Source: Diprion similis (taxonomy: Eukaryota > Arthropoda > Insecta > Hymenoptera > Diprionidae). From it: a stretch of DNA of 64,000 bases. The notes under the pieces were generated by a model. It was not told where the DNA came from, ran no database searches, and worked only from the letters and a program-made list of their open reading frames with translations. The stretch lies in the NCBI RefSeq assembly GCF_021155765.1, contig NC_060118.1, forward strand, positions 3,782,001-3,846,000, given 5' to 3'. Below, in pieces: positions 1 to 64,000 of the stretch (the stretch's first letter is position 1; every line of letters begins with the position of its first letter). The position numbers were made by a program, and so were the translations under genes.

Positions 1-891
1 ATAATGATTTTAATTATAAAAGATGAAAGGTTTTAAATGTAAAGTCACGGAATTCCTTTTTAGCGCTTTAGTTTGTTAAGTTAAATAAAATAAAAGACCT
101 TTTGAATTTCTAACAGATTCTCTGGTCTGATTGATCTGCCTAAAACTGAGAGAACAAACTCTGTTGAAGACTGTCTGACAATTATGTAATGACTGCTTGA
201 CGAAACGGTAAGAACTGCTGAACTATGTCACGACTGACTGACGACTATGTCACAACTGACTGACGACTATCCCACAACTGACTGTTCAGAAAAGTGAGAA
301 TTGAGAATTGAGAAAAACTACTTCCTGATTGGTTCCCAGCATCTTTGCGAGAGCTGTCCAATAAGGAAGTATTGATAAGATTTTGAATTTCCCATTCGCT
401 ATTAACTACCCCCGCCCTTTGGGTACGGTGTAGCATGCAAAACTATCTTAACTAATCCCGCCTCTTCCATGAGTGCGGGTGGGAATTGCCGTGCTTGTTT
501 TGGTACATGATAAAAAATATTCTACTGTATGTTCGGGATGACCCTGTCCAAACAGACACTTCAAAGATGGATATATGGATTTTAATCCGTTGCACGTGCG
601 TGCCAGATTCTGCATACCTGGAAATATCGAGAAGCGATTTCCGGTCATCTGGTTACTCTTAGAGAGTTTGTATATTCCAGTCTGTTTAGATAAGGATTAT
701 CCCGTAACATTATTTAATGAGTAAGATTATTATAAGCTGGGGGTGGTTATTTCCCAGAGCCGTAAAAAGTGATAAAGAAAGCCGTATGCATACAATGCAT
801 ACGGAGACTCAAAAACATGAGATATAAATGAATTTAATCGAAACTGAAATAAAACTAATGAGTAGGGGCAGAGGGCATCGAGGCTGTGACA
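1..891 (-). repeat. 3' LTR of the Gypsy element (partial at window edge)
   Basis: On the minus strand the sequence right after the polypurine tract begins TGTCACAGCC, a typical LTR 5' end, and the end of the env frame overlaps the first bases of the LTR, as in many env-bearing elements. The other LTR end is not in the window or could not be recognised, and there is no second LTR to compare with. No gene is seen in this stretch. Confidence 0.6.
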
Positions 892-1775
892 CCTCCCCCC
901 TCCGTTTCAAATGTTAAACGTGTGTTTAACATTTGACGCTCGCGTAAATGGTCTTCTAGCACTCTGGTGGGTATTAGTTTTATTGCCTGTGATTGAGGTA
1001 CGACCGGTGGGTTTTCCATGTTTTGTTCTTCTGTAAAGGCTTCTCCATTGTTTCCATTGTCCGATTTGGGTTTTCCCAAATGCGTCAGCAGAGTCGTCAA
1101 TGAGCTGAGTAGTGCCCCCAGCAGATGTATACTCCAGCCATAAATTGTGTGTAAAGTATACCCATGGATTCCAACATTGATCACCGTTTTAATTAACTGA
1201 ATAGTGAAGTAGACACCCAGGACTCCATAACTAGCAGTTCCAAACAACATGAATCCATTCCAGAGTTTTCGTGATGTAGATTCGACGATTTTATTTAAAG
1301 AGTTCTCATCCAACAAGCCTGATAAAGATATTTTAGACTCGGAAATAGAATGTCCGGTTGCTCCCCTTGCAACTGCGTTCAAGACAGCTGGTTTTTCGAT
1401 CGGGAACATTACTCGATCGCGGTAACTTTCCAAATCCTCTTCGGTATAGATACCACTGATAGAAAGAGGTGGCGGTTTGGTATATTTCCAAGATAACTAG
1501 GTGATTGGTGTAAGCTTCTCCGGTGCGTCGACGATAACCTTCGGTAGAGGTGAGAATTTGATTGCTACTCCTTGAGCAATTACATCTTCCCATTGTCCGT
1601 ATCCATCGTCGTAACTGGCACCAACACAAATTCCGGTGTCGGTTATTTTCCCGGCAAAAATCGCATCTCTGATGTTGGTTCTGTTCTGAACGAGTCCTGA
1701 TACAATCACATTATTTCCCAATCTGACTATTCCAAAGTTATAAAGCCCCATACAGGCTTCTCTGCTAACTTCGTG
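855..1775 (-). pseudogene. chuvirus-like glycoprotein (env), middle and C-terminal remnant
   Basis: This is the downstream part of the envelope-type gene that follows pol. Between about 1,775 and 1,560 the frame matches the ectodomain region of the second env copy in the window (the Gly-Cys then Y-x-D-x-Y-G-x-W pattern). It then jumps to the membrane-proximal part, so several hundred codons present in the other copy are deleted. A TAG at 1,497-1,499 lies in frame between the two parts. The remainder carries the membrane-proximal M-F-P motif, one hydrophobic membrane segment and a polar tail that ends inside the LTR. Such glycoproteins mediate virion entry in chuviruses; this copy cannot. Confidence 0.65.
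892..903 (-). promoter_or_regulatory. polypurine tract of the Gypsy element
   Basis: The minus strand reads GGAGGGGGGAGG directly before the TGT of the LTR, the usual place where plus-strand DNA synthesis is primed. A very similar tract (54,361-54,370) stands before the second LTR in the window. Confidence 0.65.
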
Positions 1776-1779
1776 TATA

Positions 1780-4470
1780 CCGGGACCATCTCTAGAAACT
1801 AAACAGGAACTGCGCATGCGCCAAATGATTCAATTTCATTGGTCAGCGAAATTGCCCCGCGGAGTAATTTTCGTCAGCTAACCAAGGCGACCAACGTACA
1901 CGAAATGTGACAAGACTCTGAATATCTCGCGCGTAAAGTAGCGTATTGAGGTTATGTTGATATTTATTCCTACTTATCGTGAATTTTCTAAAAAAAGTGT
2001 CATTCAGCAATACCGTAGTTGATATTAGCAGATATTTAATCGACACAATAAAGGCGTCAATGGAGAAACAAATATCAAAAGCTACAGAAATTGGATCAGT
2101 TATTTATTGAAAGAAGAAAACTGAAATTAAATGTGGAACGTCATCAACGAGTGGGAGTCTAGACAAACTGAGGCAGGTAAGTAAAAATATTGTTTATTTC
2201 AAACAGATTCTTTATTTACATAAAATTAAAAATAAATGGATTGTTGAAACCCAGTAGAAGGTTGCTCCAGAGTAGATTTGTTACAGTGCAGTGCTCCGGA
2301 AGCCAGTAATCAGTGCCGATGAACATGAAATATTAAAATAAAATCAGTAACAAGGAATAAAAGAAATAGTGTATCTTGAAACACAAAGCTTAGGAGTACA
2401 AAAAGTAGCAATTCGTTTTTCTGTCGCAATTTATTGAAAATTAGTGGTATCCAAAACAATTAGAAGCTCTTGTCTGATGATAATATCTTTTAATATTTTC
2501 AGGTGGGAAACAACCATCATCGAAGCGAGACTAAAGTTGTCAGGCGTTGAAGCGTGTAAGTAAATTTCTGATGCTATGATATTTGCATATTACAATATTT
2601 TCACATGTATTCAATGATAAAATTCGTTTGTTCTGACAGACTTGAAGTTTCAAGTTTGGATAATAGGATGAAAATCATACCTTACCTGATGGTCAAAACG
2701 TTTTGGTGGCTAGGACCCTAGTTTCTCGATTGGTGCCACCGTTCCAACCATCGAACCTGGTTGTTCCGTTGTTCCATTAGACAACAGGTATCCGAAGGAA
2801 TTTCTTCTGGTCATCGCCACCTTCTGAACATCAGTCGTGGCAAAATTGAAGAGCACGACACGCTACAGATCATGGTGTTTGAATATTCCATTATTTTAGA
2901 TCTATCGAGCCAATAGTAATAAGTTTGTTATTCAACAATTGCTGCTAACTAATTTTACAGAGCAATCATTCCGTGCACCATTGTAATCCAAGCAGTATTA
3001 TTGGCCCACATTATTTTTCAAATTTTATTATCGGCAGTTTTGATATTTTATTTTTCACTCTCTTGGTATTCAATTCAGATGAATAGTGTTTCAAGTGTTA
3101 AATCAGATTCCAAGGATGAATTTTGATGTGTAAACTGAACCAATCTCAATCTAAAAATGTTGGATAACTTCAGTTGAAAATGTCTTTAAAGTCAATATTA
3201 ATCGACAGTATCATCTGACTAGCTAGTTGCAGCTATCATCCGTGCTTGAGCCTCGTTCAACCCCAGCAGGGTCTAAGGAATGCATTCACTTACTAGTACA
3301 CGTTACAAATGATCACTTTGTCTACAATAGGACTTACTTGCTGGCTAACTTTTTTATGATGAATCTTTATCAGGGAGTCATCCGGTAACTTATTGAAAGC
3401 TTGAAACCAGATTCAATTTTATACTCTTACAATGGTCCTTCATTGAAACTGAGAGTTTGTGAATCTCCATTTATTACAATTAATTCTGCATCCCATGTTA
3501 ACACTGTTCGAAACAAAAAATCTCATCCTAAGATTGGAAATGGAATCTGCAATGCAAAAGTTATCTAGTGGCACAAGTTAAAAACAAAGAACCTTATAAC
3601 GGTTTCTGCAACAGAGGGATTCCTTCCGGACATTCATGTTACTGGATGATGTTCGGAGCACTATGAACAAGATATTGTATTGGATTTAGGTTTGAGTAAA
3701 TATTTTCATGAACTTCAGTGAAAATTAGATATTCATTTGTTTCAAAGGAACAAGGGGTACAATGTTGAACCCGATAAGTCAATATTTTCATATGAATGTT
3801 CTGAACATTACTCTAAAACATGATTATCCTTAAAGTTAATTACTGAGGCACATTTTGAAAATGTTGATTTTTAACTTGTGTCACAGAATGTTTCTGAGTT
3901 TTACTCTTGGGATTAGATTTCTTCAGATTAGATTTGAAATTGAAAGAAACCGTAAGATCTACAACTTCCTTTTTCAACCAACAAAAGTGGCCGATGATCT
4001 CTGCATGTGTCATGAATTGAATGGGAAGAGAAGACATCAGCTAACAGCAGAGATGCTATTATTTTGGCTGTATTTTCTGTTAAAAGAAAAAAATTTCATT
4101 GTTATTCTTAATGTATGAAGTAATGAAAATGATTGAATAAATTGTCCCCACCTACCTGCTTCGTTTCTTCCAAGCACCCAACATTTGAACAGATTTCTTG
4201 TTTCAATCGAATAGGACGAATTTTCAAAGAGCATCAGTATTAAATTCCGACCGTTCTTTGAACAATCAATTTTCAATAATAAATGCTTCCCAAGCCTTTC
4301 CGAGTGACTATCTGAATGACTTGAGATTCTAACCTCAAAAATGCATGTGAACTACATCGCCGACAGAAACAGAGTTTGACAGCAGGGTCTCGGGGTGGCC
4401 AGACTGCACGGACGGCGGATTTAAATTCGCGCATGCGCAGTTCCTGTTTAGTTTCTAGAGATGGTCCCGG
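1780..4470. mobile_element. 2.7-kb DNA transposon inserted in env
   Basis: The ends are perfect 42-bp inverted repeats (1,780-1,821 and 4,429-4,470) starting CCGGGACCATCTCTAG and ending in the palindrome GCGCATGCGC. TATA flanks both ends (1,776-1,779 and 4,471-4,474), so the target duplication is TATA or TA. Joining the flanks restores continuity with the related env copy, which proves an insertion. No intact transposase is visible. Two exon-like stretches end in strong donors (GTAAGT at 2,177 and 2,558), and decayed coding-like sequence is seen around 3,390-3,700. It is probably a non-autonomous or decayed element; superfamily not assigned. Confidence 0.8.
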
Positions 4471-4474
4471 TATA

Positions 4475-4768
4475 AACTCATCGTCCTTTCCTGACCGCAA
4501 AATTGTGTGAGTGCATAACACAGTGATAGACTATTCTATCAATCTCAATTTTGCACTGGACGACATCTACATGATGAAATTCAGCTAGTTGCAGCAATTG
4601 AACATGGATTTCATCGAAAATAGGTTCCTTTCCTGGTATGTTGCATTTTCCGATGCTGGCAGTGTCGATAATTGATGTGTTCCTCGAAGTTCCTCCACAG
4701 TCGTATCCCACCAGTGCCCAAGTTACGATGGGCATCAATAAAACGATCGTAAGAATGACTTTACTCAT
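4475..4768 (-). pseudogene. chuvirus-like glycoprotein (env), N-terminal remnant
   Basis: The frame starts at an ATG (4,766-4,768) with a classic signal peptide: a lysine, then a hydrophobic stretch of about 16 residues ending A-L, followed by G-Y-D-C-G-G, the kind of mature N-terminus seen in chuvirus-type glycoproteins. It continues for about 85 codons with spaced cysteines, then runs to a TGA after a small frameshift just upstream of the transposon insertion at 4,470. It is the 5' piece of the gene whose remainder lies at 855-1,775. It follows pol by about 400 bp, in the env position. Confidence 0.65.
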
Positions 4769-5165
4769 TGTCCCTTTTCTTTAACAGAGTGTTCTACTCA
4801 TTTAATAATAAAGAAAATATTTGCATAATTTAATATTCTTAAACTATTAAATACAATTGCATTATATCTTTCTGTTCATTCGTTCTAAAAGCAATATACT
4901 TATATTCAAATGACTGAAACTATTGATTATTATTTCTATGAATTTATCCAAGACTGAAAATATTGTATTATAAAAGATTATTTTCCTAATTTTAAAGTAT
5001 TCTATTAGATTCAACTAACATTATTTTGTTTATACTTATATTTTATACATCAGTCAATCATTATTCCTAAATGAAGCTTATTTAACGTAATTATACAGAA
5101 TGATTTGCCTATTACTGAAAATCTACAATTATACTTTCCTTATTCTAGTTAACTATGATGATTAG
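4769..5165. other. AT-rich pol-env spacer
   Basis: About 400 bp between the pol stop and the env start, very AT-rich, without a recognisable reading frame. In env-bearing Gypsy elements env is made from a spliced RNA, so an acceptor might lie here, but I cannot single one out. Confidence 0.4.
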
Positions 5166-8100
5166 TTATCCTTTTAAAATTTTTAAACTGTTCATATGAA
5201 CTGTCTTGATTTTATTTCCAACTTGAATTTTGACATTCTGATTTTCTAATAATTCTTGAATTTCATACGGTCCTGAATATTGATCAGCAAATTTCCCTTT
5301 TTTGGGTTCCTTTAGAAAAAAAACTAGGTCTCCTTTCACCAAGTTCAACGAGTTTAATTTTTTATCATAATAATATTTAGATTTTTCTTTAGAGTGTATC
5401 AGGTTTTCTTTAGCCAGATTTTGGATATTTCTAATTTTGGTGAAAAGTTCAACTAAGTATTCTTCGTAAGTTCGATCATTTAATTCCTCAATTATTTCAT
5501 GTTCAGAAGGTAGTCTCGCTAATTTTCCAAAAACTAATTCGTAGGGTGTATATTTTGTTCCCTCATGAACACTTGTGTTGTAAGAAAACATTGCAAAGTC
5601 TAGCCATTTATCCCAATTATTATTTTTCGTAACATATTGCTTTAGATATTCAGCTAGAACATGATGTGATCTTTCTATAGATCCATTTGATTGGGGATGG
5701 AAAGCTGTTGTTTTGCATTGTTTGATTTGAAATTTCTTTGCTACTATTTTCATTAATGAACTTGTGAGATTAGCACCTTGATCAGTAAGAATATGCTTAG
5801 GAGCTCCAAATTTACAAATAAAATTATTGATCAGGGCTTCTGCCACATCAATTGAGGTTGTTGAATTTAATGGTACTGCTACGGAATATTTGGTTAATTG
5901 ATCTTGAATTGTTAAAATATATTCATTGTTTGAAGGAGTGATAGGTAAAGGACCTACAATGTCCATAGATATTTTCTCAAAGCTTGAACCTGGCGTGTCA
6001 GTTAACACCATAGGTTGCTTAGTTTTAACTTTTGTTAATTTTTTAAGTTGACATTCCATACATTCCGTAACGTACTGCTGGACTTGCAGTTTCATATTTG
6101 GCCAAAAGAAATTCTGTCTAATTCTATTGTACGTCTTTGTAACTCCCTTGTGTCCTCCTATTGGTAATGCATGATATTCTCGAATTATCTCAGTACGTTC
6201 TTTGAGTGATGGGACTCTAATTAAATTTTTGCAAATTGTTATTCTACATTCATTATCATTAAAAATGGATTCCAATAAAATTCTAATTTCTTTCCAATTT
6301 ATTTCATCTATTTTTCCAGTTTTTGATATTGATAAAGTATTCAAATTTAATTCTCGAACAACATCTAAAAGAGATTTTAACGATTCTATTAAAATATCAC
6401 GATCCAAGGGTGTATTTACTGATTCCTTGATTGGTAGGACAATACATTTCTTGCTTCCCATTGGAGTTACTCGTGCTTTTCCTAACATAGCTTCTGTGAT
6501 TTTTGGTAATTTATTTACATTTTGCAAATCTTTAGATCCCTCATCTAGCGGAATTCCTCGAATAGTTGTAAAAATGACACAATTATCACTTCGCATGGAA
6601 AGTCTATCCCGAGTCTCAATAAATTTTAGATTATTTTGTGATTCTTCCTCATCTGATTCAAGATCTACCATTTCTATTTCACTATCTGCGGATAATTCTG
6701 TATCCTTATCAGATTCATCATCAGAATATTCAACAGGGCTGTTCATGATTTCCTCCCTTTCATTTTCAATGGATCTGTGAACTTCTGTGTTTTGTATGTT
6801 ATTATTTGTGTTAATAGTTTCTAGAATTTCATCATTTGTTGTATTATTAGATTGTTCTTGGTTTTCATTGTAAAAAAAATCAGAATCATTTAAAATATCT
6901 TCTGCATTGATATGTGCTTTAAATTTTGATTTACGCATTTTAAAATTGTCCGTGTATCTGTCTGGTGCTTTTATGGTCTGTCTGTCTCGAAGTTTACGAC
7001 CCATATTTCCTGTATTCTGAACGTTTGGGTTTTCCGAATTTCTATCCTTTTCTACACTTGGGCCAGCTATTACATTACCTTCTCGCGATGGGCTACCCTC
7101 GTGGTATGGTTTACTACCTGAAGGTCCTTGACCTTGTGGCCTATATATTTTGGGTGTTTCAGTTTTCTCGTTGACATATATAAGTACTTGAAATGGTTCT
7201 GTAAAAAGGATATCGATCTTTTCTTTTACTTTTTCCCATGGCAATTTATCTAAACCACATCCTATCTTAGGCATAGCGATTTTATAACAGTTCAAATTTT
7301 CACATAAACTTCTTAGTGATATCAAACTTCGTTCTAATGATTTTAATGTTGGTTTTTCGTTACTTCTTTTTTTCGTTATTAAATAGAATATGTGTCTATT
7401 AACATCTTTTAGAAAAGCTACTTCACCAACAGACTTCTTTTGAGATTTCAAGCAACTGACATTTCCGAAACGTTTTTTAAATTCAAGAGCTATACCTGCG
7501 CTCATACTGAAATCTTCTGCTACGCAATGAACTAATGAATAGTTTTGGTCTACTGTGAATAAGTCACCTGAAATAATTTTAATATTTCCTGTTGGCTTTC
7601 CTATCACATCCTGGATTTGTTGTTTAATTGCCAATATTTGTGTTTTATTCAACACTGGGTTTCTTGACAATGCGTCAGCATTGGCGTTTATCCTTCCAGG
7701 TTTGTATTCCCAGCTATATTCATATTCCGCAAGTTTTAATCTCCATCGTACGAGTCTCGACATTGGATCTTTGACTGAGTGCAACCAAATTAAAGGTCTA
7801 TGATCTGTGACCAATTTAAATTTCTTTCCATATAAATATGGTCTAAAATAATTAACTGCATAAACTATAGCCAATAGTTCTTTCTCAATTGTTGAATAAT
7901 TTCTCTCTGCCTGGTTTAACAATCTAGATGTATACGCTATTGGTAAGTCTTTTCCTACTGTACCTTGACTTAATACTCCTCCTATCGCGAATCCTGATGC
8001 ATCTGTTGTTACGATAAATGGTTTGGTAAAATCCGGATATTGAAGTATTGGATTTTCACACAATTTATCTCGTAATTGATTGAAGGCTTTTTCTTGTGCA

Positions 8101-8324
8101 TCTTTCCAGAGAAATTTAACATCTTTTTTCAAAAGTTCCGTCAAAGGTTTTGCTATCTTGGAGAAATTTGGTACAAAGCGTCGATAGTAACCGATTAGAC
8201 CTAAAAATTGTTTTATATTTTTCGCATTCTTGGGTTTCGGGAATTCTTTAACTGCTACGATTTTCTTTGGATCGGGTTTTACACCATCCTCACTGATTAT
8301 GTGGCCTAAATAGACTACTTCTTT
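5166..8324 (-). CDS. Gypsy Pol C-terminal half: RT end, RNase H, macrodomain module, integrase
   Basis: An uninterrupted frame of about 1,050 codons; its upstream limit is an in-frame TAG (8,325-8,327) inside RT, so no real start exists here. Residues below count from the codon at 8,144. RNase H has acidic residues D48, E89, D114 and D157 (motif N-A-D-A-L-S-R). Next come an OARD1-like macrodomain (about 187-325), a polar linker with an acidic run (about 420-505), a degenerate macro-like segment (about 519-640), an HHCC zinc site (H658, H665, C695, C698) and the integrase core D728, D788, E824 with D-x35-E spacing. The C-terminus ends shortly after a G-P-Y/F-type motif. The acidic linker and macro module are absent from textbook Gypsy Pol. 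RT and RNase H copy the RNA genome and integrase inserts the DNA. This half shows no stop or frameshift, unlike the other half. Confidence 0.9.
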   Translation of the reverse strand, partial: KEVVYLGHIISEDGVKPDPKKIVAVKEFPKPKNAKNIKQFLGLIGYYRRFVPNFSKIAKPLTELLKKDVKFLWKDAQEKAFNQLRDKLCENPILQYPDFTKPFIVTTDASGFAIGGVLSQGTVGKDLPIAYTSRLLNQAERNYSTIEKELLAIVYAVNYFRPYLYGKKFKLVTDHRPLIWLHSVKDPMSRLVRWRLKLAEYEYSWEYKPGRINANADALSRNPVLNKTQILAIKQQIQDVIGKPTGNIKIISGDLFTVDQNYSLVHCVAEDFSMSAGIALEFKKRFGNVSCLKSQKKSVGEVAFLKDVNRHIFYLITKKRSNEKPTLKSLERSLISLRSLCENLNCYKIAMPKIGCGLDKLPWEKVKEKIDILFTEPFQVLIYVNEKTETPKIYRPQGQGPSGSKPYHEGSPSREGNVIAGPSVEKDRNSENPNVQNTGNMGRKLRDRQTIKAPDRYTDNFKMRKSKFKAHINAEDILNDSDFFYNENQEQSNNTTNDEILETINTNNNIQNTEVHRSIENEREEIMNSPVEYSDDESDKDTELSADSEIEMVDLESDEEESQNNLKFIETRDRLSMRSDNCVIFTTIRGIPLDEGSKDLQNVNKLPKITEAMLGKARVTPMGSKKCIVLPIKESVNTPLDRDILIESLKSLLDVVRELNLNTLSISKTGKIDEINWKEIRILLESIFNDNECRITICKNLIRVPSLKERTEIIREYHALPIGGHKGVTKTYNRIRQNFFWPNMKLQVQQYVTECMECQLKKLTKVKTKQPMVLTDTPGSSFEKISMDIVGPLPITPSNNEYILTIQDQLTKYSVAVPLNSTTSIDVAEALINNFICKFGAPKHILTDQGANLTSSLMKIVAKKFQIKQCKTTAFHPQSNGSIERSHHVLAEYLKQYVTKNNNWDKWLDFAMFSYNTSVHEGTKYTPYELVFGKLARLPSEHEIIEELNDRTYEEYLVELFTKIRNIQNLAKENLIHSKEKSKYYYDKKLNSLNLVKGDLVFFLKEPKKGKFADQYSGPYEIQELLENQNVKIQVGNKIKTVHMNSLKILKG
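6225..6590 (-). other. second, degenerate macrodomain-like segment in Pol
   Basis: Residues 519-640 (counted from the codon at 8,144) follow the fold pattern of the first macrodomain: a hydrophobic strand C-V-I-F, an L-G-K-A-R-V segment matching V-G-E-V-A, the strand C-I-V-L-P-I-K-E matching I-F-Y-L-I-T-K-K, a long helix, then S-K-T-G-K-I-D-E-I-N-W in the place of P-K-I-G-C-G-L-D-K-L-P-W, and a final helix and strand. The ligand loops (G-D-L-F, A-G-I-A, G-C-G-L) are lost while one K and one D persist. I infer an ancient tandem duplication; structure prediction would decide. Confidence 0.5.
7170..7586 (-). other. OARD1/TARG1-like macrodomain within Pol
   Basis: Located between RNase H and integrase. 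Signature elements in order: S-G-D-L-F, then S-L-V-H-C-V-A-E-D, M-S-A-G-I-A, a K-R-F-G loop, V-G-E-V-A, F-Y-L-I-T-K-K-R, and M-P-K-I-G-C-G-L-D. This is the order and spacing of the small macrodomain protein OARD1 (TARG1), which removes ADP-ribose from glutamate/aspartate side chains. Its catalytic lysine (human K84) and aspartate (human D125) correspond to K258 and D299 here, and both are present. Inference: the retroelement protein may reverse host ADP-ribosylation or bind ADP-ribose; activity is untested. Confidence 0.85.
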
Positions 8325-10020
8325 CTATAAAAATTCGCATTTATCTGGTTGAAGTTTTAAATTTGCATTTCTTAGTTTTGTCATTAATAAATTGAATTTA
8401 TCTTCGTGTTCTTTGAGTGAACTTGAGTATATTACTATATCATCGAGGTAAACAAATAGTTCTATACCCTGTAAACCCCGTAAAACGTGATCCATCAACC
8501 TTTGAAACGTTGCTGGTGCGTTCTTTAAACCAAACGGCATTCTTTGAAACTGATAATGGCCATATGGTGTTGAAAATGCTGTTTTAGCTGCATCTTTGTC
8601 TCTCATTTTAATTTGATGAAAACCTGAGGCTAAATCGAATATTGAAAAGTATTTTGCACTACCTAATTGATCTAAAATTTCCGTTATATTTGGTAACGGG
8701 TAGGCGTCTCCTACTGTCTTTTCATTTAAATTTCGATAATCTATCACCATTCTCCAGCGTTTATTACCCTTGGAATCGTCCTTCTTTGGTACGATCCATA
8801 GTGGAGAATTATATGGAGATAATGACGGTTTAATAATGTCATTATTTAATAAATCCTTTACCTGCCTATTTATTTCTTCTTTATGAACTGGCGGGAATCT
8901 ATATTGTTTAATATTTATTGGTTGTTCGTTGATTGTATTTATTTCATGTTCTATAACATTTGCGGCTCCTAATAGCTCACCGGGAATATGAAACCTGTCT
9001 TGGTTTTCATATATTAGACGATGTATACTTTCTTCTTCTTCGTCATTTAAATGTTCGAGTCTTAACAGCTCTAAGATTTCGTTATAACGGGTTTTTGCGT
9101 CAATTTTATAAATCTTTCGAATTTTTTGAAAGCTTTGTATGCAATGATCATTTTGGATGCTCTGATTATTTTGATTGCAATGATCATTTTGGATGCTCTT
9201 ATTATTTTGATTTTTTCGATTATTTCTTTTTGAAATTAATTCTGGATTTGAAAACAAACTTTGTTGACCTATTCTATCGTCATTTCCCTGCCCTAAGGAA
9301 AGGTTTGACTCAGAAATTCCATTTCTCACTAGAGGATTTGCTAAATCACTCACGCAATTTTCCTGCAAGTCAAGCCCTAAGGTTGAATCGTGCAGCGGTA
9401 TCGCGCCCTCGCTAGGTAGCAAACTTATGGTCGGTACAAGCAACTCCATCTCCTCGTCCGTAGAATTAATTATTCGAATATGCGCTTTTCCGTTATCATT
9501 TTTAACTAACGCTTCTCCTAAGAATACTCCTTCTTTTACGGTAAATCTTGGTACGTAACCTTCGTTTACGTCTTTATTTTTTATTTTGATATAAAATGGA
9601 GCATTTGAACGTGCGGGAATTGTAACTACCTTACGCGTATTGAAATAAAATACCAAGTCGTTTATTTCGACTAATTCTTGAGCATAATTAATTGTTGCTT
9701 TTTGAGATTGGAAAAAGTTCGTTCCCAGAATGCCGGCTTGAGGAATTGGAAAATTGTCACTGACGACATGAAAGTAAACGGGCATTCCAGATATTTCAAT
9801 TTTTACACATCCTAAGGTGTGAACGTAACTATCTGTTATTCCTCTCAGTTGCAACACATTATTCATATCAATATTATTTAATGATGAAAGACTTCCTATT
9901 TTTAAAAGATTCGGCTTCGATCCCGTTCTATCATTACGTCTATTTCATCTATCAAGTCCCTAGATTTTATTTTTATTGTAGGTACTTGATCATTGATTTT
10001 TAATTTTATTGTTGCGACGC
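8325..10020 (-). pseudogene. Gypsy Pol N-terminal half: protease and reverse transcriptase
   Basis: The pol frame overlaps the end of gag in the -1 frame, the usual frameshift arrangement. The retropepsin D-T-G motif is cut by a one-base deletion near 9,925-9,929, so the catalytic aspartate codon is lost and the frame shifts. Downstream, a Gln/Asn-rich linker with a 36-bp tandem repeat leads into RT, with the P-S-x-S-P-Y-N-S-P, Y-P-L-P and F-G-L-K-N-A-P motifs and the catalytic Y-L-D-D. The RT frame ends at a TAG (8,325-8,327) just after K-C-E-F-L; the same frame then continues into the other half. Two lesions therefore separate gag from a functional polymerase. Confidence 0.85.
9141..9212 (-). 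repeat. 36-bp tandem repeat (2 copies) in pol
   Basis: Two adjacent 36-bp units (9,141-9,176 and 9,177-9,212) encode a repeated 12-residue Asn/Gln/Ser-rich motif ending N-D-H-C in the linker between protease and RT. Confidence 0.8.
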
Positions 10021-11127
10021 GGACTCTTGTACCTCCTGAGCAATCATGGCTGTTTGGGTTTGGTTGACCACCCGGGGTCCGCTTTGTGTTACCGAGGGTC
10101 CCTGGCCGTTTCCCGAATTCTGATTACTCGAATTTTCTTGAATATTTCTGCGATACTGCAATTTACGACACACATCTATTGTGTGGCCTGTCCTTTTACA
10201 ATATCTACAAGATGCTAGATTTTCATTTGTTGAATTACCTACTTGCTCGTTGCTTCGACTACTTTGAGGTTGATTTTGCGTGAAATTTCCACGTCTGCTG
10301 TTATTTCCGTTATTGCCATTGCTTCTATTACTTCCGTTATCACTTCGCGGTTGGTTTTCTCGTCTGAAGCGACAGTTTTCCGTTGCATGGTTGGTTCGTT
10401 GACATATTCGGCATTTTATAAATGATTGCGGATTAGCCTGTTGCGATTACTGTTTGAAATTTTGAGCTACTTTTCCCCTTGCTTTCTCCATCTCAAGGCG
10501 TCCACCTAACTCTATGGCTGTGTCAAATGCTTCGGTAAGGGAGGTATATCCTTTTAAATGTAAGCCTATGCTGAATTCTGATGGCAGTCCTTCTATAAAG
10601 CCCTTCAGTGTTTCTGACTCTATGGCTTTTTCCGTTTCCTCATTCACGTAACCGTTTGTGCGTCGTTCACATTCTAAAATTGCGGTCTTAATGTCTTTGA
10701 TTCGACCGATGTATTCTATAATGTGCTCATCAGATCTTTTGAATGCTCTAGCTAATTCTCCGCGGTAAAAATTCACTGATCGAGAAGGTGCGAAAACTGT
10801 CGATAATTTATCTAAGAACAATTCGAGGGTGTCAAAAGTTTGTTCTTCTACCACGATATACGCTTTATCTTTTAGCTTTGCCTTGATATTCCTAACTAGC
10901 TGTTTTTCTAATCTAGGTGCAATCACAGCTTTTGCTCGCTTGCAAGCTCGGACAAATTGAGAAAACGGTAAATTATCCCCGTCGTAAGATGGTATTCCTG
11001 CTACAATTGAACCCATCGGAATTGACTGTTCTGCCGTAACGATTTCTACTTCATTTTGCGGACGTTCAGTTCTACCTACATTAATATGCTGCTGCTGCTG
11101 CTTCGAAGTATCCACCAATTCTTGCAA
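10006..11127 (-). pseudogene. Gypsy Gag with two zinc knuckles, chimeric 5' end
   Basis: The capsid-like helical region starts around I-P-S-Y-D-G-D, a common capsid-domain entry in Gypsy Gag, and runs about 200 residues to an in-frame TAA (10,447-10,449), probably from CAA. The same frame continues through a polar Arg/Asn/Gly stretch with two C-x2-C-x4-H-x4-C zinc knuckles (C-R-I-C...C and C-R-Y-C...C) to the true stop at 10,006-10,008. Gag would package the RNA and build the particle. The first 20 or so residues belong to Maverick gene sequence rather than Gag, so the normal N-terminus is absent. Confidence 0.8.
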
Positions 11128-11279
11128 CGGTGTTACAAGGGCTTGAACACCTCCCCCATAATCTGGTCGGTCGTGCCTTTGTCCAACTTGATCATTTTGT
11201 GCTTCCGACGTATGACATCGCTTGCTTTCGATATTTCACTCAACGTATCGCTATGCTTACGAATCTTGACACTCTCCAT
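11061..11279 (-). pseudogene. Maverick unknown gene, 5' fragment (copy C)
   Basis: An ATG at 11,277-11,279 opens a frame whose first about 45 residues match the start of the 300-aa proteins at 19,072-19,971 and 62,095-63,003 (an I-R-R-K-H motif, then V-F-K-P). A frameshift near 11,140 moves the match (V-T-P-L-Q-E-L-V) into the frame that becomes Gypsy gag. The rest of the gene is missing. Function unknown. Confidence 0.7.
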
Positions 11280-11321
11280 GTTGCCGACTTGATCGTCACA
11301 ATTGAACTGTGCGAGTTTGCG

Positions 11322-12023
11322 TTAGTTTATGCTTATAAAGCAGTCAAACCCCTTCCTGTATCTTCCCTCGTTGATTTCACTACCCTTGTCAATTACGACA
11401 AAACTGTATTTACCTTCATTCCAGCATGCCGAGCATAAGTCCTTAAATTGATGATATGTCATGTCGGTTTTCACGTGATCGTTGTAGATATGTTTCAGAT
11501 TCATTTCATCTTGTCGAAATAGCACCAATAAGTTTGCATTGTCACGCACCAGGTGTTTCGGAATACGTGCATACGTTTGACTAAGATAAAAGCTATCGAC
11601 GTCGCGATGCCTGCCCATGCTGAAGTAAGCTCTGCTATTATCCTGCTTCTCACACGCCACATCGTCAAAAATCATAACAGAAATAGGGTGGGCCTCTTCT
11701 GGTTTGACAACTTGATCGTTCTCACCAGACGGAAAATAGCCCACACCCTGCACGGATTCTAGTAACTTTTCCAAAAATTGACATTTTGGCTGAATGAGGG
11801 ATTTTGAATAAACGTAGACATTTTCGAATCTCAATCCGTTGCCATGGGTGATTAGAGAGAGGAGAGCGTTCGTTTTACCACAATTCGATGGGCCGCAAAA
11901 AATTGCCCTCACGGTATTTGGTAGTAATTTTCCATGACGTTTCTCCTTCCTCTTCCTCCCCCGACGAACCATTTTGTCGAAATTTGCAACAAGTAGTTTG
12001 TCAGTCTGATCTTGAAATCTCAT
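11322..12023 (-). CDS. Maverick genome-packaging ATPase (copy C)
   Basis: A 233-residue protein of the FtsK/HerA-like packaging ATPase family used by Polintons and related double-jelly-roll viruses to drive DNA into capsids. The Walker A loop is G-P-S-N-C-G-K-T (residues 44-51); Walker B is V-M-I-F-D-D (residues 116-121), followed by A-C-E-K-Q. A basic N-terminal run precedes the ATPase core. Of the three copies in the window, this one alone has neither stop nor frameshift. It is divergently transcribed from the PLA2-like gene across an 87-bp intergenic region holding TATA boxes for both. Confidence 0.85.
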   Translation of the reverse strand: MRFQDQTDKLLVANFDKMVRRGRKRKEKRHGKLLPNTVRAIFCGPSNCGKTNALLSLITHGNGLRFENVYVYSKSLIQPKCQFLEKLLESVQGVGYFPSGENDQVVKPEEAHPISVMIFDDVACEKQDNSRAYFSMGRHRDVDSFYLSQTYARIPKHLVRDNANLLVLFRQDEMNLKHIYNDHVKTDMTYHQFKDLCSACWNEGKYSFVVIDKGSEINEGRYRKGFDCFISIN

Positions 12024-12110
12024 GATGCTCGGTTAACGCGACAACGAGAACTAAGATGACCGCATATAAATTCATCCTTTTATAGAACTCGCGTTAGTTG
12101 CTGTTCGACT
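12024..12110. promoter_or_regulatory. bidirectional promoter between ATPase and PLA2-like genes (copy C)
   Basis: The 87-bp gap contains ATATAAA (about 12,064) for the plus-strand gene and, on the minus strand, TATAAAAGG (about 12,080) for the ATPase. Opposed TATA motifs occur at the same place in copies A and B. Confidence 0.5.
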
Positions 12111-12941
12111 ATGAAGACGTGCACACGTAAGAGACGCGGTGGTGGTTTGCTAAACAAAATCATCAATCATCTCCCAGTTGAATTGCACGTGCCTGGGTAT
12201 CAGTACTGCGGACCCAGAACAAAATTGGTCAAGAGGTTGGCACGCGGTGATCCGGGTATCAATCCATTGGACGCTGCATGTAAAGATCACGACATTGCAT
12301 ATGCAAGGAATCGAGATATTGCTGCGAGAAATCTGGCCGACAAAGTGCTTGCCGAGAAGGCGTGGAATCGTGTTTTAGCCAAGGATGCTAGTGTGGGTGA
12401 AAAAGCTGTCGCGTGGGGAGTCACCAACACCATGAAAGCTAAATCTAAACTCGGTATGGGTTTAGCAAGGAAGCTGTCGAAACTTGGAGCCGGTGCGAAG
12501 TCACAGAAAAAACCCCCAACGGGTGGGAAGACTAAACAGCAGAAGAGGACAATAAATCTTAAATCTATCATTAGGGCAGCAAAGGCCTCCATGCGACCAG
12601 GTCATAAAGCTGTCGAGTCGGCGTTGGCCGGAGCCCGTGCGGCTGCGCGTGAGGCAGGGAAGAATGTTCGTGTGCTCCGTGTTATACCCGTGCCCGAAAA
12701 AATTGGCGGCATCCTACCCCTCCTCATTCCAATTTTGGCTGGTCTAAGCGCAACGGGGGCTCTCGCTGGTGGTGCAGCAGACATAGCTAAAGCAGTCAAC
12801 GAGGCTAGCGCCAACAAACATCAGTTGAGTGGGACCGAACGACACAATGCAACAATGGAGGCGATTGCGTTGGGCAAGGGATTATACCTGAGACCGTATC
12901 GCAGTGGCATGGGTCTGTACTTACATCCGGCAAAAAACTAA
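12111..12941 (+). CDS. parvovirus VP1-type phospholipase A2-like protein (copy C)
   Basis: A 276-residue protein. The N-terminus is basic (K-R-R-G-G-G), followed by a compact PLA2 domain: the calcium-loop motif Y-C-G-P-R-T-K-L (residues 32-39) and the active-site helix C-K-D-H-D-I-A-Y with H60 and D61. This is the PLA2 form of parvovirus VP1, also known from arthropod Mavericks and adintoviruses, where it helps virions breach membranes. Copies A and other family members have Gly where this copy has Arg37, so activity may be reduced. A hydrophobic Gly/Ala-rich segment (about residues 200-225) may be membrane-active. The stop overlaps the protease start (TAATG). Confidence 0.8.
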   Translation: MKTCTRKRRGGGLLNKIINHLPVELHVPGYQYCGPRTKLVKRLARGDPGINPLDAACKDHDIAYARNRDIAARNLADKVLAEKAWNRVLAKDASVGEKAVAWGVTNTMKAKSKLGMGLARKLSKLGAGAKSQKKPPTGGKTKQQKRTINLKSIIRAAKASMRPGHKAVESALAGARAAAREAGKNVRVLRVIPVPEKIGGILPLLIPILAGLSATGALAGGAADIAKAVNEASANKHQLSGTERHNATMEAIALGKGLYLRPYRSGMGLYLHPAKN

Positions 12942-13303
12942 TGAAGCTACCACGCCGAGCACTCACCAACGTTGATTTACACAAATATGTTCAAGATATG
13001 AGAATTCCACATTTTCGCGGTGTTTTCATGCGGAATGGTCTACCATCATCAGGACCGAAGAAACGAGAATCCGCAATTAATAATCTTGACGATAAGAACG
13101 GCCCCGGGACACATTGGGTTGCATATAAGAAAAACGGTGATCACGTTGTGTATTTTGATAATTTTGGTGATTTGCAACCACCTAGGGATTTGATGAACTA
13201 TCTCGGTGTTGGTAGCGTAAAATACAATCATAAGAGGTATCAGGAATACGATACAGTGATTCGTGGTCACTTGTGCCTCAAATTTCTTAGCGGGCAGCTA
13301 TAA
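12941..13303 (+). CDS. adenain-like cysteine protease (copy C), nucleophile lost
   Basis: A 120-residue protein of the C5 (adenovirus protease) type that matures capsids in Mavericks. The histidine motif G-T-H-W-V-A-Y and the acidic motif Y-F-D-N-F-G are present. At the nucleophile, copies A and B read C-G-H-L-C-L but this copy reads R-G-H-L-C-L, so the first cysteine has become arginine (TGT to CGT would do it). The protein is therefore probably inactive although the frame is open. Its ATG overlaps the stop of the PLA2-like gene by one base. Confidence 0.75.
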   Translation: MKLPRRALTNVDLHKYVQDMRIPHFRGVFMRNGLPSSGPKKRESAINNLDDKNGPGTHWVAYKKNGDHVVYFDNFGDLQPPRDLMNYLGVGSVKYNHKRYQEYDTVIRGHLCLKFLSGQL

Positions 13304-13335
13304 AAACAGCGGTGTCACATTGGCGAGCATCAGTC

Positions 13336-13872
13336 ATGACGGAATCGCTGTCGTTAACACTGTCGGGCACCTCATCCCTGCGGGAGGCTTAATATTTTCT
13401 CCCAATCGAGTTATCGTCGACGAAAAACTATGTTCTCGGGCTCGTCGAGTTCATGACATTCAATTCAATACCCAATATTCAAGAGAAGTGTAATAAATTT
13501 TACCTGGAGCGAGCGGACAACAGCCGGGCAGTCATTACGATACCCACAGGCAGCTACGAAATTGAAGATATTCAAAGTTTTCTGCACAAGGAACTACCTG
13601 CCGACATCTCCCTTAGTCTGCAGGCCAACAACAACGAGCTAAACAGTGAAGTTACGTGCAATCAAGTAGTAGACTTCAAACCCAAGGATTCCATTGGCCG
13701 ATTATTGGGGTTTAAAGCGGTTGAGCTAGCACGGGACGTTACGCATAAGTCCGAAATACCGGTAGCCATACTGAAAGTTAATACCATACGCGTTGAGTGC
13801 AACATAACCACCGGGGCGTACATAAAAGGGCGTCCGAGCATTGTTTTCGGCAACCCGATATCAACCACCTAA
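13336..13872 (+). pseudogene. Maverick penton-like (single jelly-roll) capsid protein (copy C)
   Basis: The frame starts at the ATG 13,336-13,338 and matches the 228-aa protein at 59,370-60,056 (T-L-S-G-T-S-S near the start, T-F-N-S-I-P-N, and the G-S-Y-E-I-E-D motif). A TAA at 13,390-13,392 replaces the glutamine codon seen in A and B. The match ends after the T-T-G-A-Y motif near 13,835, and the last 60 or so residues are missing. Minor capsid (vertex) proteins of this kind sit at the fivefold corners of Maverick-type virions. Confidence 0.7.
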
Positions 13873-14056
13873 CATTCGACAATTAATAATTCCGAGAATT
13901 GCTGGGATGAACCAAGTGACATTCCGTTCCCACGATATCGAACCACGTGTCATTCTTATCAAAAGTCCGAAGTCTGAAGTGATTTTAACCATGTGACATT
14001 CTTTTCCCCTCTCCACCAAATTTCAAAACGCAAGTGGGGGAGCAGTGTTATAAAAG
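13866..14056 (+). promoter_or_regulatory. four-copy promoter repeat and TATA box
   Basis: Motif CCA-N-GTGACATTC occurs at 13,912, 13,943 (GTGTCATTC) and 13,989, with a weaker copy (CCACCTAACATTC) at 13,866. Spacing is 46, 31 and 46 bp. A consensus TATAAAAG follows at 14,049-14,056, about 45 bp before the first ATG. This looks like an upstream activating array. Confidence 0.55.
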
Positions 14057-14097
14057 TTGGAACCGCAAAGGTCAGCGTCAGTTTGAAGCTGTTCTTC

Positions 14098-14280
14098 ATG
14101 AAAAGTACTCCGCAACAACAACAACGTGAATTCAAGAAGCGTCTACAACTTTTAATCAAGAATATCGAAGAAGTAAAACAACTCCTAAAAATCAGATCCG
14201 AACTGCATCAACTCACAAGAAGATTTGAAGCAATACGACTCAACAGTAACCATCATCATGGACTTCACAAAATTGAATGA
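14098..14280 (+). CDS. small coiled-coil protein, Maverick A
   Basis: A 60-residue frame beginning at the first ATG after the TATA box. It has a Gln run (Q-Q-Q-Q) and then a charged, leucine-rich helix with heptad-like spacing, ending in a His-rich tail. It overlaps the start of the following OB-like gene by 23 bp in another frame, so the two could share one mRNA. I do not recognise a family. It may be a real small protein or a regulatory upstream frame. Confidence 0.4.
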   Translation: MKSTPQQQQREFKKRLQLLIKNIEEVKQLLKIRSELHQLTRRFEAIRLNSNHHHGLHKIE

Positions 14281-14566
14281 AATCGCACGCTTGGAAACTT
14301 TCTTGCCATTGAAAAAGCTGGCAGACCTTGACGAATACTACGAGTACGGAGTAAGCAGTGTTCGTCGAGTGAAAACGAAGTTCGGCGACAAAGTAGTTGC
14401 AGACTTGGAGGATTCCTTTACCATTTTTCTTCCAAACCGGTTGAATAAAGCCCTCCAAGAAGACGAAGAGCTGTTCCAGAAGGTGACCACAGCCAGTAAG
14501 GATGCACGATTGCGCATACGCTACCTTGGTGGACCGTATGGCCAACTTGAATTTATTTATGTATGA
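14258..14566 (+). CDS. putative OB-fold-like protein, Maverick A
   Basis: A 102-residue protein from the ATG at 14,258. The core V-K-T-K-F-G-D-K-V-V-A-D-L followed by F-T-I-F-L-P-N-R resembles alternating beta strands of an OB-type fold and a short protein family I associate with arthropod Mavericks. A single-stranded DNA-binding role in replication is plausible but inferred. AATAAA follows at 14,612. It is convergent with the next gene. Confidence 0.5.
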   Translation: MDFTKLNEIARLETFLPLKKLADLDEYYEYGVSSVRRVKTKFGDKVVADLEDSFTIFLPNRLNKALQEDEELFQKVTTASKDARLRIRYLGGPYGQLEFIYV

Positions 14567-14795
14567 TCTACACATCACGTATATCCACTACCTTGTAAAA
14601 GTCATGCGTTCAATAAAAAAATAAATGAAATTATTATGCGTTTATCATTTAGCGTAAAACCTTCCTCCTCCTGATAATGATATTAGTATGGGAGAAATTA
14701 TACTCTCAACAGCGAAAGGTGAGGTAACATATTAATGCATAAATATTTTAAAAAAAGCTTTATTGAAATTACTTTTTAACGTTAGTACAATAATT
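14567..14795. terminator. convergent 3' ends with polyadenylation signals
   Basis: AATAAA at 14,612-14,617 serves the plus-strand genes. On the minus strand, AATAAA overlaps the stop of the 198-aa gene and recurs about 40 bp further on. No reading frame is seen between. Confidence 0.5.
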
Positions 14796-15392
14796 TTATT
14801 CAACAGTATCGTAACCAGGATGATATTTTTGCCAGGAATGCGGGATCGTTCTTGTAGATGCTTCTGCGCAGTAGCACAAATCGCTCACCGTCGCCATCCG
14901 TACAACATGGTGATTCAGTAACCAATTTTGGAGTAACATGACGTTTCCAGCTGCACAGTTTGCGTTGGGTATTGTGTGCTCGTCACATCGTACATGTACA
15001 GCTGAAATTTTTTGAATGGTTTGAAGCGATGGACAGCCTAAGTCCAGCAAATCGATGATTTGAACTTTGGGGACAATTTTAAGCAGCCAATCTCGTTTTT
15101 CTTCTCCCTTCACGTACACCCTGCGAGCTTTGCTCAGCTCGTATTCAATTGTCCATTCCACTTTCTCGAACGGTATATTTCCACAGCTCCAAGGTAGACC
15201 GTGAAAATTGCGGTGCAACCATGGATTTTGGCTTTTATATTTGACGTGTAGACAGTCCCATTCGTAAGGTGGCTTGAAGAGAAACGTCGATGGAGGTGCT
15301 TCCGAGTAAATTGAAATTACAGCCAATTCTTTCAACGTGAAGGTGTTGTCGCAAGGTCTACGGAAGCCTTGTATGTCGACGATGAGCTCCAT
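14796..15392 (-). CDS. conserved Maverick protein of unknown function (copy A)
   Basis: An intact 198-residue protein from a real ATG (M-E-L-I-V-D-I-Q-G-F). A counterpart lies at 57,333-57,896. Conserved features are the opening V-D-x-Q-G-F, a hydrophobic P-P-Y-x-W segment, the H-G-L-P/S-W motif, D-L-G-C-P-S-L near the middle and a C-terminal region with spaced cysteines and histidines (N-C-A-A, then leucine-rich). I know this only as an uncharacterised protein that recurs beside the capsid gene in insect Mavericks. A virion or morphogenesis role is inferred from position. Confidence 0.7.
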   Translation of the reverse strand: MELIVDIQGFRRPCDNTFTLKELAVISIYSEAPPSTFLFKPPYEWDCLHVKYKSQNPWLHRNFHGLPWSCGNIPFEKVEWTIEYELSKARRVYVKGEEKRDWLLKIVPKVQIIDLLDLGCPSLQTIQKISAVHVRCDEHTIPNANCAAGNVMLLQNWLLNHHVVRMATVSDLCYCAEASTRTIPHSWQKYHPGYDTVE

Positions 15393-15429
15393 GTTTCAAC
15401 TGTGAGAGGTGGTGGGAATTGGACAGCTT

Positions 15430-16136
15430 TTATACCAACTTTTTCACCCCTCCACTGAGTGGGTTGTATTCAACGATTCGATCGTGAACAATCAAGCAGT
15501 ACGCCGATGTTTCAGCGGGAAAATTGGCTTTAACTTCAAATTCAAGGCGGATGTCAACGGGTCCGTACTTCAAGGATTCATTTTGTTTTGAAAATCATCA
15601 GTTTTGGATCTCGTTAAAATCAACTCGTGTTTGGCATTGACAACGATCTTGCGGTAGTCTTCAGCGACACCCAGTATCGTGCTGAGCGGTATCAATACGT
15701 CAAAATTACCCTCGGCATCGGTTAATTTTTTCTTCTCTTCCACGTCAAGCCATCCTGCGTTCTCCATTAGCCAACTCTGACCAGGGTTCAGAGAAGCGTA
15801 ACCCTTCATTAGACTTGTCAAGCCAACATTCTTGCTTCTGTCGATCTCAACCGCATTAATTTCGTAGCGAATTTCTTCAAATAAATGACAGACGGCGTTG
15901 TTTACGAGCTGCGTATTCACAGTCGCTGTTCCATCAGCTTTTAAGAGTCGTCCGTGGATATGGACCGAACTTTTGCCGGGTAATATGCATAAATCCTGAT
16001 GCTGAACGGTGATTCGAATTTCATCGCTGTTGTTGAATGTTGACGAGGCGTAAGGTTTGTGAGCGTGAATTTCGTAATGCGCAATGGATTCGTCGAAAAT
16101 GACCGGTGTTTGAATGTTTAAGATTTCTTCTTCCAT
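15430..16136 (-). pseudogene. Maverick major capsid-type protein (copy A), internally deleted
   Basis: The start is the ATG in good context (TACCATGG) at 16,134-16,136. The N-terminal half matches the intact 406-residue protein at 57,938-59,155 (T-F-N-N-S-D-E-I-R-I, then N-A-V-E-I-D). After about 185 residues the frame jumps, out of frame, to the last 50 residues ending Y-N-P-L-S-G-G-V; about 170 codons are deleted. The junction is A-rich (TTTCAAAACAAAA) and may reflect microhomology. The family (F54H12.2-like in nematode annotation) fits the double-jelly-roll hexon of Polintons. This copy cannot make a capsid. Confidence 0.7.
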
Positions 16137-16173
16137 GGTACGTAGCAGACGACGAAACAGCAAAATCGGATTC

Positions 16174-16347
16174 TTATTTGCCGGAATTCCCTTTTCCAAA
16201 AGGTGTCAGTTGCAAGCCCAGAGCTATCAGGAACTCTACGTTCCGAGGTGTTAACGGTTCGTGAATCGATCGATGACTGACTTGATCGGGACATGTCGAC
16301 TTACTGATATACCTATTCTTTGGATGTCTGTTATAAACGATACCCAT
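16174..16347 (-). CDS. conserved 57-aa Maverick protein (copy A)
   Basis: A short frame between the penton and capsid genes, from ATG 16,345-16,347. It encodes 57 residues, begins M-G-I-V-Y-N-R, has a C-P-D-Q-V-S-H-R-S-I core and ends L-G-L-x-x-T-P-F-G. Copy B has a frame of exactly the same length with about 70% identity, so selection on the protein is likely. It sits 3 bp after the penton stop, within the same transcription unit. Function unknown; it could be a capsid cement or a cleaved structural peptide. Confidence 0.6.
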   Translation of the reverse strand: MGIVYNRHPKNRYISKSTCPDQVSHRSIHEPLTPRNVEFLIALGLQLTPFGKGNSGK

Positions 16348-16350
16348 CGT

Positions 16351-17036
16351 TTATTGCGATTTGATGTGTAGTCTCACAGTTATAACTTCACCACGAAAAT
16401 TAACCAAGTCTCCGTCTTGATCCACTAACCGAAGCTGAACGTAATCTATGGTCCTGACGGTGATCGGAAGGTAAATGACGTGCGACGGCACTTTCACGAT
16501 CTTATATCCTGGTGGGACGGTTGGAAAATTTCGTGAATAGTGTGTACTTTACGTCCATTGACATAGGCACCCGTTGTAATGCTGCACTCAACTCGCAACG
16601 CGTTGACCTTAAGTATAGTTAGAGGCACGTCTGATTCGTGAGTTCCATCAGCCTCCAATACACGTGGTGTGAATCCCGAAAGTTGAGCAATGGAATCGTT
16701 CGGTTCAAAGTTTAGACTGCGGTCGCATGTGATTTCGCTGCGTAATGTGTTATTGTTGGGCTTAATGTCGAGCCTGATGCTAGTATTTCTTAGTACGTTT
16801 TGAAGATACTTCTCTATGTCTTCGATCTCGTAGCTGCCGGTAGGTATAGTGATCACTCTATCAGCCACGTAAATTTTATTGTGACCAACATCAACGTTGG
16901 GGATTGAATTAAAGGTCAACAATTCTACCAAACCAAGAGCATAACTTTTATCACAAGCAAGTTCAATCGGAGGAAAATATTGCGCTTCGAGAATCGAAGA
17001 GGTTCCCGAAATTGTTAACGTTGGTGAATCATCCAT
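16351..17036 (-). pseudogene. penton-like single jelly-roll capsid protein (copy A)
   Basis: From ATG 17,034-17,036 the frame matches the intact copy B protein over about 165 residues, including S-G-T-S-S, N-S-I-P-N-V-D and I-P-T-G-S-Y-E-I-E-D. Near 16,538 a one-base deletion shifts the frame, and the intended C-terminus (ending H-I-K-S-Q, stop at 16,351-16,353) is out of frame. The family is the minor capsid protein of Polintons. Confidence 0.75.
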
Positions 17037-17066
17037 GGTTGCGAGTGATAGACTGGCTGTGTTGAA

Positions 17067-17441
17067 TTACGCACCATACTTATATAGTTCACCGCTCAAA
17101 AATTTCAAGCACAAATGTCCGCATTCAAATGTATCATAATCCTGGTACCTTTCATGATTGTATATAACGCTACCAATACCGAGATATTTGATGAGGTCCG
17201 AGGGTGGTTGAAGGTTACCGAAACTGTCAAAGTAATCGATGTTACTGTCACGTTTCTTGTACGCAACCGAGTGTGTTCCCGGACCCTCTTTGTCGTCAAG
17301 GTTGACTATAGCTGACTCGTTTTTTCGTGGACTGTTTTTGGGCATTTCGTTCCGCATAAGAACACCGCGGAAATACGGTATCTTGAAGATTTTTGCATAT
17401 TTCAACAAGTCCCAATCGGTCAACGCTCGACGTGGTAGCTT
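17067..17441 (-). CDS. adenain-like cysteine protease (copy A)
   Basis: About 124 codons open, with the catalytic histidine (G-T-H), the acidic Y-F-D-S-F-G motif and C-G-H-L-C-L for the nucleophile. The tryptophan usually following the histidine is serine here (T-H-S). No in-frame ATG stands where copy C has one: the ATG after the PLA2 stop is out of frame, so either the start was lost by small indels or translation begins inside. The processing protease acts on capsid precursors in related viruses. Confidence 0.7.
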   Translation of the reverse strand, partial: KLPRRALTDWDLLKYAKIFKIPYFRGVLMRNEMPKNSPRKNESAIVNLDDKEGPGTHSVAYKKRDSNIDYFDSFGNLQPPSDLIKYLGIGSVIYNHERYQDYDTFECGHLCLKFLSGELYKYGA

Positions 17442-17446
17442 CGCAT

Positions 17447-18235
17447 CTAGTTTTTTGGAAGATGGAGACCGAGACCCGTTTTATACGGTTTCAAATGAAG
17501 TCCTTCACCCAAAGCGATAGCTTCCATAGTTTTGTTGTGCCGTTTGCTCTCTTCCAGTTCTCGTTTAGCAGCGCTCGCATCGTTCGCAGCTTTCGCTAGA
17601 CCTGCCGCACCACCAGCTATCGCGCCTGTGGCACTAAGTCCAGCGAAAATAGGAATCAAGAATGGTAGAAATCCACCAACTTTTGAAGGTACCGGTAGAA
17701 CGCGCGGTGTTCGCACTTTACATTTACCACCCGCTTTTTGAACAGCGTTTTCAGCCCCCTTGAGCGCAGACTCGATAGCTACTTTTGCATCGTTGCTCGG
17801 AATCATAGATCGTTTCGCAGCATTTATAATTTTTCTTAAGGTCACGTTTTTCGGTTTTCGAATTCCCATTCCTAGTTTCGATTTCACTTTCATTGTATTA
17901 GCTACCGCCCAAGCCGCTGCTTTCTCGCTCAAATTGGCGTCCGGTGCGAAGACCCGTTTCCACGCTTTTTCAGCCAATACCCTATCAGCCGCGTTCCTGA
18001 CTTCAAGATTTTCACGATTCTGCGAGTAAGCAATGTCATGGTTCTTGCAAGCTGCGTCGAGAGGATCGTTTCCCGGATCACCTCGCGCGAGTCTCTTTGT
18101 CAACTTTGTACCAGGTCCACAGTATTGATAACCAGGTACGTGCAATTCGACTGGAAGACTGTTGATGATTTTATTCACCAGACCTTTGCCGCGACGTTGC
18201 CGTTTGCTGCTTCGTTTACCTCTGTGCACGATCAT
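17447..18235 (-). CDS. parvovirus VP1-type phospholipase A2-like protein (copy A)
   Basis: An intact 262-residue protein from ATG 18,233-18,235. A basic N-terminus is followed by the PLA2 calcium loop Y-C-G-P-G-T-K-L (residues 38-45) and the active-site helix C-K-N-H-D-I-A-Y with H66/D67, all canonical. A Gly/Ala-rich hydrophobic segment lies around residues 195-220. This is the only copy in the window with both an open frame and a canonical loop. It likely travels in the virion and helps cross endosomal membranes, by analogy with parvoviruses. It is divergent from the ATPase and directly upstream of the protease. Confidence 0.8.
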   Translation of the reverse strand: MIVHRGKRSSKRQRRGKGLVNKIINSLPVELHVPGYQYCGPGTKLTKRLARGDPGNDPLDAACKNHDIAYSQNRENLEVRNAADRVLAEKAWKRVFAPDANLSEKAAAWAVANTMKVKSKLGMGIRKPKNVTLRKIINAAKRSMIPSNDAKVAIESALKGAENAVQKAGGKCKVRTPRVLPVPSKVGGFLPFLIPIFAGLSATGAIAGGAAGLAKAANDASAAKRELEESKRHNKTMEAIALGEGLHLKPYKTGLGLHLPKN

Positions 18236-18298
18236 GTTCAGGCTTTGACTGACGGGAAAGGTTCAAAACCGGGGTATTTATAGGAAATATGGTCAGTC
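18236..18298. promoter_or_regulatory. bidirectional promoter, Maverick A
   Basis: A 63-bp gap between divergent genes. The palindromic TATTTATAGG near 18,276 reads CTATAAATA on the minus strand and can serve either direction. Confidence 0.45.
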
Positions 18299-19011
18299 AT
18301 GTCTAAGATCCGGTTTGAGGCACAACCTACTAAGCTTCCCGTGATAAATTTCGACAAACTTTCAGAGCAAAATGTGAAAAGACAAAAACGGCATAGGGAA
18401 TTACTTCCGAACAGTGTGCGTGCAATATTCTGCGGACCGTCTAATTGTGGTAAAACTAATGCGTTGCTCACACTTATAACCCATCCCAATGGACTTAGAT
18501 TTGAAAATATCTATATCTACTCAAAATCCCTTAACCAACCGAAGTACTAATTGTTGAAGCAATTGTTGGACAACGTTGAGAATATGGAGTATTTTCCTTA
18601 TACCGAGCGTGAGCAAGTGATTACACCGGACGAAGCACGACCCAACTCGATAAAATCGTTTTTGATGATGGAGCGTGCGAGAAGCAGGACAATATTAGAG
18701 CCTACTTCTGCATGGGCAGGCATCACGATGTTGATTGTTTCTATCTCTGTCAGACGTACGCGCGTATTCCCAAACATCTCGTGCGCGACAACGTAAACTT
18801 AATCGTGTTATTCAAACAAGCCGATATGAACCTGCGACACGTATACAACGACCATGTGAACACCGATATGTCTTACATACACTTTAAAGATGTGTGCTCC
18901 GCATGCCGGAACGGTGATAAGTACGGGTTTCTTGTCATCGACAAAGACAGCGAACCCAACCAAGGACGTTATAGGAAGGGATTCGATTCTTTCATTAGCC
19001 TGGAAAAGTAA
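18299..19011 (+). pseudogene. Maverick packaging ATPase (copy A)
   Basis: Starts at ATG 18,299 with an intact Walker A region (G-P-S-N-C-G-K-T). A TAA at 18,548-18,550 replaces a lysine codon. A one-base insertion near 18,655 then puts the Walker B region (F-D-D-G-A-C-E-K-Q) out of frame. From 18,712 the rest of the protein is open to the stop at 19,009-19,011. Related to the intact copy C enzyme. Confidence 0.8.
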
Positions 19012-19071
19012 TAAAAATCTTGCGTTTCCAAACGAGAGACACAGTAGCGGTGCAGACTCAGTTGCGTCAAC

Positions 19072-19971
19072 ATGCAGAGCTCCAAAATTCCCGAGCAAAA
19101 AGAAGTCCTACATCAGATCGCTCAAGCGAGTGCTGCGATCCGTCGAAAACACAGATTGCTCAAGTCGGGCAAGGAATCCACGGCTCGGAAATTGAGCGAC
19201 GTTTTCAAACCAGTAGTGACTCCGTTGCGAGAACTGGTGAATGTTATAAAAGAGACGAAACCCGTGAAACAAGAAATGGCAGAAATTAAACAAGAAATAA
19301 AGCAGATGAATAATGAAACGAACAATAAAACAGTCTCGGAAATGGATGATTCCTTTGCTTCGGCAGGAGATGAAACAATCGTAGAAACACCTGTTGATGA
19401 AACCGAGAATGAGTATTTTGAAATAATGAGAGATGAGACGAGAAAAAGTGAATTGGATAACGTATACGGTGTACGCAACCTCTCAACCGGACTAATGATT
19501 GGTGATTCGTTGATGAGTTTTGAGAGGGACCAGATCCGTATTAGGGATACGCTTTACCCAAAAAAGAAGGGGTTGCTGGAACTTTTGTTCAAAAAGAAGC
19601 CCGACAGGTCTTATGTGAGCGACGAAGATCGGGAAAATTATAGAAACATAATCCTCAAAACGAACGCACATAAAAAGTATTATTCATCTGATGGAGCTAT
19701 TCGAAGCGATAACAGTTACAAATTGAGAAATGTCATTGCCGAATTGTTGGATTATTCGCCATCGCCTCAGCGAAAGGGTAAAGGTCTACTTCCGCAAGCT
19801 ATGATTACACGACAAGGCGTTCAAACGGAATACGTTTTCTGGGATGATCCAAACGAGTTGGTGGAGCGTCTTCGTCTACTCCTAGCATCCCAGGTGGCGG
19901 GAAATCCGAGTCACAACAACGAAATAATGTCCATTATCGAAGAACTACGCGAAGCAGAAATCATTCATTAA
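19072..19971 (+). CDS. conserved Maverick protein of unknown function, 299 aa (copy A)
   Basis: An intact protein from ATG 19,072. The N-terminal 60 residues are helical and basic (I-R-R-K-H), followed by a long acidic, low-complexity region (about residues 60-120) and a conserved C-terminal half with Y-G-V-R-N-L-S-T, L-L-E-L-L-F-K-K and F-W-D-D-x-N-E-L-V-E-R-L-R-L-L. The matching copy B protein is intact too. Position between the ATPase and the fibre-like gene suggests a virion core or assembly role, but I do not know its function. Confidence 0.7.
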   Translation: MQSSKIPEQKEVLHQIAQASAAIRRKHRLLKSGKESTARKLSDVFKPVVTPLRELVNVIKETKPVKQEMAEIKQEIKQMNNETNNKTVSEMDDSFASAGDETIVETPVDETENEYFEIMRDETRKSELDNVYGVRNLSTGLMIGDSLMSFERDQIRIRDTLYPKKKGLLELLFKKKPDRSYVSDEDRENYRNIILKTNAHKKYYSSDGAIRSDNSYKLRNVIAELLDYSPSPQRKGKGLLPQAMITRQGVQTEYVFWDDPNELVERLRLLLASQVAGNPSHNNEIMSIIEELREAEIIH

Positions 19972-20004
19972 GCAGCTCTTATCGCTTTTGCATTCACTGT
20001 CGAG

Positions 20005-20406
20005 ATGAGCGTCGATGTGTTCGGACGGCATCTGGATAAAAACACAGCTGCGGGTAATCGCGGCCCTCCCGGTGTCGGATTTCAAATCACTGCGGACGGA
20101 CATTACGATCTACAGAATAAAAGACTGTGCAATGTCGCAGAACCTGTTAAGCAAAACAATGCTGGAACTTTGAAAATCTTACGACGAAAATTCAACGTGC
20201 TGCAAAAACAAATCGACAATCTCGATCAAATGATCAAAGCTTTGGAGATCACGACGGGGAAAGCTTTGGATACCTTCTACGCAGATTTTAAAACAGGCAG
20301 AGACCTGTCGATTCGAAACGCTGAAATCATTTCCAAATTGGACACCAGACTAAGAGCATTGGAATATGAACGAGAAAAAGCTAACGCTGGTGACGGAACT
20401 GCATAA
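20005..20406 (+). CDS. fibre-like coiled-coil protein (copy A)
   Basis: A 133-residue intact protein. It opens M-S-V-D-V-F-G-R, then R-G-P-P-G-V-G-F (short collagen-like turn) and a T-A-D-G-x-Y-D motif, followed by a long coiled coil (about residues 50-125). This short-head plus coiled-coil layout resembles trimeric fibre or spike shafts; that role is an inference. Its last 41 bp overlap the integrase frame, an overlap preserved in copy B. Confidence 0.6.
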   Translation: MSVDVFGRHLDKNTAAGNRGPPGVGFQITADGHYDLQNKRLCNVAEPVKQNNAGTLKILRRKFNVLQKQIDNLDQMIKALEITTGKALDTFYADFKTGRDLSIRNAEIISKLDTRLRALEYEREKANAGDGTA

Positions 20407-21292
20407 GCCTGCACGCCGGAATTACCCGCGTCGCCGTGTAGACGTGCGCGGCATCAACGAGACCTGGCAGGCGGATCTTGTTGATATGATGTCATACGCA
20501 GGACAAAACAAAGGCTACAAGTATATGCTCACAGTCATTGATATCTTTTCAAAGTATGCGTGGGCTGTACCGATAAGGAGCAAGTCCGGGGATGATGTTA
20601 CAAAGGCCATGGAATCTGTGCTAACTCAAGGACGTGTACCGAAAAAATTACACGTGGATAGAGGAACGGAATTCTACAACTCAAAATTTGAATCTCTTAT
20701 GTCACGCTATGGAATCAAACTCTACTCCACGTACAGTAATTTGAAGGCTTCGATCTGTGAACGGTTTAATCGTACGTTGAAAAGTAAAATGTGGAAACGG
20801 TTTAGTATGCAAGGAAGCTACAAGTGGCTCGACATCTTATCTGATTTAGTATCGGCTTACAACTACACGAAACACCGAACCATAAGAATGAAACAATCGG
20901 ATGTCACCGTTGCGAACGAAAGGCTGGTATTACGTCAGTCGTACGGAGGGCTTCGAGCGAAACCTTCCAAACCGGCAAAGTTCAAAACCGGTGACAAAGT
21001 TCGAATCAGCAAGTTCAAAAACGTCTTTGAGAAAGGTTACACTCCCAATTGGACGACTGAAATATTCACAATAAGCCAAGTAGAAAATACCAATCCTGTG
21101 ACGTACAAGCTCAAAGACTATCAAGGTCAACCCATCGCTGGTGGTTTCTACGAACAGGAGCTCCTCAAGGTAGAACATCCGGACATCTATCTGGTGGAGA
21201 AGGTGCTTCAGAAGCGGGGAAAAAAATTATACGTCAAGTGGCTAGGTTTTGACAATACACACAACAGTTGGATAAATGAATCTGATATGTAA
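20366..21292 (+). CDS. Maverick retroviral-type integrase with chromodomain (copy A)
   Basis: A 308-residue protein. The core has D37 (W-Q-A-D), D98 (H-V-D-R-G-T-E-F) and E132 (I-C-E-R-F-N), the DDE triad of retrovirus-like integrases carried by Polintons. The C-terminus is a chromodomain-like segment (Y-L-V-E-K-V-L...Y-V-K-W-L-G-F...S-W-I), which in other elements steers insertion to marked chromatin. There is no N-terminal zinc finger; the start ATG lies inside the 3' end of the fibre-like gene. No stops or frameshifts are seen. Confidence 0.85.
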   Translation: MNEKKLTLVTELHKPARRNYPRRRVDVRGINETWQADLVDMMSYAGQNKGYKYMLTVIDIFSKYAWAVPIRSKSGDDVTKAMESVLTQGRVPKKLHVDRGTEFYNSKFESLMSRYGIKLYSTYSNLKASICERFNRTLKSKMWKRFSMQGSYKWLDILSDLVSAYNYTKHRTIRMKQSDVTVANERLVLRQSYGGLRAKPSKPAKFKTGDKVRISKFKNVFEKGYTPNWTTEIFTISQVENTNPVTYKLKDYQGQPIAGGFYEQELLKVEHPDIYLVEKVLQKRGKKLYVKWLGFDNTHNSWINESDM

Positions 21293-21372
21293 TATTAAAT
21301 AAACGAAATTATTTTCCAAGTATTTGTCTTCATTTTTACATCTTAGAGATACAATTCATACCGATGCTCAGT

Positions 21373-24300
21373 TTAACTGCAGGTCTTGTAGCCCCACGGC
21401 AGCGTATCGGTTGTGTTTCGAAATACGATACGCTTATCGTCGTTCCAGCTCAGTGCTACTTTTTTCTGTTCAATGGTATAGACCTGATGCTTCTGACTCT
21501 GTATCAGACTCTGATGTTCGACTAAATTTTCGTGTTCTAAAGCACACTTCAAGTAATCATCAAAGGTTGTAGTTTTTAACAGGGATCCTTTGACACCCTT
21601 GGCTCGTTTTTGATCCTTATCCTCCCCCATCACTCTGAATGAGTACAACTTCGCTCTCAAGCCAATGAATTCCGCCATTATTTTTCCGTTACACTCATCT
21701 TTCATCAAACCCAGAACTTTTTTGTTAACCAATGGCATTCCGTAGACGTTGTCAGGTGGATAATCAGAGGTATCAAATTTGTCCAAGTCCTGTTTAATGC
21801 ATTTGTAAATGTTGGGGACGGTGAAGTGATATATCAAACTATCCATGTCAGTGTACATTAATTTTGCCTGATGCCCAAATTTCGTTTTAATATACTTGTA
21901 GTGAAAATCGTAAATAAAGGTCTTCGCAAGATCTAAAATGGAAAAACCTGTATACAATGGTTTGTTGAGTTTGACTGTCGTTCTACGCAATTCAACTATT
22001 ATCATATCTTTATCAAAGATTGTACAACTGTGGAAATTTGGTTTGGCTATAGTAGCTCTAGCACCGTATCTTCCATCCCATTCCGTGATCAGCCTGACAT
22101 CTCTATACTTCCTAACATTTTCCATTGTCTTACCGAAAACTGCGTTGTTCGTCAATTTGTAAAAGTTTTTCTCAAATTCGTCTCTGGACTGTTTGCGCAT
22201 GTTGGTGTTGAGCGTGATGTAAGGCTCGAGCCATGGAGATTGTGCGAACTTTAAAACTCTATACACCTTGACTAATTTCAAACCTAAACTCAGACATTGC
22301 TTTAAATTTCTATAGTGTAGTATATACTTCGTTTTGGGGAGAAGGGTGGTGGCGAGTTTAGGGATTTTACTACCTGGCGGCGTGAAATGCTCAGGACAGA
22401 GAGGTAGGTCTTTGTGTTCCTCGTGGAGCTCTGTAGGATAGTCCAAGTCCACTTCCAGGATGTAACCGATCGGCGAATCGTCCGGATGGGTTGTTATATC
22501 GATATGATCATGCTCCCACTCGAACGAGTCGATTGGTAAATGTGCACTCATAGCCGCACCGTAAAGATTGTTCACATCGAAATACATGAGATACGATTCC
22601 ACCTTATTTGGATCAAAATCTTTGCCCATAAATCTGTTATTGGCGCGAGCGTGTCGATTAGAACATTGCGCTACGCCACCGCGAATGCCTCTTTCAATAA
22701 ATAAAACCATTTCGGGGTCATCGAAAAGTTGTAAATTCACCTTTGTGTGTTTAAGCATCGCGTCAAAAGCAAGCCCCGGCGCCGTGTAGTAGTGCAACGG
22801 ATCTAAATCGTATGTTTTAAAACAGCTAACCCGGAAATTTTCGAAAATATCAGCAAGTAACAAAACATCAGTCTTTAAATATAAATTGGAATAGGCCCCC
22901 AAAGACTCTACACGGAATTCCTCCCAAACATTTTTAGCGTGCTCATAATCGGCGTCTGTGATATTCGAATTGCAGAGGTGCGAGTAGAAATGATTCTTTG
23001 GAGGTAATTCAGTTTCGTGGAGTTTCTCCCAACAATCGACGTATTCGTAAGGGAAAACGCCTTTACGGGTCATCAAGCTGAACTGCGCGTGATTATTGTA
23101 AAATTTACGTGTCATACGTTTATCGGCATCGCGTAATACGAAGAAAGTTTATCAATACTGCTAGCCATAAATCGAAACGAATCGATAAATCTCAAATGCA
23201 TCATCGTCCCATCAACCTGTTTCGTGAAGGATATATATTTTTCCTTATTTATGGGTAGCAGTGTAACCGCTCCGGGAAAATTTAAGGCCAGGGATTTAAT
23301 CAGAAAATGTGAATCGTAACCGGACAAATTGTGGAAAACTATTGGAATTGTATGCGACTCGCTGAAATTCAAATTACACCGATTATGCGCAGGATCGCAA
23401 TATTTACCCGTGAAGTGACAATGATCGTGACACTTTTTCTCCTCAGGAGTAAACGGCTTTTCGCAGATATGACAATTTTTCGCGCGCATGTGACGATCGC
23501 GTTGCACTTGGGTCAGAGACTCCATCGGAATTATGTTTTTGATTCGTGACTCTACTTTAACCGATAAATCTTTAAGCTGCTGCATGAACCAATCTATGCA
23601 ATCGGTGCCGCGTTTACCATGAAACTCCGATAAGGTCTCATCGTACGCGCAATGTACGTAGTATGCTACACTGTGCGGGATATGCTTTTGAATTTCATAT
23701 GTTTTATGGTTTTGAAATTCGTCTACAGGTTCGGATTTTAATATACATTCGAGATCGGCGTAAACAACAAACGGGACAGTGCCTTTGTTTTTGAAATTTT
23801 TAAACTTTAAATTTAAATCTTCAGACCTTGAAAATTCCATGCGCACTTTATTCAACATAATACAATCCTGCCGATGGTGGTCGTAGGCGTGTTTCACAGC
23901 GAAGTGGCATAGGCATCTGTCGCATAAAAACAGTTGGCCATTATGTTGAGACAATTGTCTGCTAACCAATCGTGAGAGATCTTTGATCCAAGCAAAGTGG
24001 AATCTTGGTGTGAATTCGCTATTCATATCATGCTCGGCACAATTACTACTTTCAAACATTAGAAGATGAATCGTGTCAACGTTTGCGCTATGCAAATTTT
24101 TACTCAAATGAATTGGTACGATGACGCTTTTTGCGGATTTTGCATGATGCGAAAAAGTTTTGGATTCTACTGCATATACATTGATTCGCAAATTATTTAA
24201 TTATTGAGGCCAACCCGTGTGTATTCAGAGAATAATACGATGCTGGAAAGGTATAGGATTAATGAGAAAATTTATAAGACGACACAGCACAAGAGATTAT

Positions 24301-25458
24301 TATGTTTACCACACGTTTCTTTATTCTTCATACAAAAAAAATCTCTGTCTCTCTATATCTATCTATATCTATGTATCTCAGAGCGAGTGTATATCAGCGC
24401 AAGTGTTCTTACACGACTAACTCCCCGGCGCATGCACGCAGCATGGCCGCCTCACCGCTTCGTTGCCTCGATCGGCTATCTCCGCGCTTTGATGCGCGCG
24501 CATCAAACACGATGACAAACCTCAACATTAATTTCTCAAACTTTTCCACGTCATGCAGAGTAGCGGGGAATTTGATGCCTGTGCAGTGCAACTCTCGAAT
24601 ATATCGGCGATAGCTATGCATCTGGCTAACATTGATGTCGACCGGGTGGAGAGCTGCGGTAACGGCCCACAGAAGACATCTTTCATCCTCGTTTTTGACG
24701 TTGACAACTGCCTTCTTGCGTTGAATGTCCATGGGTAGCGTAACGAATGTTGAAGCTCCTGCAGCGAGAGGCTGGTATCGGTTGATATTTATGACAATAT
24801 TTAAAATCTCGATCATACTCCAGCCGGAATCGCATTGTTCGAAATCTTCGACCTTTACGAGCAGTTTGTTCTTTGCGTCCGCGAACCAGCCGTCTATATC
24901 ACTCGATGGGAGGATCGTCACGTTGGATGTGTTGAAGCTTTTAACTTCCACAGCGACCTCGTCATGCTTGACGTGTTCAAATTCGCATGTCAATATCATG
25001 TTGACCTTCACATTCCCCTCATTACGCTGTGCCAGCTTCAATTTTCCGACGATGATCTGCCGCGCATCGCTCAAAAAGACCTCCAAATCCTTATGGCCAA
25101 GATTGGTGACAATGCCGGTGCGAATCCGGTTAGCAAAAGCGCTATCGACATCATCCCACTGTACACCCGCAGAACTGTCAATATTGCCGCCTGTCACCAG
25201 GCCATGCTGCCGCTGTTGCTGCTGGATCTTTGCCACCCAGGATTGTATGAGGGAGATCTTATGTTGGATTTGCTGTTTCGCCCCCACACTCATTCTCGGC
25301 TGTTGAAGAATATCTCGCAAAACTTGTATATTTGCCACTCCAATACCAATCCATTGATTAAAGACATCGTGACTTCCTTCTCCGGGAGTTTGCTCGCGCA
25401 ACAAATTGTACGCCTCCCCCATCTGCTCGACGAGTCCCATGTATGCTTCGGCGGCCAT
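21373..25458 (-). pseudogene. protein-primed type DNA polymerase B (copy A), interrupted
   Basis: The true start is ATG 25,456-25,458. The first about 310 residues carry the N-terminal region typical of insect Maverick PolB. A roughly 310-bp insertion (24,210-24,522) then interrupts it. The next part (24,191-23,112) has a C2HC-type zinc finger, exonuclease motif I D146/E148 (Y-A-D-L-E-C), an HNH/endonuclease VII-like cysteine-histidine cluster (residues 240-272 of that part) and exonuclease motif II (H-N-L-S-G-Y-D). A one-base frameshift near 23,130 leads into the polymerase part: motif A around D180, motif [10 protein letters not shown] and motif C Y-T-D-M-D-S (D423/D425 of that part). The C-terminus is natural (D-T-L-P-W-G-Y). 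Confidence 0.9.
24210..24522. mobile_element. ~310-bp insertion in polB
   Basis: The PolB match stops at about 24,523 and resumes at about 24,207. The insert begins TTGAGGCC on the plus strand and ends AACCTCAA, a 6-bp inverted terminus (TTGAGG/CCTCAA). Flanks are TTAATTA-like on both sides, suggesting an AT-rich target duplication. It contains a TCTATA-type microsatellite (about 24,340-24,380). Probably a small MITE; class not assigned. Confidence 0.5.
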
Positions 25459-26220
25459 AACTTTGACGTTGGTGACGATGATATTCTGAACTTCTCACTT
25501 TCACGTGTTGTGTAAGACTGATGAGTCTGCAATGGATGTGTTGCCCTCATGTCGAAGGATCCTGAGGGGGGGGGGGGGAGGAGTCTCCGCGTTCTGCAGC
25601 AGCAGCAGCTTCCCAGATAAAAATTGTGGTCAATCACGTCTGAGCCTGCACACGCCTACCCCTCCCTTATCAGTGAAAAAAACGTTGAAGATACCCAGTG
25701 GGAGAATCAGCTGGCGAAAAGCGGCTTCGAGCGGCATAGAGATGAATTCTGATCCCTAGACTCTTGACCGGGTGATTTGTGTTTATGGGACCTGACGAAA
25801 AGGGTTGTTCGGGAAAAGCCTTTTGAGAAAACGTAGCAGCAGTCAGTAATTATTGCACCCAGATGGTGAGAATCCGACTCTGCGACGATTAGCCAAGACT
25901 GAACCGCTTGGTAAATTTCTGCATAAGGTTATTGCGATGGTTCATAATGGTGCATAAACACATTTCCAAATATTCTGGCCTGGTTTTAATTTCCTTCTTG
26001 TGTCCCTATCCCACTGCGTTTATGATCGGCATGAGCTGAGAGGCAGCATTTCCAGGATTTTTTTCAAGTGGTCTAGCGTTATCTAACCTAGAGCCTCTCG
26101 CTGCCGAACAAGACCCGACAGGAACCCCCCCCCCTGCCACCCACGCTTCCCCCCCCCCCCCCCCCCCTCCTCCCTAGCGGCGCTGCAGTCGCCCCGGCCT
26201 ATAGGAATAGGGGGGCTGGT
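25459..26220. other. Maverick A right flank with G and C homopolymers
   Basis: Upstream of the PolB start. It contains a G-run at about 25,566-25,579 and a long C-run at about 26,146-26,167 with GC-rich surroundings. I see no gene and could not confirm a terminal inverted repeat of the Maverick here. Confidence 0.4.
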
Positions 26221-29200
26221 GGCGGAAATTGGAACTAGAATCCAGAACTCTCATATTCTATCTACTATTGTTAAAACGGTCTCAAAATTTGACGCTACAA
26301 AATTTGTGTTTGAAAGTTATTTTTTTCACATGAACTAACCCAATTTTGATGGTAAAAAAGATTTTCAATTGCTATGATAATTTTTGTTTGTACCATTTTT
26401 TTTTAACTGACCTCCCGGGTTTGCACTGCACTACTGTTATTTGAAAAACATTTTTGCGTTATCTTACAGCTATCATTCAATTACAGACCGAAAATCAGAC
26501 ATATTCCTATGATAAAGTTCGGTTAAATTTTTTGACATTTTTGAAAATTCGCGCAGGTCAAACGCTACGCGGAAAATGTATGATATTGGTATTTTCGAGT
26601 TCAGGATAATCGAATCTAATAATTTGATGAGGTTTTGGCCGTATTGGTATGTGACAAAAATTTAGTCGCTATCTCTCTAACAATCAAAAATCAACCAAAC
26701 AAATATTATGAAGCGAATCCCCCAGAAAGCGATATACAAAGCGTTAAGTAGTTTGGCATCTGCCAGGTGCTCCACGACACCTCACTATTCTTCACAATTT
26801 TAGAATGGATGTGAGAAATTTAATTCCGTGTTCTGTGCTACATCCTTGAATAAACATTGAAACGTATCGCGCAATATTAGTTCATTACACAGCACTAAAT
26901 ATTTTCAAACTGATTTCATAAATATCGCCATTCAACCTTTGTCGATGTTTGTAAATATTTTCCCAAAATACAATTAAAAAAAAAAAACGGATACGAATCG
27001 TAGTGGTCCTTTTTCATGAAGCATTGCTGCGACCTTGCATGATTATTCCTCCACATATTTGAATCATTCTGAAATTGTACATCGCGCGTTACATTCAATT
27101 TCACTGACAACAATCAAATAATTGTATGTTCTAAGGCATTTTACCATTGAAAAGGGTTTCTAAAAATGACTATACATACAATTTTCTAACGCATCATTCA
27201 TATTATGGATTGTTAGCGATTGGTTTATCTATGATTAATATTCTCAAGAGAATGGCAGGAAATAGCGGGTAGAATTAATACGAAGCGTTTACTGGGAATT
27301 AATCTTTTAATTAATATGAGAAATTGATCGGCGTCTTACATTAGCCGTCTCGAATAAATTTGCATGACACGAATCAATTTGATACGAAGTATTCACTAAA
27401 TAACAAACGAACATAAATACAATTAAACAAAATTCCGATTTACAATATTCCGTTACGATAGACTTGAGTCGGACGATAGTCGCAAGACTCGTTTGTCTGA
27501 CGTTCCCGAACATACTAACTTAGTTACTAATCCCTGAACTTAATCTCTAGTTTCACGCACTCTCTGTATTTATCGCTCATACTCTCTCTCACTCTCTCTC
27601 ATACACACGTAGGTACCTACATTCAAATGCATTTGCATTTGTACTCAGTCATACCGCATTCGTTCTCATTCTCAACATAACCATATAAATTCGCCTTAAT
27701 AAACAGGATATATAAAACAGTTGCTGACATCGTCGTTCAGGATAATTTCCCTAGCCTCTCAAATATTAAATTCAATCAACCCTCAATAGTCACACCTCAA
27801 AATTGTGACGTAAAAGTCATTGGGGGTGTAATCAACCCCGCTCACTTTGGAGAGTGAGAAATAATTGAGAAATCGGAGAAAAAAAAATACCGCAATGTAT
27901 TTTTAACCCTTGTGTGTAAGACCATGCCGAATATTTTCAAGTCGTATAATTATTAATATGACAAAAAAAAAAATGTTGAAAAAACATAACAATTTTTTGA
28001 AGGTATCGTATGTCGAAAAGCGGCCGGGGTTGATTTAACCTCGTGCGACTATTAAGGGTTAAACAGTTTTGGAGAATCGTGGTAAAAACCAAGCTGGGGC
28101 TTGTGTGAAACAATTCCTTCTCCCGGTTGAGGTGAATTTTTAACACCCTTCGCGAAGTAATGAAATTTGTATATAGTTCACTCCTTCAAGACATCCTTGC
28201 GTCATGTCGATCCGCATGCGACGCTGCAACCGTCCAATGGTTATGATGAATTGTCCTATAAAATATGAGCGCGTTCATCTTTGTTCCGCCTTTTCAACGC
28301 ACAACCTACAGCATGACAAGTACTTGTTGGTTAAAATAGGTTGTGGTTTACAATACGTACCCCTCACCCCCGGCTCTCGTGTGAGTACTCTGATGTACAT
28401 ACAGATACATGGGTCGTTTCCTTATTCGCTGATGGCAATCGTCCGTGGGCCCCTATACACAATACACAAAAATTTCAAAATTGAATATAACAATTTTTTT
28501 CAAAATTTTCAAACTGGCAGAAGGCTGATAAAAAATTATATGTAACATTACTTTCGTTAAATAGAATCTTCGATGGTTTCCGGACGAATATTTTTCATGA
28601 ACGCTTATCCTCGCTCCTTTCAAATACATTGTGAACCATCTTTCTACTATTTGATTAGGTGATATTGAATCTTGAAGCTTAGTAATGCAAGCTCATTTTG
28701 CAACAAAATTGAATATCTCGGCAACTTGGAAACAAAAATTGGACGAAGAGTTATAAAGTTTTGATGCGTATACATATGTCACTTTGAACAAGTTGAAATT
28801 GTGTGTTCAAAACCGCGGTCATTTCTTATCAGGTGTGACGTGGAATTTCACAAATAGATAACTATGAAATAATTCATGTTATAGTAAAAATCAATCACAA
28901 CGCTAATAACTTTTCGCGCACAATATAACAAATATGTCCATTTATTCCGTCTCGCTCCATACTGTATCGTAACTATGATATTTCCGACTCGAGAAACTAA
29001 ATTTCGTCCCGATTAACTTTTTACAGCTTACATGATGAAATAATAACGGTCGTGATATTTATCTTGTGAAAGATTTCAAAACTCTCGCGTATTGACATCG
29101 TACGGTATATCTTAATAATTAAAAATTTATAGAATTATATGACAAAAATTATTAAAATGCAATTACAATACCTGAACTATTCAAGCATTCCAATCTAGGC

Positions 29201-30053
29201 TTCGATGGAATTATTGTTTTCGCTACGAAGTATTTGGCAACTGTAATGGTTTTCACGTTCCTCCTGATACCTAAAAATGACTATGAGTGGAGAAAAAGAA
29301 ATTTTTTTAACAAACATACAACTTGTTTAGTCAATATTTCACGATATATACAAGAAATCATTTGGTACAGATATATCTATAAGAGATTACCGGAAAACCG
29401 GAAGGGCACCGGTAATCGATCTGAATCTCCGTGGGTTGTAATTTCAAACGAGAGCGGGTGTCGTTCTAGCTGACAGTCGTGTGACAGGCTCGATAAACAT
29501 TTGTACCATAAGGCTGTTTAGAGATTTTGATATATATATATATATGCCATGAATAATGATGTGATAATTTCCTGGAGTTCTTATTGCGCGTTTACGGCAG
29601 TCTCACAGGAATGTATAATGGCTATAATGTACTTCATATAATATATAACAGGAAATTATTGAAATTGAAATAATATAGCGAACAATTGTAATAGTTGACA
29701 ACTAAATATCATGCGCAGTACTACAAATTGGGCAACATACGCTGCTGAAATACTTTAAATACCACACACCTAAATCCACTTATAACTAATGTTGAATTAA
29801 GACTCCTCCAATTTTGGATCGGAATTGCTGGATAGCATTTCATTTTGAATTCGAACGATTACCTGTACCACGATAAATGTACATCACAAATTACGTCACA
29901 GGAGATTCATTCCGAAGAATTTCTATCTGTCACACTACTGCCCGCTAGAACGATATAACCCTATCTCTCGATTGAAATTACAGCCAACTGTGAGTAACTG
30001 TGATTTGTACATTTATTGTAAACGTGGTACGGAGTAGCAAAATATGATATTGT
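26221..30053. other. AT-rich non-coding region
   Basis: About 3.8 kb without a supportable gene; open frames are short and lack family features. It holds a TC-rich microsatellite (27,575-27,602), a short TA repeat (29,529-29,544) and a small piggyBac-like MITE (27,907-28,058). Confidence 0.5.
27907..28058. mobile_element. piggyBac-like MITE (152 bp)
   Basis: TTAA (27,903-27,906) followed by CCCTT, and AAGGG followed by TTAA (28,059-28,062): the termini and TTAA target duplication of piggyBac-type elements. There is no coding sequence inside. Inner terminal matching is weak. Confidence 0.45.
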
Positions 30054-32960
30054 TTATTGGGCCAAGTTCTTTTCTTTAGTGGCAACCCTGTTTTCTTTTT
30101 CCCGACGAGCGTCTAAAATGTACTGCGGTTCTCTGATCTCCATATTTCTGAGCAGGCGGCTGTCAATGATCTCAGGCACCATACAGCATTTATAAAATCT
30201 CGTCAAGAAGGGTTCCATTTTATTAAACCAAAAGTCGTCGTTTCTTTCAACGACTGTGCTTTTCATACCTCGTGGGGTCCAAACAGGAAAGATGCAGTAC
30301 TTCCTACGGGTGACGTGCAGCTGGCCTTGCACTTGGTAGAAGTACTCGTGGTTTTCGTTCATCCCATCGCCTCGGCTGTCGAAAATACGATGCACGTTTC
30401 CTTTTTTTGTGCGATCGCTTCTTCCAGGGAGAAGTTTTTTATGGAAAACGGGCACTTGATTTCCACAATCCCATCGTCGTCAATTACACCGTCCGGCGAC
30501 GCCCCGATGTACGGTAGCTCCTCGTCGATAAACAACCCACACTCCGCGATGTTGATATTGTTGACACAATTCGTTTTCAACAGAGCTGTAGGTAGGGGTA
30601 TGAAATAAAGAAGATTAGACACGTTATACAAAAGGTGTTAATTGTTTATTTCTTAACGAACCGACTCTTGCGGTGTTCACGCTTAGACTAACTTTTTGAA
30701 CGTTACATCCGGCTTTACCAGGATGGCTGCGCCCACTAACCGCTGGCCGTATTCTAAAGACTGCGCACGCAAGCGCGGTAACATTCAAGAGTGCGATAAC
30801 CTCTTTGACTCAACAGATATTGCGCTCGGTGGCCAATTGCATTCGCGCCTGTTCTTCGCATTGACGGCCATGTTCGATAGCAGGAAGCCGCAATGGTGTG
30901 GGAAACAGCAACGACTTGACGGTGTTTTTACACGATGTGTCACTTCGCATGCGACACACGCGTCCAAAATTCGATGCAGTCAATAATTTTTTCCGTATTG
31001 ACAGCCAACGTTCACTTTTTCCCTGCTCCCTAGTTGTCCGTTCAATTTCATCACGATCCGCTTGCCATTCTAGCAGTTTATCGTAGTGATACTGCGTTTG
31101 TTTCTCGGTTTCTTCCTCAGGTAGTTCGGGACCTTGAGAATTAGGTCCGTAGTCTTCGGTTGTGTTCGGACGTCTAACTTTTTGTGGTGTCGCGCTCGAG
31201 TCGTGGTTCCCTTGAGCTTTTCGTTTCTCGGCACATCTCTCTACGCTTGCTGCTTTATTCTGATTCCTCTGAATGTGTCGCTCTTCCATGCGCCGCAACG
31301 TTGCTGTTGGTTTCTCATTCACGGCTTCACTCAATACGCTCAGAGATTTATTCGTATTGAACTGTAAGACGGCAGCATCACATCTTCCAGTATACGAACC
31401 TCTGGCTCCGTAATTGATTCGTTTTCCACCGATATATTTGCAAATGATGGAATTGTACCTCTCCACGCCGTTGCTGTTTACGCCTAATATTAGGCTGTCA
31501 GAGTAGCAACTCCGACTAGTAAAAGCTTCCTGTATCTTGTCGTACAGTCCGAAAGACTTGAGAGCTGGAACGTGGTTCTCTTCGCCTTCTTTTAACGAAC
31601 CATCGCAAAAGTACCCCATTTCAGCGCACTTTTTATGTTCGCCAAAAACGTGGCTCGGCGCATTCAAAATATCGCCAGAAAGCTTTCGGGCTTTTAGGCT
31701 TGTGGGACCGTCTTCCGTCGATCTGAATTTGGCAGCCTTCGATACAGCAGTTCGCAGCCTGAGTACGCTGCCTTCTACAACTTGGCGCAATTTCCCTATG
31801 CGACCTTTATTTTTTAGCGTGTCTTTTATTTTCGTTGCCAGATTACGCAACAAATGATTGGTGCACTCGACCTTATTCACAATCATATTCGGGTACGGGT
31901 TGCTGTCTAAAATCTTCTTGTACACACTGCTGTCTCCATCGGCAATCAAAGTGGAGTAGATAAGTCCGTGCGTATCAATACTGGACGCGAATCCGTCGAC
32001 GATAGCGTCACTCTCCATGCTGGTCGAACTGCGATTTCGCTCCCAATTTTTGTAGCACGTGTGCTCCGTGGGTTCTTTCCCAGTACGGGCCACCCTTTCG
32101 CACGTGGCACAAAATTTGTTACGTACCCCGATGAATAGGACCTTCTGCGTATGATAACCGATGATCGTTCCGACTCCAGACAAAGAGTCGTACTTTCCAG
32201 TTCGGTAAGATTGTTTCATCCAGCTACCATTCGCTACGACGGGAATATGAGGGATGCCGTCAACGACGTCACCTCGTTTGAGAGCTAATTCCTTCTCAAG
32301 TTTTCCAGCAGCTTGCATTTCATCGTGGGCAGCATTCATAAACTGGACCGTTATATTATTTTCGTAAGTCAGATAGGTCCGCTGAGCGATATTTGGTACA
32401 TCAACTGCTGCAAAAAGTCGTTCCAATTGTGAATACCCTATACCGCTCGTTATGCATCCGGCCACCGCACTATGATGTATGTCCATAGATTGCAGATTTT
32501 CCGGTTCAGTCCAGACGCTGTCTTTGTAGAGGCACATTTGGCATTGAAAAAAGACTTGTGTTTTCAACCCTTGCTGACGCGAACCCACGATTACCAAGGA
32601 TCGCATCGGACACTGTAGGGCGGGTTCAGCGTCTGATACAACCAACTCGTAACCGGACAGGCCATCTTCTTCGGGCCATTCGAATTCGGTTGCTGCAGCG
32701 GGTGTCTGTATGTCGCAGTCATTGTCACGAACGTTATCGTCGGGAGTTTTTTCTGCTTCGCTATCATCTTCTGATTGCAAGATGCGTAACAGTTCGGGAG
32801 ATGACATGCCTTGGGGAGTACCTCCGGACGTGCTCGGTTGGTCGTGGTTTGATACAACTTCGACCGTTTCGATTGTCATTGCAGGTGGTCGCTCGTCGTG
32901 CGTACCAGCAGCGATCGTAGCCGAAGAGTTGACGGTTTCTTCGGCTGTTTGAGCTTTCAA
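30054..32960 (-). pseudogene. Mutator-like transposase with YqaJ-type nuclease domain
   Basis: The first part (32,960-30,810) has an acidic N-terminus and then a Mutator-like transposase domain: a V-V-A-N-G-S-W-M-K-Q-S-Y strand, V-R-N-K-F-C-A-T-C cysteines and A-D-G-D-S-S-V-Y with the catalytic-type aspartate. It ends in the start of a YqaJ domain (W-L-S-I-R-K-K-L-L-T-A-S-N-F-G, E-H-G-R-Q-C-E). The YqaJ core continues at about 30,590 after a gap that looks like an intron (acceptor CTACCTACAG) or a deletion. It has the nuclease motif G-A-S-P-D-G-V then E-I-K-C-P, followed by Y-Q-V-Q-G-Q-L. A frameshift occurs at an A7 run (30,403-30,409). The frame at 32,960 opens without ATG, so an upstream exon or an internal start is likely. 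Terminal repeats were not found. Confidence 0.7.
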
Positions 32961-33037
32961 CGCCGCGCGGCGCCGGCTACATATACAGACGAGGTGAACA
33001 AATTTAGTATGAAATAGTTCTCAGGCCTTATTTTCAA

Positions 33038-33600
33038 GTGTTGAATAGAATCTTGGATATGTAGGCCAATCATCAACACAGCCAGTTGATGTCAACGTTT
33101 CGACTCTGTGATTTGAGTCATCTTCAGGACCAAAAATTTATTAATTCATCTGTAGAACAGAATCAAAATTTACAACTCGACTTGCACATGTCGCAAAGTC
33201 CAGAAAATAAAATTAAACGTGTGTATGCGACTAACCTTGACACATTACAAATAGCCCATCACACTGGCTCCAAATAAGCTTAGAATTTTAATAAGGACGG
33301 ACAATTTGGATGGGTATACCCATCATCTAGAACAAATTAACAAAAATTATAAAACGATCAAGGAAAGCTCATGTTACAATGGAAGAGAGCAAACTAACCT
33401 TATTTACAGCGCATAGAATTTTTAGTGAAAGAACAAGACGTCAGCGAATATTAAACGAGCCAGCTAATTTTTTAAGTCTCTTCTTCCGAATCTCCCACCT
33501 CTCCATTAGGATTGCTTTAGATATTAAAGATCAAAACAAACGTAAAACGCAACACGTGTAAGAAGCAAGAAGGATCAAACAGGAAGACCTAAACCGAAAC
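33038..33600 (-). repeat. left inverted arm of the Penelope-like element
   Basis: Reverse complement of 34,779-35,341 with very few differences. The arm contains a hammerhead-like motif near its outer end (33,081-33,131). The RT coding sequence begins directly at its inner end, so the first half of the RT is missing. Confidence 0.8.
33081..33131 (-). ncRNA. hammerhead-ribozyme-like motif (left arm)
   Basis: On the minus strand CTGAAGA is followed by a short stem (GACTC/GAGTC), GAAAC and a second hairpin (GTTGA/TCAAC), the core order of the minimal hammerhead ribozymes known from Penelope-like pLTRs. The usual UH cleavage dinucleotide is not clear, so self-cleavage is uncertain. Confidence 0.5.
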
Positions 33601-34650
33601 AAACCTTTGGTTTACCTATGGGTTCCCCCCTATCACCAATATTAGCTGATATAGTCATGGATGATTTAGAATCGTGTTGTATCAAAAAACTTCCATTCAC
33701 TTTGCCGTTTTATTATCGATATGTAGATGACATTTCAACTGCTGTGCCTACACAGTCTGTGGACTCAACTCAACACTTTTAATGGCTTCCACCCTCGATT
33801 ACAATTTACCGTAGAGACTGAACTGAATAACACAATTAATTTTCTTGACATAACTATCATCAACGATTCTTCTACCATTGCTACTAATTGGTTTCAAAAG
33901 CCTACCTGGTCACAACGTTACCTTAATTTTAAGTCACATCATCCACGATCATATAAAATTGGGACGATCATCAACTTGGTAGATAGAGGTATCAAATTGT
34001 CGAACGAATGTTACCATACCAGCAATCTAAAGTTAATCTCTGATGTGCTTATAAAGAATGACTATCCACCTGGCTTATTACACAGAGTAATCAGTAGAAG
34101 AGTTTCACAAATATCACATTCTGACATTAACAGTACAGCAAATTTGGGAGAAAATAATAACATCCAAACCTTTATTTCTATTCCGTCTGTTGCAGGGTTG
34201 TTTGAAAATTTAAATAGAACTTTCAAAAAATATAATGTTAGATTTGTAGGCAAAAATTTGAATGATCTACGTAGGTGGTTCGATTCTGGCAAAGATAGTC
34301 TTCCTTTTGATAAACAATCTAATGTGGTATATAAGATCTCCTGTATAGATTGTGGCAAACCTTATATTGGACAGACAAGCCGGTGTTTAAACACTAGGTT
34401 AAATGAACACAAAAACAACTACAAAGACAGTGAGGACCACCAAACAGCACTGACAAAACATGCCTTAAATTTACAACACCAATTCGATTATGATAATGTT
34501 AAAATTTTGCATATTGAACCCAGATATTATAATCAGTTGTTACTTGAAATGTGTAATATTGTGAGCAGTGTCACTTCTGTTAATTTGAGACAGGACATTG
34601 AACATTTGAGCGATGTTTATGTTAAATTAATTTCTAACTCTAGGAGGTAG
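33598..34650 (+). pseudogene. Penelope-like reverse transcriptase with GIY-YIG endonuclease, 5'-truncated
   Basis: The frame begins inside RT with F-G-L-P-M-G-S-P-L-S-P and the catalytic Y-V-D-D; a frameshift near 33,765 follows. From there 300 residues are open: the RT thumb (F-L-D-I-T-I, then S-H-H-P), and a C-terminal GIY-YIG endonuclease with cysteines (S-C-I-D-C-G), the P-Y-I-G-Q-T-S-R motif and R-L-N-E-H. This is the domain order of endonuclease-bearing Penelope elements. The N-terminal half of RT is absent, so the copy is not autonomous. Confidence 0.8.
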
Positions 34651-34778
34651 TTACGTTACCGATTGGGTTTATGTCAGTTACCGACGCGTAATATTTAATT
34701 GTAGTTTCGTCGTTTACACCATCTTGTCTTCCGATGTTCACATCTCCATTAATATCGATTCATGATCCAGAGACTGTT

Positions 34779-35341
34779 TCGGTTTAGGTCTTCCTGTTTG
34801 ATCCTTCTTGCTTCTTACACGTGTTGCGTTTTACGTTTGTTTTGATCTTTAATATCTAAAGCAATCCTAATGGAGAGGTGGGAGATTCGGAAGAAGAGAC
34901 TTAAAAAAATTAGCTGGCTCGTTTAATATTCGCTGACGTCTTGTTCTTTCACTAAAAATTCTATGCGCTGTAAATAAGGTTAGTTTGCTCTCTTCCATTG
35001 TAACATGAGCTTTCCTTGATCGTTTTATAATTTTTGTTAATTTGTTCTAGATGATGGGTATACCCATCCAAATTGTCCGTCCTTATTAAAATTCTAAGCT
35101 TATTTGGAGCCAGTGTGATGGGCTATTTGTAATGTGTCAAGGTTAGTCGCATACACACGTTTAATTTTATTTTCTGGACTTTGCGACATGTGCAAGTCGA
35201 GTTGTAAATTTTGATTCTGTTCTACAGATGAATTAATAAATTTTCGGTCCTGAAGATGACTCAAATCACAGAGTCGAAACGTTGACATCAACTGGTTGTG
35301 TTGATGATTGGCCTACATATCCAAGATTCTATTCAACATAT
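34779..35341 (+). repeat. right inverted arm of the Penelope-like element
   Basis: Pairs with 33,038-33,600. The near identity of the arms suggests a recent insertion or conversion between them. Confidence 0.8.
35246..35296 (+). ncRNA. hammerhead-ribozyme-like motif (right arm)
   Basis: Same core on the plus strand: CTGAAGA at 35,250, stem II GACTC/GAGTC, GAAAC at 35,276-35,280, then GTTGA/TCAAC. It mirrors the left-arm copy. Confidence 0.5.
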
Positions 35342-38300
35342 CACAAGGAGGTCAAGACTACTTTCTGCATTCTTATTTTTAAGTGGCTTAGGACATTAAT
35401 ATGCCTAAAATTGATCGTACTCCGAGTTTTTAGCTCTATTAGTTAACAAATTATTAAATCCCTTGCGATTTTTTCGCCCGTAGAACCGTTAACTCGTAAT
35501 AATTGAATAAACGATGACACGTGCGAACGAAATGCGGAGTCCTTCATATTATTCGTAGTAGTAAGGAAAACATTTTCTTAACGGCACAGAAAAACAAAAC
35601 CAAAAACAGGTTACAATATTTTCAACTGCGAGCTTTTTAATAATAATAATCATAATAATAAGCAAATAGTTACAAACAACATAGGACACAATTGTAATAA
35701 TTTTATTTCGCATCACCGTATTTATCGAACGCTGTTGCAACTTGATCACCGGTTCTGTAACGATATGATAACTTCTTTTTGATTACATCGTTCGATTTGT
35801 TTAGCTTAGTTACGCACTGTTATAAAACGGAGTATAGAACGAGTAACGAACTGCGGCAGCCTGTGAATTAAACTTGTGAATAAAACTTGTAAATTATTAT
35901 TAATCATAGGAAAGTTTCATCTTCGTTGTTTATATATTATTTGCGGTAGCAAATTTTTAATTTCTTTATTCCGACGCTATACGTATTCATGAATCGAAAT
36001 CCCTAACGAAACGTGTTTTATCATTATTCACCTTCAATATTACTTTTCGACAAATTCAATTGTTTACACTCTCCATATATACTTTTTTCCGTCCGTTATA
36101 AAATTATTGGAGAATTGAAAGTGCTATTTCGACAGGCTTAGGATGTGATTTGATTAACATTGCGAACCTATGCACAATCTGTTATGTGAAAAAGGAATTT
36201 TGTAATCACTTGTTCTAACCTTATAACTACGCATCTCATGAGATGTAAACCTGAATTTCCAAATCTAAAAATAATTAGACGTTACGGTGGTCTAAAAAAA
36301 GTATTCTTTTTGTAGATCTCGCAAAAAAATATATTGATTTAACAAATTTTATGAATGCTTACCAAACACCAGCCAATCAAATAATTTTAAGAGGTCTCCC
36401 AAGATTTCAAGAAATTTTCAATATTGTGAATCAACACAGAAGCGTGGCCTATCGAATCGACTGGGAATGAGCGGCCATGTTTGCTATACATAGTTATAGA
36501 AAACACAAGACAGCGACTGGGACAGAGTGGTTAGATATTTGGGAGGTCAGAGTGCCACTTATAAGTTCCCAATGTTGAAAGAATATTTAATTTTTCTAAA
36601 AGTTTTTTCATCGTCAACTTCTCATCTCCGACGTTTCAAATGATTATTATCCTGAAAATTGTGACTGACTCGATATATCAATTTGGAGAGGTCACTCAAG
36701 ATTTTTAGGATTTTCAAAACAATGCACTTTGTATTTTTTCGAGTTCAAATACTCATTATATTGACAATTTAAAACGTAGATAATGATAACATTGCGAAAA
36801 TATATTTCAAACGAAATAAATTTTTACTAACCATTTTGAAGATTTGTTATAATCTTGAACCACCTCGTCGATTTTTGTAATGAAGGACATTTTTGGTGAG
36901 CGTTCTTACAAAAAAAGGTAATGAACATATTTTTACGGAAGATCGCTAAAAACAAAATAATCGTTGGTTTTATTTAACAACGCGATTACACTTGAATATT
37001 AGATAGTAAAAAATTTGGCCATTGCGAATTCAGCATCGGACAGATTCGACGAGCAGCAGCTGTCATGTTTCTCACTACAATGTATTCGTGTAGAGAACTC
37101 GACGCGAACCACACTGAGAGAATATCTGAGGATTATTGCACGGGCAGCTCCAAACCATCCATGCATGGGATGTCCGGACAAAAAATTAATATGTATATTA
37201 CCATGGCCCACAAAAACCGTTTTTTTTTAAATCTTGCATACATATACGTTAATGTAACATTTTTTAGGAATGCTTACGAAAAATCAGCTAGATCCAAAAG
37301 TTGCAAGAAGTCACTCGAGAATTTTTATAATCCCGAAAATGATGAAAAAAAATTGATTTTTTACATTTTTTTTTAATTCTTTCTCGTCATGTCATTATAT
37401 TCTACATTCGAAATTGTAAATACCCAATAAATTTAAACTCGATATATCAATCTCCAGAGGTCGTTCACAGTTTTTTAATTATTAAAGTCGAGATTACAAT
37501 AGTGTACTTTGGCCGTTTTCGGGTCACTTGACCATCATGAATTGATACAACGATTTTAAATTTTCAGAATTTATACAATACCACATCTTGAAAATGATCA
37601 CACGAATAGAAAAAAAATTATTTATAAAAACAATTTCATTTTCTACCATGCCGCCCAGATAACAATTTTCATATATCACGAAATTGTGTAAGAGAAACTT
37701 ATACGCTTATTGTAAAATTTCTAGTATAGAAGATGTAATTGATTTAAAATATAAAATTATTTTACAATTTCTCATCGACGAATAAATTTATGAATGAAAG
37801 TGTACTCTTTTTATACAATATTGAGAGCCCCCTAATATATACAATCTTAGTGTCATAAAAATGACAAATATATCGTGATCATTCAAATACATGCAAGAAA
37901 GTTTATGAAAGATTTACAAGTTCAGTTGGAAGTAAAATCTGCAGTAATAAGTCTAAGATATTATAATTGTAAAAATTTACAACACATGGATATGAGGAAA
38001 ATTCTAAGCTGCAGGGTATAATCATTTTACAACTTACGTTATGAAAAATATGAGATTTCTTAATATGAGAATATTGCATCATCAATCATGTACAATAACT
38101 ATGTATCGAAAGTTATCCATTTATTTCAAACTCTGCTCTATGAGAAATATACGAACAAGCAGTTCGCATAAATTTTGATTGAAATTTAAAACGTTGCTGT
38201 ATGAATCAAATAACGTCGTGATTTTGCATCAGGTAGTTTGGCGCAGTAGGCCAAGAGCCGGGGAATTTTTTTCTGCAATCTTCTACACACGAAATTTTAT

Positions 38301-41300
38301 TGTTGGAACATGTTCAGAAGTTTCCACTGAATATAAATCCAAGTTTGCGTCACGGTGGGGTGCCCGCGTTAGCTGCCATCTTGGAAAACACGTTTTATCA
38401 AATATCTCGTGAACCGTGCATCGTACGACAAAAATAGTGCAAATCATTTTCGTAGATAATAACATTCTCTACAACTATTTTTCATAACTTTTTTTCAGTA
38501 CAATGCACATATTTATTATTTATAGCGCTCCAAACTTTTTTTAATTTGCTTATTGCTAAATTTATAGTTAACGGTTGATGATACATGAAAAATGGTAATG
38601 ACCAAATTTGTAGAACATAAAATTTCCTATAAATTTTATCTGAAACTTTTTTTCGTGAAATGTTTACTTTAAGAGCTATAGCTTGATAAAACTTGCACCT
38701 CGTAAATTATCAGTGGAAATGTTGCTCGTTACTACAAGCGGAAAACATTTCGTATCGGATAAAACGGCATAAGATGTTCAGAAATTATTAATACAACTAT
38801 TATGCATAAGAATTAATGTTATTATTATATTATATTTTCATTATATTATTTGATTTTATATTATATCATTTATAATATGAATTTATTTATTTTCCGTTTT
38901 TGTCAAAAAATTAATTTGCATCAATTAAACTCTATTATCCCCTTCTCCACCTTTTCCTTCTCATTATTATTATTATTATTTTTTATTATTATTCAACTCA
39001 ATCAATCTAATCGCGGATCCGGGAGTCCGTCACTTCGTGCATAATGCATTTCCCCTGCTATAAAAATAAATAAATGTAATAATGTCGTTACCTGTTCAAG
39101 TATCGTCGAAATAATTAATTTTTTCAAGCACATACCTCCTTGCGAGTCGATAATTTCAATATTTGTGTAATTAATTTAACAATATACGATTAGAATAGTA
39201 ATATCATTTCCAAGCATATCCTAAACGATATTGATATTTGTAACATACATGTTTCATCCGCACGTTTCATCGTTACCCGTTTTAGAATGAGACTGTCGCG
39301 CGCCGGAGACGCGATTACGACACACACTCGTAGTAAAATCAACACAATGCTCTTGGACAATAAGAGCTAAGAGACTGAAAGCTTACATAGAACTTCTTTA
39401 AAGCATTGTAAAAATGTTACTCACGCGAAAAGCGTTCATTATGCGGTAACATAACAGTAATGTATGAAATTAGAATTATGCTTCGACTCAATTTCAATTC
39501 ACTTGCAGTAATCAGTTATAGACAAAATGAGTATTGTTAGGTACATTTTTTGATGGAACAATTCTAATTTGTGTGATCATTGTTATTTTTAAACATCATT
39601 TGTGTTCAATGATGACGATCTGATTTGTTCGTAAATGAATTAATTTCTTACTTTATTTTATTATGCTACACGTTGTTTATGTATTTAAAAAATAAAACGG
39701 GTTGCCATTCGCAACATTATACTAAATGTACTCCGCGAACGTTGCGTAATACAAAGTCGCATCGGTATGTGTTGTTCTCTCATACGAGACGTATGTAGTT
39801 CGGTGTCAAGCGTGCTTGCATTTCAAATACCGAAATGCTACAGTTTAGGCCAGTCAAGTGAGCCTCAATTTTCATCAACAAACTAAACAAATTATTTACA
39901 TCTCTAGATTTTCAGGGTAGCCGCGTTACGTTATTCTGAGAAACTTTTTTCAATGAATTTTTGAAATCCGAGTACTCTAGGGGGGTGAAAAAAATAAAAA
40001 CCACCAAAAATCAAGACGCCAAAACGGTGTCTCGATTGCGGTTCAATCAAATTTTAAAACTTCGAAAATCTGAAAAGACAGTTTTGTAGAGGATTGAATT
40101 CCCTACTAAAAAGTCGCCGAATGACCCACTCTACCTCCCATAGATAAGGCGTGGGAGGAGTCCAAAATTTAGGGGACGAACTTTACATTTCGCCTCGACG
40201 GGACGCGACGCGGCGACAAATTACTCAATATTTAAAAATTCATAAGAAATACTGAAATCAATCATTTTGAAAAAACAAGGTATGCTTTGTATTCAGAATT
40301 AATTTATCCATAGGATCAGGATAGGACACGTTGTTTTTATAAAATGATTGTTTTTTGTATTTTCAACGAATGTTAAAATATCGAGTCATTTATCGCCGCG
40401 TGGAGGCGAAATCGAAAATTCGTCCCCTAAACTTTGGAGCCCTCCCACGCATTATACATGGGAAGTACAGGGGGTCACTCACCGACTATGTAGTAGAGAA
40501 TTCAATCGTCTACAAAACTATCTTTTCAGATTGTATAAATTTTGATATTTGTTCGAACCGCATTGACAAAATCGAAGTTAAAAGTTCCTCAGTACTTGTT
40601 CTGGATAATCACATTTTCTCAGAAAAAAAAACCGAAATTGATTCGAATATTCCTCGTTTACTTTTCACTTCTAATAATTTTTGTGAATCCTTACGAGAAT
40701 TGGGAACAAAATTCACCAGCTAGGCATTTCATAAATTGTAGTAAAGATTATTTCTCAACAAAGAATTTCTTGAATATATATTAAAAAATTTACCGTGAAA
40801 TTTCCGTATCAATTCAGATGTGGATTACAGAAATCACAAGGTTGAGACGTAAAGAGATATCCAAACCAGGTATTTTTTATACATCCTAAAATGGAAAAAC
40901 TCGTTTGATGAAAAATGTCTTAGGAACTTTCAACTGCTATTATTACAAGGGTTCGCCACGTGGAATATGAACTGCGAATTTTGAATCACGTCGCAAGGTA
41001 GGTACACATTTAGCGAGACTGTTGTGAATGATATCTATAATTGCATATAAGAAATTAGCAACACTCACCATATCAACGAACGGTTCCTTCGTTTGGCCGC
41101 CAAACTGTACCTTTTTTTCTTGCCATCCGTGCTATGTGTGGTATCTATTGTTGCACTCACAAGATTATTGTTGCTTGTAACAAATATATGTAAACACACT
41201 TATGGCGTGATAATTTGCACGTGATTCGAATTAGCGATACGGCAAATTACCAAAAAATCCGCGCTTACTCCGTTCGCCGCGAAAAGTGGATGTGTACGGT

Positions 41301-41421
41301 GCACGAGTAATCGCAGGAATGAGGCCTCCTGGATAGTGGGGGGCCGTGGCGTGTGTGAAGCGCAAGCGTCAACGCCAACAGACTCCGGAGAGCGTCCGTT
41401 GTCTACGAACCGTCGGCAACA
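35342..41421. other. AT-rich non-coding region upstream of the spliced gene
   Basis: About 6 kb with no gene I can support. A TATAAAA box (35,820) and an AATAAA (35,879) 60 bp apart look like a small promoter-terminator pair, possibly a solo LTR. Diverged repeats sharing GAATGCTTAC and ACTCGATATATCAA occur around 36,350-36,700 and 37,260-37,480. An inverted repeat lies at about 40,030-40,565. Confidence 0.4.
40030..40565. repeat. foldback element (inverted repeat, ~190-bp arms)
   Basis: The left arm (about 40,030-40,222) is the reverse complement of the right arm (about 40,388-40,565), with roughly 80% matching by eye and a spacer of about 165 bp. Shared blocks include GGCGAAAT, CGTCCCCTAAA and GAATTCAATC. 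No coding sequence is present. Likely an old MITE-type foldback. Confidence 0.65.
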
Positions 41422-44400
41422 ATGCATCGTAAGTAAATACATATCAATCATAATATTTAGCGAGCAAATATTTTTTTTGCACACAGATAACGCATTCTTT
41501 CACACTCTTGGTGTCACTAAAAATTATCACTAAGGTATAAAATATTGAAATAATGGTGATGCCATTGTCATTTAGGGTGATTGAGAATAAAAAATTTCCC
41601 GCAATCCAAGTTGCTCTGAAACCAGGTCATATTAGTACCTCGATAACGCGTAAAATGATGATACTTGGTTGTATTTAATATACGCGATAAACAATGTACT
41701 ATTTGACCATCGATAAAAATAATTATTTTTAAGAAAAAAATCATTTCTTACAAGAATTATCTATTGTTTAAAAACGCATTTTAATATTAACAACTTTTTT
41801 TTGTTGGTACAAATTGATATTAAGGAACGTTTTTTTTTAAATTATTTTTTCTAGTGCTCTTTCATATTTTCTCAACAACATTTTTTTTTTGCATTTTTTA
41901 ATCGTTTAATAACTAATAAATGTTATATAAATAAATTAATATCCGTACTGTATTTAATTCAGATAACACAAAAAATATCATAAATAAAACCAACCATATG
42001 AATTTTTGTAAAAAACAAAATTTGTTTCCTTTACATAATATCAAATATTCTTGCCTTTTTGGGTTATTTATCATTACGATGCAAGTAACTTGCGAACTAT
42101 TAGCAATACGACAAAGACACTTCAAATCTTTTTTATACACTATTGAATAATAAACAAATTGAGCTTATGACGAAAGCTGTAGCTTGATTATTTATAGACT
42201 TACTTGCATTTGTTTTGAAAAAAAGCATGGAAACAGTTTTTTTCCGACGTTTGAATTAAAATATCGTATAAACTATCAATAATACAAAAAGGACATCTTC
42301 ATTTATTTCAAAAAAAAAAAAACACAGAACAATTGGTATTCGACTTTTGAATAATAACTTATAAAGTATTAAAAATACGACAAGGACATCTGCATTTTTT
42401 TATAAATAAAAACCATAGAAACGTTTTTATCCGACTTCGAAATGAAAATACCTTATGAACTGTTTTCATAGTTTGTAGGATATTTCAATTTAAAAGTAAA
42501 AAAAAAAATATTTCTATGCTTTTTTTTCAAAACAAATGAAAACAAGTTAATAAATAATCGAGCTACAACTTTCATTACAAGCTCAATTTGTTATTCATTC
42601 AGTAGTGTATACAAAGATTTCAAGTGTCTTTGTTGTATTACTAATAGTTTGCAAGTTATTTGCACTATAATGATAAATAACCCAAAAAAGGCAAGCTTAT
42701 AGACGTGAGAATATTTGAAATTATGTCAAAAAAAAAGGGATTTTTTTTCCAAAAAGTCATACATGGTTGTTTTTATGCGAGATTTTTTTTGTGTTATCTG
42801 AAATAAATATAGTACGGACATTTATTTGTTTACATCAAATTTGTTATTTATTAAACGATAAAAAATTGAAAAAAAAACGTCTTGAGAAAATATGAAAGAT
42901 CACTAGAAATAATGATTTAAAAAAGGAACGTTTCTTTGAAACATTTGAAACATTTAAAAAAACAAAATATTTTTTGATAGCACTATTTGTTTTCTCTGCT
43001 TCTTCATGCGTTAAATTGTTCATTAAAAGACGAAAAATCGAAATTGAATAATTTATCAAACGGTGATCTCTTTGAAACCATTTAAAGAATGGATTCAGAA
43101 GTGGGAAAAAATCTCATATTACTATTTTGAAAATCACAGGGGTTTTTATGTTGATTCGCAAATCGTATAAATGACTTGATTAACACAAGCATCAGTTATG
43201 GAGACATTGATGAAAATTCAATTTTTTTACGGATGATTGTTCATTCATGTATCTGAATGTCACCCGGATTTTTCGTTCCTTAATATTCATATTCAATGGG
43301 TGGGGACAGAATAGTTCTTCTGGCTTTAGTTTTCTCCATTTGTTGCGAAAGATAAAGCCACAAGATCATATTTGACAAAATTTGAAAAATAACGTTATTC
43401 GCGATTCTCTTTCCTCGTAATCGGTTTTCATTTTCCACTCACATAAATGACGCAGTACAATATCTATTCATGTGATTAAAGTACGAATTATTATCATTGT
43501 AGTATTTACTAAGTGCCCATTTCATGTAATAAGTGAAAGATAAATAAATATTTTTGCCTGAAAGTTATACTTATATGAAACTATAAGTTATCGAAAAAGC
43601 TTTCCGCTATTACGACCACGTACTTGAGAGTTACGAAATTTGGGTTACCCATGCACCGTTTCAAAAGAATACGAAATAATGAATGGACAGATTAATTGTT
43701 ACTGATTGAATCGAGTCGTGTTCAATTATACTTTAGAAATCAATCAATTGATGCATCTATTATTTTAAGATTAGTGGCCATCAGTATATGATAGGCTCTG
43801 AAATCTGTAAAAAGATTTTGATGCGTGGTATTATTCATGAGCAACATATTTTCCACATTTGCAAATAGTATGTAAATACTTGGTCGCTGCCGCACTGGTA
43901 ATGCGGATGAAGGGGAGCTCGCTAGAATTTATTTTGACAGAGAATTGATTTGGCATAGGACTAATTTTGCGAATTTTATTTTTTAGCAAACAACAATGAA
44001 GAAGCGCCGACCTTCCGCATTCGGGTGGATACCACCCAGCCACCGCCTCCGGGGTACGAGGCGCAACACCCCGAAGGAGGTGGTGCGCGGGTAAGGCCCC
44101 TGGTACGGTTACTGCGGCCGGGGGTCATGCCGGGTATCCACCCGAATTTTCCGCCGGCGGGTTACCACTGGGGGTACGCGGAGCCCCAGTGGTATGGCTG
44201 GCGGCAGCCGCCACAGCAACTTCTGACGCCGGTGGGTAATCCTGTGTTTTCGTACACAAAAACACGTGTGCCGTGGGATGTATCGTCGAAAGACATATAC
44301 CTGCTGGAGACGATAAAAAAAAAACGTATGCTTATGCATTTCATTTGCCTAGTTTCCGGAACACTACGGCGAGAGAGGCGGCTTGCTGATGGCGGCTGCT

Positions 44401-45793
44401 GCCCAGCCGCCACCACCACCGCCACCACCGCCTGCGCCCCAACCACCAGCAATAGCGGGAATACCGCCACCTCCGCCCTCCCCTGCTACTCCCTCGGCGG
44501 CGGGGTCCAGTCGCGTGGCGAGCCCGACGCTAGAGGTATTTCCCTAACTACATTTTTCATTGTTTGATTTTTTTTTATATAAGTTATTGAAAGAGTCTGT
44601 CGAAGAATGAAGAAGAGGTTTAATTGTCCAAAGTTCAAAAAGTATGGAGTTGCCAGTATAATCTAATGATATCCATCAGTAGTATCTTTATGAAGCATAC
44701 ACCGATAAAAAAATGTGATCGTAATAACCAAAATTTGGTCCTGATAATCGAATTCGAGAGTTAATGCACATCCTACCAAACATCATTTTCCCACAACCAA
44801 AAAGTTAAATTGGTTTTGGTGCGCAAAAACAAAATGTTTTAGTTATGTCGAGGAAAATAGCACCACAATATCCTAGATCTGTTGCGACTGCGAAATCAGC
44901 TGTACACGGTAAAATCATTGTGCGAAGATTAAAAAATTATTGTTCAATCGTGGTAACTGGAGAAATTGACGTTTAATTGTAATTTATGCAAGATTAATTT
45001 AGTGCCACATGAAATAGCGACAAAGAAATACCCAATTGTGAATTGACAGGTTGATTCAATGGCGTTAGACCACGAACGACTTTTTTTGTTTTTGCTGATT
45101 ATACTAGATAGATAACTGTCAAATTCACTTGTCTTGCGAGAAAGGATTTTTGACGCGTTATGGAGAGTACTTTGCCACTTTCACAGAATTTTTTTTTGAT
45201 TTACGGTATAATATATTATTAAATAGACTTCCTACTTCTAAGTTTATTTTATGAGATTAAATGGTTTTGCTGTTTGAAAAGAATTATGTCGGCAATTTTG
45301 GTATTTACAACAAATTCTGTGTTCTAACATGAATATTTTATAGAAGAAGCGTATTCATTTTTTGTATAACATCAGAGTTTTCTCTAAGTGTAACGTATTT
45401 TTAGCCATGTTTTTATTGAGCAGGGAGTTGGGGTGTTGTACCCTCGTCGCGTGGGAATCCCTGTATACTGTAACTGCGGCCGCGAAACAGCTTTCCCGTT
45501 TACTATTTTATAATTCCATATAGAACGGCAGCTGTTTTAATAGTAAAAAATGCTCACATTGTCACATTGAATCATAATTGTTTGGTTGTTTATAGGAACG
45601 GATCACGGAGGCCGTGCGGGTGGCGCTGGCTGCCGCCATGCCAGACGGCACCGCACGGCGGAGAAATAGCCGCCGGAATCGGAACCGCCGTGGAGGAAGT
45701 CGCGGAAACCGCAGGGGGGGGGGGGGGGGCGAGGTGGAGGTGGTGGCCGTGGCGGAGAGGGGGGCCGCCATATTTTTAATTTTTATTAATTAG
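41422..45793 (+). CDS. predicted four-exon proline-rich/RGG protein
   Basis: Predicted exons: 41,422-41,428, 43,987-44,090, 44,353-44,535 and 45,596-45,793. All introns are GT-AG (donors GTAAGT, GTAAGG, GTATTT) and every junction keeps the frame, which argues for a real gene of about 163 residues. Order: a short acidic/Asn start (M-H-P-N-N-N-E-E), a P-P-P-P-G-Y segment, a run of about ten prolines with further P-rich stretches, a short helix, and an Arg/Gly-rich RGG tail like those of RNA-binding proteins. A 16-base G-run in the last exon sets the tail frame; one base more or fewer gives a longer RGG tail. Family not recognised. It may be host-encoded; the first intron holds a foldback element. 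Confidence 0.55.
41823..42930. repeat. 1.1-kb foldback element in intron 1
   Basis: Long inverted arms (about 41,823-42,250 and 42,490-42,930) match at roughly 85% by eye. The middle carries imperfect tandem units of about 90-95 bp containing a TACGACAAGGACATCT-type motif, related to sequence in the arms. No coding potential. The transcribed intron RNA could form a long hairpin. Confidence 0.65.
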
Positions 45794-46088
45794 TTTGTAA
45801 TTTTTATGTAGTTTTTAAATATATTATAATTCGAAAAAATGCTTTTCTTCCTCTTGTCACTATATACTATTCGAACCGAAACCTTTCATGATCCTCCTGT
45901 TTGTAAATCCTGTTCAAGAGAACCCGACCGTGCACTCGGTGGGAGGCAAATTAAAATTTTCACTTATCCACTAGATTGTGTTTGCAATGCAATAAATTGT
46001 AATCTTATTGTCATACTTTTTCAAAGTGCTTATGTACAGTAGGGTGTGCTAAAAAAAATTATTTTCTTCATCTCGTCCTATATATAAA

Positions 46089-46295
46089 ATGAGTGCTTCC
46101 ATGTATTTAAAGAAGAGTCGTCGAGAGGGGGTTCTGACAAAAAACATTGCCAAAAATGTTGAAAGGTGTCTAACGATCAGTCAACCTAGAATCATAACGA
46201 TGAGGCACTTGCTGGACTTAATTAGCCGAACCCCCTTTCGCGAAGTAAAATTTAATAGCGAATTGAAGAAGACCACAAGGTCATACAAGGAATAG
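46089..46295 (+). CDS. possible small basic protein (68 aa)
   Basis: An ATG frame of 68 codons, rich in Lys/Arg and Ser/Thr, preceded by a TATA-like stretch (TATATATAAA ending just before the ATG) and followed by overlapping AATAAA signals (about 46,319-46,327). No family recognised. It could be a real small gene, a 3' exon, or chance. Confidence 0.25.
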   Translation: MSASMYLKKSRREGVLTKNIAKNVERCLTISQPRIITMRHLLDLISRTPFREVKFNSELKKTTRSYKE

Positions 46296-47157
46296 ACTAC
46301 TAAAAACGATGTTTCTAGAATAAAATAAAGAAATTAAAAATCATTTGATTTTAATTTTGCTCCCGAAGCATTATGTTTGACAGTTTATTCCCTGTATAAC
46401 CTTGTAATTTTCTTCAAGCTGCGGAGAAATTTCACCTCACGAAACACGGGCTCCAGTGGATTCAACAAAAACTGTTACTGTTTCACATTTGATGAACTAA
46501 ACGGTAAATTATAATAGATACGAGGGGTATAGAATTTTGAAAAAGAAGGGATACTACTTGGAATCGGAAAACAACTGTACTACTTGTTTTGCATCATAGT
46601 AACACTAATTTTAAAAGAAATGTGTATGCTGATTCCTTCCAGAGTTCTAAAGTTCTGTACAATGTTATGGGATTGCAGTGAATTCGTAGAAAATTTTAAC
46701 GGATTCGAAAGGATTTCTATGGGTTTTCGTGGCAATTTCAAGTAGAGCGCATGATCGATAGGGCCGGACTTTGATAATGATGCATAACAACAGCATAAAT
46801 GTAATTTTATTACAATTTCAACCAACTCAGTAAGTTTCAAGCAATTCATCTGATGTAGAAAAAAGCTTTGTAACATTGTTCAGAAGTCTGTGAAATTGAC
46901 ATATGAAACGGAAGAAATGACATATGAAATCCATATTCGTTCGAAATTAAAAAAAGCCAAAAAATCTAAGACAAAAATGCAAGCAAATTGTTAGCCGAAT
47001 TTTGATTAGGGTCGACCCTGTAAAGTATTAGTGACGAATTTTGAACCATTGTACGCAGTAATTGTACGTACGTACGATGAAATTGATTCTCAGACCGATG
47101 TAGGTATTTCTACACATCCGTTTCAAATCAATTTCATTAATCGTACATTGCGGTGAT

Positions 47158-47433
47158 CAAGGGCGGATCCAGCTCTCAAGTTAAGGAGGGGGGGAGGGGG
47201 GCGTATAGTTGAGCCCTGGTCAGAACAGGTTTAAATTCTAGTACAATAATAAATCTAATTAAAAAGAAATCGTATTTGATTGTTATACGTAAAAATAATT
47301 TTTATCAAATAACAAAGTAAATCTTTCTATTCATCAATGAGATTGGACAAATTATCACTAGTAGACCTAGACTCAGCCCAGGAGGGGGCATGATCTCAAC
47401 CCCCCCCCCCCCCCGCCCCTGGTTCCACCCGTG
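47158..47433. mobile_element. hAT-like MITE (~276 bp)
   Basis: Termini match CA(A/C)GGG(C/T)GGA(T/A)CCAG in inverted orientation, close to hAT termini. The flanking 8-mers GCGGTGAT (47,150-47,157) and ACGGAGAT (47,434-47,441) agree at 6 of 8 positions, as expected for an old 8-bp target duplication. Inside are a G-rich and a C-rich run and no coding sequence. Confidence 0.6.
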
Positions 47434-48630
47434 ACGGAGATTGTCAAAACACACTTGGGCGAATTTCGATACGCCCGTCCCCCAAATTTGCTTTGAATAA
47501 AAATATGAATGTCTGTTGGCCACAATTTTTTATCTCAACCGTAAACCTTCCGTAAATTGTAAGATTCACTTTGCTGCAGGTCTAATCATTCTCTCAAAAA
47601 TTAGTAAGTGTGAGAAGCTAGCAAATATTGATGCTACTATTTCATGAAAATATCAAGAGCATATATGAGACATTCTACGTCGATGATTTGCTATTTATAC
47701 CTGACTTTTCGAGGAACAGGAATCATTGGATATTTTAAAATGTGAATACCATTTTTTGTCAAATAGAAATAAGAATCAGATTAAAATTTTGCGAAATTTA
47801 TGAAGAATGCCCGATATACAGTGCTGATATATGTATCAAATAGTAGCATCAATGCCGACTAACTTCTCACATTTACAGATTTTGTGACGAATAATATTAG
47901 TCCCGCAATATATTAATTACTGAAATTATAGTAAAAACGCATGTATTTCAAAGGCGTGCGATTACGAATAGTCACAAAGATTGTGAACTGATGTTAGCAT
48001 TCCCAAATAACGATAAATAAATACCTTGTAACACGTGCGAGTTTAAAAAATTAGCGTTTTTCCCGCGCCAGTTGTGAATTATTTCGCATTCACGTCTATG
48101 CTCTCGTCGATACGGCAGATTATTGCTTTAGCAGAAGGTTTGTGAATATGGGACGTGTGCGCATTACGATGTGGTGTTACCATCTGGCACGGCTTCGGTC
48201 AACTACAGCGATTCTGCAATTTCAACGTTGAACTAAATTACAGACTTCTAGACATCAGAACGGGCTGCTGTCACATGAAAATCGCCGTTACGAATCGTGC
48301 AATATTTACAAAAAAATAACTGATAGTATAAGTTTTCCCGAATAAAGTGAGTGCTTTTGTACGTGGCTAACTGTTTGGTGAGAGTGGAAGAAATTGTGAA
48401 ACAGTGCAATCAGTGAATATTCAACATGCGGTAGCTCCGATCGGCCATGTTTGTTTTGGCGTGATTTTATTCACTTCATTATTCTTTATTATAAACATTA
48501 TCACGTACACTTTTATTCAAGCTTCAATTTAAAAATTTCTCGAGTAAGATTCGTGCTTCCGTTCTCGCAGGATTCGTAATGGCGTTTTCCCCGCTTCTGA
48601 CGTCACGAAATATATATATGACATGCCAGG

Positions 48631-51600
48631 TCAGCGGGGCCCAAAGGTAAATCTGTTATACGTCAGGTCGCACAGTACTTTATTCAAAAGGTAGTCTCCA
48701 GTATAAGCTTTCTTCATGAATTTCCCACCAGATTCTTGCAAAGCCTGTCTCATTACTTTTTCCCACAATTGACAAGTTTTAAATGTATCAAATGAAGGGT
48801 GTGATAAGCCACCACAGTTTTTCTGTGCGATGAGACTATGTAGGCCATTCTGTATGAAATTGCGGTCTGCACTTAGAGCTTCTACGCATACCGAACTAAT
48901 TAAAGTGGTTTTCAATTGCTTTACCATGAACCCAGTTATATAGGCAATTATTTTTTCTGCAAACCGGGAAATTACTCGCATATCAGGTAAATAGTCGTGG
49001 TCAGTAATGTTTGTGTGGCTGTCCACTGAACCTTCGATCCGTGTCAAGGCATTACGTGTAGAATAGATGTACTTTCCAACGCTATGCAGTTACCAGTGCT
49101 TGTCTCCCGCAACTGTGTATGAATTAATAGGTTGTAGGCAGGTACAAACTACCGAACCATTGGATTATTGTTGTGGCCTCCGTGAGCCCGCATTTTCCCA
49201 GGTCAACAATCTTACGATCTACAACTTCCAAACCCAACATATTGGTGATTCTCAGATAACTGTGATTTTTCCGACTTAAAATTTCTAAAAATTAAAAATG
49301 CTTCAAAACCTGTCTTCTGGCTACTATTGGCCCTTTATTATCCTCAGAATTAAGCCTGTAACGTAGTTCTACTACAACTTCAATAGACAAGAAACTAGAA
49401 CAAAAATTGAAAATTTCAACGCCACGGTACTGACACAATTTCCACGGTACTGACATCTGAATGAAATATTTAAAGTACTAGCCTAAATCCTTTTAAAATC
49501 TTAAAATAATAAAACAAGTGATAAATTATAAGACTCTGATAATCATACAAAGATATTTTTGGTATTTTCTTTCTTGACTTTAACAATCTTTGGAATTTAT
49601 TAAGAATAGAATTAGAATAACAATTTTCATAGTAGTCTTGGAATAAAACTAAATTTAACATAAGTTTATAAATGAAATTAATAAAAATTTTTAACAATTA
49701 TAAATTCAAAAAACAATAATACAATTTTTATATAATTAAATATAATTCTATAACAGAACTTTAAATCTAAATACTTAATGAATTATTTCTTATTTCTTAA
49801 ACTTCGTCGAAGAGTTGCATTTGGAATTACTTTGGGTTTTTTGACTTCACCACTGACTACAGGGTCTTTCCGAGATCTTTTTGACGCTTTCTGTCCTTTT
49901 GGAGTACCTAACTGCAATCGATTATCACTGTAGTTTATTTGTCCCATCGAGAAATGTTCACATACGATGCCAGGTTGATATCCCAGACAACTTAATGAAT
50001 TGAATAGTATTAGGCCAGAGTTTTCCTTACTCCAAGTGTATTGGTGCATTTTCATTGTACCAGTAAAGGGACGAAATTTTTCGGGCAATAAGGTATCAAT
50101 AGTTTCAGTTTGTGAATTAGTTACGACGTCAATATGTATTTTTTTAGTGGAGCAATGCAAAGCTGTTACAAACTGGTCAAAATTAGAGATATATATCGCT
50201 TGGCTTTGTCAAAATATTGCGTTACAGTTTGGATATTGTCGCAATTGAGAGCTTTTTTAAAACCATTGGCACGGATGGATTTGTAGTTGAATATATCAAA
50301 CAGATCATTGAGGATAATTACGAATTCGCATGTTGCCACACAATTTTGAAATTGTGTTAATTGTAAATGCTTTTCGCACACTTCCAGATCATCAGCCACA
50401 AACTTGCTTAATACTTGACTAGCAAGGCGAACTTTCATTTTCTGCTTGTGAAAATTGACATGTGATTGTCAATTTGTTTTCCAGATGTAAGCCTTCCTTT
50501 TCTTGTAGCTCGTGCAAGTTTTCAATGTATTTCCAGGAAATGAGTGAACCAGATTCATTTTTGATATACTTTAAGTCACCAAGAGAGTTCAGAATAAGTT
50601 TCAACATATGACAAGGATCAAAGAAAACGTAAACTGATGTCTTGGTTACTGGATGCTGAAATCGTGGCTGTGAAAAATTGAGATCTGTTAAATTGCATCC
50701 TAGAAATTTTGCCATCGAAATGTTAACAAGTGCACCATCAAATGTCAAACAATTCACTGATATGTAAGCTTCATGCAGCAACTCACAACATCGTAACACG
50801 AGGTTAGCTTTTTGCTCCACATTCATGCCATTAATTAGGAAATACCCTAACAGGGATTTTCCACGAACCATTCATGCAAACAAATAAAATTAAAAGGGCA
50901 TCTTTTGCAATTGTTTGTATCTCACACACAATATCTTGGCCATATCTGTATACCCACAAAATTTCTTGCCATGATATCTAATGTGTTGTTTTATTGACAT
51001 TTCAGCGAAAATTAATGTGCCTAGTAGTGGATAAGAAACTATATTTGCACGCTGTTTGATACATTCAAATGCCGCGTTATTAAATCATGGATCGCCATTG
51101 ACAGATCAGTATCATCTACTTAGGGTTTTATGATGCGGCAAGCTGGTATCAAACTTATCACGCACGTATTCATATACTCGCAGAGAATAGTAATGTAGAG
51201 AAGTGTAAAGGCTTTAAGTTGAGCAGAATAGGTTTTCGGTAATGGTTTGTTATTAGTTTTGCCAATCAGCCGCTTCAGCAGGTTGGAGTTAGAGCCAGCT
51301 ATGTTTCCAAAGACGTCAATATCTTGGTCTTGCAGTATATTTTTCACCTTGTTGACATTTTAGTAATTTGATATCTTGTGCGTAGCTCTGTGCTTGTTTC
51401 TTCAATAAAGTCCGCAAGTGTCATTTTCTTGAAGAATCGGAATGGAGTCTGGGTGAAACTAAACTGAACTGAACTGGGTGATCATCTACATCATGGCTCT
51501 CCAATGTATTTTCAGCACTTTCTTCGATACATTGTCGTTTTGTTAAAAGCACACTTTCATCTTCCGATATATTGTCACGTACTTGCAATTTAATCATTAC

Positions 51601-52170
51601 CGGATATCCTTTCTTTGACTGGTCAACAGGCAAGTCTTTCATAAAAAGTTGCTTCAGTATAAGCATTGGTTTATTCTTAATGGTGACTAACTTTTCAAGT
51701 ACCCTTGCCATATGCAACAATTTATATGGCAAATCATGTGATTCAATTTGAGTTTCTACCTTTTCTTCGGATTCCGCAGTCATTGTTGCAGTACAATCCT
51801 GTAATGAAACAGTATTGACAATTATACTTTTCATTAGACTATTGATCAGATCCAAATGCAGCACGCCGAAAGTTGTTGAATTTATAGTTAGTAAAAACAT
51901 GCATTAGATTGGAAGAAATTATAATCTAAATTCTTACATATCGATACTCATTATCAGATAATTCACAATGCTTGGATAACTTTTTTAACCTTTGGAATAC
52001 TGTCTGGTAGCAGTCAGATGCTATTTACAGAAGTTCTATTGAAAGCTTCGTTACTCAAATGCACAGAACAAAGAAATGCGGTACATGGTAATTCAGCTTT
52101 GGTCAACTCAATATTCTTCAGCCATTTCTTTATGATTCCTTCATTTTTGGGACCCGTTATATAGTTATAT
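48631..52170 (-). pseudogene. P-element/THAP9-like transposase relic
   Basis: Pieces in several frames, in the order of a THAP9/P-type transposase. A THAP zinc-finger remnant lies at about 52,170-52,010 (W-L-K-N-I, L-C-S-V-H-L, then L-P-D-S-I-P). A coiled-coil region follows (51,900-51,421), then the K-x-Y-S segment (51,347-51,120) and the catalytic region with L-T-F-D-G-A-L-V-N and F-F-D-P-C-H-M-L-K-L (50,871-50,419). The GTP-binding-like insertion region comes next (50,438-49,783), and the C-terminal Y-I-T-G-F...C-G-G-L-S-H-P-S block ends it (49,047-48,631). Stops and frameshifts separate nearly every piece. Terminal repeats were not identified. Confidence 0.75.
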
Positions 52171-52470
52171 GACTTGAGTTACGTTTTTAAAGATAAATTA
52201 ACAACAATGTATTCAAGGTGTAATACTGACTTGTGGAATAATATTTTCATGTTATGGTCAGCTTTGAAGGCTATTTGAAGCTGGGTCTTCTTTGCTCATC
52301 TATTTTTACAATGTTTGCGACACATTGAACCATTTCTCCCTATTTTTCTGTAGAAAATTTGCTTCGCAGTTTTCAACTTCGACTTTGCTCGAGGTTATGA
52401 GTCTGTTGACATGAGTAGTTCTCATCGATGATGGGACCACATAAGTGGCGCTAATGTGTGAGATTCTTGG

Positions 52471-54360
52471 TGTTGTGACGTCCTAACGATCAATTCCGGA
52501 CAAATTCAGAATTAGATTCGAAATTGAGTCGCGAAAAATGAACTGGGACGTACAATCAGTAGTTGTGGGTCGCCAATACCGACTAATCACTAAAGTGAAA
52601 TAGGTAACATCAATAAATTCGCGTAATGGGGGGGCTTTGGATGATTTGAAAGGAATTCGAAATAATAGAATATTAAGTCAACTTACCCTTGTTGTTTGCG
52701 CTTGGTGGTACAGGACAACAGGTAGCTTCGTGGAGCGGCGAAGGACCAGGTAGTTGGAGGTGTTTTAATTAAATTGAATGATTTTGATTTTTAATTGCAC
52801 TTAAATGTTTATTAGTTTATGTTACGGTTACAAATACACAGGATAAGGCTCTCAGGTGGAGCAACAAAGTATCAATTACAAAGTTAAAATACTGCTCTGG
52901 GACAGAGTGACAAAGTAACAGTTCAAACTTATGAAAATTAATGCTCTCCGAGTTCAATCTGCACCCGTTTATATAGGGCAAAATCTCCTATGCTCCTGTA
53001 CAATTTTTGGGTGACAGATTTATTACATTGAGTCACCAGTGAATATTTGGGGGGTAGCTGGACTGTGATTGGTTCCGATCAAAGTGACCTAATTAACGTC
53101 TTGGTTGTTACCTTATATGGTTTGCTTTGCGTAGCCCGGCTAGCTTCTAGCTGGCTACCAAAGCTATCTTTGTTCGGTTTTATAATATTTAATAATTTGA
53201 ATTTTGGATGTTTTTCGCTGATGGCTTCATGTAAGGACTCAGAAATGTCTTTTAATATTAGGTAAACAATAGCTGTGTGGTTTATTATTGAATTAGAATA
53301 ATTGCGTAAAAGGAACGCACAGGTGTGCAAGGTTGAACAGGTGTCTGGGGGTGTGTTGCGTTTAACGTTTGCGGGGTTGCTTCACCTCCAGGGTTTATTC
53401 ATAATGTTTAATATTTAATATTGAAGGAAAGTAATATCGGCCGATAGGCTTTTTCATCTATGATTGAATATATCCCTCAAGGCTCTGCAATGTTGCCAGT
53501 GCAGCGCACTGATTCTGAGAATTTGAGTTGCGTCACCTAGCTTTAGGTTGACGGTGGTGCGACATGGTATGAACTAGATTCGCCCGTAGTACAAGCTTGT
53601 AATATTATTTGGAATCAAAATTGTTTTGTTAACTTAGATTTGGCTTGTGGTATTTCTTTGATACGGGAATAAGCGTAGTAATTCCCCAGATACTTAGGTT
53701 TGTAAGAATAGTGGATTAATAGTAACAATTCAAATGTAATTGTAATTTAGATTAATAGTAACAATTCAAATATAATAATATTAGTAATAACGCAAGTAAT
53801 ATAATAATTTGGTCATTTAAGAAGAATGTTTTAGTTTAGATATTTTGAGATATTGAGATATATATATATTGATAAAATTGAATATTCTGATAATATAAAA
53901 GAGGCAGGTATATATGCATGTATTTATACGTGTATGCAAGCATTAGGTATAAGTATAGATGCAAGCGCAGTATTGTCGGGGATATATGTTGGTTGTGTCT
54001 ATGGTATCATTACCGACGGAACTACTCCGTGTAAGACATGCCTGCCTATAATACGGCGTTTAGTCTTTGCTCTCCTGGTAGTTTTACTCTAGGGGTTTTT
54101 TGTAGGCTTGATTAATGCTAAATAACACTTTTAACGGTTTAAATGATAGCTGTAGTATTACTGAAGTTCTGTAAAAGGATCTCGCGACCTTTGAGGTAAG
54201 TATATCCCTTCAGTTAATAAAAGGTAGTTAGATGAATGTAACTAGGTAATATCTAGTAACTTTTAGGTTTGTTGCAAGATTCTTGTACTGAAGTTAGGCG
54301 TGGTTGGTTAGTTTATGGAATAGAAAGGAAAAAATTGTGGTGGGGCGGTCGGATGTTACA
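52471..54360 (-). repeat. LTR of a second env-bearing retroelement (~1.9 kb)
   Basis: On the minus strand it begins TGTAACATCC right after a polypurine tract and ends CACAACA, giving TG...CA termini. Inside, a TATA box (CTATATAAAC, 52,967-52,976) is followed by AATAAA (52,808-52,813), consistent with promoter, R region and polyadenylation signal. The left limit is my best estimate. No partner LTR or pol is present in the window. Confidence 0.6.
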
Positions 54361-54370
54361 CCTCCCCCCT
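54361..54370 (-). promoter_or_regulatory. polypurine tract of the second retroelement
   Basis: The minus strand reads GGGGGGAGG immediately before the TGT of the LTR, the same arrangement as at 892-903. Confidence 0.6.
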
Positions 54371-54397
54371 TATAATAAAATGGCGAGCCATGCTCGA

Positions 54398-56250
54398 TCA
54401 TTCTTCTTGGTTGGAATTATTTATATTGGGATTGCGGAAAGAAGATAACTTCTGATTTCCTACCGGTTGTCCGGATGAGGTGGCTGCGTCTCTGGAAGAT
54501 GACGTTGGGTTCACGATTTCCTGTTTCAGTTCCATATCCATCGATAAGTTAGGGTACATCGTTGGATGTACACGTTGAGGGTTCCAAGATATATTTAGGG
54601 CGTTGGGTTGCTGGGTTACAGGGACTTGTGGTACTGGTTCCTCTGGATCCGTATTCTTTGTTTTCTTGTTGCGGGCAAGATGTAGCAACAGATTGGTCAA
54701 GGAGTCCCATACGGCGCCCAGCATATGTAAGCTGCAGCCATATGCGTTTTTCAATGCGTAGGTGTGGATTACTGTATCGAGACAGAACTTGATAATCTGG
54801 TATAGGTAAAATATTCCTAGGAATCCAGCGCTGTAGGTTCCGAAATTCACGAGCCATCCCCACATCTGCGTCCAGGTATCTTCTGCAATTTTCTGTATGG
54901 CGTCTTCTGTTAGGAATTGCATAATGGAGAGTTTTTTGTTGGCAATTGCTTGTCCAGACATCCCTCTCGCCATGTCATTTAATATGGCCGGTCTCTCTGC
55001 GGGGAACATGATGTGATCACGTAAGCGTTCTAAGTCCTTAGCTGAATAAATTCCACTTGTTGCCAGGTTGCTTGGGCTGATATATTTCCACGTTGGAGAT
55101 GTTAGGGGTTCGACGACCGCAGGTTCTTCTGCTGATGTTAGTTCAGGCATTAATTTATACCGTTTGTCGTTAAAATGATATGTCACAGGTACGACGGGGT
55201 TGCAGTCAATCTGCATTCCTGTTTTAAGTAGCATGTGGCTTTTGGCAGATAGGAACATGCTAATGTTTCCTTTCATTACTGGAAGTTGTAGATAGCAGTC
55301 TTCAGTTTTCCTGATCTTCACATCGACAGGTATGCATTTAATAACATGAATGACTTCTCCGGCGGGCATTGCCATGCATCCGGGTCCTTTCATGAGCTGG
55401 TATGCGAATTCATCCGGGTTGCTCGCAGCTGTTGCCAACAAGTTTTTTAATACCTGTTGTTCGAGTTTGCATTTTTGCGTAAGCACGTCTCTGTAGAGGC
55501 TTGTCATTTGCGTTCGTAAATGTCTTTCAACGTAGACAAATTTAGAATTGACGTATGTGAACATGTCTAGATTAGTTGTCGAGATAGGCTTCATGTGAGC
55601 GAACGCGTTTTTCTTTGGTTCTTCCATGATTAATAGTTTAGGGTGTTCTGTACGAATTAGCGGGAAGCCGCACAATTGTTGTTGGCCCTTTTTGGTAAAT
55701 GCGAAGGTGAGATCTTGAGTGGTTACGGTGTATAGTTCTTCATAATTTTCGTCGTTGCTTTTGACCTTGACGGCTTTTCCTTCGTATAGAACATCGTATC
55801 TGTCTAGGTGGCAAAAGTGTCGTGGTACCGTTTCCCACAAGGTGTTTCCACCTTCGTAATCTATGCAGTTTCCAGCGTTGAAGTCACAATTGATTCCAGA
55901 TTGGAGAATGATCTTGTTGGAGTTTAGGTTGATTTCAGCCATGTAGTTTCTCAGAGTGATTTTTATGTGTCCTTGAACTATGACGTTGTTCCATGTGCCG
56001 TATTCGTCGGCATATTGTATTCCTTCACATGTTCCATCGATTCCGGTCGCGCCTCCCAGGCTGATTGTTTGCGTTATGGTGTCATTAGATTTTAGCGACG
56101 TGATGATAGTGGTTAGTCCGAGCCTCCAGGATTTGTATAACTGCATCTGGATGCATTCTTCCTTAGACACGAAGTGGATATATTCGCGTTGTCCATTCTC
56201 TACGGCCGATATATGAGAGTAGCAATACAAGGGGGATTCTGCGTAGAAAT
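54398..56250 (-). pseudogene. chuvirus-like glycoprotein (env), N-terminally truncated
   Basis: An open frame of about 615 codons without a genuine start: the upstream codons run into a stop near 56,255, and the signal peptide and first about 80 residues seen at 4,475-4,768 are missing. It contains the cysteine-bearing ectodomain with C-E-G-I-Q-Y-A-D-E-Y-G-T-W and S-G-I-N-C motifs, a membrane-proximal I-M-F-P segment, one transmembrane helix (about residues 462-482) and a 125-residue polar tail. Such glycoproteins mediate entry for chuviruses and have been captured by insect retroelements. It is followed by a polypurine tract and LTR, so it was an env gene. Apart from the truncation the frame is clean. 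Confidence 0.65.
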
Positions 56251-56370
56251 ACCTACTTTACCGGCAAAGCACCCTCCCCCCGCGGCCGCCCAGCCCGGAT
56301 GCAAACCCATCAAGGTTATCCCCACTCCGGCGAGCTGTCAGCGTTCTGCGTTACCATCACTTTGAGTCTT

Positions 56371-56531
56371 GTCGGTAAGGGGTTACCATCGTTTTGATTC
56401 TTGTCGGTAAGAAATCCCCTAGATTGATGTGCCGGTCGGTAAGAAACCCCCTAGATTGGCGTGCCGGTCGGTAAGAAATTCCCTAGATTGACGTGCTGGT
56501 CGGTAAGAAGTGCTCTGTCAGTTACCGTAGA
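56371..56531. repeat. 32-bp minisatellite, five copies
   Basis: The core GTCGGTAAG starts at 56,371, 56,403, 56,435, 56,467 and 56,499, an exact 32-bp period. Three central units share CCCTAGATTG-GTGC. It lies between the truncated env and the next repeat array. Confidence 0.85.
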
Positions 56532-56727
56532 TCTTACCCTTACCATGCCTATCGAGCGTGTTCGAGCAGGATCGAGAATCTGCCTTACCGAGTGCAACCG
56601 CGAACCCTCAAACGTTCGAGCGCACCTCCGTGAATCCTTCAACGTTCGAACAAGAATCCTCGCACGTGTCGCGTTGATAGCTTCCAGAAAGTTCTAAAAG
56701 ATTCTCCAACGATCGAGAGGTTTCGAG

Positions 56728-57225
56728 GCGGAAGTTCGACGTTGGGAGGCTTACGCAATGACTCCGACAAGCTTCGACTTGACGTCGAGCGGCCCGAGGT
56801 CGAAGGATTGCGGTGCGACGTTGAATACGACGACCCTGAACGAATTCTCGGAATTTTAGGCTGACAAACAGTTCTCGGAATCGGTCGACGAGTTTCGACT
56901 TGCCGTCGAAAGGCCTGCGTCCATCGGTTTTCGGTGCGACGTTGAATTCTGGAAGGTTCCGGAGCCGTGAGAAAGACCCTGAAGGCGGAAGTCCGACGTT
57001 GGGAGGCTTACGCAAAGACTCCGAAAAGTTTCGACTTGACGTCGAGCGGCCCGAGGTTGAAGGATTGCGGTGCGACGTTGAATACGACGACCCTGAACCG
57101 ATTCTCGGAATCTTAGGCAGACCAACAATTCTCGGAATCGTCCGACGTGTCGCGACTTGACGTCGAGAGGCCTGCGTCCATCGGTTTTCGGCGCGTCGTT
57201 GAATTCCGAAAGGTTCTGAAATTTG
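56728..57225. repeat. 257-bp tandem repeat with two alternating sub-units
   Basis: Two copies start at 56,728 and 56,985. Each is made of two related halves sharing CGACTTG-CGTCGA and CGGTGCGACGTTGAAT; the CGACTTG marks fall at 56,775, 56,896, 57,032 and 57,152. This is an A-B-A-B higher-order repeat rich in GACGTC-like sites. Open frames across it are by-products of the repeat. Confidence 0.8.
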
Positions 57226-57332
57226 TTAACGCTAACTCTTAACTAGCAGGGCAGAGGTTTTGAATCAACGGTTGATATTGGTAAAAACTTTTTTTTATTG
57301 ATAATAAAGAGTACAGTTTTACATGTTTGCTC

Positions 57333-57896
57333 TTATTCAACGGTATCCAGACCATCAAGCTCCGGACAGTAAGAATTAAGAACTGGTCGAGTAGATGCCA
57401 ACAGGCTTTTGTATTTCAACAGAAAATTTCGCAGTAACAATACGTTTTGAGCAGCACAGTTTGGATGTGATATAGAGTGATGTGTACAGTTCAATTTAGT
57501 ATCTGACATTTTGTTTAATTTTTGCAACGACGGACAACCCAAGTCCATCAGATCGACAACTTCAACGTTTTCGCCTAGAACTTTCTGCAGCTAAATCTTC
57601 TTCTCCAATCCTTTTACGTAAACCGTTGACGCGTCACGCAGCGACACGCATTCGACGGTGAAATTAAGCTTCTCTAAAGGTACGTCACCGCCTTCCCAGG
57701 ATAACCCGTGATAATTCCGTGACAGCCACAAATTTTCGCTCTTAAACGGAGCGAGTAAAGAATTCCAATCGTACGGCGGTTGGAAGAGAAAAATTGACGG
57801 GTTAGTTTCTTCGTTGACTGATATAACTGCCAACTCTTTTGGCGTAAAACCAGGGCCTGGTCTGTTGAATCCTTGCACGTCAACTATGAACTCCAT
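57333..57896 (-). pseudogene. conserved Maverick protein of unknown function (copy B)
   Basis: Counterpart of 14,796-15,392, from ATG 57,894-57,896 (M-E-F-I-V-D-V-Q-G-F). An in-frame TAG at about 57,591-57,593 stands where copy A has tryptophan (TGG to TAG). The remainder, with D-L-G-C-P-S-L and the N-C-A-A region, is open to the end. Confidence 0.7.
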
Positions 57897-57937
57897 CGTG
57901 AATAAGACTGAATCGAAAATCGCAGCCTTCAAGGTTT

Positions 57938-59155
57938 TTATACCAATTTTCTCACCCCACCACTCAGCGGATTATACTCGATTATACGATCGTGTAAAAT
58001 TAAGCAATAGGCAGATGTACCAGTGGGAAAGTTATTTTTAGCCTCAAATTCAATACGAATGTCAACCGGTCCAGATTTCAGAGCCTCGTTTTGTTTCGAA
58101 CAGTCGATGAATATCAGAGGTTCGTACTGTAGAAATTCCCTCTTAGTCAACAAAGGTTCGGGTTCCTTGCCGTAGTACGTAGCCTGGAAGTTGGCATACA
58201 TCTCGTACAGCAGTGCGAAGCGATTATGACTCATGTCCAGGTTCAGGTTACCGTACGGATAATAATCGGAATTCAAGAAGAGCTTGACGTCGGTGATGTT
58301 ACAGTGATCAAAATGGCTGGCATTTTTGTCGGCTTTGTTTTTCCGATTCGTTTGAAAACCGAGAATAACGAATCGCGGTTTCTCCAAATGAGTGGACGTT
58401 TTTACAGTCCACACGTGTTTCGTGGTTGCCGGTAGCAGAGGATATTCGTACATCTCCCAACTGCGGAAGCTCATGGAGACAGGTGTATCTTTCTCGATGA
58501 AATTCAACAGAGCAATTTTTCGTTGTTCCGAAAGCTTCACGTACGGTACTAACCATTCCACTTGATCGATCACGACTCGAAAGTCTTCGTCTTGATTTTG
58601 AACAATGGCATTTGAATCGCTCTTTGACCTTGTAAGAATCAGCTCATGCTTCGCGTTGACGATGATCTTGCGATAGTCTTCGGCAAAGCCCAATATCATG
58701 CTCAAGGGAATAACCACATCAAAGTTACCATCGGCGTCAGTTAATTTTTTCGTTTCTCGAACATCGAGCCATCCAGCGTTTTCCATGAGCGAACTCTGAC
58801 CAGGGTTGAGCGAGGCGAAACCCTTCAGCAGACTGGTTAGACCAACGTTTTTGCATTTGTCAATCTCTACAGCGTTTAGCTCGTACCGTACGTCTTCGAA
58901 CAGATGGCAGATGGCATTGTTGACCAGGGTTGTAACCGCTGCTGGACTGCCATCTGATTTGACCAATTTTCCCGAGATATGCAGCGAACTCTTGCTTGGT
59001 AATATGCATAAATCCTGATGCTGAACGGTGATGCGAATCTCGTCGCTGTTGTTAAAAGTTGATGACGCATACGGCTTGTGTGCATGTATTTCTTGGTGAG
59101 CGATCGACTCATCGAAGGCGACGGGTGTTTGAATGCTCAAGATTTCCTCCTCCAT
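57938..59155 (-). CDS. Maverick major capsid-type protein (copy B), intact
   Basis: A 405-residue protein from the ATG in strong context (TACCATGG) at 59,153-59,155. Features: T-F-N-N-S-D-E-I near the start, N-N-A-x-C-H-L-F-E, an N-x-V-E-I-D motif, and a C-terminal half with Y-P-Y-G-N-L-N-L-D and Y-N-P-L-S-G-G-V. The family corresponds to F54H12.2-like proteins in nematode and insect annotation and to the double-jelly-roll major capsid (hexon-like) protein of Polintons. It is the only unbroken capsid gene in the window, since copy A has a large internal deletion. It lies downstream of the 57-aa gene and penton gene on the same strand. Confidence 0.7.
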   Translation of the reverse strand: MEEEILSIQTPVAFDESIAHQEIHAHKPYASSTFNNSDEIRITVQHQDLCILPSKSSLHISGKLVKSDGSPAAVTTLVNNAICHLFEDVRYELNAVEIDKCKNVGLTSLLKGFASLNPGQSSLMENAGWLDVRETKKLTDADGNFDVVIPLSMILGFAEDYRKIIVNAKHELILTRSKSDSNAIVQNQDEDFRVVIDQVEWLVPYVKLSEQRKIALLNFIEKDTPVSMSFRSWEMYEYPLLPATTKHVWTVKTSTHLEKPRFVILGFQTNRKNKADKNASHFDHCNITDVKLFLNSDYYPYGNLNLDMSHNRFALLYEMYANFQATYYGKEPEPLLTKREFLQYEPLIFIDCSKQNEALKSGPVDIRIEFEAKNNFPTGTSAYCLILHDRIIEYNPLSGGVRKLV

Positions 59156-59192
59156 GGTACGTAGCAGACAACGAAACAGCAGAACCGCAGTT

Positions 59193-59366
59193 TTATTCGT
59201 TGGAAATTCCTCTTCCAAAAGGTGTCACTTTTAGACCCAGAGCTATCAGGAATTCCACGTTTTGGCGTGTTAACGGTTTGGGAATCGATCGATGACTGAC
59301 TTGATCGGGACATGCCGCCTTACTAATATAACTCTTGTTGGGTAATCTGTTATATACAATACCCAT
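59193..59366 (-). CDS. conserved 57-aa Maverick protein (copy B)
   Basis: Same length and position as the small gene in copy A. It starts M-G-I-V-Y-N-R, keeps C-P-D-Q-V-S-H-R-S-I and P-L-T-R-Q-N, and ends after T-P-F-G-R-G. It lies 3 bp after the penton stop and 37 bp before the capsid ATG, clearly within a capsid operon-like transcript. Function unknown. Confidence 0.6.
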   Translation of the reverse strand: MGIVYNRLPNKSYISKAACPDQVSHRSIPKPLTRQNVEFLIALGLKVTPFGRGISNE

Positions 59367-59369
59367 ATT

Positions 59370-60056
59370 TTATTGCGATTTGATGTGCAGTCTCACAGTT
59401 ATAACTTCTCCGCGAAAATTAACCAAGTCACCGTCTTGATCTACTAACCGAAGCTGTATGTGATCTATGGTCTTTACGGTGATCGGAAGATAAATGACGT
59501 GCGACGGCACTTCCACGATCTTATATCCCGGTGAAACGATGGGGAAAAATTCGTGAATAGTATAAACTTTGCGCTCGTTGACGTAGGCACCCGTTGTAAT
59601 GCTACATTCGACTCGCAACGCGTTGACCTTGAGAATAGCTACAGGCATATCCGATTGGTGAGTTTGGTTAGCCGTCAATACACGCGGTGTGAATCCAAGA
59701 AGCTGACCAATAGAATCACTAGGCTCAAAATTCACGACGTGGTTACATTTGATTTCGCTGCATAACGTATTATTGTTAGGTTTGATGCTGATTTCAATGT
59801 CTGTATTCTTCTTAGCGTCTTGAACATACTTTTCGATATCCTCAATTTCATAGCTGCCGGTAGATATGGTGACTACCTTATCACCTATGTACAATTTATT
59901 GTGGCCAGCGTCAACGTTGGGAATGGAATTGAAGGTTAACAATTCAATGAGACCGAGAGTGTAATTTTTGTCTGAAGCAAGTTCGATCGGGGGGAAATAT
60001 TGCGCTTCGAGAATCGAAGACGTTCCCGATATCGTTAACGTAAACGAATCATCCAT
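59370..60056 (-). CDS. penton-like single jelly-roll capsid protein (copy B), intact
   Basis: A 228-residue protein from ATG 60,054-60,056. Motifs: T-I-S-G-T-S-S at the start, F-P-P-I-E-L-A, T-F-N-S-I-P-N-V-D, T-G-S-Y-E-I-E-D and a C-terminal strand region ending V-R-L-H-I-K-S-Q. Length and predicted strand richness fit the minor capsid protein of Polintons. It is the only intact copy here; A is frameshifted and C is stopped and truncated. Confidence 0.75.
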   Translation of the reverse strand: MDDSFTLTISGTSSILEAQYFPPIELASDKNYTLGLIELLTFNSIPNVDAGHNKLYIGDKVVTISTGSYEIEDIEKYVQDAKKNTDIEISIKPNNNTLCSEIKCNHVVNFEPSDSIGQLLGFTPRVLTANQTHQSDMPVAILKVNALRVECSITTGAYVNERKVYTIHEFFPIVSPGYKIVEVPSHVIYLPITVKTIDHIQLRLVDQDGDLVNFRGEVITVRLHIKSQ

Positions 60057-60086
60057 GGCTGCAAGTGTTAGACTGCCTTCACTAAA

Positions 60087-60464
60087 TTATGTACGACGTT
60101 TATATAGCTCACCGCTCAGAATTTTCAGACACAAGTGTCCGCAATCGAACGTACCGTAATCTTGATATCTTTCATCGTTATATTTCACGCTACCAACACC
60201 GAGATATTGCACGAAGTCCAACGGAGGTTGAAGATGACCGAAACTGTCGAAATAGATGACATCGTTGCCACGTTTCTTAGACGCAACCCAGTGTGTCCCA
60301 GAACCGTCTTTATCGTCAAGATTGACGACGGCTGCCTCGTTTTTACGCGGTCCGTTTTTGGGCATTTCGTTTCGCATAAAGATACCTCGGAAATACGGAA
60401 TTTTCATAAATTTTGCATATTTCAACAAATCCCCATTGGTTAACGCTCGGCGTGGTAGCGTCAC
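60087..60464 (-). CDS. adenain-like cysteine protease (copy B)
   Basis: 125 codons with all catalytic motifs: G-T-H-W-V-A, Y-F-D-S-F-G and D-C-G-H-L-C-L. The frame begins at a GTG; the nearby ATG following the PLA2 stop (TAAATG) is out of frame, so the normal start seems lost. It acts on capsid precursors in related viruses. It lies 2 bp downstream of the PLA2-like gene. Confidence 0.7.
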   Translation of the reverse strand: MTLPRRALTNGDLLKYAKFMKIPYFRGIFMRNEMPKNGPRKNEAAVVNLDDKDGSGTHWVASKKRGNDVIYFDSFGHLQPPLDFVQYLGVGSVKYNDERYQDYGTFDCGHLCLKILSGELYKRRT

Positions 60465-60466
60465 AT

Positions 60467-61261
60467 TTAGTTTTTTGAAAGATGAAGACCAAAACCTTTC
60501 TTGTACGGTTTGAGATGGAGACCTTTACCCAATGCGATCGCTTCCGTTGTTTTGTTGTGCCGTTTACTGTCCTCTAATTCTCGTTTAGCCGCGCTCGCAT
60601 CGTTGACAGCTTTTGCTATACCTGCAGCACCCCCCGCTAATGCACCCGTAGCGCTTAGACCAGCAAAAATTGGTATGAGAAAAGGTAGAAATCCACCAAC
60701 TTTTGAGGGTACCGGTAGAATGCGCGGTGATCGCACGTTATGTTTACCACCTTCTTTTTTCACAGCTTCTCGAGCACCTTTCAGTGCAGATTTGATGCTT
60801 GTTTTCTCGTTGTGGCTCGGTATCATGGATTGCTTTGCCGCGCTTATGATTTTGTTCAAGGGAACGCTCTTGGGTTTTCGACAGCCCATGCCTAACTTTG
60901 TTTTTACCTTCATCGTGTTCGCTACAGCCCAAGCGGTTGCTTTTTCACCTAAATTTGCGTCTTTTGCTAAAACCCGTTTCCAGGCTTTCTCGGCTAATAT
61001 TCTATCCGCGACGTTTCTAGCCTCGAGATTTTCACGATTTTTAGAATATGATATATCGTGTTCCTTACACGCTGCGTCGAGAGGATTAATACCAGGATCG
61101 CCTCTCGCGAGTCTTTTCGCCAACTTTGTACAAGTACCTCAGTATTGGTAACCGGGAACATGTAGCTCGATCGGGAGTTTGTTGACGATGCTATTCACCA
61201 ATCCTCTCCCACGTGATCGTTTTTTCGAGGATCGCTTACAATCGCGTGTGTGCACAATCAT
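60467..61261 (-). pseudogene. parvovirus VP1-type PLA2-like protein (copy B)
   Basis: From ATG 61,259-61,261. A TGA at 61,139-61,141 (codon 41) sits exactly at the cysteine of the calcium-loop motif, and the loop glycine is also changed. Downstream the frame is open, with C-K-E-H-D-I-S-Y for the active-site helix and the Gly/Ala-rich hydrophobic segment. Confidence 0.75.
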
Positions 61262-61332
61262 GTTCGCTCTTCGACTGAGGGAAAGTCCTTATAAACGATG
61301 CATTTATAGAAAATCGAGCAGTCACGTTCGAG
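61262..61332. promoter_or_regulatory. bidirectional promoter, Maverick B
   Basis: A 71-bp gap between divergent genes with TTATAAACG for the plus strand (about 61,293) and, on the minus strand, CTATAAATGC (about 61,307). Confidence 0.5.
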
Positions 61333-62037
61333 ATGAAGTTTGAGACAAAATCGATCAAGCTACCTGTGGTGAACTTTGACAAATATACGCAGCAAAATGA
61401 AAAACCGAAAAAACGCCACGGTGAACTGTTACCGAGTAGTGTACGTGCGGTATTTTGTGGACCTTCTAACTGTGGCAAAACCAACGCATTGTTCTCACTT
61501 ATAACGCATCCGAACGGTTTGAGGTTTGAAAACCTGTACGTTTACTCAAAATCTCTCAATCAACCGAAATACAAGTTTCTCAGTCAAGTGCTTGAAAGCG
61601 TCGACGGTGTTAAATACTTCCCCTTTGACGAGCATAAGCACGTCATCGCACCGAACGAGACGCAACCTAACTCAATCATGATATTCGATGACGTAGCGTG
61701 CGAGAAGCAGGACAACGTACGCGCATACTTTTGTATGAGTAGACATCATGACGTAGACTGTTTCTATCTTTGTCAGACGTACGCGCGGATCCCCAAGCAT
61801 CTCGTACGCGATAACACTAACCTGCTGGTCTTATTCAAACAAAACAAAATGAACCTGAGACACGTATACAACGATCACGTAAACACCGATATGACGTACA
61901 CAGAGTTTAAAGACTTGTGTGTGGCATGCTGAAACGGTGACAAATATGGGTTCCTCGTGATCGACAAGGATCGAGAGCTCGACAACGGTCGATATAGGAA
62001 GGGATTCGACAATTTTATAAACATGACAAAGGAATAA
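61333..62037 (+). pseudogene. Maverick packaging ATPase (copy B)
   Basis: 235 codons from ATG 61,333 with Walker A G-P-S-N-C-G-K-T and Walker B I-M-I-F-D-D-V. A single TGA at 61,930-61,932 (CGA to TGA by comparison with copy A) removes the last 35 residues, after which the frame is open to 62,037. The catalytic core is complete, so a truncated protein could still be made. Confidence 0.8.
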
Positions 62038-62094
62038 AGTTGACGGTCATCGAGGGGAACGAAACAGTAGCGTTGCTGAGCTAGTTGTGTCAAC

Positions 62095-63003
62095 ATGCAG
62101 GAAATTCGGAAGGAAAAAGAAGTCTTGCGCCGTATTGCTCAAGCGAGTAATGCAATTCGACGGAAGCATAGAATCCTCAAGACGGGAAAAGAGTCGCTGC
62201 AGGAAACAATGAAGGATGTCTTCAAACCTGTGGTAACCCCGCTGCAGGAATTAGTCAACGTCTCTCGAGACACGGAACCTGTAAAGCAGGAGGTGAAGGA
62301 AGAAATCAAAACTGAAACGACGGATGAACCGAAGAACGAAATGGAATCTGAAGCTGAAGATTCTTTTGCAATTGCAGAGGAAGAGGATCAAACAATCACA
62401 GAGTCATCTGCAGGATTGGAAGATGAATATCTTAGAACGCTCGAGGATAAAAACAGACAGAACGAGCTGGATACTTCATACGGGGTACGGAACCTTTCTA
62501 CCGCCGGGCTGATGGTTGATGACTCACCGATAAGCTTCGAGCGCAATTCTATTCGCATAGGGAGTACAGTCTACCCGAAAACTCAAGGTCTGCTGGAGTT
62601 GTTGTTCAAGAAGATGCCGAACAGCGTTCACGTTACCCCCAACGACAAGAAGAATTACAAGAACATCCTTCTCGCAACAAATGCTCACAGAAAGTATTAC
62701 AGCGCCACCGAGCCTATCCGAAACACCCCTAGCGCCAAATTCAAGCACCTAATTGCAGAGCTGCTCAACATCAATACATCATCACCATCGTCATCGAAGC
62801 GTACGGGCAAAGGTGTTTTGCTACCTCAGGCTTGGGTTACACGACAGGGTGTTAAAACAGATTATATTTTCTGGGACGACGCAAACGAGTTGGTGGAACG
62901 TCTTCGTTTGCTTACGGCATCTCAAGCGGCTGGAAATACAAGTCACAACAACGAAATTATGTCGATTCTTGAAGAATTGCGGGAAGCTGGAATCATTTAT
63001 TAA
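62095..63003 (+). CDS. conserved Maverick protein of unknown function, 302 aa (copy B)
   Basis: Intact counterpart of 19,072-19,971. A basic helical N-terminus (I-R-R-K-H), an acidic middle (about residues 65-125), then conserved Y-G-V-R-N-L-S-T, L-L-E-L-L-F-K-K and F-W-D-D-A-N-E-L-V-E-R-L-R-L-L. The C-terminal half is much better conserved than the middle. Function unknown. Confidence 0.7.
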   Translation: MQEIRKEKEVLRRIAQASNAIRRKHRILKTGKESLQETMKDVFKPVVTPLQELVNVSRDTEPVKQEVKEEIKTETTDEPKNEMESEAEDSFAIAEEEDQTITESSAGLEDEYLRTLEDKNRQNELDTSYGVRNLSTAGLMVDDSPISFERNSIRIGSTVYPKTQGLLELLFKKMPNSVHVTPNDKKNYKNILLATNAHRKYYSATEPIRNTPSAKFKHLIAELLNINTSSPSSSKRTGKGVLLPQAWVTRQGVKTDYIFWDDANELVERLRLLTASQAAGNTSHNNEIMSILEELREAGIIY

Positions 63004-63036
63004 TCAATTCACACCGTTTCTGCAATCATTTACGAG

Positions 63037-63438
63037 ATGAGCGTCGACGTGTTTGGACGTCAGCTGAACAAAAACACAGCTGCGAGCACTCGAGGTTCTC
63101 CGGGTATCGGATTTCACGTAACAGCGGACGGGCACTACGATATACGCAACAAAAGACTATGCAATATAGCTGACCCCGTGGAGCCAAACAATGCTGTAAT
63201 TTTGAAAATCTTTCGTCGTAAATTCCACTTGCTGCAAAAACAACTCGACAATCTTGATCAAATGATCAAAGTATTGGATACCACCACAGGGAAAGCCTTG
63301 GACACCTTCTACACAGATTTTAGAACAGGCAGAGACCTGTCGATTCGAAACGCTGAAATTATTTCCAAATTGGATACCAGACTGAGAGCATTGGAAGATG
63401 AACGGGGAAAAGCTAGCGCTGGTGACGGAACTGCATAA
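63037..63438 (+). CDS. fibre-like coiled-coil protein (copy B)
   Basis: An intact 133-residue protein, the same length as copy A. M-S-V-D-V-F-G-R start, R-G-S-P-G-I-G-F turn, T-A-D-G-H-Y-D motif, then a coiled coil. Its 3' end overlaps the integrase start by 41 bp. Confidence 0.6.
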   Translation: MSVDVFGRQLNKNTAASTRGSPGIGFHVTADGHYDIRNKRLCNIADPVEPNNAVILKIFRRKFHLLQKQLDNLDQMIKVLDTTTGKALDTFYTDFRTGRDLSIRNAEIISKLDTRLRALEDERGKASAGDGTA

Positions 63439-63753
63439 GCCTGCACGCCGGAATTACCCACGTCGTCGTGTAAATTCAAAACCGTCTTCGAGAAAGGTTA
63501 TACTCCCAATTGGACGACTGAAATATTCACAATAAGCCGAGTGGAAAATACTCATCCTCTCACGTAAAAGCTCAAAGACTATCAAAATCAACCCATCGCT
63601 GGCGGTTTCTACGAACAGGAGCTCCTCAAGGTTGAACATCCGGACATCTATCTCGTGGAGAAGGTTCTCAAAAAGCGTGGAAAGAAATTATATGTTAAAT
63701 GGTTAGGTTTTGACAGTACACACAACAGTTGGATAAATGAATCTGACGTGTAA
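63398..63753 (+). pseudogene. Maverick integrase remnant (copy B)
   Basis: The first about 25 codons match copy A. A deletion near 63,473 then removes the entire catalytic core (more than 180 codons in A), joining to the C-terminal part out of frame. A TAA near 63,565 also interrupts the tail. The chromodomain-like end (Y-V-K-W-L-G-F) is recognisable. This copy cannot integrate by itself. Confidence 0.85.
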
Positions 63754-63898
63754 CATCATTATTGAATAAATGAGATTCTATTGCAAATAGGCATGTGTCT
63801 TTATTTTACATCCTATATAATTATATACAACCTTGTACAATTATATTTCATAACCTATAGATCACGGTACGGTAATTACAAAGCTCAAACGTATAAGC

Positions 63899-64000
63899 TA
63901 AGGTCCAGGCTTATAGCCCCACGGAAGCGTGTCGGTCGTGTTGTGAAACACGATCCGCTTGTCGTCATTCCAGCTCAGTGCCAAAGAGTATAGGATAGAG
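63899..64000 (-). CDS. DNA polymerase B, C-terminal end (copy B, cut by window edge)
   Basis: The last 33 codons of PolB, ending D-T-L-P-W-G-Y-K with the stop at 63,899-63,901, very close to the end of the copy A gene. The rest lies beyond the window. Confidence 0.8.

What the first reader, a model, noticed from the sequence alone, without database searches (positions are those of the whole stretch)
7170..7586. A retrotransposon Pol with an OARD1/TARG1-like macrodomain between RNase H and integrase
The residues that line the ADP-ribose pocket and both catalytic residues (K258, D299 in local numbering) are in place, in an otherwise ordinary Gypsy Pol. In host proteins this fold removes ADP-ribose from acidic side chains. 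A retroelement carrying it could counter PARP-based restriction, or use it to find PARylated chromatin breaks for integration.
Basis: partly seen in the sequence, partly recalled or inferred. Interest (0 to 1): 0.88.

Follow-up and report, generated by a model that had tools for sequence, protein, structure and literature searches.

The report
Twin macrodomains in an insect retrotransposon
A family of jumping genes, probably of an insect, carries inside its replication polyprotein, just before the integrase, a well-preserved copy of the enzyme type that strips ADP-ribose tags off proteins and DNA ends, plus a second, altered copy; it may shield the element from a host tagging system.

The parts
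7170..7589 (-). MAC1: TARG1/OARD1-type macrodomain, Pol residues 186-325
7371..7373 (-). codon of Lys258 = catalytic Lys84 of human TARG1
7248..7250 (-). codon of Asp299 = catalytic Asp125 of human TARG1
6630..7169 (-). linker of about 180 aa between MAC1 and MAC2, rich in acidic and polar residues by eye
6225..6629 (-). MAC2: second, divergent TARG1-type macrodomain, Pol residues about 506-640, ending about 7 residues before the integrase zinc domain
   Evidence: Pfam gives no match
5169..6203 (-). integrase: H2C2 zinc domain (648-702), rve core (722-816), C-terminal part
7722..8033 (-). RNase H domain (RT_RNaseH)
8328..9944 (-). PR-RT open frame; RVT_1 at about 8328-8792
8325..8327 (-). in-frame stop between RT and RNase H in this copy
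10009..11235 (-). Gag open frames (10450-11235 and 10009-10446, separated by a stop); Gag by position and by matches in sibling elements, Pfam gave no Gag match; the second frame holds cysteine-rich stretches that look like zinc knuckles (by eye)
4481..4768 (-). 96-aa Env stub, N-terminus of a Monjiviricetes (chuvirus-type) fusion glycoprotein
   Evidence: Pfam 2.8e-26

Best explanation
A clade of Ty3/Gypsy elements in this (probably insect) genome carries two macrodomains between RNase H and integrase. Shown: MAC1 has the TARG1 fold, pocket residues and Lys/Asp dyad, stays in one frame with RT and integrase in intact copies, and shows purifying selection in two subfamily pairs. Inferred: MAC1 is an active (ADP-ribosyl)hydrolase packaged with RT and integrase that removes ADP-ribose which host enzymes place on the element's own proteins, on nearby host proteins, or on the ends of its cDNA, so that reverse transcription and integration can finish. 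Lysine attacks the anomeric carbon, the carboxylate or phosphate leaves, and the acid residue helps resolve the Schiff base, as proposed for TARG1. Also inferred: MAC2, directly next to the integrase zinc domain, stays on the mature integrase and serves as an ADP-ribose-related binding or structural module, somewhat as a chromodomain does in chromovirus integrases (comparison recalled). The position recalls the dUTPase that some lentiviruses carry between RNase H and integrase (recalled): an accessory enzyme that travels in Pol.
Against: No activity, substrate, expression or protease-cleavage data. MAC1 is not universal: 17 of 101 close RT matches gave only a MAC2-type match and 5 none; the 1896-aa-frame family has no match to either MAC1 query. 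One MAC1 copy (L037) has lost the Asp, and the two degenerate post-integrase macrodomains have Glu in its place. MAC1 diverges faster than RT or integrase between families (dN 0.587 against 0.234 and 0.370 for L041/L043). dN/dS is not low in every pair (0.43 L035/L036, 0.47 L042/L048, 0.54 L043/L049, all with few changes). In L031/L034 the dS of MAC1 (0.45) is four times that of RT (0.10), so that pair is a mosaic. A search with another family's MAC1 found no protein at all.
Confidence: 0.6

Rival explanations
1. MAC1 and MAC2 are ADP-ribose readers, not erasers: they tether the integration complex to ADP-ribosylated chromatin or DNA breaks, and hydrolysis is incidental.
For: MAC2 ends about 7 residues before the integrase zinc domain. 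Macrodomains can be readers as well as erasers (passage of PMC7050489).
Against: The complete TARG1 catalytic pair is kept in 16 of 17 MAC1 rows, which a pure reader would not need. In window-type MAC2 the pocket loops (human 32-45 and 120-124) are changed, which speaks against ADP-ribose binding by MAC2.
Confidence: 0.2
2. MAC1 acts on nucleic acid: it clears ADP-ribose from the phosphate ends of the element's RNA or cDNA so that integrase can use them.
For: TARG1 removes ADP-ribose from nucleic-acid termini and was assayed on thymidine-linked ADP-ribose of the DarT type. MAC1 sits between RNase H and integrase.
Against: No host DNA-end ADP-ribosylation was examined; this is a substrate choice within the best explanation and cannot be told apart here.
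Confidence: 0.15
3. The domains are passengers or spacers, captured once and slowly decaying, with no function for the element.
For: MAC1 seems absent in part of the clade, MAC2 pockets are degraded, and many copies are broken.
Against: Purifying selection in two pairs; dyad kept across families only 32-40% alike in MAC1; open frames through both domains in young copies.
Confidence: 0.05

Closest known systems
TARG1/OARD1 (C6orf130), ALC1-like class macrodomain hydrolase
   Same: fold, pocket residues, Lys84/Asp125 dyad, size
   Different: a stand-alone cellular enzyme; here a domain of a retroelement Pol, followed by a divergent second copy and an integrase
DarG macrodomain (DarTG antitoxin)
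   Different: DarG has the Lys but not the Asp of the dyad (PMC9411070 passage); the NCBIfam DarG score is 50 against a cut-off of 250
[quoted passage not shown] 2009, as told in PMC4977317)
   Same: a retroelement that carries a macrodomain
   Different: described there as additional open reading frames in vertebrate retroviruses, not a domain pair inside Pol of a Ty3/Gypsy element; the original paper is not held and I did not read it
Alphavirus nsP3 and rubella p150 macrodomains
   Different: only 12-13% identity in the structural alignment; RNA viruses without integration
Accessory Pol domains: lentiviral dUTPase between RNase H and integrase, chromodomain of chromovirus integrase (recalled)
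   Same: accessory module in Pol beside RNase H or integrase
   Different: other folds and other substrates (recalled)

Membership tests
TARG1/OARD1-type macrodomain (MAC1) | macrodomain fold, closest to TARG1 | tested here: met
TARG1/OARD1-type macrodomain (MAC1) | sequence family match | tested here: met
   4.2e-36 to human OARD1; Pfam Macro above cut-off
TARG1/OARD1-type macrodomain (MAC1) | Lys84/Asp125 catalytic dyad | tested here: met
   K258/D299 in the window; 17 of 17 and 16 of 17 rows
TARG1/OARD1-type macrodomain (MAC1) | (ADP-ribosyl)hydrolase activity | not testable with these tools
   needs purified protein
DarG antitoxin | score above the curated NCBIfam cut-off | tested here: not met
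   50.3 bits against 250
Macrodomain fold (MAC2) | macrodomain fold | tested here: met
TARG1-type hydrolase (MAC2) | intact ADP-ribose pocket loops and dyad | tested here: inconclusive
   Lys 9 of 11 and Asp 9 of 11 rows kept, but the loops at human 32-45 and 120-124 are changed in window-type MAC2
Ty3/Gypsy LTR retroelement | Pol order PR-RT-RNase H-IN with Gag upstream | tested here: met
Ty3/Gypsy LTR retroelement | flanking LTRs | tested here: inconclusive
   no direct repeats of 60 nt or more in window 1-20000; identical terminal-repeat pairs in sibling families L041 and L043, 2 of 7 loci tested
Retroviruses with a macro-domain extra ORF (fish) | macrodomain as a separate additional ORF | tested here: not met
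   here it is in frame inside Pol; the feature is taken from the passage

The most novel reading that the evidence does not exclude
A whole clade of Ty3/Gypsy elements has evolved a read-and-erase ADP-ribose module in Pol: MAC1, a catalytic TARG1-type eraser, and MAC2, a sister domain fused to the N-terminus of integrase, which together make integration sensitive to the host's ADP-ribosylation, by clearing host tags from the pre-integration complex and cDNA ends and by steering it to PARP-marked DNA breaks or chromatin. ADP-ribosylation would then be an unrecognised front of defence and counter-defence against retroelements in insects.
Probability: 0.25. Interest if true: 0.9.

Novelty: new variant of a known kind. 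Interest (0 to 1): 0.74.

Why it matters
Viral macrodomains are known counter-measures to PARP-based immunity in RNA viruses (recalled; reviews listed). A TARG1-type hydrolase kept by selection inside the Pol of genomic retroelements, with a second macrodomain on the integrase, would mean that retrotransposons too have long faced, or exploited, ADP-ribosylation. It gives a direct, testable handle on whether animals use ADP-ribosylation against retroelements. It also names the unassigned stretch before integrase in this clade as a macrodomain; the four MAC2 stretches I scanned alone escape Pfam, as do two of the four MAC1.

Tried and rejected
One-off capture: rejected, because the segment recurs in several families and in proteins from elsewhere. 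Recent capture of this host's own gene: not favoured; the host's two intron-split OARD1-like genes are 43% and 47% identical to MAC1, human OARD1 49%, while the Athalia and P0002 element domains are 66% and 62%. Single versus two captures of MAC1: unresolved. The free trees put window-type MAC1 among cellular OARD1 and apart from the L041/L042/L043 type, but holding all 17 MAC1 together is not rejected (p-AU 0.26). For the trees I picked 25 and 24 of the 54 short proteins by hand, and 31 of the 54 for the structure alignment. Distribution outside this genome: MAC1 of the window found 3 long proteins (two are Pols), MAC1 alone 54 short ones, the L050-type MAC1 none; IMG/VR gave 2 weak partial matches that I did not follow. 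Whether the 1896-aa family truly lacks MAC1 could not be read. The RT tree has 14 rows and only one non-macro RT, too few to add to the identity bins. In one search the RT and integrase rows of L043/L049 matched another element in L049, and pairs with saturated dS give no ratio; I leave these out. Nine paper searches for novelty listed no report of a macrodomain in a Gypsy Pol; a tenth (81) was for the TARG1 mechanism. The library holds open-licence papers only; of those listed I looked for passages in PMC4977317, PMC9411070, PMC7050489, PMC12440569 and PMC10541861 (the last two had none on macrodomains). The pdb and viral Foldseek searches never started; VIA-align results stand in.

Full report
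What is there. On the minus strand the window holds a Ty3/Gypsy-type element: Gag frames at 10009-11235, PR-RT at 8328-9944, and a 1052-aa frame at 5169-8324 with the RT end, RNase H and integrase; downstream lies a 96-aa stub of a chuvirus-type fusion glycoprotein. The copy is dead: an in-frame stop at 8325-8327 splits Pol, and no LTR pair was found in window 1-20000. It abuts adintovirus/Polinton-like genes (named by eye from the translations).

Not a one-off. A single-sequence search of the same 269-Mb genome finds 109 matches to MAC1 (150 of 180 candidates scored), pieces, broken copies and host exons included, many inside open frames of 1676-1841 aa. Of 20 fetched loci, 14 have RNase H upstream and an integrase piece downstream of MAC1 on the same strand, with MAC1 33-99% identical; the others lack one side in the stretch, have another order (L038, L039) or are host genes (L047). 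I then took the 150 scored RT matches (of 570 candidates) and asked which have a macro-like match within about 6 kb downstream on the same strand, using five queries: 96 of 101 RT matches with 60% identity or more, 0 of 49 below; by the two MAC1 queries alone 79 of 101. A few rows are pieces of one RT. So the trait marks a clade, with MAC1 apparently missing or unrecognisable in part of it. Outside this genome, a protein of Athalia rosae (P0001) and a 1709-aa Pol of unnamed source (P0002) have the same layout.

Selection and age. Between L041 and L024, MAC1 has 27 synonymous and 7 non-synonymous changes, dN/dS 0.050, close to RT (0.032) and RNase H (0.037); neutral p 3e-13. Between L031 and L034 it is 0.170, p 7e-8 (MAC2 0.176), though that pair is a mosaic (dS of MAC1 0.45, of RT 0.10). 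The close pairs L035/L036, L042/L048 and L043/L049 give 0.43-0.54 from few changes, L042/L045 0.124. L041 and L043 carry repeat pairs at their ends, at least 82 and 124 nt (cut by the ends of the fetched stretch), that are 100% identical, 2 of 7 loci tested; I read them as LTRs, so MAC1-bearing families moved recently. Against this, MAC1 changes faster than RT and integrase between families, and one copy (L037) has lost the Asp.

How it most likely works. TARG1 breaks the ester between ADP-ribose and Asp/Glu through a lysine Schiff-base path helped by an acid residue and also clears ADP-ribose from nucleic-acid ends (PMC9411070 and PMC7050489, passages seen). An enzyme of this kind made as part of Pol would be packaged with RT and integrase. 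The best reading is that it removes host-placed ADP-ribose from the element's complex or cDNA ends; the rival is a reader role in target choice. Activity, substrate and the existence of such a host defence in insects are not shown.

Known or new. Macrodomains in retroelements are not unheard of: fish epsilon-like retroviruses have extra ORFs for macro domain proteins (PMC4977317, passages seen, citing Basta et al. 2009, which is not held). The novelty searches listed no case of a TARG1-type domain inside a Gypsy Pol or a macrodomain next to integrase; these are listings, and I looked into few of the papers. I file this as a new variant of a known kind.

Noticed in passing
window 4481-4768 (-); L031:2120-2410: Env is a 96-aa stub of a Monjiviricetes (chuvirus-type) fusion glycoprotein (Pfam 2.8e-26). 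In L031 it also ends after 96 aa and a separate 298-aa frame follows; the same piece matches in L032 and L033, so a truncated Env was probably copied along.
   Followed up: partly
window 11322-13303: Genes that look adintovirus/Polinton-like by eye (packaging-type ATPase, PLA2-like capsid protein, protease) directly beside the element, with a 341-nt inverted repeat 74% complementary at 11331-11671 and 18659-18999.
   Followed up: no
L038 (G000:C14:3852100-3862000), 1386-aa frame: Odd Pol order: RT end, RNase H, MAC2, integrase, then a degenerate macrodomain, a retroviral aspartyl protease (Pfam 3.6e-8) and a MAC1-like start, all in one frame. Whether other copies share it stayed unanswered.
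   Followed up: partly
P0003 (ENA source, 1220 aa): A protein with a glycosyltransferase-90 domain ends in an OARD1-type macrodomain 58% identical to MAC1; perhaps from a large DNA virus (guess).
   Followed up: no
L047 (G000:C2:13505000-13514900): Two intron-split OARD1-like genes in tandem, taken as host genes.
   Followed up: partly
L037:4357-5208: A copy with a partial and a complete MAC1 in tandem before MAC2; the complete one has lost the catalytic Asp.
   Followed up: no
L031:6704-7135; L032:3104-3301; L033:6723-6920: An 18-nt-period array inside the PR-RT frame that varies in length between copies; a short version is visible in the window near 9120-9230.
   Followed up: no
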